Of a stretch of DNA of 64,000 nucleotides, positions 1 through 64,000 are shown one piece after another. The translations under genes were made by a program, and so were the position numbers. This DNA is from Roseicella sp. DB1501 (GTDB taxonomy: Bacteria; Pseudomonadota; Alphaproteobacteria; Acetobacterales; Acetobacteraceae): positions 124,001 through 188,000 of the forward strand of contig NZ_JABFHG010000012.1 of the NCBI RefSeq assembly GCF_013112485.1. Direction: 5' to 3'. The notes beneath the pieces are model-generated. The model saw only the letters and a program-made list of their open reading frames with translations, did not search any database and was not told the DNA's origin. Numbering within the stretch: the stretch's first letter is position 1; every line of letters begins with the position of its first letter.

Positions 1-167
1 AGCTCGGACTGGCTGATGCCGGGATGCCGGTGCAGCCGGCTGAGCACCAGCCATTGCGAGCGGGTGAGGCCGATCCGCCGCACCCGCCGGTCGAAGCTCG
101 CGCGCATCAGCCTCGCGACGTCGGCGATCAGGAAGCCGATTTGCCGGCGATCCTCCTGCTGGGGCAA
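1..167 (-). CDS. MarR-family transcriptional regulator, N-terminal part (runs off the window)
   Basis: About 55 codons are visible from a TTG start at 167 and run off the left edge. The translation contains GFLIADVARLMRASFDRR and GLTRSQWLVLSRLHRHPG, the helix 1 and helix 2-3 pattern of MarR winged-helix repressors. A GGGAG lies about 9 bases upstream of the TTG. An in-frame GTG at 224 is an alternative start. The gene is divergent from an EmrB/QacA-type efflux pump with a palindrome between them, the usual arrangement of a drug-responsive repressor and its pump. The family call is firm; the ligand is unknown. Confidence 0.75.
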   Translation of the reverse strand, partial: MPQQEDRRQIGFLIADVARLMRASFDRRVRRIGLTRSQWLVLSRLHRHPGISQSE

Positions 168-228
168 AGGGCGTCTCCCGAGGGGGCCGGACCTGGCCCG
201 GCATCGCGTGGTCGTGCGCGCCACGGAT

Positions 229-245
229 TGTTGCCCAACTCAACA
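229..245. promoter_or_regulatory. Candidate MarR operator between the divergent regulator and pump genes
   Basis: Inverted repeat TGTTG-N7-CAACA. Its left half sits inside a second small palindrome, GTTGCCCAAC (230-239). It lies midway between the MarR start (167) and the MFS start (317), which suits autoregulation plus control of the pump. The palindrome is seen; the function is inferred. Confidence 0.5.
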
Positions 246-316
246 TCACCCGGCAGACTTTCGTCAAGGTTACAGGTCTGTCATGCCCCTCGGCCGCCCC
301 ATCCTCGTCCGTCCCG

Positions 317-1840
317 ATGTCCGACCGGCCTGACGGCACCGAGCTGCCGGCGCTGCGCCGGGTGCTGATCCTGGCGGTGGTGGTGCTCGGCTCGACGCTC
401 TACGCGACGACGCTGCTCGTCGCCTCCACCCTGCTGCCGCAGATGCAGGGGAGCATGGCGGCGACCTCGGACGAGATCGCCTGGACCACCACCTTCAACA
501 TCCTCGCCACCGCCATCGCCACGCCGACCAGCGGCTTCCTCGCCGCCCGCTTCGGCCGGCGGCGGGTGATGCTGACCGGGGTGCTGGGCTCGACGCTGGC
601 CACCTGGCTCTGCGGCCAGGCCGAGAGCCTGGAGGCGCTGGTGCTGTGGCGGGTGCTGCAGGGCGGCATCGGCGCGCCGGTGGTGCCGCTGTCGAACGCC
701 ATCGTGCTCGACAGCTTCCCGCGCCGGCAGGCCGGGCTGGTCAGCTCGATCTTCGGCATGACCGTGGTGCTCGGCCCGGTGATCGGCCCGGTCTTCGGCG
801 GCATGCTGGCCGAGAGCTACAACTGGCGCTGGGCCTTCTACATGATCGTCCCGGCCGGGCTGCTGGCCGGCCTGGCGCAATGGCTGGTGCTGCCGCGCGA
901 CCGCCCCGCGGCGCGGGTGCCGATGGACTGGACCGGCTTCCTCGCCCTCGCCACGGCCATCGCCTGCCTGCAGCTCGTCTTCTCGCGCGGCCAGCGGCTC
1001 GACTGGTTCGAGAGTACGGAGATCATCATCGAAGCGGGCATCGCCGCGCTCGCCTTCTGGATCTTCCTGGCGCATTCCCTCACCGCCGACCGGCCCTTCC
1101 TCAATCTGCGGCTGCTGCTCGACCGCAACTACGCCATCGGCCTGTCGCTGGTGCTGATCTACGGCATGGTGAACTTCACCCCGATCGTGCTGCTGCCGAC
1201 CCTGCTGCAATCCCATGCCGGCTATCCCGACAGCATCATCGGCCAGATCGTCGGCTATCGCGGCATCGGCGGCGTGCTCGGCTTCGGCAGCACGCTGGTG
1301 ATCGGCCGGCTCGATCCGCGGATCGGCATGAGCCTCGGCTTCGGCCTGCTGGTCGCCTCCGGCCTCTGGCTGATGAGCCTCGACCTCAATGTCGATGTCG
1401 ACACGCTGCGGCTGAACGCCGTGCTGCAGGGCGTCGCGGTCGGCGTCATCTGGGTGCCGCTGACGGTGCTGACCTTCCGCACGCTCGACACGCGCTACAC
1501 CGCCGAGGCGATGTCGGTCTTCCACCTGCTGCGCAACCTCGGATCGAGCCTGTTCATCTCGGCCAGCGTGACCGAGATCGTCCGCTCGACCACCGCCAAT
1601 TACAGCCGGATGACCGAGTCGCTCTCGTTCTACAACCGCGCGCTGGCCATGCCGGACCTGATGGGCGGCTGGAGCCTGGAGACGCTGCAGGGCGTGGCGC
1701 GGCTGTCGCGGGAGATCGACCGGCAGGCGGCGATGATCGGCTATCTCAACGCCTTCGGCCTCTATACGGCGGTCTCGGCGGTGGCGATCCTGCTGGTGAT
1801 GCTGGCGCGCGGGCTGGCGCGCGCGCCGGCAGCGCAGTAG
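317..1840 (+). CDS. MFS transporter, DHA2 (EmrB/QacA-like) 14-TM drug exporter
   Basis: A 507-residue inner-membrane, proton-driven multidrug exporter. Visible marks are the first membrane helix around residues 15-35, motif D1 PQMQGSMAATSDEIAW (41-56), motif A GFLAARFGRRR (73-83) and the antiporter motif C in VLGPVIGPVFGG (151-162), followed by NWRW. The length fits 14-TM DHA2 proteins. Most of this family need a periplasmic adaptor (EmrA/HlyD type), but none lies next to it here. It is divergent from a MarR gene, so drug-induced derepression is likely. It ends 10 bases from the convergent transglutaminase gene. The substrate cannot be told. Confidence 0.9.
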   Translation: MSDRPDGTELPALRRVLILAVVVLGSTLYATTLLVASTLLPQMQGSMAATSDEIAWTTTFNILATAIATPTSGFLAARFGRRRVMLTGVLGSTLATWLCGQAESLEALVLWRVLQGGIGAPVVPLSNAIVLDSFPRRQAGLVSSIFGMTVVLGPVIGPVFGGMLAESYNWRWAFYMIVPAGLLAGLAQWLVLPRDRPAARVPMDWTGFLALATAIACLQLVFSRGQRLDWFESTEIIIEAGIAALAFWIFLAHSLTADRPFLNLRLLLDRNYAIGLSLVLIYGMVNFTPIVLLPTLLQSHAGYPDSIIGQIVGYRGIGGVLGFGSTLVIGRLDPRIGMSLGFGLLVASGLWLMSLDLNVDVDTLRLNAVLQGVAVGVIWVPLTVLTFRTLDTRYTAEAMSVFHLLRNLGSSLFISASVTEIVRSTTANYSRMTESLSFYNRALAMPDLMGGWSLETLQGVARLSREIDRQAAMIGYLNAFGLYTAVSAVAILLVMLARGLARAPAAQ

Positions 1841-1850
1841 GGGCGGGCAT

Positions 1851-2729
1851 TCAGTCTTCGACCGGCTCCAGGTCGACGCCGATGGTGAGCCCGTGGTCGC
1901 CGCCGCCGAGCATCACGCCGCGCACCGGGCTGATATCGCCGTAATCGCGGCCCCAGCCGAGCACCACATGCTCCTCCTGCACCACCACGCCATTGGTCGG
2001 GTCCAGCTCGACCCAGCCATGATCGGCGCCGAGCCAGGCGCCGACCCAGGCATGGCTCTGGTCGGCGCCGCGCCGGCGCGGCTGGCCGGGCGGCGGCCGG
2101 GTGCGGATATAGCCGGAGGTGTAGCGCGCCGGCAGGCCGATGGCGCGCAGCCCGCTGATCATCAGATGGGTGAAGTCCTGGCACACGCCCTCGCGCCGCT
2201 CCAGCACCTCGGCGACCTGCGTCGAGAGGTCGGTGACACCGGCGCGGAAGCGGAAATCGGCGCGGATCCGCGCATTCAGATCGAGCAGCCCGGCCAGCAC
2301 CGGCCGGCCGGGCGGGAAGCTCGCGCCGACATACGCCCCGGCCGCCGCGACGGCCGGGCACATCGGGCTGTCGAAGCGGTATTCCACCGCCTCCCAGGCG
2401 CCCGGGCCGCCGGCGCGCGCCGCCTCGCGCACCGCCTCCCAGGGCGGCGTCGCCGCCGCCGCGGGCGGCGCGGGATAGCGCACCGCCACCTCGGCCTCGG
2501 CCGTCACCTCGAAGAGGTCGTGCGGCGCATCGATGAACAGCCAGGTCACGGCATTGCCGAAATGGTCGAGCCCGTCCCGCCGCCGCGCCGCCGCGGGCAG
2601 GCTGGTGAGGTCGGCGCTGCGCACCTGCTGGTAGGGCAGGTCGCGCGGCCGGAGGTGCAGCATATGCGCCGCGAGGTCCACCGTGCTGCCATAGGCGTAG
2701 CGGGTGGTATGGCGGACCCGGTAGATCAC
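1851..2729 (-). CDS. Transglutaminase-like cysteine protease-fold protein (small, 292 aa)
   Basis: It starts with MIYRVRHTTRYAYG, the conserved N-terminal beta domain of bacterial transglutaminase-like proteins. The catalytic triad is complete: Cys183 in REGVCQDFTHL, His226 in QSHAWVGAW and Asp243 in ELDPTNG. No signal peptide is seen, so it is probably cytosolic. Its ATG overlaps the stop of the upstream ATP-grasp/alpha-E gene by 4 bases, so the two are translationally coupled. Comparative genomics groups this family with circularly permuted ATP-grasp and alpha-E proteins in predicted peptide-bond-forming or -cleaving systems. The substrate is unknown; hydrolysis or transpeptidation are both possible. 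Confidence 0.85.
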   Translation of the reverse strand: MIYRVRHTTRYAYGSTVDLAAHMLHLRPRDLPYQQVRSADLTSLPAAARRRDGLDHFGNAVTWLFIDAPHDLFEVTAEAEVAVRYPAPPAAAATPPWEAVREAARAGGPGAWEAVEYRFDSPMCPAVAAAGAYVGASFPPGRPVLAGLLDLNARIRADFRFRAGVTDLSTQVAEVLERREGVCQDFTHLMISGLRAIGLPARYTSGYIRTRPPPGQPRRRGADQSHAWVGAWLGADHGWVELDPTNGVVVQEEHVVLGWGRDYGDISPVRGVMLGGGDHGLTIGVDLEPVED

Positions 2730-5260
2730 GCCGCGCCGCGCATCCGGATGGCGGGGGCGGGGCCGAGGCTGTGCGGCGCCGGCAGCAGCGCGAACCAGCG
2801 CCGCGCGATGCGGTTCGAGAGCGTCGCCACCTCCCCCTCCAGCGCCGCGAGGCGCGGCCGCAGCCGCAGCACCGCCTCGGCCTGGGAGGAGGCCTCCGCC
2901 ACCTCCCGCACCATCGCCCTGGCCTCCTCCAGCAGGGATTGCGCGAGTTGCGACAGCGGGCCGCCCGCCTCGCCCTCGAGATCGGCCAGCATGTCCCGCG
3001 CCGCCTCGAGCTGGAAGGCGAGGCCGCGCGGATTGCCCTCATCCGCCAGCACCAGGTCGAGCACCGGGGCCGGCTGCAGCGCGGTGAGGTAGCGGCTGCG
3101 ATAGGTGATGACGGAATCCCGCAGCTCGAGGGCCAGCCGCAGCCCGGGCTCGAGCCGCGCCGGCTGCGCTGCGGCGCCCGGCTGGTCGAGCACCCGGTGC
3201 AGCTCGGCGGCGATCGCCTGCGCCCGCTCCACCCGCCGGCCGAGATCGAGGAAGAGCCGGCCGCCGCCCCGCACCATGTTCTCGGCGGCGAGGCCGGCCA
3301 CGGTGGCGGCGAAGGCGAGCACCGCAACGCTGACATGGCCGAGCGCATCGAGGCTGCGCGCCTCCTCCCGCGCTTCCTCCCGCCTGGCCGGGACGGCGCG
3401 GAAGGCCTCGGTGAGCTCCCGCATGCCGCGGTTGAGGGCGAGGTGCATCTCGCCGGTCAACCGGTCGCGCAGCAGGTCGGCGAGGCGCCCGACCTGGCCC
3501 AGCAGCCCCGGCAGGCGGCCGCGCTCCCGCACCGCCCGGAGCAGCACCCGCGCGACCGGCACGGTGCCGATCTCGCGCGCCGTCTCGCTGTCGAGCAGGT
3601 CGGCCCGGACCAGGCAGGCGGCGAGGCTCTTCAGCTCGGCCAGGGCCCGCGGGCCCGGATCGCTGACGGCGAGGCGCGACGCGCTGGCCCGCAGCAGCCG
3701 CGCCGCCGTCTCCAGCCGTTCGAGGTAGCGGCCGAGCCAGAAGAAATTATCGGCGACCCGGCTCGGGATGTCGCCGCTGCCGCGGCGGATCGGCAGGGCG
3801 CGGATGCTGGCCTGCGGCGGCCCCTGGACCTCCCCCGGCTCCTGCATCGGCACCCAGACATCCTTGCTGAAGCGCATGCCGGGCCGGGCGCCGGTGCCGG
3901 GATCGGGCGCGGCGAGGGCGCGGGCGAGGCCGCCCTGCAGCGCCTGCCAGCGCTGGCCGTCATGCACTAGGAAGAGCCGCAGGATGACCGGCCGCGGCTC
4001 CAGCCCCTGCGGCCCGGCGCAGGGCGCGACGGAGGCGGGCAGCGCCTCGGAGACGACGTATTCCTCCGGCGCGGCGAGGATGCGCCCGGCCAGCTCGGCC
4101 CGCGCCGCTGCGGGCAGCGCCCCGGCGGTGACCGACTGCACCGTGCCGTCCACCGCCCGCCGCACCAGCCAGCGGCCGAGATCGCCCAGCACCTGCTCCC
4201 GCACCGCCAAATCCCCCAGCCAGAGGGTGCGGGCATCGGCGAGGCGCAGCCGCTCGCCGAGCAGCCGCGGCGCCAGGCCGGCGAGGAAGGCGGCGAGCGC
4301 CGGCGCCTCGGCGAAGCCGGCCCCGGGATCGTTGACGATGCGGACGGAGCCCGCCCGCATCGCGTCGAGCAGGCCGGCGACGCCATGCGAGGGACTCTGG
4401 TCGCCCTCCAGCGGGTCCATCTGCCGCCCGTCCAGCCGGCGCAGCAGCACATCGACGGGCTGCAGCCCGCGCAGCGTCTTCAGGAACAGCGCGCCGTCGC
4501 GCACGGTGAGGTCGCCGCCCTCGACCAGGGCGCAGGACAGGCGGCGGGAGAGGATGACGTGCTCGTACCAGTGCGGGCTGGAAGGCCCGCCGGTGAGCAT
4601 GGCGACGCCGGGGTTGCGGCCGGCGGCACCGGGCGGCGCCAGGCGCTGCAGCGCATCCTGCCAGATGTCGAAGAAGGGCCCATGCCGCCGCAGTTGCCGC
4701 GCCCGCGTCAGCTCGGGCACGGTGCGCGCCAAGGCGCGGCGGTTCTCCAGCACATGCGCGAGGCCGGTCGGGCCGGCGCTGCGATCGGCCAGCACGCGCC
4801 AGCCGCCATCCGGGGCGCGCAGCAGGTCGGCGGCGTAGAGATGCAGCAACGGCCCCTCGCGCCGGCCCGCCGCGGCGCGGCAGGAGCGGAGGAAGGCCGG
4901 GTTGGCATAGACCAGGGCCGGTGGCAGCAGCCCCTCGGCGAGGAGCTGCTGCGGCCCGTAGACATCCTGCAGCACCGCCTCGAGCAGGCTCGCCCGCTGC
5001 GCCAGGCCCTCGGCCAGGGCATCGAATTCGGCCGGCGCTAGCAACATGGGCACCGGGTCGCAGCGCCAGGCGGGCATGTCGGACTCGCCGGGGAGAAGGC
5101 TGGTCGCGCCTTCCTCGATGAAATGTCGGTCGAGCAGCGCCGCCCGCCCAGCGAGCTCGCCGCGGCCGAGCGTCGAGAGGGCGCCGAGCAAGCCGCCCCA
5201 ATGGGGACGGATGCCGCCGGCGCCATCCACCATCTCATCGAGCGGGGCGGCTTCTGTCAT
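2726..5260 (-). CDS. Fused circularly permuted ATP-grasp + alpha-E domain protein
   Basis: An 844-residue fusion. Residues about 65-490 are a circularly permuted ATP-grasp (DUF404/407 type), with LVEGGDLTVRDGALFLKTL (245-263) and GLQPVDVLLRR (265-275). From about residue 499 comes the helical alpha-E domain (DUF403), opening RVADNFFWLGRYLERLETAA. The two domains are more often separate adjacent genes. ATP-grasp enzymes of this kind are predicted amidoligases that form an amide or peptide bond through an acyl-phosphate; alpha-E is thought to assist, role unknown. It is coupled to the small transglutaminase downstream and lies 154 bases after the large transglutaminase. The ribosome site is weak, and Met10 is another possible start. 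Confidence 0.85.
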   Translation of the reverse strand: MTEAAPLDEMVDGAGGIRPHWGGLLGALSTLGRGELAGRAALLDRHFIEEGATSLLPGESDMPAWRCDPVPMLLAPAEFDALAEGLAQRASLLEAVLQDVYGPQQLLAEGLLPPALVYANPAFLRSCRAAAGRREGPLLHLYAADLLRAPDGGWRVLADRSAGPTGLAHVLENRRALARTVPELTRARQLRRHGPFFDIWQDALQRLAPPGAAGRNPGVAMLTGGPSSPHWYEHVILSRRLSCALVEGGDLTVRDGALFLKTLRGLQPVDVLLRRLDGRQMDPLEGDQSPSHGVAGLLDAMRAGSVRIVNDPGAGFAEAPALAAFLAGLAPRLLGERLRLADARTLWLGDLAVREQVLGDLGRWLVRRAVDGTVQSVTAGALPAAARAELAGRILAAPEEYVVSEALPASVAPCAGPQGLEPRPVILRLFLVHDGQRWQALQGGLARALAAPDPGTGARPGMRFSKDVWVPMQEPGEVQGPPQASIRALPIRRGSGDIPSRVADNFFWLGRYLERLETAARLLRASASRLAVSDPGPRALAELKSLAACLVRADLLDSETAREIGTVPVARVLLRAVRERGRLPGLLGQVGRLADLLRDRLTGEMHLALNRGMRELTEAFRAVPARREEAREEARSLDALGHVSVAVLAFAATVAGLAAENMVRGGGRLFLDLGRRVERAQAIAAELHRVLDQPGAAAQPARLEPGLRLALELRDSVITYRSRYLTALQPAPVLDLVLADEGNPRGLAFQLEAARDMLADLEGEAGGPLSQLAQSLLEEARAMVREVAEASSQAEAVLRLRPRLAALEGEVATLSNRIARRWFALLPAPHSLGPAPAIRMRGAA

Positions 5261-5414
5261 GCGCCAAGGGTGATGCCATGGCTGTCGCGCGCAGGCGAGG
5301 GGGAGACGCCCTGGCCCGGACCGGCGGCATGCATCTCCCGTCCCAGCCGGGCGCCCGGTCAGGCGCTTCTGCCGAGGCGGGCCGTCGATGAGGCGCCATC
5401 GACGGCCGCCGGCA

Positions 5415-8400
5415 TCAGCCCGCCCGCCGCAGGTCGAGGGAGCGCGGCGCCTCCGGCGCGGGCAGGACGCGCGGCTCGGGCATCGGCCCCGGCGTGTGGC
5501 CGAAGGGCTGGAAGCGGGTGCGGCGGCGCGCCTCCGCTTCGTTGGCGTTCACCGGCAGCGTCTCGTAATTGCGGCCGCCCGGATGCGCCACGTGATGCGT
5601 CAGCCCGCCGAGGCTGCGGCCGGTCCAGCGGTCATAGATGTCGAAGACCAGCGGCGCCTGCGCCCGGATGGTCGGATGCAGGGCGGAGGGCGGGTCCCAG
5701 GCCTTGAAGCGCACGCCGCCGACGAACTCGCCCACCGTCTCGGTGCGGGTCAGCGGCACCTCGTAGCCGTTGCAGGCGAGGGCGTAGCGCTCCTCCACCC
5801 AGCCGCTGACGCGCGCCTGCAGCCGCTCGGTGCTGCTGTCGACATAGCGCACCGTGCCGCCGCCGCCCGGCTCCTCGCCCAGCACGTGCCAGGGCTCCAG
5901 CGCATGCCGCAACTCCAGCCCGATGCCGCGCAGGGTCACCTCGCCGATGCGCGGGAAGCGGAATTCCAGGTGCGGGGCGAACCACTCCTGGTCGAGCGGG
6001 AAGCCCAGCATGGCCAGCTCGCGCAGGCTGTCGGCGAAATCCTGCTCGACGAAATGCGGCAGCATGAACTCGTCGTGTAGCCGCGTGCCCCAGCGGACCA
6101 GGCGGCGGTCATAGGGGGTGCGCCAGAAGGCGGCGAGGGCGCTGCGCATCAGCAACATCTGCGCCGCCGACATCCGGGCATGCGGCGGCATCTCCAGCGC
6201 CCGGTACTCCACCAGGCCGAGCCGGCCCGAACTGCTCTCGGGCGCGTACATCTTGTCGATGCAGAACTCGGTGCGGTGGGTGTTGCCGGTCATGTCCGCC
6301 AGGATGTTGCGGAACAGCCGGTCGGTCAGCCAGGGCGGCGTCTCCTTCCCCGGCGCGATCTTCGAGAAGGCGATCTCGAGATCCGCCAACGCGTCCTGCC
6401 GTGCCTCGTCGACGCGCGGATGCTGGCTGGTCGGGCCGATGAAGAGGCCGCTGAACAGGTAGGAGAGGCTCGGATGGTTGTGCCAGAAGCCGAGCAGGCT
6501 CTTCAGCAGGTCCGGCCGGCGCAGGAAGGGACTGTCGGCCGGCCGCTCGCCGCCCATCACCACGTGGTTGCCGCCGCCGGTGCCGACATGGCGGCCGTCG
6601 AGCATGAATTTCTCGGCCGAGAGCCCGACCTGCCGCGCCTCCTCGTAGAGCTGCTCGGTGCGCTCCACCATCTCCGGCCAGGAGGCGGCGGGGTGGATGT
6701 TCACCTCGATCACGCCGGGGTCCGGGGTGACGGAGAAATGCAGCAGCCGCTCGTCGCGCGGCGGCAGGTAGCCTTCCAGGATCACCTTGCGGTCGGTCTC
6801 CGCGGCCGTCGCCTCGACGGCGGCGGCGAGGTCGAGCCAGTCCTCGGCGGCATAGAGCGGCGGGAAGAAGACATGCACCAGCCCGCCCCGCGCCTCGACC
6901 GCGAGGGCGGTGCGCACCACGCCCGGATCGGAGCGGCCGACCACCGGCAGCTCCTGCGGCTGCGGCCGGAAATGCTCCGCCCCCAGGGCGGGGCCCGTGG
7001 CCGAGGCCGTGCCGTCGGCGCGGCCAAGGCCGAGCTGCGGGTCCTGCGGCATCAGGCGCTGGCCGGGCAGGGGCTGGCTGGGCAGGGGCTGGCCGCCGCG
7101 GCCGCGCTCGAAGGCCTGGCGGGGCGGCAGCGGCGCGACCGGTGCGAAGGGATCGGCCTCGGTCTCAAGGACCCGCGCCGCATCCGCCTCCGACATCCAG
7201 GGCAGGCTGTCCAGCGGCAGGCGGAAGCCGATCGGGCTGTCGCCCGGCACCAGGAAGAGATGCTCGCCGCGGAAGAACCAGCGCCCGCCCTGCCAGCGCC
7301 GAAGGCCGTCCCGCATCACCCGGCGGATCGGCAGCACCGCGCCGACCTCGGCGGCGAGCCCCTGGCCGAAGACCTTGGCCAGCCGCGCCCGCTCCAGCGG
7401 GTCCTGCAGCTTCGCATCCTCGACGACGACATTGGCCGGCAGGCGCTTCTCGCGCCAGAGATGGTAGTGGATGTCCTCGTAGGCCGGGGCGACGAGCCCG
7501 GGATCGACCTGCAGCCGCTCGGCCAGCAGGCGGGCGAAGCGCGCGGCATCGGCCGCGGTCGCGCTGTCGCGGTCGTCGTCGGAGGCGAGGAGCTCGGGGT
7601 TCTTCCAGACCGGCTCGCCATCGCGGCGCCAGTGCGAGTAGAGCGCCCAACGGGGAAGCTGCTCGCCCGGATAGTGCTTGCCCATGGCGTATTGCAGCGC
7701 GGCGCCGGGCGACCAGAGCGGCGCCAGCCGGCGCAGCAGGCGTCCCGCATAGGCCCGCTTGGTCGGGCCGAGCGCCGCGGTGTTCCACTCCGGCGCATCC
7801 ATGTCGTCGGCGGCGATGAAGGTCGGCTCGCCGCCCATGGTCAGGCGGAGGTCGCCCTCGCGGAGCGCGCCGTCCACCATCCGGCCGCGGGCGAGGATGT
7901 CCTGCCACTGCTGCTCGGTATAGGGCTTGGTGACGCGCGGCGTCTCTCGCAGGCGGGTGACCGACATGGCGAAGCCGAACTCGGTCTCCGCCTTCTCGAC
8001 CAAGCCGGTGATCGGCGCGGCGGAGACGGGTTCCGGCGTCGCGGCCAAGGGGATGTGGCCCTCGCCGGCCATCAGGCCGGAGGTCGCGTCCAGCCCGACC
8101 CAGCCGGCGCCGGGCAGGTAGACCTCGGCCCAGGCATGCAGGTCGGTGAAGTCCTCGCTCGGGCCTTCCGGCCCATCCAGCGGCTTCACATCGGCGACGA
8201 GCTGGATGAGGTAGCCGGAGACGAAGCGCGCGGCATAGCCGAGATGCCGCAGGATCTGCACCAGCAGCCAGGCGCTGTCGCGGCAGGAGCCGCGGCCGTT
8301 GCCGAGCGTCTCCTCCGGCGTCCAGACGCCGGGCTCCATGCGCACGACATAGGCGGTCCGCTCCTGCACCTGGCGGTTCAGCCCCACCAGCATGTCCACC

Positions 8401-8822
8401 GTGCGCTGCTCGGTCCGCGGGATGCCGTCGAGGAATTGCCGCAGCAGCGGGCCTGGCGTCTCCAGCTTGCGGAAGGGTGCCAGCTCCTGCTCCAGCACCG
8501 GGTCGTAGGCGAAGGGCCAGGTCTCGGCCTCGGGCTCGAGGAAGAAGTCGAAGGGATTGATCGTCGCCATGTCGGCGACGAGGTCGACCTCCACGCTGAA
8601 CTGCGTCACCCGCTCGGGGAAGACGACCCGCGCCAGGTGGTTGCCCTGCGGATCCTGCATCCAGTTCAGGAAATGCGGCTTCGGCTCGACCTTCAGCGCG
8701 TAGCTGACGATCGGCGTGCGGGCATGCGGCGCCGGCCGCAGCCGGATGGTCTGCGGGCCAAGGGTGACCGCATGGTCGTAGCGGTAGCTGGTGCGGTGGT
8801 TGAGGGCGACGTGGAGCGGCAT
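5415..8822 (-). CDS. Large transglutaminase-like protein with C-terminal DUF2126
   Basis: A 1135-residue protein. Residues 1-about 300 form a transglutaminase module: N-terminal beta domain (ALNHRTSYRYDHAVTLGPQ), Cys180 in GNGRGSCRDSAW, His229 in FTDLHAWAEV and Asp245 in WVGLDATSG. The rest, from about residue 330, is DUF2126 with the signature LRLTMGGEPTF. The start was placed at MPLHVALNHR because the open frame upstream (to 8954) has no family similarity. No signal peptide is seen. It is first in the minus-strand cluster with the ATP-grasp/alpha-E and small transglutaminase genes. This family is large and conserved, but its reaction is not established. Confidence 0.85.
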   Translation of the reverse strand: MPLHVALNHRTSYRYDHAVTLGPQTIRLRPAPHARTPIVSYALKVEPKPHFLNWMQDPQGNHLARVVFPERVTQFSVEVDLVADMATINPFDFFLEPEAETWPFAYDPVLEQELAPFRKLETPGPLLRQFLDGIPRTEQRTVDMLVGLNRQVQERTAYVVRMEPGVWTPEETLGNGRGSCRDSAWLLVQILRHLGYAARFVSGYLIQLVADVKPLDGPEGPSEDFTDLHAWAEVYLPGAGWVGLDATSGLMAGEGHIPLAATPEPVSAAPITGLVEKAETEFGFAMSVTRLRETPRVTKPYTEQQWQDILARGRMVDGALREGDLRLTMGGEPTFIAADDMDAPEWNTAALGPTKRAYAGRLLRRLAPLWSPGAALQYAMGKHYPGEQLPRWALYSHWRRDGEPVWKNPELLASDDDRDSATAADAARFARLLAERLQVDPGLVAPAYEDIHYHLWREKRLPANVVVEDAKLQDPLERARLAKVFGQGLAAEVGAVLPIRRVMRDGLRRWQGGRWFFRGEHLFLVPGDSPIGFRLPLDSLPWMSEADAARVLETEADPFAPVAPLPPRQAFERGRGGQPLPSQPLPGQRLMPQDPQLGLGRADGTASATGPALGAEHFRPQPQELPVVGRSDPGVVRTALAVEARGGLVHVFFPPLYAAEDWLDLAAAVEATAAETDRKVILEGYLPPRDERLLHFSVTPDPGVIEVNIHPAASWPEMVERTEQLYEEARQVGLSAEKFMLDGRHVGTGGGNHVVMGGERPADSPFLRRPDLLKSLLGFWHNHPSLSYLFSGLFIGPTSQHPRVDEARQDALADLEIAFSKIAPGKETPPWLTDRLFRNILADMTGNTHRTEFCIDKMYAPESSSGRLGLVEYRALEMPPHARMSAAQMLLMRSALAAFWRTPYDRRLVRWGTRLHDEFMLPHFVEQDFADSLRELAMLGFPLDQEWFAPHLEFRFPRIGEVTLRGIGLELRHALEPWHVLGEEPGGGGTVRYVDSSTERLQARVSGWVEERYALACNGYEVPLTRTETVGEFVGGVRFKAWDPPSALHPTIRAQAPLVFDIYDRWTGRSLGGLTHHVAHPGGRNYETLPVNANEAEARRRTRFQPFGHTPGPMPEPRVLPAPEAPRSLDLRRAG

Positions 8823-9028
8823 GGACGGGGGTAGCCTGCGAGGGAATCGCCGTGGGTTAGAGCAAAAGCGGCGCCATTGCGGGCATGACGATCCCGGGAT
8901 GGTGGGTTGCGCGCAGCGTCCAGGCAATGCCCAAAGCGGAGGCAAACGCGCCATCCGGGATGCATCGACGGCAGGCGGTCGGCTGTCCTAGGCTCGCTGT
9001 AAGGAGACTGCGGGAGGAAAGGTCGAGC

Positions 9029-9769
9029 ATGGCACGCCCAGGCAAGGTGATGCAGAGTTTCGCCGCGGCGCTCGCGGATATTCCCGATGGCGCCGTCATC
9101 GCCTTCGGCGGCTTCGCCGGGCCGGGCACGCCCTACAATCTCACCCGGGCGCTGCTCGCCCAGGGGGCGAAGCGCCTGACCTGCATCGCCAATACCACCG
9201 GTGGCGCGCAGCAGCCGCGCATGCCCGATATCGGCATGCTGGTGGAGAACGGGCAGGTGGCGAAGGTGGTCTGCAGCTTCACCGCGGCGACGCGGCCGAG
9301 CGACGTGCTGCCCTTCACTCGCTTCTACGAGGCCGGCGAGGTCGAGGCCGAGCTGGTGCCGCAGGGCACGCTCGCCGAGCGGTTGCGCGCCGCGGGCGCC
9401 GGCATCCCCGCCTTCTACACGCCGACCGCGGTGGGCACCGAGCTCGCCGAGGGGCGCGAGACGCGGGTGATCAACGGCCGCGAATACCTGCTGGAATACG
9501 CGCTGCCCTGCGACGTCGCCCTGCTGCGCGCCTGGCGCGCGGATGCCGCCGGCAACCTGCAATACAGGCGCAGCCAGCGGAATTTCGGCCCGCTGATGGC
9601 GATGGCAGCGCGCCTCGCGATCGTCGAGGTGGAGGAGCCGATCCTGCCGGCGGGGGCGCTCGACCCGGACCAGATCCACACGCCCGGCATCTTCGTCCAG
9701 CGCCTCGTCGCCATCCCGCCCGCGCCCGAGGGGCTCTGGACCACCCGCCGGCAGGAGCGCGCGCGGTGA
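9029..9769 (+). CDS. CoA-transferase subunit A (3-oxoacid / AtoD-like)
   Basis: A 246-residue class I CoA-transferase alpha subunit. It shows DGAVIAFGGFAGPGTPYNL near the N terminus and CDVALLRAWRADAAGNLQYR, typical of the CoA-binding subunit. The start at 9029 follows a strong GGGAGGAAAGG; the open frame upstream of it has no family similarity. The stop overlaps the GTG start of subunit B. With B it should move CoA between an acyl-CoA and a carboxylate, for example in ketone-body, 3-oxoadipate or similar acid catabolism. The substrate cannot be assigned from sequence alone. Confidence 0.85.
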   Translation: MARPGKVMQSFAAALADIPDGAVIAFGGFAGPGTPYNLTRALLAQGAKRLTCIANTTGGAQQPRMPDIGMLVENGQVAKVVCSFTAATRPSDVLPFTRFYEAGEVEAELVPQGTLAERLRAAGAGIPAFYTPTAVGTELAEGRETRVINGREYLLEYALPCDVALLRAWRADAAGNLQYRRSQRNFGPLMAMAARLAIVEVEEPILPAGALDPDQIHTPGIFVQRLVAIPPAPEGLWTTRRQERAR

Positions 9770-10416
9770 GCGGCGCCGCATCGACCGGCTGGGACCGGCA
9801 GCAGATGGCGGATCGCCTGGCGCGTGAATTCCAGGATGGCTGGATCGTCAATCTTGGCGTCGGCCTGCCGACCCTCTGCTCCAACACCGACATAGGCGAC
9901 CGCGACATCGTCTATCATGCGGAGAACGGCGTCATCGGCTACGGGCCGGTGCTGCCCCCGGGCGAGGAGGACCTGCATCTGGTCAATGCCGGCGGGCAGA
10001 ATGTCTCGCTGCAGCCGGGCGCCGCCATCGTCCACCATGCCGACAGCTTCGGCATCATCCGCAGCGGCCGCATCGATGTCACGGTGATGGGCGCCTACGA
10101 GGTCTCGGCCGGCGGCGACTTCGCCAATTGGCGGCTGGCCGGCGCCAAGGGGGGCGGCATCGGCGGCGCCATGGACCTCGCCGCCTGCGCCCGGCGGGTC
10201 TTCCTGCTGCTCGAGCACACCACTCGCAAGGGCGAGCCGCGGCTGGTGGCGCGCTGCCGCCTGCCGGTGACGGCGCGCGGCGTGGTGACGCTGGTGGCCA
10301 CGAATTACGGTCTCTTCGCCCCGACCGGCGAGGGCTTCGCGGTGCGCGAGCTGGCGCCGGGCATCGACCTGGCGACCGCGCGGGCCGCCACCGGCGCGCC
10401 GCTGCTGCCGGCGTGA
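9766..10416 (+). CDS. CoA-transferase subunit B (3-oxoacid / AtoA-like)
   Basis: A 216-residue class I CoA-transferase beta subunit. It carries the catalytic glutamate as Glu53 in HAENGVIGYGP, the family ENG-x-x-G motif, and the conserved GAKGGGIGGAMDL further on. It starts with GTG at 9766, overlapping subunit A by 4 bases (GTGA). Its own stop overlaps the next GTG start in the same way, so these genes are translationally coupled. It pairs with the preceding gene as a heteromeric acyl-CoA:carboxylate CoA-transferase. Confidence 0.87.
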   Translation: MSGAASTGWDRQQMADRLAREFQDGWIVNLGVGLPTLCSNTDIGDRDIVYHAENGVIGYGPVLPPGEEDLHLVNAGGQNVSLQPGAAIVHHADSFGIIRSGRIDVTVMGAYEVSAGGDFANWRLAGAKGGGIGGAMDLAACARRVFLLLEHTTRKGEPRLVARCRLPVTARGVVTLVATNYGLFAPTGEGFAVRELAPGIDLATARAATGAPLLPA

Positions 10417-10940
10417 CGCCGCCCTGCTTCCGGACCACGCGGCTGCGGCTGCGGCCGCGCCGCCTGGAGGACACCGAGGCCTGCCTCGCCATGGATCGCG
10501 AGCCGGCGGTGCTCCGCCATATCGACGGGCCCTGGGACGACGCCGCGGCGCATCGGGCCTTCATCGAGGCTCGCACCCGCGGCCCCTGGCCGGCAGGCCT
10601 CGGCTACTGGGTGGTGGAGGCGGGCGGCGCCTTCCTCGGCTGGGTCCTGCTGATCCCGGAGGATGCGCGGGGGCCGGAGGTCGAGATCGGCTGGCGCCTC
10701 CGCCGCGCCGCCTGGGGGCAGGGCATCGCCACCGAGGCGGCGGCGGCGCTGCTGCCGCATGCCTTCCGCCGGCTCGGCCTGCCGCGCATCATCGCCGACA
10801 TCAACCCGGCGAATCACGCCTCGCTCGCGGTTGCCCGCAAGCTCGGGCTGCGGCCGGGGGCCTGGCAGGGCCGCTATCTCCGGCATGCGCTGGAGCGGGC
10901 GGCCTGGCAGCGGGCCGAGGATGGGAAGGAGTCTCCATGA
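10413..10940 (+). CDS. GNAT-family N-acetyltransferase (RimJ/RimL-like)
   Basis: A 175-residue protein with a GTG start at 10413 that overlaps the CoA-transferase B stop by 4 bases. It opens with TTRLRLRPRRLEDTEACLAM. The acetyl-CoA binding stretch is IGWRLRRAAWGQGIATEA, and the C-terminal NPANHASLAVARKLGLRP is typical of the RimJ/RimL branch. It should acetylate an amine on a protein N terminus, antibiotic or small molecule. The substrate is unknown. Coupling to CoA-transferase and isomerase genes suggests it is expressed with that catabolic unit. Confidence 0.8.
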   Translation: MTPPCFRTTRLRLRPRRLEDTEACLAMDREPAVLRHIDGPWDDAAAHRAFIEARTRGPWPAGLGYWVVEAGGAFLGWVLLIPEDARGPEVEIGWRLRRAAWGQGIATEAAAALLPHAFRRLGLPRIIADINPANHASLAVARKLGLRPGAWQGRYLRHALERAAWQRAEDGKESP

Positions 10941-11542
10941 CCTTGCACATCGACTACTACGCCTCGCTGAACTCGCCCTGGACGCATCTCGGCGCGGCGC
11001 GGATCGAGGCGCTGGCGGCGCAGCACGGCGCCACGCTGCGGATCTGGCCGGTGGATTTCGGCACCATCTTCGCCGGCTCCGGCGGGCTGCCCCTGCCGAA
11101 GCGCAGCCCGCAGCGCCAGGCCTACCGGCTGCAGGAGCTGGCGCGCTGGCGCGAGCATCGCGGCATCCCGATCCAGATCCGGCCGAAGCATTTCCCCGCC
11201 AATGAGCTGCCGGGCGCCTGCGCGGTGATCGCGGCGCGGGAGAGCCTGGGCGATGCGCCGGCGATCCGCCTCGCCCACCGCATCCTGAAGGCGCTCTGGG
11301 AGGAGGAGCAGGATCCCGGCGCGCCGGAAACCCTGGCCCGGCTGGTGACCGAGGCGGGCCTCGATCCGGCGACCCTGCTGCCCCTGTCGCAGGAGCCGCG
11401 CTGGGCCGCGATGCGCGAGTGCGACACGGCGGCGGCGCTGGCCCGCGGCGTCTTCGGGGCGCCGAGCTACGTCATCGGCGAGGACATCTTCTGGGGCCAG
11501 GACCGGCTGGAATTCGTGGAGAAGCGCTTGGCACGGGGCTGA
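10937..11542 (+). CDS. DsbA-family 2-hydroxychromene-2-carboxylate isomerase-like protein
   Basis: A 201-residue thioredoxin-fold protein of the kappa-GST/HCCA isomerase branch. It reads IDYYASLNSPWTHLGAARIE, with Ser13-Pro14 in place of a DsbA CXXC, and ends with GVFGAPSYVIGEDIFWGQDR, the conserved cis-Pro region. HCCA isomerases use glutathione to isomerise a naphthalene-pathway intermediate; many homologues act on other aromatic substrates. The ATG overlaps the GNAT stop (ATGA) and GGAAGGAG precedes it. Together with the CoA-transferase pair, an aromatic or organic-acid breakdown role is plausible but not shown. Confidence 0.8.
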   Translation: MTLHIDYYASLNSPWTHLGAARIEALAAQHGATLRIWPVDFGTIFAGSGGLPLPKRSPQRQAYRLQELARWREHRGIPIQIRPKHFPANELPGACAVIAARESLGDAPAIRLAHRILKALWEEEQDPGAPETLARLVTEAGLDPATLLPLSQEPRWAAMRECDTAAALARGVFGAPSYVIGEDIFWGQDRLEFVEKRLARG

Positions 11543-11643
11543 GGGGCAGCGGCTGGGCGCCCGTGCCAGGCCGTGGCACGATGCGCCAAAGGCTTTGAGG
11601 AGCAAGCCATGGCCCGCCGCCGGACGGCATCGGAGCTTGCCCC

Positions 11644-13953
11644 ATGATCGGCGAGAGCCGGCGCCGGGTCGAGGATGCCCGCTTCCTCACCGGCCAGGGG
11701 CGCTATGTCGCGGATCTGGTCCCGCCCGGGGCGCTGCAGGCTGCGGTGCTGCGTTCGCCGCATGCGCATGCCGGGCTGCTTGCCATCGACGCCGCGGCGG
11801 CGCGCGCCATGCCGGGGGTCGCCCTGGTCCTCACCGGCGAGGACCTCGCCGGCGAGGGGATCGGCCCGCTACCCTGCCCGGCGGTGGTGCAGACCATCGG
11901 CCCGCTCATCATTCCCGAGCGGCATGCCCTGGCGCGGGGCGCGGTGCGGCATGTCGGCGAGCCGGTGGCGCTCGTCGTCGCGGAGAGCCTGGCGGCAGCG
12001 CGCGACGCGGCCGAGGCGATCGAGGTCGCCTACGATCCCCGGCCGGCGGTGGTCGACAGCCGCGCCGCGCTGGCGCCGGGCGCGCCGCAGCTCTGGCCGC
12101 AGGCGCCGGGCAACCGCGCCTTCCGCTTCGAGCGCGGCGACCGCGCCGCCACCGAGGCGGGGTTCGCCGCCGCGGCGCGGATCGTCGAGCTCGACCTGAT
12201 CAACAACCGCGTCCATGCCGCCCCGATCGAGCCGCGCGGTGCCCTCGCCGCCTGGGAGGGCGGGCGCTTCGAGCTGCTGCTCGCCGGCATGGGGGTGCAC
12301 GGGCTGCGGCGGCAGCTCGCCACGGTCTTCGGCCTGCCGGAGGCGGCCTTCCATCTGCGCTGCCCCGATGTCGGCGGCGGCTTCGGGCTGAAGAACTTCC
12401 TCTTCCCCGAGCATGTGGCGCTGCTCGCCGCGGCCCGCCGGCTGGGCCGGCCGGTCGCCTGGATCGGCGCGCAGAGCGAGGAATTCCAGGGCGCCGTGCA
12501 TGGCCGCGACCTGCAGGGCACCGCCCGGCTGGCGCTCGATGCCGAGGGGCGCTTCCTCGCCCTGCAGGCCCGGCTGGCCGCCGATATGGGCGCCTATTGC
12601 TCGGCGCACGGTCCGGCCTGCCCGACCAATTCCGTCAGCACCGCCATCGGCGGCATCTATGCCATCCCCGCCATCCTGCTGGAGGTGGAGGGCGCCTTCA
12701 CCAACTCCCTGCCGGTCGATGCCTATCGCGGCGCCGGCAAGCCCGAGGCGAACTACCTGACCGAGCGGCTGGTCGAGGCCGCGGCCCGCGCCACCGGCCT
12801 CGACCCGGTGGCGATCCGGCGGCGCAACGCCATCGCCGCCTTTCCCTATCGCAGTGCGACCGGGATGCTGATGGATACCGGCCGCTTCCAGGCCAACCTC
12901 GCCGATCTCGAGGCGCTGCTGGATCGCGAGGGCTTCGCCGCAAGGCGCGCCGAGAGTGCGGCGCGGGGTCGGCTGCGCGGCCTCGGCATCGCCTGTTTCC
13001 TCGAGACCTCGCGCGGCGCGCCGCAGGAATGGGCGGCGCTGCGCTTCGCGCCGGACGGGATGGTGGACATCGTCATCGGCACCCAGTCGAACGGTCAGGG
13101 GCACGAGACCAGCTTCCCGCAGATCGCCGCCGCCTGGCTGGGGCTGGAGGAGAGCCGCTTCCGCCTGGTGCAGGCGGATAGCGACGCGGTCGCCTTCGGC
13201 AACGGCCATGGCGGGGCGCGCTCCCTGCATGTCGGCGGCACCGCCCTGGTCATGGCGCTGGAGCAGGTGATCGCCAAGGCGCGCCGGCTGGCGGCGCATC
13301 TGCTGCAGGTGGCGCCGGATTCGGTGGAATTCGCCGAGGGCTGCTTCACCGTGCCCGCCAATGGGCAGGCGCTGACCCTGGAGGCGCTGATCGAGGCCTC
13401 CTACGACCCGGCCGACCTGCCGGAGGGCATGCCGCCGGGGCTGGATGCCGAGGCGAAGAACCTCTCCGAGCTCGTCACCTTCCCCTCCGGCGCGCATGCC
13501 GCCGAGGTGGAGGTCGATCCCGAGACCGGCGCCGTGGCGCTGCTGCGCTACCAGGCGGTGGACGACTACGGCTGCCTGGTGAACCCGATGCTGACGGCCG
13601 GCCAGGTGCAGGGCGGCCTCGCCCAGGGCATCGGCCAGGCGCTCCAGGAGCGGATCGCCTACGATCCGGAGTCCGGCCAGCTCCTCAGCGCCTCCTTCAT
13701 GGACTACGCCCTGCCGCGCGCCGCCGACCTGCCCGACCTCGCCATCGCCTTCGGCGAGGAGCCGACCCGCTCCAACCCGCTCGGCGTCAAGGGCGTCGGC
13801 CAGGCGGGGGCGATCGGGGCGCCGCAGACGGTGATGCATGCGGTGCTGGACGCGCTGCGGCCGCTCGGCGTCACCGGGCTGCAGATGCCGGCAACGCCGG
13901 AGACGGTCTGGCGGGCGATCCGCGCGGCCGGGCGGGACTCGCCTCAGCTCTGA
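11644..13953 (+). CDS. Xanthine dehydrogenase-family molybdopterin-binding subunit (CoxL-like), active-site Glu replaced by Gln
   Basis: A 769-residue large subunit of a molybdenum hydroxylase. Visible marks are the N-terminal hammerhead region (EDARFLTGQGRYVADL), the cofactor loops PDVGGGFGLKN and VDAYRGAGKPEANYL (from residue 358), and GTQSNGQGHETSFPQIA. The C-terminal catalytic motif normally reads GVKGVGEAG; here it is GVKGVGQAG, with Gln720 (codon CAG, 13801-13803) in place of the base-catalytic Glu. No FAD or iron-sulfur subunit gene lies beside it, so partners must be encoded elsewhere. GGAG sits 8 bases before the ATG. The substrate is unknown. The last 10 bases overlap the convergent AhpD-like gene. 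Confidence 0.85.
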   Translation: MIGESRRRVEDARFLTGQGRYVADLVPPGALQAAVLRSPHAHAGLLAIDAAAARAMPGVALVLTGEDLAGEGIGPLPCPAVVQTIGPLIIPERHALARGAVRHVGEPVALVVAESLAAARDAAEAIEVAYDPRPAVVDSRAALAPGAPQLWPQAPGNRAFRFERGDRAATEAGFAAAARIVELDLINNRVHAAPIEPRGALAAWEGGRFELLLAGMGVHGLRRQLATVFGLPEAAFHLRCPDVGGGFGLKNFLFPEHVALLAAARRLGRPVAWIGAQSEEFQGAVHGRDLQGTARLALDAEGRFLALQARLAADMGAYCSAHGPACPTNSVSTAIGGIYAIPAILLEVEGAFTNSLPVDAYRGAGKPEANYLTERLVEAAARATGLDPVAIRRRNAIAAFPYRSATGMLMDTGRFQANLADLEALLDREGFAARRAESAARGRLRGLGIACFLETSRGAPQEWAALRFAPDGMVDIVIGTQSNGQGHETSFPQIAAAWLGLEESRFRLVQADSDAVAFGNGHGGARSLHVGGTALVMALEQVIAKARRLAAHLLQVAPDSVEFAEGCFTVPANGQALTLEALIEASYDPADLPEGMPPGLDAEAKNLSELVTFPSGAHAAEVEVDPETGAVALLRYQAVDDYGCLVNPMLTAGQVQGGLAQGIGQALQERIAYDPESGQLLSASFMDYALPRAADLPDLAIAFGEEPTRSNPLGVKGVGQAGAIGAPQTVMHAVLDALRPLGVTGLQMPATPETVWRAIRAAGRDSPQL

Positions 13954-14516
13954 GGGCGGGTTCCGAAGCCGTCGAGGGCCGCTTCCGCCTCGTCCTCCTC
14001 GTCGATCTGCAGGGCGTCGTTGAAGCGGTTGAAGAAGCCGCAGAGGGTGATGCGCAGGGTCAGCTCGACGAGCTGCGCCTCGGACAGCACGCTGCGCAGC
14101 CGCTGCACCAGCGCCTCCGGGATGCGGTTCGGCGTCTCCCAGGCGGCGATGGCGTATTGCACCACCAGCCGGTCGGCCTCGTCGAGCTCGGGATGCTCGC
14201 GCCAGTCCATGATGCGGTCGATGCCCTCGGGGCTGATCCCCTCCACCACCAGGAAGGGCTTGTGGTGGGCGACGCAGTAGTGGCAGGCATTGAGGTTGGA
14301 GACGACGACGATGGCGAGCTCGAGATAGCGCTTCGGCAGGGTCTTCGCCTCACGCAGCTCCATCAGCATCGGCATCAGGTGGCGCAGCGCCGCCGGGACA
14401 TGGGCGAGGACCGCGACCTGGTTGCGGAAGGGGCCGTATTCCGCGGCGAAGCGCTCGTAGATGGCCGCCAGACCGGGCGGCAATTCGCGGCTGTCGATGT
14501 TGCGGACGCGGGCCAT
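13944..14516 (-). CDS. AhpD-like / carboxymuconolactone decarboxylase-family peroxidase-related protein
   Basis: A 190-residue helical protein with the AhpD active-site motif: Glu66, then Cys78-x-x-Cys81 and His84-His85 in NLNACHYCVAHHK. The uncharacterised peroxidase-related branch has this length. Such proteins reduce peroxides using the vicinal cysteines. The start was set at MARVRNIDSRELPPG rather than at the longer frame (14564). It lies 82 bases downstream of an Rrf2-type regulator on the same strand, so the two may form a redox-response pair. Convergent with, and overlapping by 10 bases, the molybdenum hydroxylase gene. Confidence 0.82.
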   Translation of the reverse strand: MARVRNIDSRELPPGLAAIYERFAAEYGPFRNQVAVLAHVPAALRHLMPMLMELREAKTLPKRYLELAIVVVSNLNACHYCVAHHKPFLVVEGISPEGIDRIMDWREHPELDEADRLVVQYAIAAWETPNRIPEALVQRLRSVLSEAQLVELTLRITLCGFFNRFNDALQIDEEDEAEAALDGFGTRPQS

Positions 14517-14598
14517 GGCGTTCTTCCCCCCTGGGCGGGCCACCCGACCGGGACAGTGGGGCAATTCCCGTGCGCGGCAAGTATGGCGCCGGGGCGCC

Positions 14599-15048
14599 TC
14601 AGATCACGAAGTTCAGCGGCTCGACGGTCGGCCGCCGCACCCCGGCGGCGGCGGCGCGCTTGATCAGATCGGCGATGGTGAGCTTCGAGAGATGGTCCCG
14701 GCACAGCCCCTCCAGCTCCATCCAGAGGGGCTGCACCACCGCCGCCTGCAGCCGGCCGGCCGGCTGCTCGCCGCCCGCGCCATCCTCATCGAGCGCGGTG
14801 GCGACGATCTCGGCCAGGCGCAGGTCGCGCGGCGGCCGGCCAAGGCGGTAGCCGCCCTTCGGGCCGCGGATGCTGTCGAGCAGCCCGGCGCGGGAGAGGG
14901 ATTGCAGCACCGGCTCGATGCCTCGGCGGGCCTGTCCCAGCCGCTCGGCGATGTCGGCGGCGGAGACGGCCTCGGTGCGGCCGGCATGGAAGGCGACGTC
15001 GAGCATGATGGCCACCGCCGTCATCGCCCGTTCCCGGCGCAGCAGCAT
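14599..15048 (-). CDS. Rrf2-family transcriptional regulator lacking the Fe-S cysteines
   Basis: A 149-residue winged-helix regulator. MLLRRERAMTAVAIMLDVAF and the recognition-helix/wing region VLQSLSRAGLLDSIRGPKGG (46-65) are typical of Rrf2. IscR and NsrR use three cysteines to hold an iron-sulfur cluster; only Cys116 is present here, so this is probably a cluster-free member. Start chosen at MLLRRER over the longer frame at 15075, by family fit and a GGGGGAAA just upstream. A small inverted repeat TCGA-N7-TCGA at 15108-15122 may be its own operator. Likely partner: the AhpD-like gene downstream. Confidence 0.82.
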   Translation of the reverse strand: MLLRRERAMTAVAIMLDVAFHAGRTEAVSAADIAERLGQARRGIEPVLQSLSRAGLLDSIRGPKGGYRLGRPPRDLRLAEIVATALDEDGAGGEQPAGRLQAAVVQPLWMELEGLCRDHLSKLTIADLIKRAAAAGVRRPTVEPLNFVI

Positions 15049-15124
15049 CCGCGTTTCCCCCGCAAGCCCCGGCACGCGGCCGGAGATGGCCGCGAACCGG
15101 ACCCTGCTCGAATAGCAATCGAAA

Positions 15125-15148
15125 GGGGCGGCACCGTGGCGCCGCCCC
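15125..15148 (-). terminator. Hairpin terminator after the cold-shock protein gene
   Basis: Perfect 8-bp stem GGGGCGGC/GCCGCCCC with an 8-base loop. Read on the minus strand it is followed by TTTC. It lies 45 bases past the cold-shock gene stop and before the Rrf2 gene. The T run is short, so termination may be partial. Confidence 0.5.
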
Positions 15149-15193
15149 CCTTCCTATGGCCTGCCCGTTCTACCGCCTGCCCAGGCCGATGGC

Positions 15194-15892
15194 TCAGGCG
15201 TGGCTGAGGGTCGAGGCCTCGGGGCCCTTGCGGCCCTGCACGACCTGCATGACCACGGCCTGGCCCTCGGTCAGGGGCGAGAGCCCGCTGCGCTCGAGAG
15301 CGGTGGCATGGACGAAGACGTCGCGCCCGCCGCCCTCCGGCGAGACGAAGCCGAAGCCCTTCTCCGGGCTGTACCACTTCACCGTGCCGCGCATCTCCTC
15401 GGCGGGACCCGAGGGGACAAAGCCGCCGCCGGCGCGCGGGGGCCGGTCGCCGAAGCCGCCGGCACGCGGCGGGCGGTCGCCGAAGCCGCCGCGGGGGCCG
15501 CCGCCACCGCCGCCGCCGGGCTCGCCGGGACTGGTGATCTCGACCACCTCGGTGACCTGCTGGCCTTTCTGGCCCGGGCCGACGCGCACGCGCAGGCCGG
15601 CACCGGGGTTCACCGCGTCATTGCCGGAGCGCTGCAGCACCGAGACGTGGAGGAAGGCGTCGCCCGAGCCATTGCCGAGCTCGACGAAGCCGAAACCCTT
15701 CTCAGGGTTGAACCACTTCACCGTCGCCTCAATCTCGGGCCCGGAGGCGAAGACCGAAGGTCCGCGCGAGGCAGGCATGCTTGGCATCGGGAAGGGCGGC
15801 GGGGCGCCCCAGCCGCCGGCGAAATCGGGCGCGTCATCATCGAAACCGCGCTTGCGGGGCTTGCGGGGGCGCCAGCTGTCGTTTTTGGCCAT
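15194..15892 (-). CDS. Protein with two cold-shock domains joined by a Gly-rich repeat linker
   Basis: A 232-residue cytosolic nucleic-acid-binding protein. Domain 1 (about 55-122) has VKWFNPEKGFGFV and AFLHVSVLQRSG; domain 2 (about 168-230) has VKWYSPEKGFGFV and DVFVHATALERSG. Each therefore keeps both RNP motifs. The N terminus is basic (RPRKPRKR). The linker is Gly-rich and contains GGFGDRPPRA twice in tandem. Double-CSD proteins are common in alphaproteobacteria and are thought to be RNA chaperones for cold or stationary phase. Start placed at MAKNDSWRPRK; the open frame continues far upstream without similarity. Confidence 0.88.
   Translation of the reverse strand: MAKNDSWRPRKPRKRGFDDDAPDFAGGWGAPPPFPMPSMPASRGPSVFASGPEIEATVKWFNPEKGFGFVELGNGSGDAFLHVSVLQRSGNDAVNPGAGLRVRVGPGQKGQQVTEVVEITSPGEPGGGGGGGPRGGFGDRPPRAGGFGDRPPRAGGGFVPSGPAEEMRGTVKWYSPEKGFGFVSPEGGGRDVFVHATALERSGLSPLTEGQAVVMQVVQGRKGPEASTLSHA
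15431..15490 (-). repeat. In-frame 30-bp tandem repeat in the cold-shock protein linker
   Basis: Two copies of a 30-bp unit encode GGFGDRPPRA twice (residues 135-154). The Arg/Gly composition resembles RGG-type RNA-binding linkers. Copy number may vary between strains. Confidence 0.7.
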
Positions 15893-16144
15893 CTCTCGAA
15901 CTCTTCGGTGCTCCTTCGGACGGATCCGTGCCACGGACCCGGCCTGCGCTCCCTGCCCGACTGGGCAGCGAATGGCATACGCCAAGTCTATAGCATAGGG
16001 CTTCCCGCTTCGCGCGCCAGCCCAACGTGGAAATCGGATGCGGTCCGTGAAATTCGCCGTCGGCGCGCTGGGCCCGGACGGGCGGATGATTTGCCGGCCG
16101 GGACGGGGGCGGCGCATCCTGCCGGCCGGACGGGGAGGGCCGAG

Positions 16145-16879
16145 ATGGGGCAGGGACGCATGCTGCGGCGGATGGCCGGCGCCAAGCCAGACGAGATGGG
16201 GCCAGACGAGATGGGGCCAGGCGGAACGGAGCCGGGCGGAACCGGCCTCGCGGAGGGGGCAAGGGCGGGGGCCGAGGCGGACCGTTCGCGCCTTTTCCAT
16301 GCCGGCAACCGCCTGCTGCAGGACCGCCATGACGGGCGGCGCGTCGCCGATGCGCTGGAGGCGCGGCGCCGGGTGGAGAGCTTCGCCCCCCAGCATGTCG
16401 CGCTGATCGAGGCCACGCCCTTCTTCTTCGTCGCCACCGCCGCCGGGAGCGCGGTCGATTGCAGCTTCAAGGGCGGCCCGCCCGGCTTCGTCCGGGTGAC
16501 CGGCCCGGCCAGCCTCGAATGGCCGGATTACGACGGCAATTCGATGCACCTCTCCCTCGGCAACATCCTGCTGAGCCCGGGCATCGGCATGCTCTTCATC
16601 GCCTTCGACGGACGCTCGCCGCGGCTGCGCCTGCGCGGCCGGGCGAGCCTGGTCGAGGACCCGGCACGGCTGGCCGCCATCCCCGGGGCGCGGCGGCTGG
16701 TGCGGGTGGCGGTGACCGACATCTTCCCCAACTGTCCGCGCTACATCCCCGACCTCGCCGGCGGCGAGCCCTCGGCTTACCTGCCGCGGCCGGATGGCGG
16801 CTCGGCGGCGCCGGAATGGAAGGGGCGGGACTACATCCGGGAGATCCTGCCGCGCGACGACCCGCATGGCGGCGGGTAG
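16145..16879 (+). CDS. Pyridoxamine 5'-phosphate oxidase (PPOX) family protein, putative FMN-binding
   Basis: A 244-residue protein from an ATG preceded by GGGGAGGG. The conserved core begins around FAPQHVALIEATPFFFVATA and continues with CSFKGGPPGFVRV and LGNILLSPGIGMLFI, the split-barrel FMN fold of general-stress PPOX proteins. The C terminus TDIFPNCPRYIPDL is typical of this subgroup. The first 40 residues are low-complexity and encoded partly by 15-bp tandem repeats. Later ATGs (16160, 16172) could also serve as start. Reaction unknown; these proteins often oxidise or reduce small redox cofactors. Confidence 0.72.
   Translation: MGQGRMLRRMAGAKPDEMGPDEMGPGGTEPGGTGLAEGARAGAEADRSRLFHAGNRLLQDRHDGRRVADALEARRRVESFAPQHVALIEATPFFFVATAAGSAVDCSFKGGPPGFVRVTGPASLEWPDYDGNSMHLSLGNILLSPGIGMLFIAFDGRSPRLRLRGRASLVEDPARLAAIPGARRLVRVAVTDIFPNCPRYIPDLAGGEPSAYLPRPDGGSAAPEWKGRDYIREILPRDDPHGGG
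16190..16249 (+). repeat. 15-bp tandem repeats at the PPOX gene 5' end
   Basis: GACGAGATGGGGCCA occurs twice perfectly (16190-16204, 16205-16219). Two related 15-mers beginning GGCGGAAC follow (16220-16249). They encode DEMGPDEMGP then GGTEPGGTG. The repeats are in frame and lie before the conserved domain. Confidence 0.75.
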
Positions 16880-16927
16880 GGGGAAGTTGCGCGCTGCGAT
16901 GCAGCACGTTCCCGCCCGGCGCATCCT

Positions 16928-17038
16928 GGCCTGGACCATGATCCGCTCACACAGGGTCGCGGATCATGGTCCAGGCCGTTGTTTGATCGCGTGATTCACG
17001 CTTTTCGGTGATTCCACCCCAAGCGATCACGCTCTAGC
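16928..17038. repeat. Palindromic intergenic element with a 19-bp perfect inverted repeat
   Basis: Arms GGCCTGGACCATGATCCGC (16928-16946) and its exact complement (16959-16977) enclose a 12-base loop. A second part (16985-17038) contains GCGTGATTCACGC, GGTGATTCCACC and a terminal CTCTAG. The complement of that part reads CTAGAGC...GGTGGAATC, the same layout as the element at 56139-56187. This looks like a dispersed alphaproteobacterial palindromic repeat. The first hairpin could also terminate the PPOX transcript, though no T run follows. Confidence 0.7.
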
Positions 17039-17069
17039 CTGCGGGGCATCCGAGCGAAGGAGCAGGCGG

Positions 17070-18365
17070 ATGGACGGCGCGGCAGGCAAGACCGAGGAGC
17101 AGACCCTGGTGGAGGCGGCGCATCGCGTGCTGCCGGCCGGCAATTTCGGCAACCTGCCCTCCGACATCGTCATCCGCGAGGGACGCGGCGGCCATGTCCG
17201 GGACGTCTCGGGGCGGGACTACATCGACTACCTGCTCGGCTCCGGGCCGATGTTCCTCGGCCATGCGCATCCCGAGGTGACCGAGGCGGTGCTGGCGCAG
17301 ATCCCGCGCGGCACCACCTTCTTCGCCAATAACGAGCACGGCATCCGGCTGGCCGAGGCGATCGTCGAGGCGCTGCCCTGCGCCGAGCGGGTGCGCTTCC
17401 TCAGCAGCGGCACCGAGGCGGACATGTATGCGATGCGGGTGGCGCGCGCCTTCCGCAAGCGCGACCGCATCCTGAAATTCGAGGGCGGCTATCACGGCAT
17501 GTCCGATTGGGGCCTGATGAGCCTGGCGCCGAAGCACCTGGCAAATTTCCCGCAGGCGGTGCCGGATTCGCCCGGCATCCCGAGAAGCGCGCGGGAGGAG
17601 GTGCTGGTCGCCCCCTTCAACGACCTCGAGGCCGCGCGGGCACTGATCGCGGCGCATCACGACGAGCTCGGCGGGGTGATCCTCGAGCCCTTCCAGCGCC
17701 TGATCCCGCCCGCCCCCGGCTTCCTCGAGGGCATCCGCGAGATCACCGCGCAATACGGCATCCCGCTGATCTTCGACGAGGTCGTCACCGGCTTCCGCTT
17801 CGCCTATGGCGGCGCCCAGAGCTATTACGGCGTGACGCCCGATCTCTGCACCCTTGGCAAGATCGTCGGCGGCGGCTTCGCCCTCTCGGCCATCGCCGGC
17901 CGCGCCGACATCATGGCGCATTTCGACCGCGGCCTGGTCGGCGACGACGGCTTCCTGATGCAGGTCGGCACGCTCTCCGGCAACCCGGTCGCGGCCGTCG
18001 CCGGCCTCGCCACGCTGGAGGTGCTGAAGCGGCCTGGCACCTATGAGCAGGTCTTCGCCACCGGCCGGGCGCTGATGCAGGGGATGGAGGCGGCGCTGCG
18101 GAAGGCCGGCGTCGCGGCGCAGGTGATCGGCGAGCCGCCGCTCTTCGACGTGGTCTTCACCGCCGAGCCGGTGCGCGACTACCGCGCCACGCTGCGCGCC
18201 GATGCGGCGGCGCAGAAGCATGTCAACGCGCATCTCCGCGCCGCCGGCATCCTGAAGGGCGAGAGCAAGTACTACATTTCCCTTGCCCATACCGAAGCCG
18301 ATGTGCGCCACACGCTGGACGCCTTCGAGGCGGCCCTCGCCACGCTGCCCGGCCGGCGCGGCTGA
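17070..18365 (+). CDS. Glutamate-1-semialdehyde aminomutase-like class III aminotransferase
   Basis: A 431-residue PLP enzyme. The phosphate-binding SSGTEADMYAMRVAR (112-126), FDEVVTGFR with Asp236, and Lys264 in TLGKIVGGG are all present. The pattern matches the GSA-aminomutase subgroup of class III aminotransferases. It stands alone, with no heme genes near, so it need not be the housekeeping hemL; a catabolic or secondary aminotransferase is equally possible. GAAGGAGCAGG precedes the ATG. A palindromic element lies just upstream and a strong hairpin follows the stop. Confidence 0.83.
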   Translation: MDGAAGKTEEQTLVEAAHRVLPAGNFGNLPSDIVIREGRGGHVRDVSGRDYIDYLLGSGPMFLGHAHPEVTEAVLAQIPRGTTFFANNEHGIRLAEAIVEALPCAERVRFLSSGTEADMYAMRVARAFRKRDRILKFEGGYHGMSDWGLMSLAPKHLANFPQAVPDSPGIPRSAREEVLVAPFNDLEAARALIAAHHDELGGVILEPFQRLIPPAPGFLEGIREITAQYGIPLIFDEVVTGFRFAYGGAQSYYGVTPDLCTLGKIVGGGFALSAIAGRADIMAHFDRGLVGDDGFLMQVGTLSGNPVAAVAGLATLEVLKRPGTYEQVFATGRALMQGMEAALRKAGVAAQVIGEPPLFDVVFTAEPVRDYRATLRADAAAQKHVNAHLRAAGILKGESKYYISLAHTEADVRHTLDAFEAALATLPGRRG

Positions 18366-18373
18366 GGGCGGCC

Positions 18374-18400
18374 CCCCGAAGCCGCGGAACGGCTTCGGGG
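18374..18400. terminator. Bidirectional hairpin between convergent genes
   Basis: An 11-bp perfect stem, CCCCGAAGCCG/CGGCTTCGGGG, with a 5-base loop CGGAA. It sits between the aminotransferase and the MDR reductase stops. There is no T run, so it may act as a Rho-assisted or mRNA-stabilising hairpin. A related hairpin lies at 48538-48568. Confidence 0.55.
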
Positions 18401-18413
18401 AACCTGCTGCCCC

Positions 18414-19433
18414 TCAATCCACCTTCACCACCAGCTTGCCGAAATTCTTCCCCTGCAGCAGGCCGATGAAGGCCTCGGGTGCGTTGCGCAGCCCCTCCAC
18501 CACGTCCTCGCGCCAGCGCAGCCGGCCGTCGCGCATCCAGCCCAGCATCTCGCGGCGGAATTGCGGGTAGCGCGGCCAGCCATTGTCGCTGACGATGAAG
18601 CCCTGGATGCGCAGCCGCTTGCGCACCACGGCGCCGAGATTGGGGCCGGGCGCGCCGCCGAAGCTGTCCGAGCCCTCGGCCACGTTGTACTGCGCGATGA
18701 CGCCGCACATCACCATGCGGGCAAAGTCGCGCAGCCGCGGGAAGACCGCCGCCTGCACCGCGCCGCCGACATTCTCCCAATAGACGTCGATCCCCTCCGG
18801 GCAATGCCGGTCGAGCTGCGCCGCGAGGTCGCCGCGATGGTCGACGCAGGCGTCGAGCCCGAGTTCCTCGGTCACGTAGCGGCATTTCCGCTCGCCGCCG
18901 GCGATGCCGATCACCCTGCAGCCGCGGAGCTTGCCGATCTGCCCGACCACCTGGCCGACGGCGCCGGAGGCCGCCGAGACCACCATGGTCTCGCCGGCTT
19001 TCGGCTGGCCGATATCCTCGAGCCCGACCCAGGCGGTGAGACCGGGCATGCCGAGCACGCCGAGATTGGCCGAGAGCGGCGCCTCGGAGGGGTCGAGCTT
19101 GATGAGGCCGGCCGCCTTCACGCAGGAAAAGCGCTGCCAGCCATAGCCGCCGGCCACCACGTCGCCCGGCTTGAAGGACGCGGCCTTCGAGGCGACGACG
19201 GTGCCGGCCGTGCGCCCCTCCATCACCGCGCCGAGCTCGACCGGCTTGGCGTAGCTCTTCGCCTCCGACATGCGGCCGCGCATGTAGGGATCGAGCGAGA
19301 GGTATTCGGCGCGGACCAGCACCTCGCCCTCCGCGGGCTCGGGGGCCGGGGTCTCGACAATCTCGAAATCCTCCGGCACCGGCGCGCCTTGCGGGCGGCG
19401 GCGCAGCAGCACCTGCAGGTTGCTCTCGGCCAT
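18414..19433 (-). CDS. NADP-dependent oxidoreductase, zinc-free MDR family (CurA / leukotriene B4 12-HD-like)
   Basis: A 339-residue reductase. The N-terminal GroES-like part contains YLSLDPYMRGRMSEAKSYA; the Rossmann part has VVSAASGAVGQVVGQIGK (151-168) and GIDVYWENVGG. No zinc-binding cysteine/histidine set is present, which places it with prostaglandin/LTB4 reductases that reduce enone C=C bonds with NADPH. The ATG follows a near-perfect AAGGAGG site. It is a single gene convergent with the aminotransferase. The natural substrate is unknown. Confidence 0.87.
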   Translation of the reverse strand: MAESNLQVLLRRRPQGAPVPEDFEIVETPAPEPAEGEVLVRAEYLSLDPYMRGRMSEAKSYAKPVELGAVMEGRTAGTVVASKAASFKPGDVVAGGYGWQRFSCVKAAGLIKLDPSEAPLSANLGVLGMPGLTAWVGLEDIGQPKAGETMVVSAASGAVGQVVGQIGKLRGCRVIGIAGGERKCRYVTEELGLDACVDHRGDLAAQLDRHCPEGIDVYWENVGGAVQAAVFPRLRDFARMVMCGVIAQYNVAEGSDSFGGAPGPNLGAVVRKRLRIQGFIVSDNGWPRYPQFRREMLGWMRDGRLRWREDVVEGLRNAPEAFIGLLQGKNFGKLVVKVD

Positions 19434-19842
19434 GGCGTCCTCCTTCTCAGGGCCGCAGGATCGCCGCCGCGCGCCGCGCCGGGAAGGGGGCGGGCGGCGG
19501 AAGGGCGGGGCATCGTCGCGCGACGGGAATGGATCGGCGTCGCCGGGAGGCTCGCGCGGGCCCCGCCTGCGTTACATGCGCCGGGCTGGACGCATTCGGG
19601 ACGGACCCGTGGGCTTGACGACGCATCGCGCCCCATCGAGGGCTAAAACCTTGTTTTCTGCGCATCGTCACTGATCCGGGCGATTCCAGCCGCGAAAGAT
19701 CTCGCCTAAGCTGCGCCAAGGTTGCGCTCGATTTCGTGACATGCATGGCTGCGACATGGCGCTACCGGCAAGCCGATGTGACTTCACGGCCATGCGATTT
19801 TGCGGTGAGGCTGGCAGCGCAACCTTTTTCAGGGGACTCGAC
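19434..19842. other. Intergenic region, no gene recognised
   Basis: 409 bases between the divergent MDR reductase and lipoprotein genes; it must hold both promoters. A TTGACG at 19615-19620 and CTAAAA at 19643-19648 are too far apart (22 bases) for a standard promoter. GANTC sites occur at 19682 and 19835. Nothing else was recognised. Confidence 0.5.
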
Positions 19843-20166
19843 ATGATGCGCATCACCACGCTGACACTCGGCCTTGCGGCCGGCTTGGCCCTCGCGGCCT
19901 GCTCCGAGGTGAAGCCGGGCGGCCCGCCGGTCGCCGGCACCTCTGCCGGCCCGGGCGCCGCGCCGCTGAAGCAGGATGCACGGGACATCGCCGGGTCCGG
20001 CAGCCCGAACGCCACGCCCGGCACGGCGACCATCACCGGCACGCGCAGCACCGGGCAGGGCACCGAGCCGACGGTCGACTATTCGGGCCAGGCCGGCAAT
20101 GCCGGCAGCCCGACCGCGACGCCGCTGCCGACCACGCCGCGCAGCCGCTCGAACAAGGGCGGCTGA
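19843..20166 (+). CDS. Small secreted lipoprotein, hypothetical
   Basis: A 107-residue protein starting at ATG 19843 (a second ATG follows at once), with AGGGG 7 bases upstream. It has a lipoprotein signal peptide ending in the lipobox LALAAC, so it should be lipidated at Cys and anchored in a membrane. The mature part is Gly/Pro/Thr/Ala-rich and looks disordered, with no recognised domain. It lies alone between divergent MDR and convergent ligA. Function unknown. Confidence 0.65.
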   Translation: MMRITTLTLGLAAGLALAACSEVKPGGPPVAGTSAGPGAAPLKQDARDIAGSGSPNATPGTATITGTRSTGQGTEPTVDYSGQAGNAGSPTATPLPTTPRSRSNKGG

Positions 20167-20231
20167 GCGGCGGAAGCGGCCCGCCCGCGGCGCGGGACGC
20201 CGGGCCGCCCCAGGACAGAGCCCGGCGGGGT

Positions 20232-24060
<3,829 letters not shown>

Positions 24061-24079
24061 GGGAGGGGCTACAACGCCC

Positions 24080-24943
24080 TCAGAAGATCCAGTTCCAGAC
24101 GCGCGCCACCAGGCCGGGGCGGTCCTGCGCATAGGTCGGGGCGCCGTCCACCAGCAGGGCGTAGCTGTCCTGGTACCAGGGGCTGCCCGGGAAATTGTGC
24201 CCGAGCACGGAGGCGGTCTTCTTCGCCTCGTCGGTCAGGCCGAGCGTCAGGTAGATCTCGGTCAGGCGGTGCAGCGCCTCCGGCACGTGGTTGGTGGTCT
24301 GGTAATCCTCGACGACCCGGCGGAAGCGGCCGATCGCCGCGGCATAGAGCCGCTGGCGCTGGTAGAAGCGACCGATGTTCATCTCCTTGCCGGCGAGGTG
24401 GTCGCGGGCGAGGTCGATCTTCAGCCGGGCATCGCGGGCATAGGCGGTGTCGGGAAAGCGGTTCACCACATCCTGCAGCGCCGCCATGGCCTGTTCCGTC
24501 GGGCGCTGGTCGCGCTGCGCATCGGCGATCTGCTCGTAGTAGCAGAGGGCGCGCAGGTAGAAGGCGTAGGCGATGTCGCGATGCGCCGGATGCAGCTGGA
24601 TGAAACGGTCGAGCGCGCCGATGGCCTCGGTGTAGCGGTTGCGCTGGTACTCGGCATAGGCCGACATCAGCTTGGCGTTCGTCGCCCAGGTCGAATAGGG
24701 ATGGTCACGCTCGATCTGGTCGAAATAATCGGCGGCCGCAGCGAAACGCTTCGCCTGCAGCGCCTCTACGCCGGCGGCGTAAAGACCCTCCGGCGTATTG
24801 TCGTAGGTGGCGTTCGCGGCCACCCGGCGCTCGGCATCGAGCGAGCCCTGCTTGCCGTCCCAGTCGCTGAACCAGGAACAGCCGGGCAGGGCACAAAGGC
24901 CGAAGCCAAGGGCAAGCAGAAGGGAGAGGCGTCGAATCATCAT
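24080..24943 (-). CDS. bamD: Outer-membrane assembly lipoprotein BamD (ComL/YfiO)
   Basis: A 287-residue lipoprotein with signal peptide MMIRRLSLLLALGFGLCALPGC and lipobox ALPGC. It contains TPR-like repeats (AADYFDQIERDHPYSTWA, AIGALDRFIQLHPAHRDIAY, AMAALQDVVNRFPDTAYA), the BamD layout. It anchors to the outer membrane and works with BamA to insert beta-barrel proteins. Two ATG codons are adjacent; 24943 is used. A TATAGA at 25031-25036 (minus strand) may be its -10 box. It lies downstream of lpxC, giving an envelope-biogenesis neighbourhood. Confidence 0.93.
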   Translation of the reverse strand: MMIRRLSLLLALGFGLCALPGCSWFSDWDGKQGSLDAERRVAANATYDNTPEGLYAAGVEALQAKRFAAAADYFDQIERDHPYSTWATNAKLMSAYAEYQRNRYTEAIGALDRFIQLHPAHRDIAYAFYLRALCYYEQIADAQRDQRPTEQAMAALQDVVNRFPDTAYARDARLKIDLARDHLAGKEMNIGRFYQRQRLYAAAIGRFRRVVEDYQTTNHVPEALHRLTEIYLTLGLTDEAKKTASVLGHNFPGSPWYQDSYALLVDGAPTYAQDRPGLVARVWNWIF

Positions 24944-25128
24944 GGCCTGGTCGCTGGTGTGCCACGGCGCCGACGCGCCGCCAAAGCGGGGGGAGCCGCG
25001 TTGCGGAATGCCCGCCCGATGCCCCGCTGCTCTATAGCACGCCGACGAGCCGGTCCACAGACGGCCGGGCGCCGCCTCTACCCATCCAGGCCGCTCCGGG
25101 GCCGCCCCCAGGCCGCCCGGGGGAGGGA

Positions 25129-26103
25129 TCAGGCGACGGCGGCGGCGGCGGCCGCGGCGACCGGCATGCGGGCGCCGCCATCGATGGTCGCATTGCCGGG
25201 CTGGGCCCGCCAATTCGCCCGGTCGGCGAAGAGGGCGCGCAGCAGCTTGTTGTTCAGCGCATGGCCCGAGCGGTAGCCGTTGAACCGGCCACGAATCGGC
25301 GCGCCGGCAAGGGCGAGGTCGCCGACCACATCGAGCAGCTTGTGCCGCACGAACTCGTCCGGCCGGCGCAGCCCACCGGGGTTCAGCACCAGCGGGCCGT
25401 CCACCACCACCGCATTGGCCAGGCTGCCGCCGAGCGCAAGGCCGGCGGCGCGGAGCCGGGCCACGTCCTCGGCCATGGTGAAGGTCCGCGCCTCGGCCAG
25501 CTCGTCGCGGAAGCTCTGCGGCGACAGGCGCAGCGAGAAGGACTGGCGGCCGATGGCCGGCGTCGGGAAGTCGATGGTCAGGCTGGCCTCGAACGACCCG
25601 CCCGTATTCGGGGCGAGCTCGGCCCAGGCGGCCTCCGGCCCGTCGCCCTCCTGCACCCGCACCCGGCGCAGCACCTCGATCGCCTCCATCTGCCGGAGGC
25701 CGAGGCCGCCATGGGCGACAAGGCCGACGCAGTCGATGAGGAAGACGAAGGCCGAGGCCGAACCATCCAGGATCGGCACCTCGGGGCCGTCGAGCTCGAC
25801 CATCGCATCGTCCACGCTGCAGCCAGCCAGGGCGGCCATGACATGCTCGACCGTGCCGATGCGCAGCTGCGGCGCCTCGGCCAAGCCGAGGGCGGTGCAG
25901 AGCCGCGTGTCCATGACCTGGTCGAACAGGGCGGGGACCTCGAAGCCGGCATCGGTGCGGCGGAAGACGATCCCTGCGCCCGGCGCCGCCGGCCGCAGGG
26001 TCAGCTGGACGCGACGCCCGCTGTGCAGGCCAATGCCGACGCAGCCGATGGCGGCCTTCAACGTCCGGCGGCGACCCGTCTCCAGTGCGATATACCCGTC
26101 CAT
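25129..26103 (-). CDS. lpxC: UDP-3-O-acyl-N-acetylglucosamine deacetylase LpxC
   Basis: A 324-residue zinc deacetylase, the committed step of lipid A synthesis. Ligands are visible as His87 (GTVEHVMAAL), His254 and Asp258 (FVRHKLLDVVGDL), with the general acid His281 (YRSGHALNNKLL). These align with E. coli His79, His238, Asp242 and His265. The C terminus ends in an unusual run of Ala/Val. It follows ftsZ, as in many proteobacteria, but a strong terminator and an AT-rich promoter region separate them. Confidence 0.96.
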   Translation of the reverse strand: MDGYIALETGRRRTLKAAIGCVGIGLHSGRRVQLTLRPAAPGAGIVFRRTDAGFEVPALFDQVMDTRLCTALGLAEAPQLRIGTVEHVMAALAGCSVDDAMVELDGPEVPILDGSASAFVFLIDCVGLVAHGGLGLRQMEAIEVLRRVRVQEGDGPEAAWAELAPNTGGSFEASLTIDFPTPAIGRQSFSLRLSPQSFRDELAEARTFTMAEDVARLRAAGLALGGSLANAVVVDGPLVLNPGGLRRPDEFVRHKLLDVVGDLALAGAPIRGRFNGYRSGHALNNKLLRALFADRANWRAQPGNATIDGGARMPVAAAAAAAVA

Positions 26104-26185
26104 GCTTGCCTCTGCGAAGTCCGGGCCCTGCCTTTCGGCCTCAGGCCCAGCGCATAGGTGGCATCGGGTGTGCGCTGCGGCGAAT

Positions 26186-26260
26186 AAAGGCTTGTTTCGT
26201 CATATTACTTCTTAAGCAACTGTAATTGCTTGGAAAAAAATAGCGATTTGTATCTCGCCG
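26186..26260 (-). promoter_or_regulatory. AT-rich control region upstream of lpxC
   Basis: A markedly AT-rich stretch in GC-rich DNA. It contains the inverted repeat AAGCAA-N6-TTGCTT (26214-26231) and, on the minus strand, a TAATAT that could be a -10 box, plus a run of seven A (26234-26240). It probably drives lpxC independently of the dcw operon. The -35 box is not clear. Confidence 0.4.
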
Positions 26261-26284
26261 GCGGTGCGTGAGGCAGGAATGGAA

Positions 26285-26312
26285 AAGCCGCCGCGATGGG
26301 CCACGGCGGCTT
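26285..26312 (-). terminator. Rho-independent terminator of ftsZ / the dcw cluster
   Basis: Read on the minus strand: AAGCCGCCG, a 10-base loop, CGGCGGCTT, then TTCC, giving TTTT at the stem end. The 9-bp stem is perfect. It lies 66 bases past the ftsZ stop and before the lpxC control region, so it separates the two transcripts. Confidence 0.75.
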
Positions 26313-26340
26313 GCAGGGGCGAGTCCCCCCTAGTTCCGGT

Positions 26341-26370
26341 GCCGTGGCCCCCTCGGGGAGGCGCCACGGC
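26341..26370. terminator. Second hairpin directly after ftsZ
   Basis: Inverted repeat GCCGTGGC/GCCACGGC with an inner CCTC/GAGG pair, 8 bases past the ftsZ stop. No T run follows. It probably stabilises the ftsZ mRNA end or supports the downstream terminator. Confidence 0.45.
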
Positions 26371-26377
26371 AAGGGGA

Positions 26378-27988
26378 TCACCCGTTCGACTGGCGCCGCA
26401 GGAAGCTCGGGATCTCGAGCGCCATGTCGTCCTGCTGCGGCATGCGGGTGGCCGGGCGCTGGGCGGTCGGTTCGGGCGCCAGCTGGCTGGCGACCGGGGC
26501 CGGCGGCGCCTCGGGCAGGGTGCGGCGCATCAGCCCGCCGCCGGTGACGTTGCGGAACAGCGCCCGGAAGGTGCCGCCGGCCGAGGAGGGCTGCGGCGGC
26601 TGCCCGACCGGCCGCATATCGGCGGCGGTCATGGCCGGCACCGGCCGGCCGCCCGGGGCGGAACCCGGCGCCGGGGCCGGGGTCATCATCACCGGCGCGG
26701 CGGCTTCCGCCTCCTCCATCACCACCGACACCGGGCCGAGCACAGGACCGGAGGCGTCCGCGGCGGGCATCGGTGCGGCGGCGTTCACCGCCGGGCGAAG
26801 GAAGGAGCCCGGGATGTTCACCGCGGTCCGGCGCGACGCCGGCTGCCCGGGGACGTGTCCAGGGACGTGCCCGGGGGCGTGACCAGGCGCATGTCCCGCG
26901 GTCGGGGTGCCCGGCACGGCGGCGCGGCCGCCGATGGTCGGCGCGGCGCGGCCGCCGGGGACCAGGGTGAGACCCTCCGCCTTGCCGGCGGCGGCCGGGT
27001 TCACCGCCTGCGGCTGCACCGCATCGATGCCGGTGGCGACGACGGCGACGCGCAGCCGGCCGTTCAGGTCCTCCTCGACCGAGGAGCCGAAGATGATGTT
27101 GGCGTCCTCGTCGACTTCCTTGCGGATGCGGTTCGCGGCCTCGTCAACCTCGAACAGCGTCATGTCGTAGCCGCCGGTGATGTTGATCAGCACGCCACGG
27201 GCGCCGCGCAGCGAGGCGTCGTCGAGCAGCGGGTTGCTGATCGCCTTCTCGGCCGCCTTCACGGCGCGGTCGTCGCCCTCGGCCTCGCCGGTGCCCATCA
27301 TCGCCTTGCCCATCTCCGCCATCACGGTGCGGATGTCGGCGAAGTCGAGATTGACCAGGCCCGGCTTGATCATCAGGTCGGTGACGCCGCGCACGCCGTC
27401 GTACAGCACCGCATCGGCCATCTTGAAGGCCTCGGCGAAGGTGGTGCGCTCGTTCGCCATCCTGAACAGGTTCTGGTTCGGGATGATGATCAGCGTGTCG
27501 ACGACCGATTGCAGCTCCTCGATGCCCTGCTCGGAGGCGCGGCGGCGCTTCGGTCCCTCGAAGTCGAAGGGCTTGGTGACGACGCCGACGGTCAGCACGC
27601 CGCGCTCGCGCGCCATGCGGGCGATCACCGGCGCGGCGCCGGTGCCGGTGCCGCCGCCCATGCCGGCGGTGACGAAGACCATGTGGCAGCCCTCGAGGTG
27701 CTTGGTCAGCTCCTCGGTCGCCTCCTCGGCGGCGGCGCGGCCGATCTCGGGCTTGGCGCCGGCGCCGAGGCCCTGCGTCAGGTGCGGGCCGAGCTGCACG
27801 CGGGCCGGCGCCTTGCTGTGCATGAGGGACTGCGCGTCGGTGTTGGCGACGACGAACTCCACGCCTTCGAGGCCCATGGCGATCATGTTGTTGACCGCAT
27901 TGGTGCCGCCACCGCCGACACCGATGACGGTGATGCGCGGACTGAAGTCGGTGTGCTGGGAAACGGGCAGGGTGAGGTTGAGCGTCAT
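26378..27988 (-). CDS. ftsZ: Cell division GTPase FtsZ
   Basis: A 536-residue tubulin homologue that builds the Z ring. The GTPase domain (1 to about 325) has [15 protein letters not shown], the tubulin signature MGGGTGTG (110-117) and [11 protein letters not shown]. The C-terminal peptide [12 protein letters not shown] (525-536) is the FtsA/membrane-partner binding tail. The linker between them is about 190 residues, Pro/Ala/Gly-rich, much longer than in E. coli though long linkers are known in alphaproteobacteria. It holds a [17 protein letters not shown] repeat. GAGGAG precedes the ATG. A separate upstream region with GANTC sites implies its own promoter. Confidence 0.97.
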
Positions 27989-28005
27989 ACGGGCATCTCC
28001 TCAGC

Positions 28006-28081
28006 GAATCCTAATGATATGCTGCGATTCGTGTCCTGGGTTGCGATGGGCTTTTCCCATTTCATCCACAGGTTTTTCACA
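28006..28081 (-). promoter_or_regulatory. ftsZ promoter region with two GANTC sites and DnaA-box-like sequences
   Basis: On the minus strand TATCAT (28014-28019) is a near-consensus -10 box with a weak -35. GANTC sites lie on each side of it, GATTC at 28026-28030 in the spacer and GAATC at 28006-28010 near the start point, as arms of CGAATC-N15-GATTCG. Further upstream, 28062-28070 and 28073-28081 each match the DnaA box TTATNCACA at 8 of 9 positions. In Caulobacter, ftsZ transcription depends on CcrM methylation of GANTC and on GcrA and DnaA. Similar control is inferred here. Confidence 0.5.
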
Positions 28082-28115
28082 GATAGGTGTGGCGGGAGTC
28101 TTACAGCGGGGCGCA

Positions 28116-29411
28116 TCAGGCGCGGTCCCGCAGCCAGTGGACCAGTCGTCGAAACACTCCGGGCGGGCGGTCGAGTCCCGGCAGCAGATCGATCAGCGGC
28201 CGTCCTTCGCCGGCGCACCAGGCGAGCAGGCCGAGCGGCGCGGCGAAGGCCGGGCCCTGCGCCGTCTCCGGCAGGCCGCGCACCGGATGCGGTCGGCCGA
28301 GCCGCACCTGGCGGTCGAGCACGCGCGCGGCGAGCTCGCGCGCGCCGACGAGCTGGCTGGCGCCGCCGGTCAGCACCACGCGGCGCCCCATCTCCTGCGA
28401 CAGACCGGCGGAATCGAGCCGGTCGCGGATCAGCTCGAAGGTCTCCTCGAGCCGCGGGCGGATGATGCCGACCACCATGGCGCGCGGGATGCGCGCGATG
28501 TGGTCGTCCTCCTCGCCCACCATCGGCACCGGCAGCCATTCCCGCTCGTCCTCCGGCGCGCCGAGCACGCCGCCATGCAGGGTCTTCAGCCGCTCGGCAT
28601 GCGCGACCGGTGTCGAGAGCAGCCGCGCCAGGTCGTTCGTCACGTGCCAGCCGCCGACCGGGAGCTGCGCGGTGTGCAGCAGGTGCCCCTCGGCGAAGAC
28701 GGCGAAGCTCGTCGTGCCGCCGCCCATGTCGATGACCGTGGCGCCGAGCTGCTTCTCGTCCTCGACCAGCGTGGCGAGGCCGGCGGCGAAGGGCGCCGAG
28801 ACCAGCTCGTTCACCTCGAGGTCGCAACGCATCAGGCAGGCGCCGAGGTTGCGCAGCGAGGCCTGCGCCGCGTCGCACAGGTGCAGCCGCGCCGTCAGCG
28901 TGTCGCAGATCATGCCGCGCGGGTCGTTCGCCCCCGGCGTCGCATCCACCATGAAGCTGAGCGGGAAGGCGTGCACCATCTCGCGCCCGTCCTCGGCGCT
29001 GCGACGGCGGCCCTCGTTCAGGATGGCGCGCAGGTCGGCCTCGGTCACCGGCCGGCCGCCGATGCCCCACTGGATGTTCTGGTGTCGCGATTCCGGCTGA
29101 CCGCAGGAGAGATTGACGACGACGCTGTTCAGCCGCGTATCGGCCATCTCCTCGGCCTGGCCGACGGCGGCGCGGATCGCCGCCTCTGCCTCCTCGAGAT
29201 CGACGATGCTGCCGCCCTTGATGCCGCGGGCGCGCTGCCAGCCGAAGCCGAGCACCCGCGCCTCGCCATCGTTCTCGATCCGGGCGATCAGGCAGACCAG
29301 CTTGGTCGTGCCGATGTCGAGCACGCCGAAGACGCCGGGCTTGGCGCCGCGGCGGCGGCGCGCCGGCGCCGGCGGGTCGATGGCGGGGGGCAGGCGGGAG
29401 ATCTGGTTCAT
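28116..29411 (-). CDS. ftsA: Cell division protein FtsA
   Basis: A 431-residue actin-like protein that tethers FtsZ to the membrane. Phosphate 1 motif is LDIGTTKLVCLIAR (from residue 31), phosphate 2 VIDMGGGTTSFAVF and the adenosine motif VVLTGGASQLVG. The C terminus ends in an amphipathic helix (GVFRRLVHWLRDRA), the membrane-targeting sequence. The start MNQISRLPPA overlaps the ftsQ stop by 4 bases. The frame continues upstream through ftsQ and is not used. Confidence 0.95.
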   Translation of the reverse strand: MNQISRLPPAIDPPAPARRRRGAKPGVFGVLDIGTTKLVCLIARIENDGEARVLGFGWQRARGIKGGSIVDLEEAEAAIRAAVGQAEEMADTRLNSVVVNLSCGQPESRHQNIQWGIGGRPVTEADLRAILNEGRRRSAEDGREMVHAFPLSFMVDATPGANDPRGMICDTLTARLHLCDAAQASLRNLGACLMRCDLEVNELVSAPFAAGLATLVEDEKQLGATVIDMGGGTTSFAVFAEGHLLHTAQLPVGGWHVTNDLARLLSTPVAHAERLKTLHGGVLGAPEDEREWLPVPMVGEEDDHIARIPRAMVVGIIRPRLEETFELIRDRLDSAGLSQEMGRRVVLTGGASQLVGARELAARVLDRQVRLGRPHPVRGLPETAQGPAFAAPLGLLAWCAGEGRPLIDLLPGLDRPPGVFRRLVHWLRDRA

Positions 29412-30322
29412 CCGCGGCCACTCCTCGTCGCGCCCTGGGCCTTCTGGCCGGCCGCCGGGGGCTCGGCCGGCTGCTGGCCCGGCGCCATGCGCAGCACCAG
29501 CTTGTCCGGCAGGCGCAGGTCGATCGCCGCCAGCGGCCGGTCCATCAGCCCCTGCTTCGCCTGCAGCTCGGCGAGGCGGGCAACCGCCGCGGCCTCCTGG
29601 CCCTCCGGCAGCAGCACGTCGGCGCCGTTGCGCAGCCGCAGGTTCCAGCGCCGCTCGGAGACGCGCACCAGCGCGTGCACGCGCTCCTGCACCTCCGGCA
29701 CCGCCTGCAGCACGTCGATCATCGGCCCGGCCGCGCGGTCGGCGCCGGTGCCGACGATCAGCGGCAGGCGGCCGAAGGCGCCGACATTCTCGGTGGCCAC
29801 CACCTTGCCCTCGCGGTCGATGACCGAGAATTTGCTCTCGCGCTGCCAGATGGCGAAGGGCTGCCGCTCGTCGAGCCGCACCTTGATCGTGCCGGGCAGC
29901 AGGCGCTCGACATGCGCGTGCTCGACCCAGGCGATCTGCTCGAGCTGCTCGCGCGCCCAATGCGGGTCGAAGCCGAGCATCGGATCGCCGCGCCGCACCG
30001 ACAGCGCCTCGCGCACCAGCTCGGGCGGCGTGTTGCGCATGCCGTCCACCAGCACGTCCTGCACCTGCAGGCCGCCGCCAGCCGCGATCTCCGCCGCGCC
30101 ATCCCAGAGGGCGGCGATGCGGCCATAGGGATCGGTCGCCATCACCGCCACCGCGGTGACCAGCAGGGCGCCGGCGCCGAGCAGGCCGAGCCCGGCGGGC
30201 CGCAGCAGCCCGCGGCGACGGCGCAGCCAGAGCCGCAGCGAGGTCGGCCGGTCCAGCGCGCTGCCGGCCGTGCCGCGCGCGCGGCGCGACCCTCCCTCGC
30301 CGCGTTGCGGGCTACGCGCCAT
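29408..30322 (-). CDS. ftsQ: Cell division protein FtsQ
   Basis: A 304-residue bitopic divisome protein. It has a basic cytoplasmic N terminus, one membrane segment (about 41-62), then a POTRA domain (VQDVLVDGMRNTPPELVREA) and the FtsQ beta domain (VRLDERQPFAIWQRESKFSV). It bridges early and late division proteins together with FtsL and FtsB. The start was taken at MARSPQRGEG (30322), which overlaps ddl by 11 bases; a longer frame to 30376 is possible but unlikely. The C terminus is Pro/Gly/Gln-rich. Confidence 0.93.
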   Translation of the reverse strand: MARSPQRGEGGSRRARGTAGSALDRPTSLRLWLRRRRGLLRPAGLGLLGAGALLVTAVAVMATDPYGRIAALWDGAAEIAAGGGLQVQDVLVDGMRNTPPELVREALSVRRGDPMLGFDPHWAREQLEQIAWVEHAHVERLLPGTIKVRLDERQPFAIWQRESKFSVIDREGKVVATENVGAFGRLPLIVGTGADRAAGPMIDVLQAVPEVQERVHALVRVSERRWNLRLRNGADVLLPEGQEAAAVARLAELQAKQGLMDRPLAAIDLRLPDKLVLRMAPGQQPAEPPAAGQKAQGATRSGRG

Positions 30323-31232
30323 GGCGGGCCTGCTCCACCATCCAGGCGCAGAGCGCGGGGAAGGGGATGCCGACATGCGCCGCCTGCTCCGGCACCAGCG
30401 AGGTGCGGGTCATGCCCGGCTGGGTGTTGACCTCGAGCAGATAGAGCCGGCCGGGCTCGCCGGCCGTGTCGTCGTAGCGGAAATCGGCGCGCGAGACGCC
30501 GCGGCAGCCGAGCGCCCGGTGCGCGGCGAGGGCGGCGGCCATGGCCTGGCGCTCGATCTCCGGATGCACCGGCGCCGGCACCGCGTGGCGGCTGCCGCCA
30601 TCGGCGTATTTCGCGTCGTAGTCGTAGAATTGCAGGTCGGTGGTGATCTCGGTCACGGCGAGCGGCCGGTCGCCCATGACGGCGACGGTCAGCTCGCGGC
30701 CCGGGATGTAGGGCTCGACCATGATGCGCGGCCCGAAGCGCCATTCGCGGGCGATGGCCGCGCGACGGTTGTCGCCCTCCCGCAGGATCGTCACCCCGAC
30801 CGAGGAGCCCTCATTCGGCGGCTTCACCACGAAGGGCCGCGGCATCGGGTCCGCCGCCTCGAGCTCCTCCGGCGTGACCAGCAGGTGGCGCGCCAGCGGG
30901 AGGTCCGCCGAGGCCAGCACCGCCTTCGCCGCCGGCTTGTCCATGGCGATCGCCGAGGCGCGGACGCCGGAGCCGGTATAGGGAAGCTGCAGCCAGTCCA
31001 GCACGCCCTGGATGCAGCCATCCTCGCCGAAGCGGCCATGCAGCGTGTTGAAGACGGCGTCGGGCTTCGCCGCCTGCAGCGCCGCGATGACGGCGGCGAG
31101 GTCCTCACCCACCTCGACCGGCACCACCTCGAACCCCGCCTCGCGCAGCGCCGCGATGCACTGCCCGCCGGAGGCGAGGCTCACCTCGCGCTCGGCTGAG
31201 ATGCCACCGAAAAGGACCGCGACGCGGGTCAT
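30312..31232 (-). CDS. ddl: D-alanine--D-alanine ligase Ddl
   Basis: A 306-residue ATP-grasp enzyme that makes the D-Ala-D-Ala dipeptide for MurF. It opens RVAVLFGGISAEREVSLASG, has NTLHGRFGEDGCIQGVLDWL, the ATP loop PNEGSSVGV and the metal-binding YLLEVNTQPGMTRTSLVPE. The length matches DdlB. It overlaps murB upstream by 4 bases and ftsQ downstream by 11, in the classic murB-ddl-ftsQ order. Confidence 0.96.
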   Translation of the reverse strand: MTRVAVLFGGISAEREVSLASGGQCIAALREAGFEVVPVEVGEDLAAVIAALQAAKPDAVFNTLHGRFGEDGCIQGVLDWLQLPYTGSGVRASAIAMDKPAAKAVLASADLPLARHLLVTPEELEAADPMPRPFVVKPPNEGSSVGVTILREGDNRRAAIAREWRFGPRIMVEPYIPGRELTVAVMGDRPLAVTEITTDLQFYDYDAKYADGGSRHAVPAPVHPEIERQAMAAALAAHRALGCRGVSRADFRYDDTAGEPGRLYLLEVNTQPGMTRTSLVPEQAAHVGIPFPALCAWMVEQARHGA

Positions 31233-32179
31233 GCTGCTGCTCCACCACCCTCAGACCCGTCCGGCAAGGCGAGCCCGAGGCGCTTGATTTCCCATTCAAG
31301 GGCGATGCCAGTCCGGACGAGGACGCGGGCGCGCACCTCCTCGCCCAGGGCTTCCAGCTCGGCGGCGGTGGCGCCGCCGGCGTTGAGCAGGAAGTTGCAG
31401 TGCTTCTCCGAGACCTGCGCGCCGCCGATGGCGAGGCCGCGGCAGCCCGCGGCATCGATCAGCGCCCAGGCCTTGCCGCCAGGCGGGTTCACGAAGGTCG
31501 ATCCGCCGGTGCGGGCGCGCACTGGCTGCGAGGCCTCGCGCGCCGCGCGGATCTCGGCCATGCGCGCGGCGATGGCAGCCGGCTCGCCCGGCCTGGCCCG
31601 GAAACGGGCGCGGATGACGACGGCGCCCCCCGGCAGCGCGGCATGGCGGTAGGTGAAGCCGAGCACGGCGGCATCGAGGCGGCGGATACCGTCGGCGGTC
31701 GCGACCTCCGCCCAGTCCAGCACGTCCTTCACCTCCGAGCCGTAGGCCCCGGCATTCATCGCCACGGCGCCGCCGATGCTGCCCGGGATGCCGGAGAGGA
31801 ATTCGAGGCCGCCGAGCCCGGCCGCGGCGGCATGCTGCGCCACGGTCATGTCGAGCGCCGCGGCGCCGGCCACGATGCCGTCTGGCTCGGCCGTCACCGC
31901 GCCGAAGGCGCCGCCGAGGCGCAGCACGATGCCGGGCAGGCCGCCGTCGCGGATGATCAGGTTCGAGGCGGCGCCGAGCACGGTGAGCGGCGTCCCGGCC
32001 GGCAGCCCGGCGAGCAGCGAGACCAGGTCCTCGGCATCGGCCGGCCGCACCAGCCATTCCGCCGGCCCGCCGACGCGGAACCAGGTGAAGGGCGCGAGCG
32101 GCGCCCCCGCCTGCACCCGGCCGCGAATCGCCGGGATCGCGCGCGGCCCGCCGGCGGTCATCGCCCCCCGCGCGCTCAT
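31229..32179 (-). CDS. murB: UDP-N-acetylenolpyruvoylglucosamine reductase MurB
   Basis: A 316-residue FAD enzyme reducing enolpyruvyl-UDP-GlcNAc to UDP-MurNAc with NADPH. FAD-binding parts are [28 protein letters not shown] and [19 protein letters not shown]. The catalytic serine lies in [11 protein letters not shown], and the C terminus [15 protein letters not shown] is the type II MurB signature. Start at 32179, with an ATGA overlap with the murC stop; Met7 is an alternative. Confidence 0.95.
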
Positions 32180-33612
32180 GCCCGCCTCAGCGGCGTGACG
32201 CGGCCGCCCGGCTGCAGCGCCTGCAGCTGCTCCGGCAGGGCATGCGCCCAGCCGGTGATGCTGCCGGCGCCGAGGCAGACCACGTAGTCGCCCGGCTTGG
32301 CGATGGCGTTGACCATCTCGGCCAGGCTCTCCGGCCCGGGCAGGGGCACCACGCTGCGATGGCCGCGGGCGCGCAGCCCCTCGACCAGCGAGTCCTTGTC
32401 GACGCCCTCGATCGGCGCCTCGCCCGCCGCATAGACATCGGCGACGATGACCGTGCCGGCGTCGTTCATGCAGGTGCAGAACTCCTCGAACAGCCCGGCG
32501 AGGCGCGAGTAGCGGTGCGGCTGCACCACCGCGATCACGTCCCGCGCACCGGCCTGGCGGGCCGCCTTCAGCACCGCCGCGATCTCGACCGGATGATGGC
32601 CGTAATCGTCGATCACCTGGATCCCGCCGGCCTCGCCGACGCGGGTGAAGCGGCGCTTGACGCCCTTGAAGCCGGCGAGGGCGCTGCGGATCGTCTCCTC
32701 GTCGATGTCCATCTCGACGCCGACCGCGATGGCGGCGAGCGCGTTCTGCACGTTGTGCTGGCCGAGCATGGGCAGGCGCATCGGCTTCATGGTGCGGGCG
32801 CGGCCGGTGGTGCGGTCCTGCACCGAGACGGTGAAGGTCGCGCCCATGCGGTCGGTCAGCAGCTTCTCTGCCCGCACATCGGCCTGCGGCGAGAAGCCGT
32901 AGGTGACGATGCGCCGGTCGAGCTTCGGGATCATCGCCTGCACCTCGGGATGGTCGAGGCAGAGGACGGCGAAGCCGTAGAAGGGGATGTTGCTGACGAA
33001 CTGGGCGTAGCCCTCCTTCATCGCCTCCGCCGTGCCCCAGTGGTCGAGATGCTCGGCATCCATGTTGGTGACGATGGTCACGACCGAGGGCAGGCGGAGG
33101 AAGGAGCCGTCGCTTTCATCCGCCTCGACCACCATCCACTCGCCGTCGCCGAGGCGGGTGTTGGTGCCGTAGGCGTTGACGATGCCGCCATTGATGACGG
33201 TGGGGTCGATCTTCGCCGCCTCGAGCACGCAGGCGATCAGGCTGGTGGTGGTGGTCTTGCCATGGGTGCCACCGACCGCGATCGACCATTTCAGCCGCAT
33301 CAGCTCGGCCAGCATCTCGGCCCGGCGCACCACCGGGATCAGCCGGGCGCGCGCCGCCTGGACCTCCGGATTGTCCTTCTTCACCGCCGTCGAGACGACG
33401 ACGACCTGCGCGGCGCCGAGATTCTCCGCGTCATGCCCGACCGAGACCGGGATGCCGGCCTCGCGCAGCCGGGCGACATTGTAGCCCTCGGCGATGTCGC
33501 TGCCCTGCACCTGATAGCCCAGGTTGTGCAGGACCTCGGCGATGCCGGACATGCCGATGCCGCCGATGCCGACGAAGTGGATGGGTCCGATATTGAGGGG
33601 CAGGGCGCGCAT
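32176..33612 (-). CDS. murC: UDP-N-acetylmuramate--L-alanine ligase MurC
   Basis: A 478-residue Mur ligase adding L-Ala to UDP-MurNAc. The Rossmann start is [18 protein letters not shown] and the P-loop [11 protein letters not shown] (114-124). EADESDGSF and the C-terminal [18 protein letters not shown] are both family-specific. The ATG follows the murG stop with no gap (TGAATG), so translation is coupled. Confidence 0.97.
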
Positions 33613-34740
33613 TCAGGGGGAATCCTGCGGGGCTCGGGCCCGCACCAGGGAGAGGACGAGATCGGCGAGGCGGCGGGCGGCATCCGGCCGGGCGAGGCCG
33701 GCGGCGGCGGCGGCGGCGCGTTCGAGCCCGGCCCTGTCGCCGAGCAGCGCCTCGAGCTGCGTGGCGAGGCCGGCCGGGCTGAGCTTCGCCTGCGGCATCA
33801 CCACCGCGGCGCCGGCCGCGGCGAGCGCCCGGGCATTGGCCGATTGATGGTCGTCGATCGCATGCGGCAGCGGCACCAGGATGCCGGGCCGCCCGGCGCA
33901 GGCGAGCTCGGCCACGGTGCCGGCGCCGGCGCGCGCGACGACGAGATGCGCATTCGCCAGCCGCCCGGCGACATCGGGGAAGAAGGCGGAGAGCTCGGCC
34001 GGCACGCCCGCGGCGTCATAGGCCTCGCGCACCCGCGCGAGATCCTCCGGCCGGCATTGCTGCGCGACGACGAGCCGGCGCCGCAGCCCTTCCGGCAGCG
34101 CCGCGACGGCGCCGGGGACGATGTCGGCGAAGACGCGGGCGCCGAGGGAGCCGCCGAGCACCAGCAGCCGCAGCGCACCCTCGGTGCCGGGATAGGCGCC
34201 GCCCGCGAGCGCGGCGAGGGCCGGGCGCACCGGGTTACCGACCACCGCGATGCGTGCCCGCTCCGGCACGTTCGCCGTCGGGTCGTGCGACAGGGCGAGG
34301 CGGTCGGCATAGGGCGCGATCATGCGGTTGGCGCGGCCGAGCACCGCATTCTGCTCGTGCAGCACCGTCACCGGCCGGCGGCCCGGCAGCGCCTGCGCGG
34401 CCAGCAGCGGCGGCACGCTGGGATAGCCGCCGAAGCCGACCACCGCGGCGGCGTGCAGGTCGCGCAGCAGGCGCCGCGCCTGCAGCGTGCCGGCGGCCAG
34501 CGCCAGGGCGCCGCGCGCCGCCTTCAGCGCGCCGCGTCCGGAGAGGCCGGCGCCCTTCAGCACGAAGCGCTCGGCATTGGCGAAGGCCGGGCTGTCGAAG
34601 GCGGAGGAGCGCGCATCGGTCATCAGCGCGATGCGCTCGCCGCGCGCCAGCAGCTCGGCCGCCAGCGCCTCGGCGGGGAAGAGGTGCCCGCCCGTCCCGC
34701 CCGCGGCGATGACGATCGGATGCACGGCCGGCCCCCTCAT
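33613..34740 (-). CDS. murG: Lipid II synthase MurG (GlcNAc transferase)
   Basis: A 375-residue peripheral membrane glycosyltransferase (GT28) that adds GlcNAc to lipid I. It has the first glycine loop IAAGGTGGHLFPAEALA, GFGGYPSVPPLLAA, the third loop LVLGGSLGARVFADIVP and the UDP-binding VARAGAGTVAELACAGRPG. Start at MRGPAVHPIV; its ATG overlaps the ftsW stop. The open frame further upstream is a shadow of ftsW. Confidence 0.96.
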   Translation of the reverse strand: MRGPAVHPIVIAAGGTGGHLFPAEALAAELLARGERIALMTDARSSAFDSPAFANAERFVLKGAGLSGRGALKAARGALALAAGTLQARRLLRDLHAAAVVGFGGYPSVPPLLAAQALPGRRPVTVLHEQNAVLGRANRMIAPYADRLALSHDPTANVPERARIAVVGNPVRPALAALAGGAYPGTEGALRLLVLGGSLGARVFADIVPGAVAALPEGLRRRLVVAQQCRPEDLARVREAYDAAGVPAELSAFFPDVAGRLANAHLVVARAGAGTVAELACAGRPGILVPLPHAIDDHQSANARALAAAGAAVVMPQAKLSPAGLATQLEALLGDRAGLERAAAAAAGLARPDAARRLADLVLSLVRARAPQDSP

Positions 34741-35921
34741 TCCCGCCCCTCCAGCCGCGGGCCGCGGCGGCGGGTCAGCGCCAGCAGCATGCCCATGCCC
34801 ATGGCGATGGCGAGCACCGAGGAGCCGCCATAGGAGACGAAGGGAAGCGTCATCCCCTTCGTCGGGATCAGGTGCAGGGTGGAGGCCATGTTGACGAAGG
34901 CCTGCAGGCCGAACTGCGCCAGCAGCCCGGTCGCCGCCAGGACCACGAAGAGGTCGCCCTCGGCCATCAGCCGCCACAGGCCGCGCACCACGACGAAGGC
35001 GAAGAGCAGCAGGATCAGCGCGCAGATGATGAAGCCGAACTCCTCCCCCGCCACCGCGAAGACGAAATCGGCATGCGCGTCCGGGATCAGGTTCTTCACC
35101 CGCCCCTCGCCGGGGCCGCGGCCGAACAGCCCGCCATAGCCGAAGGCCTCCATCGACTTGGTGATCTGGAAGGTATCGCCGGCGGCGGGGTCGAGGAAGC
35201 GGTCCACGCGGCTGCGCACGTGCGGCAGGATGAAATAGGCGCCGACGGCCAGGCCGACGCCGCCGAGCGCGCTGAAGCCGACCAGGACGAGGTTCAGCCC
35301 CGCGACGAAGGACTGCGCCAGGAAAACCGAGACCACCACCATCAGCATGCCGAAATCCGGCTGCGACTTCAGCACGACTGCGATGACCGCGAGCAGGCCG
35401 AGCGCCAGCCCCGGCCAGAACAGGCGCGGATGCAGCAGGCCGAGATCCCGCGGCCGGCCGGCGGCGAGGCGCGCCATGCCGGCCTCCTTGCCGAGCGAGA
35501 GCAGCCAGGCCGTCACCACCGCGAAGCAGGGCTTGAGGAATTCCGAGGGCTGCATCGTGCCGAGCAGCGGGAAGTTCAGCCAGCGCCGCGCGCCCTTGGT
35601 CTCGAAGCCGATCACCAGCGTCGCCGCGGTGAGGGCGAGGGCGACGAGGCATCCCACCAGGGCGAAGCGCCGGATGCCCTTCGGCGAGAGCAGCGAGACG
35701 ATCACCATCAGGCTGGCGGCGAGCGCCAGGAAGACCACCTGCTTGACCAGCAGCAGGGAACGCGCATCGCTGCCGATGACGCGTTCCGCCACCGCCGGCG
35801 AGGCGGCCAGCATCATCACATAGCCGAAGCCGATCAACGCCAGCAGGGCAGCCAGCGTCCAGCGGTCGATGGTCCACCACCAACGCCCGAGGACGGAATT
35901 GTCGGCACGGCTGATGGCCAT
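34737..35921 (-). CDS. ftsW: Peptidoglycan polymerase FtsW (SEDS family)
   Basis: A 394-residue integral membrane glycosyltransferase with about ten hydrophobic segments. It polymerises septal lipid II together with FtsI. SEDS marks visible: FETKGARRWLNFPLLGTMQPSEFLKP, LKSQPDFGMLMVV, the Asp-containing loop LIPDAHADFVFAVAGEEFGF and the C-terminal TLHLIPTKGMTLPFVSYGGS (split here by reading along the protein). The start [10 protein letters not shown] overlaps the murD stop by one base (TGATG). Confidence 0.95.
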   Translation of the reverse strand: MAISRADNSVLGRWWWTIDRWTLAALLALIGFGYVMMLAASPAVAERVIGSDARSLLLVKQVVFLALAASLMVIVSLLSPKGIRRFALVGCLVALALTAATLVIGFETKGARRWLNFPLLGTMQPSEFLKPCFAVVTAWLLSLGKEAGMARLAAGRPRDLGLLHPRLFWPGLALGLLAVIAVVLKSQPDFGMLMVVVSVFLAQSFVAGLNLVLVGFSALGGVGLAVGAYFILPHVRSRVDRFLDPAAGDTFQITKSMEAFGYGGLFGRGPGEGRVKNLIPDAHADFVFAVAGEEFGFIICALILLLFAFVVVRGLWRLMAEGDLFVVLAATGLLAQFGLQAFVNMASTLHLIPTKGMTLPFVSYGGSSVLAIAMGMGMLLALTRRRGPRLEGRE

Positions 35922-37333
35922 CAGGCGGCCCTCCCGCACGGCGATGAAGGTTGCGACGGGGCCGGCGCGGCGAGGCCGGCGGCGAGCTCGGCGACGAGGG
36001 CGCGGAAGCGGTCGCCCCGCGCGTCGTAGCCGGTGAACTGATCCCAGCTCGCGCAGGCGGGGGAGAGCAGCACGACCGGCGCCGCCCCGGCGAAGGCGAT
36101 CTCGGCGGCGCGCGGCAGCGCCGCGTCGAGGGTGCCCGCGACCTCGTGCGGCACGCCATGCGCGGCCAGGGTGGCGGCGAGGATCGGCGCGTCGCGGCCG
36201 ACCAGCACGGCGCGGGCGATGCGCGGGAAGAGGGGCGCGAGGCTCTCGATGCCGCCCTCCTTCGCCGTGCCGCCAGCGATCCAGACCAGGCGGTCGTAGC
36301 TCGCCAGCGCCCGTGCGGCGCTGTCGGCATTGGTCGCCTTGCTGTCGTTGACGAAGCGGACGCCGCGGATCTCGCCGACCCGCTCCTGCCGGTGCGGCAG
36401 GCCGGGATAGCTGCGCAGCCCCGCCGCCACCGCCTCGCGCGTCAGGCCGAGATCGAGCGCGACCGCGGCGGCGGCGGCGGCGTTCTGCGCGTTGTGGCTG
36501 CCCGGCAGGGCCGCGGCCTCGCGCAGGTCGAGCAGCGCCCCCGCCTCGTCCTGCAGCAGGCTGCCCTCGGCCCAGATCCCGCCGGGCTGCCGCGCCTCGC
36601 CCGAGACCGGCCGGACGCGCGACCCGATCCGGCCGCGCAGCGCGCGGCTGCCGGCATCGTCCATGCCGAGCACCGCGAGATCCTCCGGCCACTGGCGCGC
36701 GAAGACCTGCGCCTTGGCCTCGGCATAGCCGGCCATGTCGCCATGCCGGTCGAGATGGTCCGGCGAGAGGTTCAGCATGACCGCATGCTCGAACCGTACG
36801 GCGACGAGCCGCTCGAGCATGTAGGAGGACATCTCGAGCACATAGGTGCCGGCATCGCCGAGCAGGTCGAGCGACAGGGCGGCCGGGCCGAGATTGCCGC
36901 CGGCCTCGGCCAGCCGGCCGGCCTGCCGCAGCAGGTGGTGCAGCAGCGCCGTGGTCGTCGACTTGCCGTTGGTGCCGGTGATGCCGACGAAGCCGGCGCG
37001 CGAGCCCGCGGCGCGGACCGCGCGCTGCAGGTACTCGACGTCGCAGAGCACGGGCCGCCCGGCGGCGATGGCGGCGGCGGCGGCCGGATGCGGCGCCGGC
37101 AGGCGGTGCGGGATGCCGGGCGAGAGCAGCAGCGCGTCCCAGCGGAAGGCGCCCTCGGCCGGGTTCGCCAAGGCGAGGCCGGCCGCGGCCGCGGCGGTGC
37201 GCGCCTCCGGCCGGTCGTCCCAGCAGGATACCTCGGCGCCCCATGCGGCGAGGCGCTGCGCGGCCGGCATCCCGGCCTTGCCGAGGCCGAGGAGGGCGAT
37301 GCGTTCGCCGAGGAAGGGACGGAATGCGCTCAT
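35921..37333 (-). CDS. murD: UDP-N-acetylmuramoyl-L-alanine--D-glutamate ligase MurD
   Basis: A 470-residue Mur ligase adding D-Glu. The N-terminal Rossmann part reads [19 protein letters not shown]; the P-loop is [15 protein letters not shown] (118-132); [20 protein letters not shown] and the C-terminal [17 protein letters not shown] are diagnostic. It overlaps mraY upstream by 4 bases and ftsW downstream by one base. Confidence 0.96.
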
Positions 37334-38418
37334 CGGATCTTCAGCGTCGAGAGCCCGACGAGGGCCAGCACCATCGCGACGATCCAGAACCGGATCACGA
37401 TGGTCGGCTCCGCCCAGCCCTTCTTCTCGAAATGGTGGTGCAGGGGCGCCATGAGGAAGACGCGGCGTCCGGTTCGCTTGTACCAGAAGACCTGGATGAT
37501 GACGCTCACTGTTTCGACGACGAAGAGCCCGCCGACGATCGCCAGCACGATTTCATGCTTCGTCGCCACGGCGACGGCGCCGAGCGCGCCGCCGAGGGCG
37601 AGCGAGCCCGTATCGCCCATGAAGACCGCGGCCGGCGGCGCGTTGAACCAGAGGAAGCCGAGGCCGGCGCCGATCAGCGCGGCGCAGAACACGGCGAGCT
37701 CGTTCGCGCCGGGCACCGCATGCAATTGCAGGTAATCCGCCAGCACGCGGTTGCCGACCAGATAGGCGATGAGGGCGAAGACGCCGGCCGCGATCATGGT
37801 CGGCACGATCGCCAGCCCGTCCAGCCCGTCCGTCAAATTCACCGCGTTGGACGCGCCCATCATCACCAGCATCCCGACCAGCGGGAAGAAGGGGCCGAAG
37901 GGGATCAGGATGTCCTTGAAGACCGGCATCGCCAGGCCGCCGGCGACGGCCGGGGGATGCACCCACCAGATCCAGGCCGCGCCGATGAGCCCGACGCCGG
38001 CCTGCACCACCAGCTTCATCCGGCCGGACACGCCCTTGGTGTTGCGCTTGGTGACCTTCAGCCAGTCATCGGCGAAGCCGAGCAGCCCGTAGGTGACGGT
38101 CACCAGCAGCACCGCCCAGACCAGGCCGTTGCGCAGGTCGGCCCAGAGCAGCGTGCCGATGACGAGGGCGAGGAGGATCAGCACGCCGCCCATGGTCGGC
38201 GTGCCCTTCTTGCTCACCAGATGGCTCTGCGGCCCGTCGGTGCGGATCGGCTGGCCGCCGCGCTGGAAGCCGCGCAGCCAGCGGATCACCGCCGGGCCGA
38301 GCACGAGCGAGAAGACAAGCGCGGTCAGGCAGGCGGCGCCGGCGCGGAAGGTGGTGTAGCGCACCAGGTTGAAGAGGGCGAATCCCTCGGCGAAGGGCGC
38401 GAGCAGGTTGAAAATCAC
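37330..38418 (-). CDS. mraY: Phospho-MurNAc-pentapeptide transferase MraY
   Basis: A 362-residue polytopic enzyme that transfers phospho-MurNAc-pentapeptide to undecaprenyl phosphate, forming lipid I. Signature stretches are [40 protein letters not shown] (the Asp-Asp pair), [16 protein letters not shown] and [14 protein letters not shown]. It overlaps murF upstream and murD downstream by 4 bases each. Confidence 0.97.
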
Positions 38419-39791
38419 GTCGGCAACTCCGTCAGCGCCCGCACCACCAGGGCCATCCGGCTGCCCAGCGCACCCTTGACCAGCACCACGTCGCCCGGAC
38501 GCAGCGCCTCCTTCACGAGCGGCGCCAGCGCGGCGCTGTCCGCCGCGTGCCCGCCCCGCTTCGCCGGCGGCAGCAAGGCATGGAGCCGCGCCATCTCGGG
38601 CCCGCAGCAGAAGACCAGATCCGCCTTACCAGCTTCTGGAGCGAGGCCGGCATGCAGCGCCGCCGAGAACTCGCCGAGCTCGCGCATGTCGCCGAGCACC
38701 GCGATCCGCCGCCCGCCCGGCCGCAGGGCGAGGGTGCGCAGCGCCGCCCGCATCGCCGGGGGCGCCGCGTTGTAGCTCTCGTCGATCAGCAGCGCGGTGC
38801 CGCCCGCGACCGCGATCTCCCGCGGCGCGCCGCGACCGGCGCCCGGGGCATAGGCGGCAAGCGCCGGCGCGGCGCGATGCGCATCCTGGCCGAGCGCCTC
38901 CACCAGGGCCAGCGCGCAGCAGGCATTGGCCGCATGGTGCAGCCCCATCGCCGGCATGATCACCTCGGCCTCGCGGCCGCCGAGCGCGATCACGGCGCGG
39001 GTGCGGCCGTCGCGCAGGATGCCGGCCTCGGCCAGCCGCACCTCGGCGGCGGGATGCTCGCCGAAGCCGATGACGCGGGCGGCGCCGGCGGCGCGGGCGA
39101 GGCCGGCGAGCCGGTCGAAGAACTCGGAATCGCGCGGCAGCACCGCGACGCCGCCCGGCTCGAGGCCAGCGGCGATGCTGCCCTTCTCCGCCGCCACCGC
39201 CTCGAGGCTGCCCATATGGCCGATATGCGCCTCGCCGATCGCGGTCACGGCGCTCGCATGCGGTCGCGCGAGGCGCGAGAGCGGCAGGATCTCGCCCGGA
39301 TTGTTCATCCCGATCTCGATCACCGCGAAGGCGGTCCCGGCCGGCATGCGGGCGAGGGTGAGCGGCACGCCCCAATGGTTGTTGTAGGAGGCGACGGCGG
39401 CATGCGTCGGGCCAAGGCTGCCGAGGAGGAGCCGCAGCATCTCCTTGGTGCCGGTCTTGCCGACGCTGCCCGTCACCGCGGCGACCCGGCCCCGGCAGCG
39501 GGCGCGGCCGGCGGCGCCGAGCGCGCGCAGCCCCTCCAGCGTGTCGGCGACGCGCAGCAGCGGCGCATCCGGCGCCACGCCGGGCGGATCGCGGTCCACC
39601 ATCGCCGCGGCGGCGCCGCGGGACAGCGCCTCGGCGACGAAGTCATGCCCGTCCCGCACGTCGCGCAGCGCGACGAAGAGGTCGCCGGGCGCGATGCTGC
39701 GGGTGTCGATCGAGATGCCGGAGATCGGCATGGCCGCGGCCAGGCTGCCGCCCGTCGCCTCGCGCAGCGCCGCGGCGGTCCAGAGGCTCAT
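38415..39791 (-). CDS. murF: UDP-MurNAc-tripeptide--D-alanyl-D-alanine ligase MurF
   Basis: A 458-residue Mur ligase adding the D-Ala-D-Ala from Ddl. N-terminal [21 protein letters not shown]-loop [16 protein letters not shown] (Ser-Val in place of the commoner Thr-Asn), [12 protein letters not shown] and [17 protein letters not shown] support the call. It overlaps murE by 4 bases and mraY by 4 bases. Confidence 0.96.
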
Positions 39792-41287
39792 GCCGCGCCT
39801 CCCGCCAGCTCGCGGACCACGGCCGCATCGTCGAAGGGCTGCGTCACGCCGCGGATCGTCTGGCCGCTCTCATGCCCCTTGCCGGCGACGGCCAGCACGT
39901 CGCCCGGGCCGAGATCGGCGAGGGCCGCGGCGATAGCGGCGCGCCGCTCGCCAGCATCGATGCCGCCGGGGCAGCCGGCGAGCACGGCGGCGCGGATCGC
40001 AGCCGGGTCCTCGGAGCGGGGATTGTCGTCGGTGACCCAGCAGCGATCAGCCTGCGTCGCGCAGGCCGCGCCCATCAGCGGGCGCTTGCCCGGGTCGCGA
40101 TCGCCGCCGGCGCCGAAGACCACCTGCAGCCGCCCGCCCGGCGCGACATGCGGCCGCAGCGCGGCGAGCAGGCGCTCCAGCGCATCCGGCGTATGGGCGT
40201 AGTCGACATAGACGGCGGCGCCGTTCGGCAGGCGTGCGGCAAGCTCCATCCGGCCGCGCACCCCGGCGAGGCGCGGCGCGAGGGCGAGGGCGCGCTCCGG
40301 CGCCATGCCGGCGGCGATGGCGAGGGCGAGGGCCATCAGCACGTTGTCCGCCTGGAAGCGGCCGGGCAGGGCGAGTTCGAGCGCGTGGCGCCGGCCGAAG
40401 ACGGCGAGCTCCAACGCCTGGCCCGCCGGCAGCGGGCGCTGGGCGAGCAGGCGGAGATCCTCGCCTGCCTCGCCGAGGGTGAGCAGCCGCAGCCCGCGGC
40501 GCGCGGCGATGTCGCGCAGCGCGGCCAGCGTCGCCGCCTCCATGTCCGCATTGGCCGCGGCGGTGGCGCCCGGCGGCAACAGCGCCTCGAAGAGCCGCAG
40601 CTTGGCCTCCCGGTAGGCCGCCATGCCGCCATGGTAGTCGAGATGGTCGCGCGTCAGGTTGGTGAAGCCGGCGGCGGCGAGCCGCACGCCGTCGAGCCGG
40701 CGCTGCTCGATGCCGTGCGAGGAGGCCTCCATCGCCACCCGGTCGATGCCGGCGCGGGCGAGCGCGGCGAGGCCGGCGTGCAGCGCGACTGGGTCCGGCG
40801 TGGTCAGCGAGGGGCCGGGCGGGAAGCCCTCGGCGATCAGGCCGAGCGTGCCGAGCGAGGCGGCGCGTGCGCCATCGAGCGTCCAGAGCTGGCGCAGGAA
40901 ATCGACGGTGCTGGTCTTGCCGTTGGTGCCGGTGACGGCGACGGCCAAGCCGGGCTGCGGCGCGTGCAGCGCGGCGGCCATCAGCGCCAGGGCCCGGCGC
41001 GGATCGGCGGCGGCGAGCAGCGGCCGGGCGGCGAGGCCGGGCGGCCAGGCGGTGCCGGTCGGGGCGAGGACCGCCGCGGCGCCGGCGGCCACCGCCTCGC
41101 CGATGAAGGCGCGGCCATCGGCCCGGGCGCCGGGCAGGGCCGCAAAGACGAAGCCGGGCCGCACGGCCCGGCTGTCTGCGGTCAGTCCGGTGATCTCGGC
41201 GGCCGTGTCCCCGATCAGGGGCGGCGGCGCGATCCCGGCGCGAGCGATGAGCTCATCGAGATGCAAGGCCGGCCTCGTCCATCGCAT
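39788..41287 (-). CDS. murE: UDP-MurNAc-tripeptide synthetase MurE (meso-diaminopimelate-adding)
   Basis: A 499-residue Mur ligase. P-loop VAVTGTNGKTSTVDFL, MEASSHGIEQRRLDGV and the substrate-selecting motif DDNPRSEDP, where DNPR marks meso-DAP rather than lysine enzymes, are visible. The annotated ATG (41287) overlaps ftsI by 35 bases. A TTG at 41266 would overlap by only 14 and keeps the conserved LHLDELIARAG, so the true start is uncertain. Confidence 0.95.
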   Translation of the reverse strand: MRWTRPALHLDELIARAGIAPPPLIGDTAAEITGLTADSRAVRPGFVFAALPGARADGRAFIGEAVAAGAAAVLAPTGTAWPPGLAARPLLAAADPRRALALMAAALHAPQPGLAVAVTGTNGKTSTVDFLRQLWTLDGARAASLGTLGLIAEGFPPGPSLTTPDPVALHAGLAALARAGIDRVAMEASSHGIEQRRLDGVRLAAAGFTNLTRDHLDYHGGMAAYREAKLRLFEALLPPGATAAANADMEAATLAALRDIAARRGLRLLTLGEAGEDLRLLAQRPLPAGQALELAVFGRRHALELALPGRFQADNVLMALALAIAAGMAPERALALAPRLAGVRGRMELAARLPNGAAVYVDYAHTPDALERLLAALRPHVAPGGRLQVVFGAGGDRDPGKRPLMGAACATQADRCWVTDDNPRSEDPAAIRAAVLAGCPGGIDAGERRAAIAAALADLGPGDVLAVAGKGHESGQTIRGVTQPFDDAAVVRELAGGAA

Positions 41288-43382
41288 CGGGGACGGCGGC
41301 CAGGCGGAAGGGCGCCGGCGCCTCGGTGCGCCGCAGGGCAGGGGGATGCAGCGTGGCCGGCGGCACGGGCACGGGCTGCGCCGGCGCGGCGGGCGTCGCC
41401 GGCATGGCGGCGGCCGGGATGTTGGCGCGGGGCGCGGCCGGGGTGGCCGCCTGCGGCGCCGCGGCGACCGGGGCCTTGCCGCCGGCGGGGCGGCCGGGCT
41501 GCAGCGGGATCGAGATGCTCTGCTGGATCTGCGCGATGCGCTCCGTCTCCGGCACCATGCCGAGGACCGGCGCGATGCGGGCGATGACGGCGCCGGCCGC
41601 CGGCGCCGCGACCCAGCCGGCCGTCGCGTAGCCGTGGCTCTTCGCGTTCGGCTTCGGCTCGTCGACCATGACGTAGATGGCGTAGCGCGGCGCGTTCATC
41701 GGGAAGGCGCCGACGAAGGCGGCGATGCGCTTGTCCTTCTGGTAGCCGCCGCGGGCGGTGGTCTTCTCCGCCGTGCCGGTCTTGCCGCCGACGAAGTAGC
41801 CAGGGACCTCGGCGCCCTTGCCCGAGCCGTCGGTGACGACGAGGCGCATGAGCTTGCGCATGGTCTCCGAGGTCTTCTCCGACAGCACGCGCGTGCCCTC
41901 GCGCGGCGCGCCGTCGGGCTGCGCGACGAGGGTCGGCTGCCGCAGGATGCCGCCATTCGCCACCGCCGAGATGCCGGTGATGACATGCAGCGGCGTCACC
42001 GAGATGCCGTGGCCGAAGGCGATGGTGAAGGTGTTGATCTCCTTCCAGCTGTTCGCCGAGGGCGCGAGCGGGCGGGCGGCCTCGGGCAGCTCCACCTGCA
42101 GGCGGTTCAGCATCCCCATGCGGCTCATGAACTCGCGGTGCCGCTGCGGACCCATGAGCTGCGCCATGTGAGCGGCGCCGAGGTTGGAGGAGTAGGCCAG
42201 CACCTCGGGGAAGACGAGGACGCGGTTCTTGCCCTTGTAGTCGCTGATGGTGAAGCGGCCGTAGCGAATGGGATGCCGGGCGTCGAAGGTGCTCCAGATG
42301 TTCGCGGCGCCGGCATCGAGCACCATCGAGGCGGTGAGCAGCTTGAAGGTCGAGCCCGGCTCGTAGACGCCGACCGTCGCGCGGTTGAAATGCGGGTCCT
42401 GGTCCTGGTGCACCGGCTTCGGCGCCGCCGGGCGGGCGACGACCTTGCGGATGGGTCCGTCGGACTCCGCCTCGGCATTGCGCTGCTGCAGCCCGCCGGG
42501 ATCGGCGGCGTCGAAATCGGGGAGGCTGACCATGGCCAGCACCTCCGCCGTGTTCACGTCCATCACCACGCCGGCGCCGCCGATGCCGTTGAAGTCGGCG
42601 ATGGCCTTCTCGACCGAATCGCGCAGCGCCACCTGCAGGCGGACATCGATCGAGAGCCGCAGCGGGTCGTGGTTGCCGCGCAGCCGCGCGTCGAAATGCT
42701 TCTCGACGCCGGCGATGCCGTGGCCGTCGATGTCGACCTGGCCGAGGACATGCGCCGCCGCCCGCCCCTGCGGGTAGAAGCGCCGCTCGGCGGGGCGGAA
42801 GTGGAAGCCCGGGATGCCGAGATCGTTCACCGCCTGCTGCTGCCGCGGCGGCAGGTTGCGGGCGATGTAGGCGAACTGCACCGGGCGATCGCTGTCGCCG
42901 ACCGTGCGCTGGCTGATGCGGGCGATCAGCCGCTCGCGGTCGAGGCCCGGCAGGACGGAGCGGAGCTTGTCCGCCGCCTCGACCGGGTCGTTGATCTCCT
43001 GCGGGTTGGCGTAGAGCTCCGTCACCTGCAGCGAGACCGCGAGCACCTCGCCGTTGCGGTCGGTGATGGCGGCGCGGCCGATATTCGGCGTGCCGTCCGG
43101 CACCCGCGGCGCGGCGCGCAGCTTCGGCTCGGCCGGATCGATGATGGTGGCGACGGCGAGCTTCAGGCCGACCGCGCCGAACAGCGCGGCGAAGCCGGCG
43201 GCAGCGATGACGAGCCGGCCGCGCGTCGTCTCGAGCTGCGCCTTGCGCGCCAGGTCGGGCGCATGCGGACGCGGCAAGGGCCGGCCCTCGCTTACGACGC
43301 GCGTGGCGACGGTCCGGCCGGCCGGCATGGCGGAGGGGGAGGGCGGTGGCCGCAACTCCTCGATATCGCCCGAATCCCTCAC
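41253..43382 (-). CDS. ftsI: Septal penicillin-binding protein FtsI (PBP3)
   Basis: A 709-residue class B PBP, the septal transpeptidase that works with FtsW. A membrane anchor lies at about 57-80 after a basic, Pro-rich cytoplasmic tail. The dimerisation domain follows (AITDRNGEVLAVSLQV). Active-site motifs: Ser344-x-x-Lys347 in EPGSTFKLLTA, Ser398-Ser-Asn400 and Lys534-Thr-Gly in VGGKTGTAEKT. The last 65-70 residues are an Ala/Pro-rich periplasmic tail, longer than in E. coli. The gene overlaps ftsL by 4 bases and murE by 35. Confidence 0.95.
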   Translation of the reverse strand: MRDSGDIEELRPPPSPSAMPAGRTVATRVVSEGRPLPRPHAPDLARKAQLETTRGRLVIAAAGFAALFGAVGLKLAVATIIDPAEPKLRAAPRVPDGTPNIGRAAITDRNGEVLAVSLQVTELYANPQEINDPVEAADKLRSVLPGLDRERLIARISQRTVGDSDRPVQFAYIARNLPPRQQQAVNDLGIPGFHFRPAERRFYPQGRAAAHVLGQVDIDGHGIAGVEKHFDARLRGNHDPLRLSIDVRLQVALRDSVEKAIADFNGIGGAGVVMDVNTAEVLAMVSLPDFDAADPGGLQQRNAEAESDGPIRKVVARPAAPKPVHQDQDPHFNRATVGVYEPGSTFKLLTASMVLDAGAANIWSTFDARHPIRYGRFTISDYKGKNRVLVFPEVLAYSSNLGAAHMAQLMGPQRHREFMSRMGMLNRLQVELPEAARPLAPSANSWKEINTFTIAFGHGISVTPLHVITGISAVANGGILRQPTLVAQPDGAPREGTRVLSEKTSETMRKLMRLVVTDGSGKGAEVPGYFVGGKTGTAEKTTARGGYQKDKRIAAFVGAFPMNAPRYAIYVMVDEPKPNAKSHGYATAGWVAAPAAGAVIARIAPVLGMVPETERIAQIQQSISIPLQPGRPAGGKAPVAAAPQAATPAAPRANIPAAAMPATPAAPAQPVPVPPATLHPPALRRTEAPAPFRLAAVPDAMDEAGLASR

Positions 43383-44389
43383 CGCGCGCCTCCGAGCGTC
43401 GCGGCATTGGCGCTGCCGAAGGGCACTGGCGGGGCCAGCATCGGGCGGCCGCCGCCGAGGGCGGAGCCGAGCGAGACGGCCGGGGCCTCGGCCGGCCGCG
43501 GCGGCGCCAGCGGCGCCGCGGTGGCGAGCTGCGTCCCGGCATGGCGCGGCACCGGAGGGGCGACCGGCGGGGCGATATGCGCGACGGCCGGCCGCACCGG
43601 CGCGGCGATCGGGCGGATCGGGGCGGTGACCGGCGGCAGCGCGGCCACCTCGGTGGCGCGCGGCGCGGGCCGCGGCGGCGGCAGGCGGAGCGCGGCGGGT
43701 CGCGCGGCGAGCTCGGCCGGGCGGGGCGCGGGCTCGGCCGGACGGGCGGCGAGGACCGGCGCGCGGCGCGGCGCGGGCGGCTCGGCGGCGGGTGCGGGGG
43801 CTGGGCGGGGCGCCGGCGCCTCGGCGACCGGTGCCGCCGGCTTCGGCGCCTCGGCTGCCGGCCGCACCGGCGGCGCGGCGGGCTTCGCCGGCGCCTCGGC
43901 GAGGGGCAGCGAGACGGGTGCGGCGATGGGCGCGGCGATCGGCGCGGGCGGCGGGATCGGCAGGTCGTCGGCGGCGGCGGTGGCGAGCTGGACCGGCTGC
44001 ACGCGGTCCGGGATGCGCGGCAGCAGGGCGAGGCGGACCGGACCCTCCGCCGCCGCCGGCGCGCGCGCCGCGAAGAGGGCGGGCGGCCCGTCATAGGCGA
44101 CCACCGTTGGCAGCCGGCGCTCGGCCTCGTTCAGCCGCAGGAACTGGCTGGGCTGCATCGGCTCGAGCTGCAGGTGGCGCATCGCCACGCCGCGCAGGCG
44201 CTCCGGCTCGTTGAGCCAGGCCCATTCGGCGTGCAGCGCCTGGCTGCGTTCATGCGCCTCGTCGATCGACTTGCCGATGCCGCGCAGCTCGCGGTCGAGC
44301 AAGGCGACCTCGTGCTTGCTCTGGTAGAGGTGCAATCCGGCGAGGGCGGCCGCGAGGAAGGTGCAGAGGCTGAGCGGGCGGAAGATCAT
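43379..44389 (-). CDS. ftsL: FtsL-like cell division protein with a long Pro/Ala-rich extension
   Basis: A 336-residue protein in the invariant ftsL position between rsmH and ftsI. Residues 1-90 look like alphaproteobacterial FtsL: membrane segment [20 protein letters not shown], then a heptad-like coiled coil ending in [19 protein letters not shown]. FtsL proteins are usually about 100-130 residues. Here about 240 more residues follow, almost all Pro, Ala, Arg and Val (for instance [20 protein letters not shown]), which would lie in the periplasm. The frame is continuous to a stop coupled with ftsI. The N-terminal call rests mainly on position and topology. Confidence 0.78.
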
Positions 44390-45357
44390 GCGGCGTCCCG
44401 GGAATCGAGGCGTTCGACGGCGCGCAGCCGGCTGCTGCGGGCGCGCGGATTGGCAAGCGTCTCGGCATCGCCGGGGCGGAGCGCCCGCGGCGTGAGGAGG
44501 CGGAAGGCGGGAGGCGCGGCCGGCCCGGCCAGCGCGCCGGGATCGTGGCGGGAGGCGCCGCCGGCGCGGCCGGTGAGCTGCGCCATGAAGCGCTTCACGA
44601 TCCGGTCCTCGAGCGAGTGGAAGGCGACGACGACGAGACGCCCGCCGGGCGCGAGCAGCCGCGCGGCGGCGGCGAGGCCGCGCTCGACCTCGCCGAGCTC
44701 GTCGTTGACGGCGAGGCGGAGCGCCTGGAAGGAGCGCGTCGCGCGGTCGATGCCGGAGGGGTCGCGCGGCGTCACGCTGCGGATGATCTCGGCGAGGCGC
44801 AGGGTGGTGGCGATCGGTGCCTCCCGCCGCGCGGCGACGACGGCGCGCGCGATCCGCCGCGCATGCCTTTCCTCCCCGAGCGTGAAGAGCAGATCCGCCA
44901 ATTCCGATTCACCCAAGGTGTTGACGAGGTCCGCCGCGGACCTCCCGGATTTCTCCATGCGCATGTCAAGCGGCCCATCGGCGCGGAAGGAGAAGCCGCG
45001 CCCGGCCTCGTCGAGCTGGAATGAGGAGACGCCGAGATCGAGCACGACACCGTCGAGCGCGGCAACGCCCCGCGCCGCGAGCAGCTCGAGCATTTCGCCG
45101 AAACGGCCTTCCAGTAAATGAAGCCGGCCGGCGTGGTGCGCGGCGAGCGCGGCGCCGCGGGCGATCGCGTCCGGATCGCGGTCGATGGCGTAGAGGGTGC
45201 AGCGCGCCGTGGCGAGGATGGCGCCGGCATAGCCGCCGCCGCCGAAGGTGCCGTCGCAATAGGTGGCGTCGTCGCGCGGCGCGAGCGTCGCCAGCACCTC
45301 GGCCAGCATGACCGGCAGATGCGTGCCGGGCAGGGGCGCGGCGGCGCCGTCGCTCAT
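44386..45357 (-). CDS. rsmH: 16S rRNA m4C1402 methyltransferase RsmH (MraW)
   Basis: A 323-residue SAM-dependent enzyme methylating N4 of C1402 in 16S rRNA. It starts [20 protein letters not shown]; the SAM site is [16 protein letters not shown]; then [36 protein letters not shown] and [16 protein letters not shown]. Second gene of the dcw cluster, overlapping mraZ and ftsL by 4 bases each. Confidence 0.96.
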
Positions 45358-45791
45358 ACGTCGCCCCCCTCGTCCTCGGCCTCGAGCCGCGCCTCTTCCT
45401 CGGCGAGGCGCTCGGCCGACCAGATCTGGAAGAAGGCGCCGAGCCCGGAGAAGCTGATCTCGCCATCGAGCCCGGCCTTGTCGGCGAGCTCCTTCGGCAT
45501 GACGATCCGGCCCTCGGCGTCGGGGCGCAGCGTATGGATGCGCGAGACCAGCTTGCGCATGATCTTCTGGTATTCGCCGGAGAGCTGGCTGAGGCCTTCG
45601 ACCCGGCGCTCGACCTCCGCCATGTAGGCGGGTGCGGGCCAGACATCGATGCAGGCGCCGAAACGCGACGGGGTGAGGACGATTTCCTCGGCGCCCAGGC
45701 GGCTCAGCGCGGCGCGGAAGCTAGCGGGCACGGAGATCCGGCCCTTCTTCGCGTCGAACGTCCCACCGAATGTGCCCGAAAAGCCGGACAT
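45354..45791 (-). CDS. mraZ: Transcriptional regulator MraZ
   Basis: A 145-residue protein with two MraZ/SpoVT-AbrB-like halves: [17 protein letters not shown] near the N terminus and [20 protein letters not shown] later, each with the DxxGR motif. It is the first gene of the dcw cluster and in E. coli represses it by binding GGG-containing direct repeats upstream of itself. Start placed at [13 protein letters not shown]; the frame to 45878 lacks similarity. A five-copy GGGA decamer array lies 130 bases upstream. Confidence 0.93.
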
Positions 45792-45920
45792 CGCCCACTG
45801 ACCGCCCCCCCGGGCCAAGGCGCCCCGCTTGATCAGCGGCCGGCGGGGCCCCCCGACCCCGCCGGCTCGCCCGACCATCCCGCCTCGGACCGCTCGCCCC
45901 CCCGAGCGTCTGGGTCCTCA

Positions 45921-45970
45921 ACGGGATGCCATGGGATAGCACGGGAAATCCTGGGACAGCAAGGGAGAAT
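45921..45970. promoter_or_regulatory. MraZ operator: five tandem 10-bp GGGA repeats
   Basis: Five consecutive decamers (45921, 45931, 45941, 45951, 45961), each with GGGA at positions 3-6 (plus-strand sense) and little else shared. A sixth, out-of-phase TGGG lies at 45911. E. coli MraZ binds TGGGN repeats spaced by 5 bases, the same 10-bp period. The array lies in the mraZ 5' region. The GGGA reads opposite to mraZ; whether orientation matters is not known to me. Confidence 0.75.
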
Positions 45971-46008
45971 GCCGTTGCGGGGCACTAAGCTTCCGGTGCG
46001 AAAGCCTC

Positions 46009-46089
46009 GATTCTTAGGGGTTTAGCTTGAAGACTCGCGTCGACTCCAGGAAACGGCTCATTGTCAATGGTATCCGCATGCCAGGACTC
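46009..46089 (-). promoter_or_regulatory. Probable mraZ (dcw) promoter with a GANTC cluster
   Basis: On the minus strand a perfect -35 TTGACA (46062-46067) is followed at 17 bases by a poor -10, GTCGAC (46039-46044). A GANTC site (46042-46046) overlaps that -10. Three more GANTC sites lie at 46009-46013, 46032-46036 and 46085-46089. Four in 81 bases is far above chance at this GC content. Such weak -10 promoters with overlapping GANTC resemble CcrM/GcrA-dependent promoters of Caulobacter. A DnaA-box-like sequence, GGTGGATAA, lies at 46142-46150. Confidence 0.45.
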
Positions 46090-46151
46090 ACTTGTTCTTT
46101 GGGCGATACGGGAAGCCTGGGGACAAGGCTGTGGAAAGGCGGGTGGATAAA

Positions 46152-46594
46152 GTGCGCCAGGCGGCCGGTAAGCCGGGTTCTGTCCATCCCCGGAAAGCTG
46201 GGGATGTGACGGCCATTCCTCTGGGGCGCGCCTCGCGGCGCGCCTCGCGCGGCCAACCCGGGTGGCGGGGCGGGAATGCCCTCGCGTCAGGCCCCGAAGG
46301 ACCACCGCCGGCCACCCCTATTCGGCCTTGCTCCCGGTGGGGTTTGCCCTGCCGCCCCCGTTGCCGGGGGCGCGGTGCGCCCTTACCGCACCCTTTCACC
46401 CTTGCCCATCGGCCGAGGCGGATGGGCGGTCTGCTCTCTGTGGCACTGTCCCTGGGCCTTGGGCGACCGGCGGCGAACCGCCGGCTTCCCTCTGCCCGCC
46501 GGCCGTTGGCCGGCACCGTATTCCCGTGGAGCCCGGACTTTCCTCCGACCCGTCCCGGAAGGGCGGGCCGGCGGCCGTCTGGCCACCTGGCGCG
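46152..46594 (-). ncRNA. rnpB: RNase P RNA (class A)
   Basis: The catalytic RNA that trims tRNA 5' leaders. On the minus strand the 5' part has GGAGGAAAGTCCGGGCTCC, the middle has GGACAGTGCCACAGA, GGGTGAAAGGGTGCGGTAAG and GGCAGGGCAAACCCC, and the 3' part has GAGGAATGGCCGTCAC and GACAGAACCCGGCTTAC, all bacterial type A hallmarks. Helix P1 closes the ends: GCGCCAGG (5') with CCTGGCGC (3'). Ends were placed at P1 and may be off by a few bases. It lies between ampD and mraZ. Confidence 0.93.
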
Positions 46595-46599
46595 GCTGG

Positions 46600-46629
46600 T
46601 TCATGCGCCGGCGGCGCCGGTGCGGTCAA
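46600..46629 (-). promoter_or_regulatory. Candidate rnpB promoter
   Basis: Minus-strand TTGACC (46624-46629), an 18-base spacer and CATGAA (46600-46605), 6-7 bases before the deduced RNA 5' end at P1. It lies in the short gap between rnpB and the ampD stop. Confidence 0.5.
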
Positions 46630-46656
46630 CGGCCCTGCGGCCCCGACTCGGGCTCG

Positions 46657-47340
46657 TTACGCAGCGAGCCGGGCGGCGAGGCCGGCGAGCCGGGCCATGG
46701 TCCCGGCATCGGCGACGCCATCCACCCGCTCCGGCCGCCAGTGCCGCTGGAAGGCGGCGAGCAGCACGGCCTCCGGCAGGTCGGTGCGGTAGCCGATGGC
46801 GCCGAGCAGCGCCATGGCCGCCCCGGCCGGCGGCGCATCGGCCGCCGCGGGCCAGAGGCCGACGCCGTTCGCCGCCAGCGCCTCCCAGTCGAAGAGCTCG
46901 CCGGGATCCGCCTTGCGGTCGGGCGCGACGTCGCTATGGGCCACGACGTTGATCGGCGGGATCGGATGCCGCCCCAGGATCTCGAGGCAGAGATCGCAGA
47001 CGGCGGCCATCTGCAGCGCCGGGAAGGGGCGGTAGCCCCAGTCATGGCCGGGATTGACGATCTCGATGCCGATGCTGCGCCCGTTCAGCGCCTCCCGGCC
47101 GCGCCAGTGCGAGATGCCGGCATGCCAGGCCCGGCGCGCCTCCGGCACCAGGCGGAAGATCGCGCCATCCTCCTCGACGACGTAATGCGAGGAGACGCGC
47201 GCCGCCGGGTCCCGCAGCCGGGCGATCGCCTCCGCGCCGCTGCGCATGCCGGTATAGTGCAGCACCAGCATGTCGATCGGGCCGTCGGGCGGCCGGTCGT
47301 CCTGGTTCGGGCTGGGCAGTTCCCGAATCGGCAGGCTCAC
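46657..47340 (-). CDS. ampD: N-acetylmuramoyl-L-alanine amidase AmpD-like (Amidase_2)
   Basis: A 227-residue zinc amidase. Ligands are His28 (DMLVLHYTGM), His135 (NVVAHSDVAP) and Asp145 in DRKADPG, with the catalytic Glu93 in GIEIVNPGHDWGY. No signal peptide is seen, so a cytosolic AmpD role, cleaving 1,6-anhydro-muropeptides for cell-wall recycling, is likely. The C terminus carries a peptidoglycan-binding-like helical region (LLAAFQRHWRPERVDGVADA). It sits beside the dcw cluster, with djlA upstream by 28 bases. Confidence 0.9.
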   Translation of the reverse strand: MSLPIRELPSPNQDDRPPDGPIDMLVLHYTGMRSGAEAIARLRDPAARVSSHYVVEEDGAIFRLVPEARRAWHAGISHWRGREALNGRSIGIEIVNPGHDWGYRPFPALQMAAVCDLCLEILGRHPIPPINVVAHSDVAPDRKADPGELFDWEALAANGVGLWPAAADAPPAGAAMALLGAIGYRTDLPEAVLLAAFQRHWRPERVDGVADAGTMARLAGLAARLAA

Positions 47341-47368
47341 GGGCGGGCCCCGGCCGCGGCGCCGTGCC

Positions 47369-48169
47369 TCACAGGTTGCGTTCCCGCTTCACCCGGTCCC
47401 AGGCGGCATTGATCTCGGCGACCTTGTCGGTGGCGCGCTTGACGAATTCCGGCGGCACGCCGCGGGAGGCGAGGCTGTCCGGGTGGTTCTCCCGCATCAG
47501 CCGCCGCCAGGCTTGGCGCAGCGCGTCGTCGCTCGCCGAGCGCGAGACGCCGAGCACGGCATAGGGGTCCGGCCCGCTCGGCATCGGCGCCGCCTGGTGG
47601 CTGCCCGTGCTGCGGCCGTCGCGCGCCCGCTCCCAGGACGGGGCGTCGAGTCCGAAGCCGACCTGGACGCCCTGCAGGAAGGCGACCTCGGCCTTGGTGA
47701 GCGGCCCGTCGGCGCGGGCGATCTGGAAGAGCGCGGCGAGCACGTCCTCCAGCATGCCCTTGTTGTCCTGGAAGGCCTCGCCGAGGCGCCGGGCGAAGGG
47801 GCGGTAGTCGTCCTGCGAGGCGCGCGCCTGGTCGAAGAGCCGGCCGACCTCCCGCAGGTTCTCCGGCGGGATGCGGAAGAGGCGCTTGAAGGTGTCGATC
47901 TCCTCGCGCTTCACCGGGCCGTCGCAGCGCGCCAGCTTGGCGGCCAGCACCACGACGGAGATGGCGAAGAGCTGCTCCTTCGAGCCGAGCATCGCGGCGA
48001 GGTCGGCGGCCTGCCGCACCGAGGTGCGGCCGAACAGCGCGCCCGGATTGCCGCCATTCTGGTCGGCGGCATGGCCGAGCGCCGCTCCCATCACGGCACC
48101 GAGGGGGCCACCGGTCACGAAGCCGGCCACGCCACCGATGATCTTGCCCCAGAGGCTCAATGCCAACAT
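47369..48169 (-). CDS. djlA: DnaJ-like membrane-associated co-chaperone DjlA (TerB + J domain)
   Basis: A 266-residue protein. The N terminus is a Gly-rich hydrophobic segment (KIIGGVAGFVTGGPLGAVMG), a central TerB-like helical domain follows (about 55-175), and a J domain closes it (about 200-266) with PYAVLGVSRSASDDALRQAW and the DnaK-activating HPD at 229-231. It stimulates DnaK at the membrane. It lies directly upstream of ampD on the same strand, a pairing common in alphaproteobacteria. Confidence 0.88.
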   Translation of the reverse strand: MLALSLWGKIIGGVAGFVTGGPLGAVMGAALGHAADQNGGNPGALFGRTSVRQAADLAAMLGSKEQLFAISVVVLAAKLARCDGPVKREEIDTFKRLFRIPPENLREVGRLFDQARASQDDYRPFARRLGEAFQDNKGMLEDVLAALFQIARADGPLTKAEVAFLQGVQVGFGLDAPSWERARDGRSTGSHQAAPMPSGPDPYAVLGVSRSASDDALRQAWRRLMRENHPDSLASRGVPPEFVKRATDKVAEINAAWDRVKRERNL

Positions 48170-48428
48170 CCCATTGCCCGCGAGGATTTACCACGTGCGG
48201 GGCAGGACAGGGGAGCGTTGCCACGCGCGCCACCCGCGTCCCGAAGGGCGCCCGGGCTAACATTCCCGGCACAGCGACCTGCGGAGGCAGCGCGGCGCCT
48301 GCCCGCCGATGCGCCTGGCCGAGTCGCGCGGCCCGACCGAGAGGCGTGGGGGAGGGGGAAAGGGCTCGACTCGTCGCCGCGCCCGCCCTCCTGGCCGCCG
48401 CGACACTGCATAAATAAGGCGCCCGTCA

Positions 48429-48511
48429 GAACCGTCGCTGCCCGTTGCCCTGCTGCGGCTTTGCCGCCCGTTGCCCTGCTGCGGCTTTGCCGCGGCAGGC
48501 TGTGACGGTTC
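48429..48511. repeat. Two perfect 26-bp tandem repeats framed by an inverted repeat
   Basis: The 26-bp unit CCCGTTGCCCTGCTGCGGCT plus TTGCCG occurs at 48441-48466 and 48467-48492 with no mismatch. GAACCGTC (48429-48436) and its complement GACGGTTC (48504-48511) frame the pair. It is intergenic. It could be a mobile miniature repeat or a slipped-strand duplication. Confidence 0.8.
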
Positions 48512-48537
48512 CTGGGCAGGAGGGGACTCCATGGGGC

Positions 48538-48568
48538 CCCCGCAAAGCCGCGAAGCGGTTTTGCGGGG
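48538..48568 (-). terminator. Hairpin after the MarR-type gene
   Basis: 13-bp arms CCCCGCAAAGCCG/CGGTTTTGCGGGG with one G-T pair and loop CGAAG, directly after the MarR stop (48572). Similar in layout to the hairpin at 18374-18400, suggesting a shared terminator or repeat family. No T run follows on the minus strand. Confidence 0.55.
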
Positions 48569-48571
48569 ATT

Positions 48572-49108
48572 TCAAAGTGTCGCCGCCGCCCGTGCGGCGG
48601 CCTCGTAGAAGCCGGAGAGGGTCCGCAGCAGCGCCGCGACGCGCGCGAGCGCCTCGGCATCGGGGCCGCCCTGGCCGACGGGCTCGGCCAGCAGCCGCTC
48701 GCGCAGCGCGGCGTAGCGTTGGCAGAGCGCCGCGCCCTCCGGCGTGATCCCGACCAGCTTCTCCTTGCCGGCGCGGTCGATGCGCACCAGCCCCGCCGCG
48801 GCGAGCTTGCGGATGGCATAGGTGGCGATGTGCGCATCCTCGATCGCCAGCGCCAGCAGGATCTCCGCCTGCCGCTTCGGCCGGTCGCGGTGCCGCACCG
48901 TGTGCAGGATCAGGATCTCGGTCGGCGAGAGGCCGGGCAGGCCGGCCGCGGCCATGCAACCGGTGATCCAGCGCTGGAAGGCATGGCTGGCGAGGATCAG
49001 CCCGTATTCCATCTCCGACAGGCCGGGCGAGGCGCCGGCGGCGAGATGGGCGGAGGAGACGACCGGGCCGGGCGGCGCCGGGGCGGCCGGGCGGCGGGAT
49101 GCGGGCAT
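48572..49108 (-). CDS. MarR-type winged-helix regulator, divergent from the hydantoinase gene
   Basis: A 178-residue regulator. After a Pro/Ala-rich N terminus it reads YGLILASHAFQRWITGCMAA, LSPTEILILHTVRHRDRPKR, AIEDAHIATYAIRKLAAAGL and VRIDRAGKEKLVGITPEGAA, the winged-helix pattern of MarR-like proteins. Start placed at MPASRRPAAP with GGAGG 8 bases upstream; the longer frame to 49354 runs through the intergenic region and the neighbour. It probably controls the divergent hydantoinase/oxoprolinase gene through the AT-rich region between them. Ligand unknown. Confidence 0.78.
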   Translation of the reverse strand: MPASRRPAAPAPPGPVVSSAHLAAGASPGLSEMEYGLILASHAFQRWITGCMAAAGLPGLSPTEILILHTVRHRDRPKRQAEILLALAIEDAHIATYAIRKLAAAGLVRIDRAGKEKLVGITPEGAALCQRYAALRERLLAEPVGQGGPDAEALARVAALLRTLSGFYEAAARAAATL

Positions 49109-49123
49109 GGGAAACCTCCAGGC

Positions 49124-49162
49124 CTTATATTGACAAAATACCGATAAATTATCACTGAAACT
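49124..49162. promoter_or_regulatory. AT-rich operator/promoter region between the MarR-type and hydantoinase genes
   Basis: About 39 bases of strikingly AT-rich DNA. It contains a plus-strand TTGACA (49130-49135) and two small palindromes, TATT-N5-AATA (49128-49140) and GATAA-A-TTATC (49143-49153). A MarR-type binding site overlapping a promoter is likely. A matching -10 box for the TTGACA is not obvious. Confidence 0.45.
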
Positions 49163-49262
49163 TCGATGCCACGGCCCAGGCCTTGCAAGCAACGGGGCCG
49201 GTTGCCCCCGGTCTTGCAAGCGGCGCCGGGCGTTGCCATCACGCGAGCGGGGGAGGGATGCG

Positions 49263-53072
<3,810 letters not shown>

Positions 53073-53156
53073 GCCGGATCACCGGGGCAGCGGCCCCACG
53101 GGGATCGGCCCCAAGGGGACCGGTGCGGCCGGGATCGGGGGGATGGTGCGCCCGCC

Positions 53157-56012
53157 ATGATGCGGCGCGTCCTTCTCGCCGTGCTCGGCCTCGTCCTGCT
53201 GCTGGTCGCCGCCCTCTTCAGCGTGCCGCGGCTGCTGGACTGGGAATCCTGGCGGCCGCAGCTCGCCGAGCTGGCGAGCAGCCGCCTCGGCCGCCCGGTG
53301 CATCTCGACGGCCCGATCACCCTGGTGCTGCTGCCGCAGCCGCGGGTCGAGGCGCGCAACGTCTCGGTCGGCCCGGCTGGGGACGGCCTCAGCATCGCCG
53401 CCCGCAGCATGCGGCTGCGGCTCGATCTCGGCGCCCTGCTGACCGGGCGGCTGGAGCCGCGCGAGATCGCGCTGGTCGGCGGCGACATCGTCCTGCCCTG
53501 GCCGCCCGTCGCCCTGCCGGGCTTCCGCGCCCCGCCCTGGAACGGGCCGCTCGAAGCCGAGCTCGAGGATTGCCGGCTCCGCCTCGGAGGGTTGCAGGCG
53601 GAGGCGGTGAATGCCCGGCTCGTCACCGGCGGCCCGCTGCAGGCGGTGGTCGCCGAGGGGAGCCTCGCCTGGCGCGGCTATGCGGCGCGCGTCTCGGTCC
53701 AGCTCGGCCGCGCCGGCTTCGACGGCGTCGCGCCGCTCGACCTCACCCTCTCTGGCGCCGGCTCCAGCCTCTCGGCCCGCGGCATGCTGGCGCCCGAGGG
53801 CGGCTTCGAGGGGCGGATGGAGGCGGGCGGCACCGACCTCGCCGCGCTCATGCCGGTGCCGGGCGGCCCCTGGCGGGCGACCGGGCGGCTGACCGCCGCC
53901 GCCGACCTGATCGCCGGCGACACCCTCAACATCGAGATCGGCGGCCAGGCGGCGCGCGGCGCCGCGACGCTCCGCCTCGCCCCCGATACGCGGCTCGACA
54001 TCGCCCTCGCCGCCGGCCGGCTCGACCTCGATGCCTGGATCGCGGCGCTGCGCGGCGCCCGCGGCTACGCGCTGCCGGCCGCGGTCCCGGTCAGCATCGA
54101 CCTCTCCGCCGAGGCGACCGGCTTCGCCGGCGTGCCGCTGCGGCGGCTGCGCGGCGCCTTCTTCCTGGAAGGCGAGCGGCTCTCCCTCTCCGACGTCTCG
54201 GCCCTGCTGCCCGGCGATACCGAGATCGAGGTCGCCGGCGCCACCGCCGGCCCGCGCATGGAGCTCGCGCTCCGCTTCAACGGCCGGACGATCCGCGACA
54301 CGCTCGCCGCCCTCGGCCTGCCGCTCGCCGGCACCGACCCGGCCCGGCTGCGCGCGGCGGAGGGCCGCTTCAAGCTGACGCTCGAGGGCAGCGAGGTCGT
54401 GGTCTCCGACCTCGCCGCCACGATCGACGGCGCGAAGGTGAGTGGCAACGGCGTCTGGCGGCAAGGCAATCCGCGTCCCGCCATCGGCCTCGGCCTCACC
54501 ATCGACCGGCTCGACCTCGACGGGCTGCTGCCGCGGCCGCCGGGCGCGGCGACGCTCAACACCCGCCTCGGCGGCCTCGACCTCAATCTCCGCCTCGCGG
54601 CCGACAAGGTGACCTGGCGCGGCCTGGCGGCAGAGCGGGCGACGCTCGACGCGGCGCTCGAGAACGGCCGCGCGACCCTGCGCCGGCTGGCGCTGCGCAG
54701 CGGCGAGATGGATGTCGCCGCCTCCGGCGCGGTGCAGCTCGGCACGCCGCTGCGGCTCTCCGATGCCAATCTCGAACTGAGCGGGGCCGGCGCCGCCCTG
54801 CTGCCGTTGCTGCCGGCGGACTGGGCCGGCCTGGCGCCGCTGCTCGCCCAGCCGCTGACGCTGCGCCTCTCGGCCAGCGGCGTGCCGGAGGCGCTGGCGC
54901 TGCGGGCCGAGGGCGATCTCGGCGCGCTGCGGGCTGAGGCGGGCGGCACGCTGGACACGCTGCAGCGGCGCGGCGGCGGCAACCTCACCCTGCGGCATCC
55001 CGGCGCGCCGCGGCTGCTGGCGCCGCTGCTCGGCGAGGAGGCCGCGGCCTGGCTGGGGCCGGGCTCCTTCTCCGCCATCCTCGGCCTCACCGGCCAGGGC
55101 CGGCGGCTGACCGCCGAGCATCTCGACCTGGTGGCCGGCGGCTTCCGCGGGCGAGGGCAGCTGACGCTGGCGCTCGACGGCGCCCGGCCGCGGCTGGGCG
55201 GGCGCTTCGCCGCCGAGACCCTGCCCCTGCCGGAGTTGCCCTTGCGCGGCACCGAGCCGCTGGGCTTCGACCGGCTCGGCGCCCTCGACCTCGACCTGGC
55301 GGTGGAGGCGGCGCGAATCGAGGCGCTGGGCCATCCGGTGCTGGAGCAGGCCGCCGGCAGCCTCAAGCTCGCCGGCGGCGTGCTGCGGCTGGAGAGCCTG
55401 CAGGCGCGGCTCGGCGGCGGCACGCTGGGCGGGACGCTGACGATCGACGGCACCGCCTCGCCGCCGCGTCTCGGGCTGGAGGCGACGCTCGCCGATGCCA
55501 TCCTGGCCGGGCCGCTGCTCGACCTGCCGATCGATCTCAGCGCCGGCCGGGCCGAGGGACAGGCGCGGCTCGCCGCCTCCGGCCACAGCATGGCGGCGCT
55601 GCTGGCGACGCTCGACGGCGCGGCGAGCCTCGCGGTGCGGGATGGCGTGCTGGTCGGCTTCGACCTGCCGGCGCTGCAGGCGGCGGCGGGCATCACCGAC
55701 CTGCGGCCGGCGGAAGCGGCGATGCGGCGCGCGCTCTCGCAGGGCGCCACGGCCTTCGAGCGGCTCGACGGCGTGCTGCGGCTCTCGGAAGGCCGGGCGG
55801 TGCTGGATGGCAGCCGGCTGGTGACGGAGGGCGCGGGCGAGGCGACGGCGAGTGGCGGCATCGAGCTCGGCCGCGGCGCGCTGGACCTGCGGATCGGCAT
55901 GAAGCCGCTCGCCGAGGCGCCGGAGATCGGCCTGCGCCTCACCGGCCCGGCCAGCGCGCCGCAGCGCCTGCCGGAACTCGCCGCCTTCCTGCGCTGGCGC
56001 GCCGAGCATTGA
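53157..56012 (+). CDS. AsmA family envelope protein
   Basis: A 951-residue protein with an N-terminal membrane anchor (RRVLLAVLGLVLLLVAALF), then the AsmA start pattern LLDWESWRPQLAELASSRLG and GPITLVLLPQPRVEARNVSV. The rest is repetitive beta structure (AsmA and AsmA_2), with the C-terminal IELGRGALDLRIGMKPLAE typical of the family. AsmA-like proteins span the periplasm and are linked to phospholipid transport to the outer membrane. Two ATGs are adjacent (53157, 53160). It stands 84 bases after the hydantoinase gene; co-transcription is possible. Confidence 0.88.
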   Translation: MMRRVLLAVLGLVLLLVAALFSVPRLLDWESWRPQLAELASSRLGRPVHLDGPITLVLLPQPRVEARNVSVGPAGDGLSIAARSMRLRLDLGALLTGRLEPREIALVGGDIVLPWPPVALPGFRAPPWNGPLEAELEDCRLRLGGLQAEAVNARLVTGGPLQAVVAEGSLAWRGYAARVSVQLGRAGFDGVAPLDLTLSGAGSSLSARGMLAPEGGFEGRMEAGGTDLAALMPVPGGPWRATGRLTAAADLIAGDTLNIEIGGQAARGAATLRLAPDTRLDIALAAGRLDLDAWIAALRGARGYALPAAVPVSIDLSAEATGFAGVPLRRLRGAFFLEGERLSLSDVSALLPGDTEIEVAGATAGPRMELALRFNGRTIRDTLAALGLPLAGTDPARLRAAEGRFKLTLEGSEVVVSDLAATIDGAKVSGNGVWRQGNPRPAIGLGLTIDRLDLDGLLPRPPGAATLNTRLGGLDLNLRLAADKVTWRGLAAERATLDAALENGRATLRRLALRSGEMDVAASGAVQLGTPLRLSDANLELSGAGAALLPLLPADWAGLAPLLAQPLTLRLSASGVPEALALRAEGDLGALRAEAGGTLDTLQRRGGGNLTLRHPGAPRLLAPLLGEEAAAWLGPGSFSAILGLTGQGRRLTAEHLDLVAGGFRGRGQLTLALDGARPRLGGRFAAETLPLPELPLRGTEPLGFDRLGALDLDLAVEAARIEALGHPVLEQAAGSLKLAGGVLRLESLQARLGGGTLGGTLTIDGTASPPRLGLEATLADAILAGPLLDLPIDLSAGRAEGQARLAASGHSMAALLATLDGAASLAVRDGVLVGFDLPALQAAAGITDLRPAEAAMRRALSQGATAFERLDGVLRLSEGRAVLDGSRLVTEGAGEATASGGIELGRGALDLRIGMKPLAEAPEIGLRLTGPASAPQRLPELAAFLRWRAEH

Positions 56013-56375
56013 TACCGGCGCCCCTCATGCGTGACCGCATGGCGGGCTTCCATTCCGTGCCCTATTGGCGCCGGGCGCAAACCTCCGGTTTGTTGGGCTT
56101 CGCCGCGTCGTGCGAACAGCACGCCTTCGTGACGCGCCTAGAGCAGATCCCGATCAGGTGGAATCGCCTGATCGGGTGAAGATGCTCCGGCGGCGCGACC
56201 GGCGGCGCCCGTTCGGGCGCTCGGCATGGATGGATCATTCATGCCGTCGGCATGAGGCCGATGGCCCCCATGCGCTGCCGCCGGCCGGGTGTCGAAGCCC
56301 CTCCGGGCGCCGGCCGCGACAGTCATGGCTGACTTTGGGCAAGTAGAGGCCAAGACAAGCCGGGCACCAGCGCCG
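56013..56375. other. Intergenic region between convergent genes
   Basis: 363 bases with no coding signal. It holds the palindromic element at 56139-56187 and a near-perfect palindrome at 56223-56245 (GCATGGATG, a short centre and CATTCATGC). It separates the convergent AsmA and histidine-kinase genes. Confidence 0.55.
56139..56187. repeat. Dispersed palindromic element, second copy type
   Basis: CTAGAGC start, then the perfect 10-bp arms CCCGATCAGG (56149-56158) and CCTGATCGGG (56167-56176) around TGGAATCG. Outer arms GAGCA (56141-56145) and TGCTC (56183-56187) close it. It shares the CTAGAGC end and a GGTGGAATC centre with the element at 16985-17038 read on the opposite strand. Confidence 0.65.
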
Positions 56376-58697
56376 CTAGTCCGACTGTACTGATCGCACC
56401 GCTTCGGCGAGCGCCCGGGCCAGCTCGGCCTCGCCATAGGGCTTGCGGATGACCGGCGCCAGCAAGGGCGTCGCATCGCCCGGGGCGGGCGCCGATCCCG
56501 AGGCCAGCAGCACGGGCAGCGCCGGCCAGCGGCGGCGCAATTCCTCGATTCGCACGGGGCCCGATGCGCCGCCGGGCAGCAGGGTGTTGACGAAGAGCAG
56601 GTCGACGCTCTCCGGCGCCTCCTCCAGCCGCCGCAGCGCGGCATCCGGGTCGGGCACCAGCATGGCCGTGTGGCCCGCCTCCTCGATCAGTCCGGCGGCG
56701 AGGCGCCCGACCGACGGGTCCTGCTCGACGACCAGCACGCGCAGCGGCGCGGGGGCGGGCGGAGTCGCGGCGAGGGCGGCGTCGGCCGCGGCCGGCTTCG
56801 CACCACCCTCGCAGGCGGGCAGGTAGAAGGTGACGATGGTGCCCCGGCCGAGCTCGGTCTCGATGTCGAGCGTGCCGCCCGACTGCTTGGCGAAGCCATA
56901 GGCCTGGCTGAGCCCGAGGCCGGTGCCCTTGCCGACCGGCTTGGTGGTGAAGAAGGGCTCCAGCACGCGGTCGATGAGATCCTTCGGGATGCCGGTGCCG
57001 GTATCGCTGATGCGCACGACGACGTAGCGCCCTTCGAGGCCGAGCTTCCGGTCGTCGAGCATGCGGTTCGCCGCCGCGAAGCGCAGCAGGCCGCCCTGCG
57101 GCATGGCGTCCCGCGCATTGATGGCGACGTTGAGCAAGGCGAGCTCGAACTGCGTCGGATCGACCATCACCGCCCAGAGCTCGTCCGGCAACTCGACCTC
57201 GATCCGGATGTCGCTGCGGATCGAGCGCGCCGCGAGGCTCGCCGCCTCCCGCACCCGCTCGATGGTGTCGACCGCCTCGCTCTGCATGGGCAGGCGGCGG
57301 GAGAAGGCGAGGAGCTGGCGCGTCAGCTCGGCGCCGCGGGCCGCGGCGGCGCGCACGCTGGCGATGATCTCGCCGGCCTGCAGCACCTCCTTCGGCACCC
57401 GCCGCTCGATCAGCCGCAGCCCGACGCTGATGATCTGCAGCAGGTTGTTGAAGTCGTGCGCCACGCCGCCGGTGAGCTGGCCGATCGCCTCGAGCCGCTG
57501 CGACTGCGCGAGCTGCTCGCGCATCTCCTCGAGCGCGACCTGCGCGCTCCGCCGCTCGGTGACGTCGCGGGTGACCTTGACGAAGCCGACGAGCCGGCCC
57601 TGCTCGCGCACGGCGTTGACCACCATGCTCGCCCAGAAGCGCGACCCGTCCTTGCGGACCCGCCAGCCCTCGGCCTCGAAGCGGCCCTCGCCGGCGGCGA
57701 TGACGAGGGCCCGGGTCGGCAGGCCCTCCGCGCGATCCTCCTCGGTGAAGAAGCACGTATAGGGCTGGCCGAGGATCTCGGCGGCGGCATAGCCCTTGAT
57801 GCGCTCGGCGCCGGCATTCCAGTTGCTGACCCGGCCATCGAGGTCGAGCATGAAGATGGCGTAGTCGGTCACGCTCTCGACCAGCAGCCGGAAGCGCCGC
57901 TCGCTTTCCTGCAACGCCTGCTCCGTCCGCCGCCGCTGCGTGATGTCGCGCGTGAGCTTGGCGAAGCCGATCAGCCGGCCCTGGTCGTCATGCACCGGCT
58001 GGATGGTGACGCTGGCCCAGAAGCGGCTGCCGTCGCGCCGGACCCGCCAGCCCTCGCCCTCGAACCGCCCGGTCCGCACGGCCCGTGCCAGGGCCCGGCT
58101 CGGCAGGTCGCGCTGGCGATCCTCGGCGGTGTAGAAGCGGGAGAAATGCGTGCCGAGGACCTCCGCCTCGGTGAAGCCCTTGATGCGCTCGGCGCCGGCA
58201 TTCCAACTGCTGATATGCCCCTCCACGTCGAGCATGTAGAGGGCGCAGTCGGTCATGCCCTGGACCAGCAGGCGGAAGCGGCGCTCGATCTCCGTCATGC
58301 GGTCGCGCAACGGCCCCCAGGCGCCCGGGTCCCGCAGGATCATGGCGAAGCCGGCGAGCCCGCCCTGACCGTCCCGCAGCGCCTGCACCAGGATGAGGGC
58401 GCGACGCCGCGACCCGTCGCTGCGGCGGCACCAGCCATCGAGCCGATGCCGCTCGGCCCGGGCGGCCTCCTCCAGGGTGGCGGCGGGCAGTCCGGCCGCG
58501 CGATCCTCCTCGGTGAAGAGGCCGGCGAGGGGCGTGCCGAGGATCTCGGCCGCGGCATGGCCGGTGAACCCGGCCGCGGCCTCGCTCCATTGGCTGACGC
58601 AGCCGGTGGGATCGAGCAGGAAGATCGCCTGGTCGGCCAGGACTTCGGCGAAGAGTTGCTCGCCATCCTGCGGCGCCGCCCCGGCTATGTGTCCCAT
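56376..58697 (-). CDS. Triple-PAS hybrid sensor histidine kinase with a degenerate receiver
   Basis: A 773-residue cytosolic sensor with no membrane segment. PAS domains span about 12-125, 139-252 and 267-382; PAS2 and PAS3 share WNAGAERIKG and DGSRFWAS and look duplicated. HisKA has phospho-acceptor His414 in GGVAHDFNNLLQ. HATPase_c shows NVAINARDAMPQGG, ISDTGTGIP and GKGTGLGLSQAYGFAKQ. The C-terminal receiver (from 652) has the VVEQDP pocket and Lys752, but the phospho-acceptor Asp is Asn704 (LLFVNTLLPGG; codon at 56586-56588). Start at MGHIAGAAPQ. The frame to 59018 overlaps the divergent regulator and is not used. Signal and partner unknown. Confidence 0.88.
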   Translation of the reverse strand: MGHIAGAAPQDGEQLFAEVLADQAIFLLDPTGCVSQWSEAAAGFTGHAAAEILGTPLAGLFTEEDRAAGLPAATLEEAARAERHRLDGWCRRSDGSRRRALILVQALRDGQGGLAGFAMILRDPGAWGPLRDRMTEIERRFRLLVQGMTDCALYMLDVEGHISSWNAGAERIKGFTEAEVLGTHFSRFYTAEDRQRDLPSRALARAVRTGRFEGEGWRVRRDGSRFWASVTIQPVHDDQGRLIGFAKLTRDITQRRRTEQALQESERRFRLLVESVTDYAIFMLDLDGRVSNWNAGAERIKGYAAAEILGQPYTCFFTEEDRAEGLPTRALVIAAGEGRFEAEGWRVRKDGSRFWASMVVNAVREQGRLVGFVKVTRDVTERRSAQVALEEMREQLAQSQRLEAIGQLTGGVAHDFNNLLQIISVGLRLIERRVPKEVLQAGEIIASVRAAAARGAELTRQLLAFSRRLPMQSEAVDTIERVREAASLAARSIRSDIRIEVELPDELWAVMVDPTQFELALLNVAINARDAMPQGGLLRFAAANRMLDDRKLGLEGRYVVVRISDTGTGIPKDLIDRVLEPFFTTKPVGKGTGLGLSQAYGFAKQSGGTLDIETELGRGTIVTFYLPACEGGAKPAAADAALAATPPAPAPLRVLVVEQDPSVGRLAAGLIEEAGHTAMLVPDPDAALRRLEEAPESVDLLFVNTLLPGGASGPVRIEELRRRWPALPVLLASGSAPAPGDATPLLAPVIRKPYGEAELARALAEAVRSVQSD

Positions 58698-58791
58698 GGG
58701 CGCATGTCCTCGTGGTGGCTGACCGCACCTGTCCGAGCGGGGCCTGATCCTACTGCCGCGGCGAATATCTGGATACCCGGCCGCCCGCAAC

Positions 58792-58821
58792 TTGACAGGG
58801 GTTTGCAATGAAACAGATGTT
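58792..58821 (+). promoter_or_regulatory. Candidate promoter of the RpiR operon
   Basis: TTGACA (58792-58797), 18-base spacer, GATGTT (58816-58821), 34 bases before the RpiR start. The -35 is perfect; the -10 is weak. GCAA and TTGC half sites flank the spacer. Confidence 0.35.
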
Positions 58822-58854
58822 GCGCGTGGCGCGGCTGCGTGAGACATATGGATC

Positions 58855-59733
58855 ATGGTCGAGGATCCGCCCATCGCCGCGCTCCGCCGGGCGCTTCCCG
58901 GCCTGCCGCCGCGCCTGCAGGAGGCGGCGCGCTTCGTCGCGCGGCATGACTTCGACGCCGCCACCCGCTCGATGCGCGAACTCGCCGCTGCCGCCGGCGC
59001 CAGCCCCGCCACCTTCACCCGCCTGGCCCGGGCCCTCGGCTATGCCGGTTGGGAGGAGCTGCGCGAGGCGCTGATCGAGACCCGCCGGCCGGTGCCGGCG
59101 ACGCCCTTCTCGCGCCGCGTCGCGCCCGGTATCGAGGCGATGGGCGTCCAGGCGATGGCGGCGCTTCCCGCGCGGATGCTGGAGGCCGATGCCGCGAGCC
59201 TCGGTCGCCTCGACCCGGCGCCGATCGCGGCCGCCGCCCGCATCCTGCACGAGGCGCCGCGCATCTGGGTTGCCGGCTTCCGCTCCTGCCGCGGCGTCGC
59301 GCAGCTCCTGCACTACCAGCTGCGCCTGTTCCGGCCGGCCGATGTCGCGCTGGTCGGCGGCGCCGGGCCGGAGGATCTCGATCTCGGGGCGCTTGCCGCC
59401 GGCGATGCGCTGGTCGTGCTCGGCTTCGCTCCCTATTCGCAGCAGAGCCTGCGCCTGGCGCGGGGCGGGCGCGATGCAGGCTGCCGCCTGGTGGCGCTGG
59501 CCGATGCGCCTGCCGCGCCCATCGCCGAGGGGGCCGAGCAATTGCTGCTCTTCGAGGCCGCGTCCGGCCCCGGCTTCTTCCCGAGCCTCACCGGCGCGCT
59601 CGCCACCGCCCAGGCGCTCGCCGCCGCCTGCTTCGCGCTGGGCGGCGAGTCCGCGCTGGCCCGGTTGCGCGCGACCGAGGCGCGGCTCGCCGCCTTCGCC
59701 GCATACCTGCCCGATCCGGAGACCTCGCCATGA
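58855..59733 (+). CDS. MurR/RpiR-family transcriptional regulator
   Basis: A 292-residue regulator. The N-terminal HTH_6 domain (about 5-78) has LPPRLQEAARFVARHDFDAA, MRELAAAAGASPATFTRLAR and LGYAGWEELREAL. A SIS domain (about 125-250) has IWVAGFRSCRGVAQLLHYQL and DALVVLGFAPYSQQSLRLAR. SIS domains usually sense phosphosugars. Here the downstream genes handle amino compounds, so the ligand may differ. Its stop overlaps the aminotransferase ATG (ATGA), so it is the first gene of that operon. Confidence 0.87.
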   Translation: MVEDPPIAALRRALPGLPPRLQEAARFVARHDFDAATRSMRELAAAAGASPATFTRLARALGYAGWEELREALIETRRPVPATPFSRRVAPGIEAMGVQAMAALPARMLEADAASLGRLDPAPIAAAARILHEAPRIWVAGFRSCRGVAQLLHYQLRLFRPADVALVGGAGPEDLDLGALAAGDALVVLGFAPYSQQSLRLARGGRDAGCRLVALADAPAAPIAEGAEQLLLFEAASGPGFFPSLTGALATAQALAAACFALGGESALARLRATEARLAAFAAYLPDPETSP

Positions 59734-61106
59734 CCCAGGCCCAACCCCAGGCCCGGCCGCAGCCCAGGCGCAGCCGCGTTCTGCAACGCTCGCTGCGCGA
59801 GGTGCCGCCGCTCGCCATCGGCGGCCGCGGCATCCGGCTGATCGAGGCCGGGGGCCGCGAGGTGATCGATGCCTCGGGCGGCGCCGCCGTCTCCTGCCTC
59901 GGCCATCAGCATCCCCGCATCGTCGAGGCGATCAAGCGGCAGGCCGATCGGCTCTGCTACGCCCATACCGGCTTCTTCTCGAACGAGCCGGCCGAGGACC
60001 TCGCCGAGGAGCTGGTGGGGCAGGAGCCGGGCGGCCTCGCCCAGGCCTATTTCGTCGCCGGCGGCTCCGAGGCGGTGGAGGCCGCGATCAAGCTGGCGCG
60101 GCAATACTTTCTTGAGATCGGCCAGCCGGAGCGCGGGCGCTTCATCGCCCGCCGCCAGAGCTATCACGGCAACACGCTGGGCGCCCTCTCGGCCGGCGGC
60201 AATGCGGCGCGCAAGGCGCCCTATGCGCCGCTGCTCTCGCCCGCCTTCAGCCATGTCTCGCCCGCCTTCGCCTATCACGGCCAAGGGGCGGGGGAGGACG
60301 AGGCCGCCTATGTCGCCCGCCTCGCCGCCGAGCTGGAGGCGGAGTTCCAGCGCCTCGGCCCGGATCATGTCGCCGCCTTCATCGCCGAGCCGGTGGTCGG
60401 CGCGACGGCGGGCTGCGTGCCGGCGCCGGCCGGCTATTTCCAGGCGGTGCGCGCGATCTGCGACCGCCACGGCGCGCTGCTGATCCTCGACGAGGTGATG
60501 AGCGGCATGGGCCGCACCGGCACGCTGCATGCCTGGCAGCAGGAGGGGATCGCGCCCGACATCCAGGCGATCGCCAAAGGGCTCGGCGGCGGCTACCAGC
60601 CGATCGGCGCCGTGCTCGCCTCCGGCCGCGTGGTCGAGGCCATCGCGCGCGGCTCGGGCGCCTTCCAGCACGGCCATACCTATCTCTCGCATGCGCTGGC
60701 CTGCGCCGCCGCGCTCGAGGTGCAGCGGGTGATCCGCGAGGAGGGGCTGCTGGCCCATGTCGCCGCCATGGGCGAGCGCCTGCAGCGCCGCCTCGCCGAG
60801 CGCTTCGGCAACCACCACCATGTCGGCGACATCCGCGGCCGCGGCCTGTTCCGCGCCATCGAGCTGGTCGAGGACCGCGCCGGCCGGACGCCCTTCGATC
60901 CGGCGCTGCGGCTGCATGCGCGGATCAAGACGGAGGCTTTCGCCCGCGGCCTCGCCTGCTATCCCGGCGGCGGCACGGTGGATGGGGTGCGCGGCGACCA
61001 TGTGCTGCTCGCGCCGCCCTACATCGTCGCGCCCGAGGAGATCGACCTCATCGTGGAGCGGCTGGGCGAGGCGGTGGATGCCGCCCTCGCCAGGCTACCG
61101 CGCTGA
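59730..61106 (+). CDS. Class III pyridoxal-phosphate aminotransferase
   Basis: A 458-residue enzyme of the omega-aminotransferase type. GHQHPRIVEAIKRQADRL, AYFVAGGSEAVEAAIKLARQ, YHGNTLGALSAGG, LLILDEVMSGMGRTG and the PLP lysine (Lys283) in AIAKGLGGGYQPIGAV are all present, as is the C-terminal LLAPPYIVAPEEIDLI. It is translationally coupled to the RpiR regulator and precedes an amino-acid binding protein by 31 bases. The donor is probably an amino acid or amine taken up by that transporter. The long frame upstream of 59730 is a shadow of the regulator gene. Confidence 0.88.
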   Translation: MTQAQPQARPQPRRSRVLQRSLREVPPLAIGGRGIRLIEAGGREVIDASGGAAVSCLGHQHPRIVEAIKRQADRLCYAHTGFFSNEPAEDLAEELVGQEPGGLAQAYFVAGGSEAVEAAIKLARQYFLEIGQPERGRFIARRQSYHGNTLGALSAGGNAARKAPYAPLLSPAFSHVSPAFAYHGQGAGEDEAAYVARLAAELEAEFQRLGPDHVAAFIAEPVVGATAGCVPAPAGYFQAVRAICDRHGALLILDEVMSGMGRTGTLHAWQQEGIAPDIQAIAKGLGGGYQPIGAVLASGRVVEAIARGSGAFQHGHTYLSHALACAAALEVQRVIREEGLLAHVAAMGERLQRRLAERFGNHHHVGDIRGRGLFRAIELVEDRAGRTPFDPALRLHARIKTEAFARGLACYPGGGTVDGVRGDHVLLAPPYIVAPEEIDLIVERLGEAVDAALARLPR

Positions 61107-61137
61107 CCCGACCCAATACAGGAGGAAGACCAGTTTC

Positions 61138-62151
61138 ATGAAGCGCCTGATCCTCGCCGCCGGCCTGCTCGCCGGCGCCACCCTCGCCGTGCCGGCCGGC
61201 GCGGCGACGCTCGACACGGTGAAGCAGCGCGGCCAGCTCGTCTGCGGCGTCTCCACCGGCTTCGCCGGCTTCTCCACGCCGGACAGCCAGGGCGCCTATA
61301 AGGGGCTCGACGTCGATTACTGCCGCGCCATCGCCGCCGCCGTGCTCGGCGACGCGACCAAGATCCGCTTCGTGCCGCTGACCGCGCAGAACCGCTTCAC
61401 CGCGCTGCAGTCGGGCGAGATCGACGTGCTGCTGCGCAACTCCACCCAGACCTTCCTGCGCGACGCCTCGATCGGCCTCAGCGCCGGGCCGGTGAACTTC
61501 TACGACGGCCAGGGCTTCGCGGTGAAGCGCGAGGCGGGCGTGAGCAAGGTGGCCGACCTCAACGGCGCGACGATCTGCGTGGCGCAGGGCACAACGCATG
61601 AGGTCACGCTCGGCGACATGGCGCGGGCGCGGAAGATGCAGATCCAGCCGGTGGTCTTCGAGCGGCCGGACACCATGTACCAGGCCTTCTTCGCCGGCCG
61701 CTGCGACGCGATGACGCAGGACGCCTCGGCGCTTGCCGGCGCGGTCAGCGTGGCGCCGAAGCCGGGCGACTACATGGTGCTGGCCGAGACCATCTCGAAG
61801 GAGCCGCTCGGGCCCTTTACCCGAAACGGCGACGAGCAATGGACCAACATCATCCAATGGGTGCATTACGGGCTGGTCGAGGCGGAGGAGGCCGGCGTCA
61901 CCGCCGCCAATGCCGATGAGCAAGCGAAGGGATCGAACCCGGTGGCGCAGCGGCTGCTGGGGACCAGCGGCGAGTTCGGCTCGCGCCTCGGCCTCGACAA
62001 CCGCTGGATGCTGAACGCCATCAAGGCGGTCGGCAATTACGGCGAGATCTTCGAGCGCAATGTCGGCAAGGACAGCCCGCTGAAGCTGCCGCGTGGCCTG
62101 AACGGGCTGTGGAGCGGCGGCGGGCTGATGTACGCCATTCCGTTCCGGTGA
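61138..62151 (+). CDS. Amino-acid ABC transporter periplasmic binding protein (AapJ-like)
   Basis: A 337-residue secreted protein with signal peptide MKRLILAAGLLAGATLAVPAGA. The mature part reads LDTVKQRGQLVCGVSTGFAG, KGLDVDYCRAIAAAVLGDAT and GEIDVLLRNSTQTFLRDAS, the type II solute-binding fold of polar or general L-amino-acid carriers (AapJ/BztA group). An AGGAGGA site lies 12 bases before the ATG. No permease or ATPase genes follow inside the window, so it must share a transporter encoded elsewhere. Confidence 0.87.
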   Translation: MKRLILAAGLLAGATLAVPAGAATLDTVKQRGQLVCGVSTGFAGFSTPDSQGAYKGLDVDYCRAIAAAVLGDATKIRFVPLTAQNRFTALQSGEIDVLLRNSTQTFLRDASIGLSAGPVNFYDGQGFAVKREAGVSKVADLNGATICVAQGTTHEVTLGDMARARKMQIQPVVFERPDTMYQAFFAGRCDAMTQDASALAGAVSVAPKPGDYMVLAETISKEPLGPFTRNGDEQWTNIIQWVHYGLVEAEEAGVTAANADEQAKGSNPVAQRLLGTSGEFGSRLGLDNRWMLNAIKAVGNYGEIFERNVGKDSPLKLPRGLNGLWSGGGLMYAIPFR

Positions 62152-62242
62152 GACGGGCAGGGGGGGCGCCGGCCCCCCCTCGCGCCGCGGGCGCATCGGC
62201 GGCAGAGTGCGGGCCCCAGCCAACACTGATCCGGGGTCCCGC

Positions 62243-63640
62243 ATGCCAAGCCGCGAAGGCGCCATCGCCCGCGCCGCCGCCTTCTTCGACGAGGGCCGCT
62301 TCAAGGCGCTGCTCGCCGAGCTCGTCGCCATCCCCTCCACCGCGCAGGAGCCGGACTTCGCGCCTGAGCTCGATCGCTACCTGCGCCAGGCGATCCAGCC
62401 CTGGGTGGAGCGGATGGGCTTCGCGGCGACGATCCATCCCAACCCGCTGGCGGGCTTCGGCCCGATCCTGACCGCTGAGCGGATCGAGGATCCGTCGTTG
62501 CCGACCGTCCTCCTCTACGGCCATGGCGACACGGTGCGCGGCCTCGACGCGCAGTGGCGCGCGGGGCTCACGCCCTGGGCGCTCACCGAGGAGGGTGACC
62601 GCTGGTACGGCCGCGGCACCGCCGACAACAAGGGCCAGCACGCCATCAACCTCGCGGCGCTCGAGGCGGTGCTCGAGGAGCGCGGCGGCAAGCTCGGCTG
62701 CAACGTCAAGCTGCTGCTCGAGATGGCGGAGGAGCGCGGCTCGCGCGGGCTGCAGGAATTCGCCGATGCCCGCAAGGACCTGCTGGCCGCCGACGTGCTG
62801 ATCGCCTCGGACGGGCCGCGGGTGGAGCCGGAGCTGCCGACCATCGCCACCGGCAATCGCGGCATCTTCCAGTTCGACCTCGTGCTGGCGCTGCGCCAGG
62901 GCGGCGTGCATTCCGGCCATTGGGGCGGGCTGACCACCGATCCGGCGATCCGCCTCGGCCATGCCATCGCCGCCATCTGCGACGCGAAGGGACGCATCCT
63001 GGTGCGCGACTGGCTGCCGCAAAACGGCGTGCCGGCCGAGGTGCGGGCGGCGCTCGCCGGCTGCCCGGTCGGCGGCGGCGAGGGGGCGGCGACGATCGAC
63101 GCCGATTGGGGCGAGCCCGGCCTGACCCCGGCCGAGAAGATCTATGGCTGGAACAGCTTCATCGTGCTGGCCATGCTGAGCGGCCAGCCGGAGAACCCGA
63201 TGAACGCCGTCGCGCCCTCGGCGCGCGCCACCTGCCATATCCGCTACATCGCCGATACCGATCCGCACGGCTTCGAGGCGGCGCTGCGCCGGCACCTGGA
63301 CGCGGCCGGCTTCGCCGACATCGCCATCGAGAATGCCGGGATGCGCATGTCGGCGGCCCGCACCGCGCCGAACCATCCCTGGGTGCTCTGGGCGCAGGAG
63401 AGCATGCAGCGCAGCCTCGGGACGCGGGTGCAGGTGATCCCGAACAGCTCCGGCGGGCTGCCGGGCGATGTCTTCGCCGACCAGCTTGGCCTGCCCATGG
63501 TCTGGGTGCCGCACAGCTACAACGGCTGCAAGCAGCACGGGCCGGACGAGCACCTGCTGATGGCGCCGGCGCGCGAGGGCATCCGCGCCTTCGCCGGGCT
63601 GTGGTGGGATCTCGGCGAGCCGGGCACGCCGCGGCGCTGA
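62243..63640 (+). CDS. M20-family metallopeptidase (dipeptidase/deacylase type)
   Basis: A 465-residue di-zinc hydrolase. Metal and catalytic residues are seen in LLYGHGDTVRGL (HxD), YGRGTADNKGQHAIN (Asp bridge), LLEMAEERGSRGL (Glu-Glu) and the C-terminal VPHSYNGCKQHGPDEHL. The lid domain shows GGVHSGHWGG. No signal peptide is seen, so it acts in the cytosol on dipeptides or N-acylated amino acids. Start placed at MPSREGAIARA (62243). It is probably the last gene of the RpiR operon and would release amino acids for the aminotransferase. Confidence 0.87.
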   Translation: MPSREGAIARAAAFFDEGRFKALLAELVAIPSTAQEPDFAPELDRYLRQAIQPWVERMGFAATIHPNPLAGFGPILTAERIEDPSLPTVLLYGHGDTVRGLDAQWRAGLTPWALTEEGDRWYGRGTADNKGQHAINLAALEAVLEERGGKLGCNVKLLLEMAEERGSRGLQEFADARKDLLAADVLIASDGPRVEPELPTIATGNRGIFQFDLVLALRQGGVHSGHWGGLTTDPAIRLGHAIAAICDAKGRILVRDWLPQNGVPAEVRAALAGCPVGGGEGAATIDADWGEPGLTPAEKIYGWNSFIVLAMLSGQPENPMNAVAPSARATCHIRYIADTDPHGFEAALRRHLDAAGFADIAIENAGMRMSAARTAPNHPWVLWAQESMQRSLGTRVQVIPNSSGGLPGDVFADQLGLPMVWVPHSYNGCKQHGPDEHLLMAPAREGIRAFAGLWWDLGEPGTPRR

Positions 63641-63798
63641 GGCGGCGGCGGGGCAGCCGAGGGAAGGGCCGGGGAGGGGCCGGCGCCGGGCCGTTACGCT
63701 TCCTCACCCGGCGGCGCTGCCGCTGTCATGCGTCTGTTACAAGGAATGCGCATCTCGGTGCCGGATGGCCCGTTGTGGCCATAGAGGAGGATCTGCCG

Positions 63799-64000
63799 AT
63801 GATCACGCTTCGCACGGCCCTGCTGAGCACGGCCCTGCTGGCCATGGCGGCGGCGCCGGGCATGGCGCAGCCGACGCCGCCGGCCGCGCCCGCGCCGGGC
63901 GGCCCCGCTGCCGCGCCCGCGGCGCCCCCGCCGCCGGCCCCGCCCGGCGGTGGTCCGCGCCGGCCGCGCGCCGAGCATGGCCCACGGGCCATCTTCGACC
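63799..64000 (+). CDS. Secreted Pro/Ala-rich protein, N-terminal part (runs off the window)
   Basis: 67 codons are visible from an ATG with GAGGAGG 8 bases upstream. A signal peptide (ITLRTALLSTALLAMAAAPG, ending MAQ) is followed by a Pro/Ala/Gly-rich stretch and then RRPRAEHGPRAIFD at the edge. The last motif resembles the lead-in of small EF-hand proteins in this family of bacteria, but no calcium loop is visible. Function unknown. Confidence 0.6.
   Translation, partial: MITLRTALLSTALLAMAAAPGMAQPTPPAAPAPGGPAAAPAAPPPPAPPGGGPRRPRAEHGPRAIFD

Follow-up and report, generated by a model that had tools for sequence, protein, structure and literature searches.

Gene sets that encode circularly permuted ATP-grasp (CP-ATP-grasp), alpha-E and transglutaminase domains together were reportedly described by Iyer et al. 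in 2009. Their domain families and operon logic are those of the three-gene cluster of Roseicella sp. DB1501 described here, which has DUF2126 on its gene 3 and a fused ATP-grasp without the Mg ligands, features that would set it apart from them. The ATP-grasp, alpha-E and transglutaminase families of the cluster also occur in the Anbu operon, as does a nitrogen response in Pseudomonas putida, whereas Anbu is missing from the cluster, the ATP-grasp of which falls in a separate clade that lacks the Mg ligands (PMC6376114 and PMC5666114, both available in part). In Burkholderia cenocepacia H111, I35_5080-83 (DUF404/407, DUF403, a transglutaminase and a large transglutaminase protein) are shared NtrC and sigma-54 targets according to the accessible part of PMC5491218; the likeness lies in a large transglutaminase protein that has ATP-grasp, alpha-E and transglutaminase genes next to it and in the NtrC/sigma-54 dependence, and the difference in that the B. 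cenocepacia ATP-grasp and alpha-E genes are in the same cluster, whereas those of the Roseicella genome sit on another contig. The nearest working analogy we can offer is glutathionylspermidine synthetase/amidase (2io7, 2ioa), which has an Mg site that the gene 2 ATP-grasp has lost, and in place of whose amidase the candidates here are separate transglutaminase-like proteins. The domains are widespread, yet the literature searched, with partial coverage, gives no known product and no homologous cluster with a proven one. The original prediction, of a peptide-ligation system, had named a homologous cluster with a proven unrelated reaction as evidence against itself, and none was found in the same partially covered literature.

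The cluster lies at positions 1851-8822 of the window, by which we mean the whole 64-kb stretch of DNA analysed, and consists of three minus-strand genes encoding TG1-DUF2126, an ATP-grasp/alpha-E fusion and TG2. Gene 3 (5415-8822) encodes the transglutaminase TG1 fused to the putative amidoligase DUF2126; its reading frame is open from 8954, and 8822 is the start of the N-terminus common to its relatives. A gap of 154 bp separates it from gene 2 (2726-5260), which encodes the circularly permuted ATP-grasp fused to alpha-E, and 4 bp are shared between the stop of gene 2 and the GTG start of gene 1 (1851-2729), which encodes the transglutaminase-like TG2. Pfam thus places CP-ATP-grasp, alpha-E and transglutaminase domains next to one another, the arrangement by which such gene sets are recognised, and NCBIfam gives no match for any of the three proteins. 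The TG1 region (8085-8807, minus strand) and TG2 each match Bact_transglu_N and Transglut_core, the latter at 63.8 and 58.8 bits in the two proteins. The Cys-His-Asp triad is C224/H273/D289 in TG1 (numbered from the reading frame opening at 8954), where it is present in 81 of 81 aligned rows, and C183/H226/D243 in TG2, where it is present in 65 of 65. The single strand, the partial coupling and the two intact triads had all been called correctly in the original prediction.

What that prediction overlooked in gene 3 is DUF2126 (PF09899), which at 1253 bits spans residues 320-1176 (5427-7997, minus strand), most of the protein, and which Pfam describes as a putative amidoligase. Its structural model has the catalytic fold of glutamine synthetase (GS), and E, H and R residues in GS-like order are invariant in 69 of 69 rows. 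Foldseek by itself gave no match at E < 0.001 for this model, and the domain is set apart from the glutamine synthetase family both by its joining to a transglutaminase and at the sequence level, where hhalign found no alignment with GlnA. We infer that DUF2126 functions as a ligase, and it looks like the working ligase domain of the cluster.

The fusion encoded by gene 2 was also foreseen, and is matched by CP_ATPgrasp_2 (367.5 bits), CP_ATPgrasp_1 (226.9 bits) and Alpha-E (PF04168, 178.2 bits). Catalytic ATP-grasp ligases have Mg ligands D, E and N and a glycine-rich loop. In the gene 2 ATP-grasp domain (3920-5050, minus strand), which is predicted to be catalytically dead, D145 is kept, E is replaced by A158 and N by R160, and the SGGYG loop and the VNSS motif are lost. 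The E and N ligands and the glycine-rich loop are missing from all 84 fused homologues, in 76 of which the N position is Arg. Despite the lost ligands the predicted structure retains the ATP-grasp fold, the gene 2 model having pLDDT 90.1 and pTM 0.90. The domain is probably a pseudo-ligase, its metal-binding residues apparently lost. Because ligands and loop are gone throughout the 84 homologues, the earlier claim that one chain unites the two activities through the fusion is probably mistaken, and loss of ATP-binding residues is what had been set beforehand as counting against the prediction. The alpha-E domain (2792-3766, minus strand) contains two E-R pairs, E514-R515 and E678-R679, each residue of which is present in 80 of 81 fused rows.

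Conservation of the unit was assessed in named DUF2126 loci, the best 80 of 593 relatives, whose titles assign them to Proteobacteria, Verrucomicrobia, Planctomycetes, Nitrospirales and Fibrobacteres, and among which the nearest to gene 3 is an Acetobacteraceae MAG with 72% identity, which agrees with the family suggested in the original prediction. At least 6 kb of downstream sequence is available for 64 of these best 80 loci; the gene order is not due to chance, since 59 of the 64 have the fused gene next on the same strand and 58 contain TG2. The unit is not universal, the fused gene being found in 14 of the 17 DUF2126 genomes of a class set and 34 of the 39 of a family set. As three of the former (G025, G091 and G112) and five of the latter have DUF2126 with no detected fusion, the fused gene is dispensable and its role may therefore be auxiliary. 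Conversely, four genomes (G012, G044, G057 and G073) have the fusion and TG2 without DUF2126. A full set of five genes, standalone ATP-grasp, alpha-E, TG1-DUF2126, fused ATP-grasp/alpha-E and TG2, is seen on an Enterobacter plasmid (L043) and again on a Burkholderia arboris replicon (L044). The plasmid is an IncFII plasmid of Enterobacter roggenkampii, on which the set occupies 5672-14863 of the locus, near an IS6 transposase gene and arsC.

A second set is present on contig C12 of the Roseicella genome, and comprises Anbu, alpha-E and a standalone ATP-grasp in which every motif is present, with no transglutaminase adjacent. (Two more transglutaminase-like genes adjoin each other on contig C46, at L010 4350-6384, unlinked to both ATP-grasp sets; possibly they provide the transglutaminase that the Anbu operon lacks.) Among 115 class genomes, standalone-type ATP-grasp, defined as a bit score above 600, occurs in 16 of 17 with DUF2126 versus 22 of 98 without it, with a Fisher p-value of 2e-8 that is only a guide because the genomes are related; among 60 family genomes the figures are 38 of 39 versus 11 of 21. 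The two sets overlap in G000 and G026, and the ATP-grasp motifs were checked in 34 aligned rows, the genome-set calls being made on bit score. The two DUF2126 genomes with no detected standalone ATP-grasp are G099, at 84% completeness in 640 contigs, and G145, in 380 contigs and with a completeness rating of 100%. Within the best 80 of 593 relatives, 54 loci have 6 kb on both sides, and the standalone ATP-grasp lies within the locus in 21 of these; a standalone alpha-E accompanies it in 20, and the strand is the same in 11. The standalone ATP-grasp is thus a near-constant partner of DUF2126, as the neighbourhood search for a constant fourth partner advised in the original prediction had hoped to find, although here it is encoded away from the cluster, on C12.

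A candidate sigma-54 -24/-12 element with one mismatch, TGGCGCCGCTTTTGC (8862-8876, minus strand), is located 39 bp before gene 3, and the identical word is found in a genome of the same genus (L169); the window contains two one-mismatch sigma-54-like matches, no more than chance. Among homologues such sites are more frequent than this. After two of the 127 loci with a match had been dropped for position, 125 upstream regions of gene 3 homologues remained, of which 44 have sigma-54-like sites and 81 have none. In 200 Markov resamplings the corresponding count averaged 1.2 and never exceeded 5; the opposite strand has sites in 5 of the 125 regions, and 11 of 937 other genes of the same loci have one, a lenient control because many of those genes sit inside operons. 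Pseudomonas accounts for eleven of the 44 regions, with sites that are near-identical, and the 42 sites within 110 bp represent 28 distinct words. The genome contains rpoN, and the C12 Anbu operon has no sigma-54-like site. NtrC sites show no clear enrichment upstream, the best match in the window having 4 mismatches. A dyad-like word, TGCC..CGCTTTGGGCA (8928-8944, minus strand), which recurs in the corresponding region of L169, lies slightly more than 100 bp before gene 3 and could be an activator site.

The Burkholderia NtrC/sigma-54 regulon looks as though it contains the same set as the cluster; DUF2126 is attributed to the large B. cenocepacia transglutaminase protein because of the B. 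arboris locus, and the products named for I35_5080-83 in the accessible part of PMC5491218 include neither the fused gene nor TG2. The available portions of two P. putida papers report PP_2685 and PP_2688 up on nitrate versus ammonium (PMC8050072) and PP2685-2687 up under nitrogen limitation (PMC3325844); Anbu-operon expression is given as unchanged in several other conditions (PMC5666114, in part), and in marine metagenomes these domains correlate with urea metabolism (PMC3597751, in part).

We propose, with confidence and doubt about evenly balanced, that the cluster forms the accessory half of a make-and-break system for amides that serves under nitrogen limitation, in which DUF2126 and an ATP-grasp in trans ligate, the transglutaminases cut, and the fusion is non-catalytic. 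Ligation would be performed by the GS-fold DUF2126 of gene 3 and the standalone ATP-grasp encoded beside alpha-E and Anbu, and the two transglutaminase-like Cys-His-Asp enzymes would hydrolyse or transfer the amide, putatively a peptide or amine conjugate if glutathionylspermidine synthetase/amidase is a fair model. The ATP-grasp/alpha-E fusion, which we infer to have a non-catalytic role, would bind substrate or partner, and shortage of nitrogen would set off transcription from a sigma-54 promoter. Computed support comes from domain content, loss of Mg ligands with the fold kept, the DUF2126 GS-fold model, co-occurrence and enrichment of sigma-54-like sites; the lack of specific pull-down of operon partners by Yersinia bercovieri Anbu (PMC6376114, available in part) counts against it. 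A more tentative elaboration is that an anciently split but conserved pseudo-ATP-grasp/alpha-E, itself non-catalytic, regulates a working sister ATP-grasp in trans or carries substrate to it, and with a GS-fold ligase and two cysteine amidases would form a nitrogen-limitation amide-conjugation cycle in several phyla. An amide- or peptide-ligation system, as originally predicted, still fits, minus the ligase role of the fused ATP-grasp. The question is narrowed to which cluster ligase is probably dead and which probably alive, a likely partner elsewhere in the genome, and nitrogen limitation as the condition, so that a long-standing prediction becomes testable.

Could the gene 2 ATP-grasp nonetheless be a ligase that is active by an altered mechanism, using other Mg ligands or another nucleotide? 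Replacement of E and N in every fused homologue, mostly by Arg at the latter, together with the universally missing loop, makes this quite improbable. A protein tagging or tag-removal pathway, in which the products modify proteins and either Anbu or a metallopeptidase takes off the tag or breaks the protein down, has been proposed for the Anbu operon (PMC6376114 and PMC5666114, in part), and we consider it unlikely for this cluster. The Anbu on C12 (best PDB match 5loy, E 1.3e-91) is the single match in the genome; the cluster operon contains none, and the earlier statement that no proteasome-like gene is nearby holds for the window. Of the 115 class genomes 30 have an Anbu match, every one of them together with standalone-type ATP-grasp, and such matches are found in 13 of 17 DUF2126 genomes versus 17 of 98 others, though ten of the 30 have only weak matches below 130 bits (94-127 bits) that may represent another subtype. 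Anbu is near DUF2126 in G091 (L042) and about 1.9 kb away on the same contig in G025, so the two sets are not cleanly separated. About 1.4 kb past the left edge of the window, on the same strand, is the gene for a zinc metallopeptidase of the Peptidase_Mx family that bears a zinc ribbon; this family is present in 9 of 98 loci searched and above cut-off in 5 of 17 DUF2126 genomes versus 3 of 98 others. The co-occurrence of Anbu with DUF2126, their proximity in G091 and G025 and the Peptidase_Mx loci would suit tagging, but one Anbu sequence used as query finds no Anbu in any of the 80 named DUF2126 loci (best 80 of 593), four of the 17 DUF2126 genomes have no Anbu match, and the recurrent neighbours of DUF2126 loci include no tag or substrate gene.

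The same metallopeptidase neighbour, the nitrogen regulation indicated by the sigma-54-like sites and by the available parts of the Burkholderia and P. putida papers, and the urea correlation would also accord with a mainly catabolic function in nitrogen scavenging, with the transglutaminases releasing nitrogen from amide conjugates, as amidases or peptidases, and the ligase domains doing no more than activate or charge the substrate. This we regard as very doubtful, as a conserved GS-fold domain with invariant charged residues and a near-constant standalone ATP-grasp favour net synthesis at some step, as in the make-and-break system that we prefer.

Several features of the surroundings may be noted. 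Mutually divergent HlyD-like and MFS genes (L004 4568-7841) separate TG2 from the zinc metallopeptidase gene. Further into the window, a putative minus-strand division and cell-wall run, judged by eye from the beginnings of the translated sequences, extends over 30312-45878, and includes D-Ala-D-Ala ligase-like, MurB, MurC, MurD, MraY, MurF, MurE, FtsI, MraW and MraZ-like members. A class A RNase P RNA is located at 46153-46590 (Rfam RF00010, 235.6 bits).
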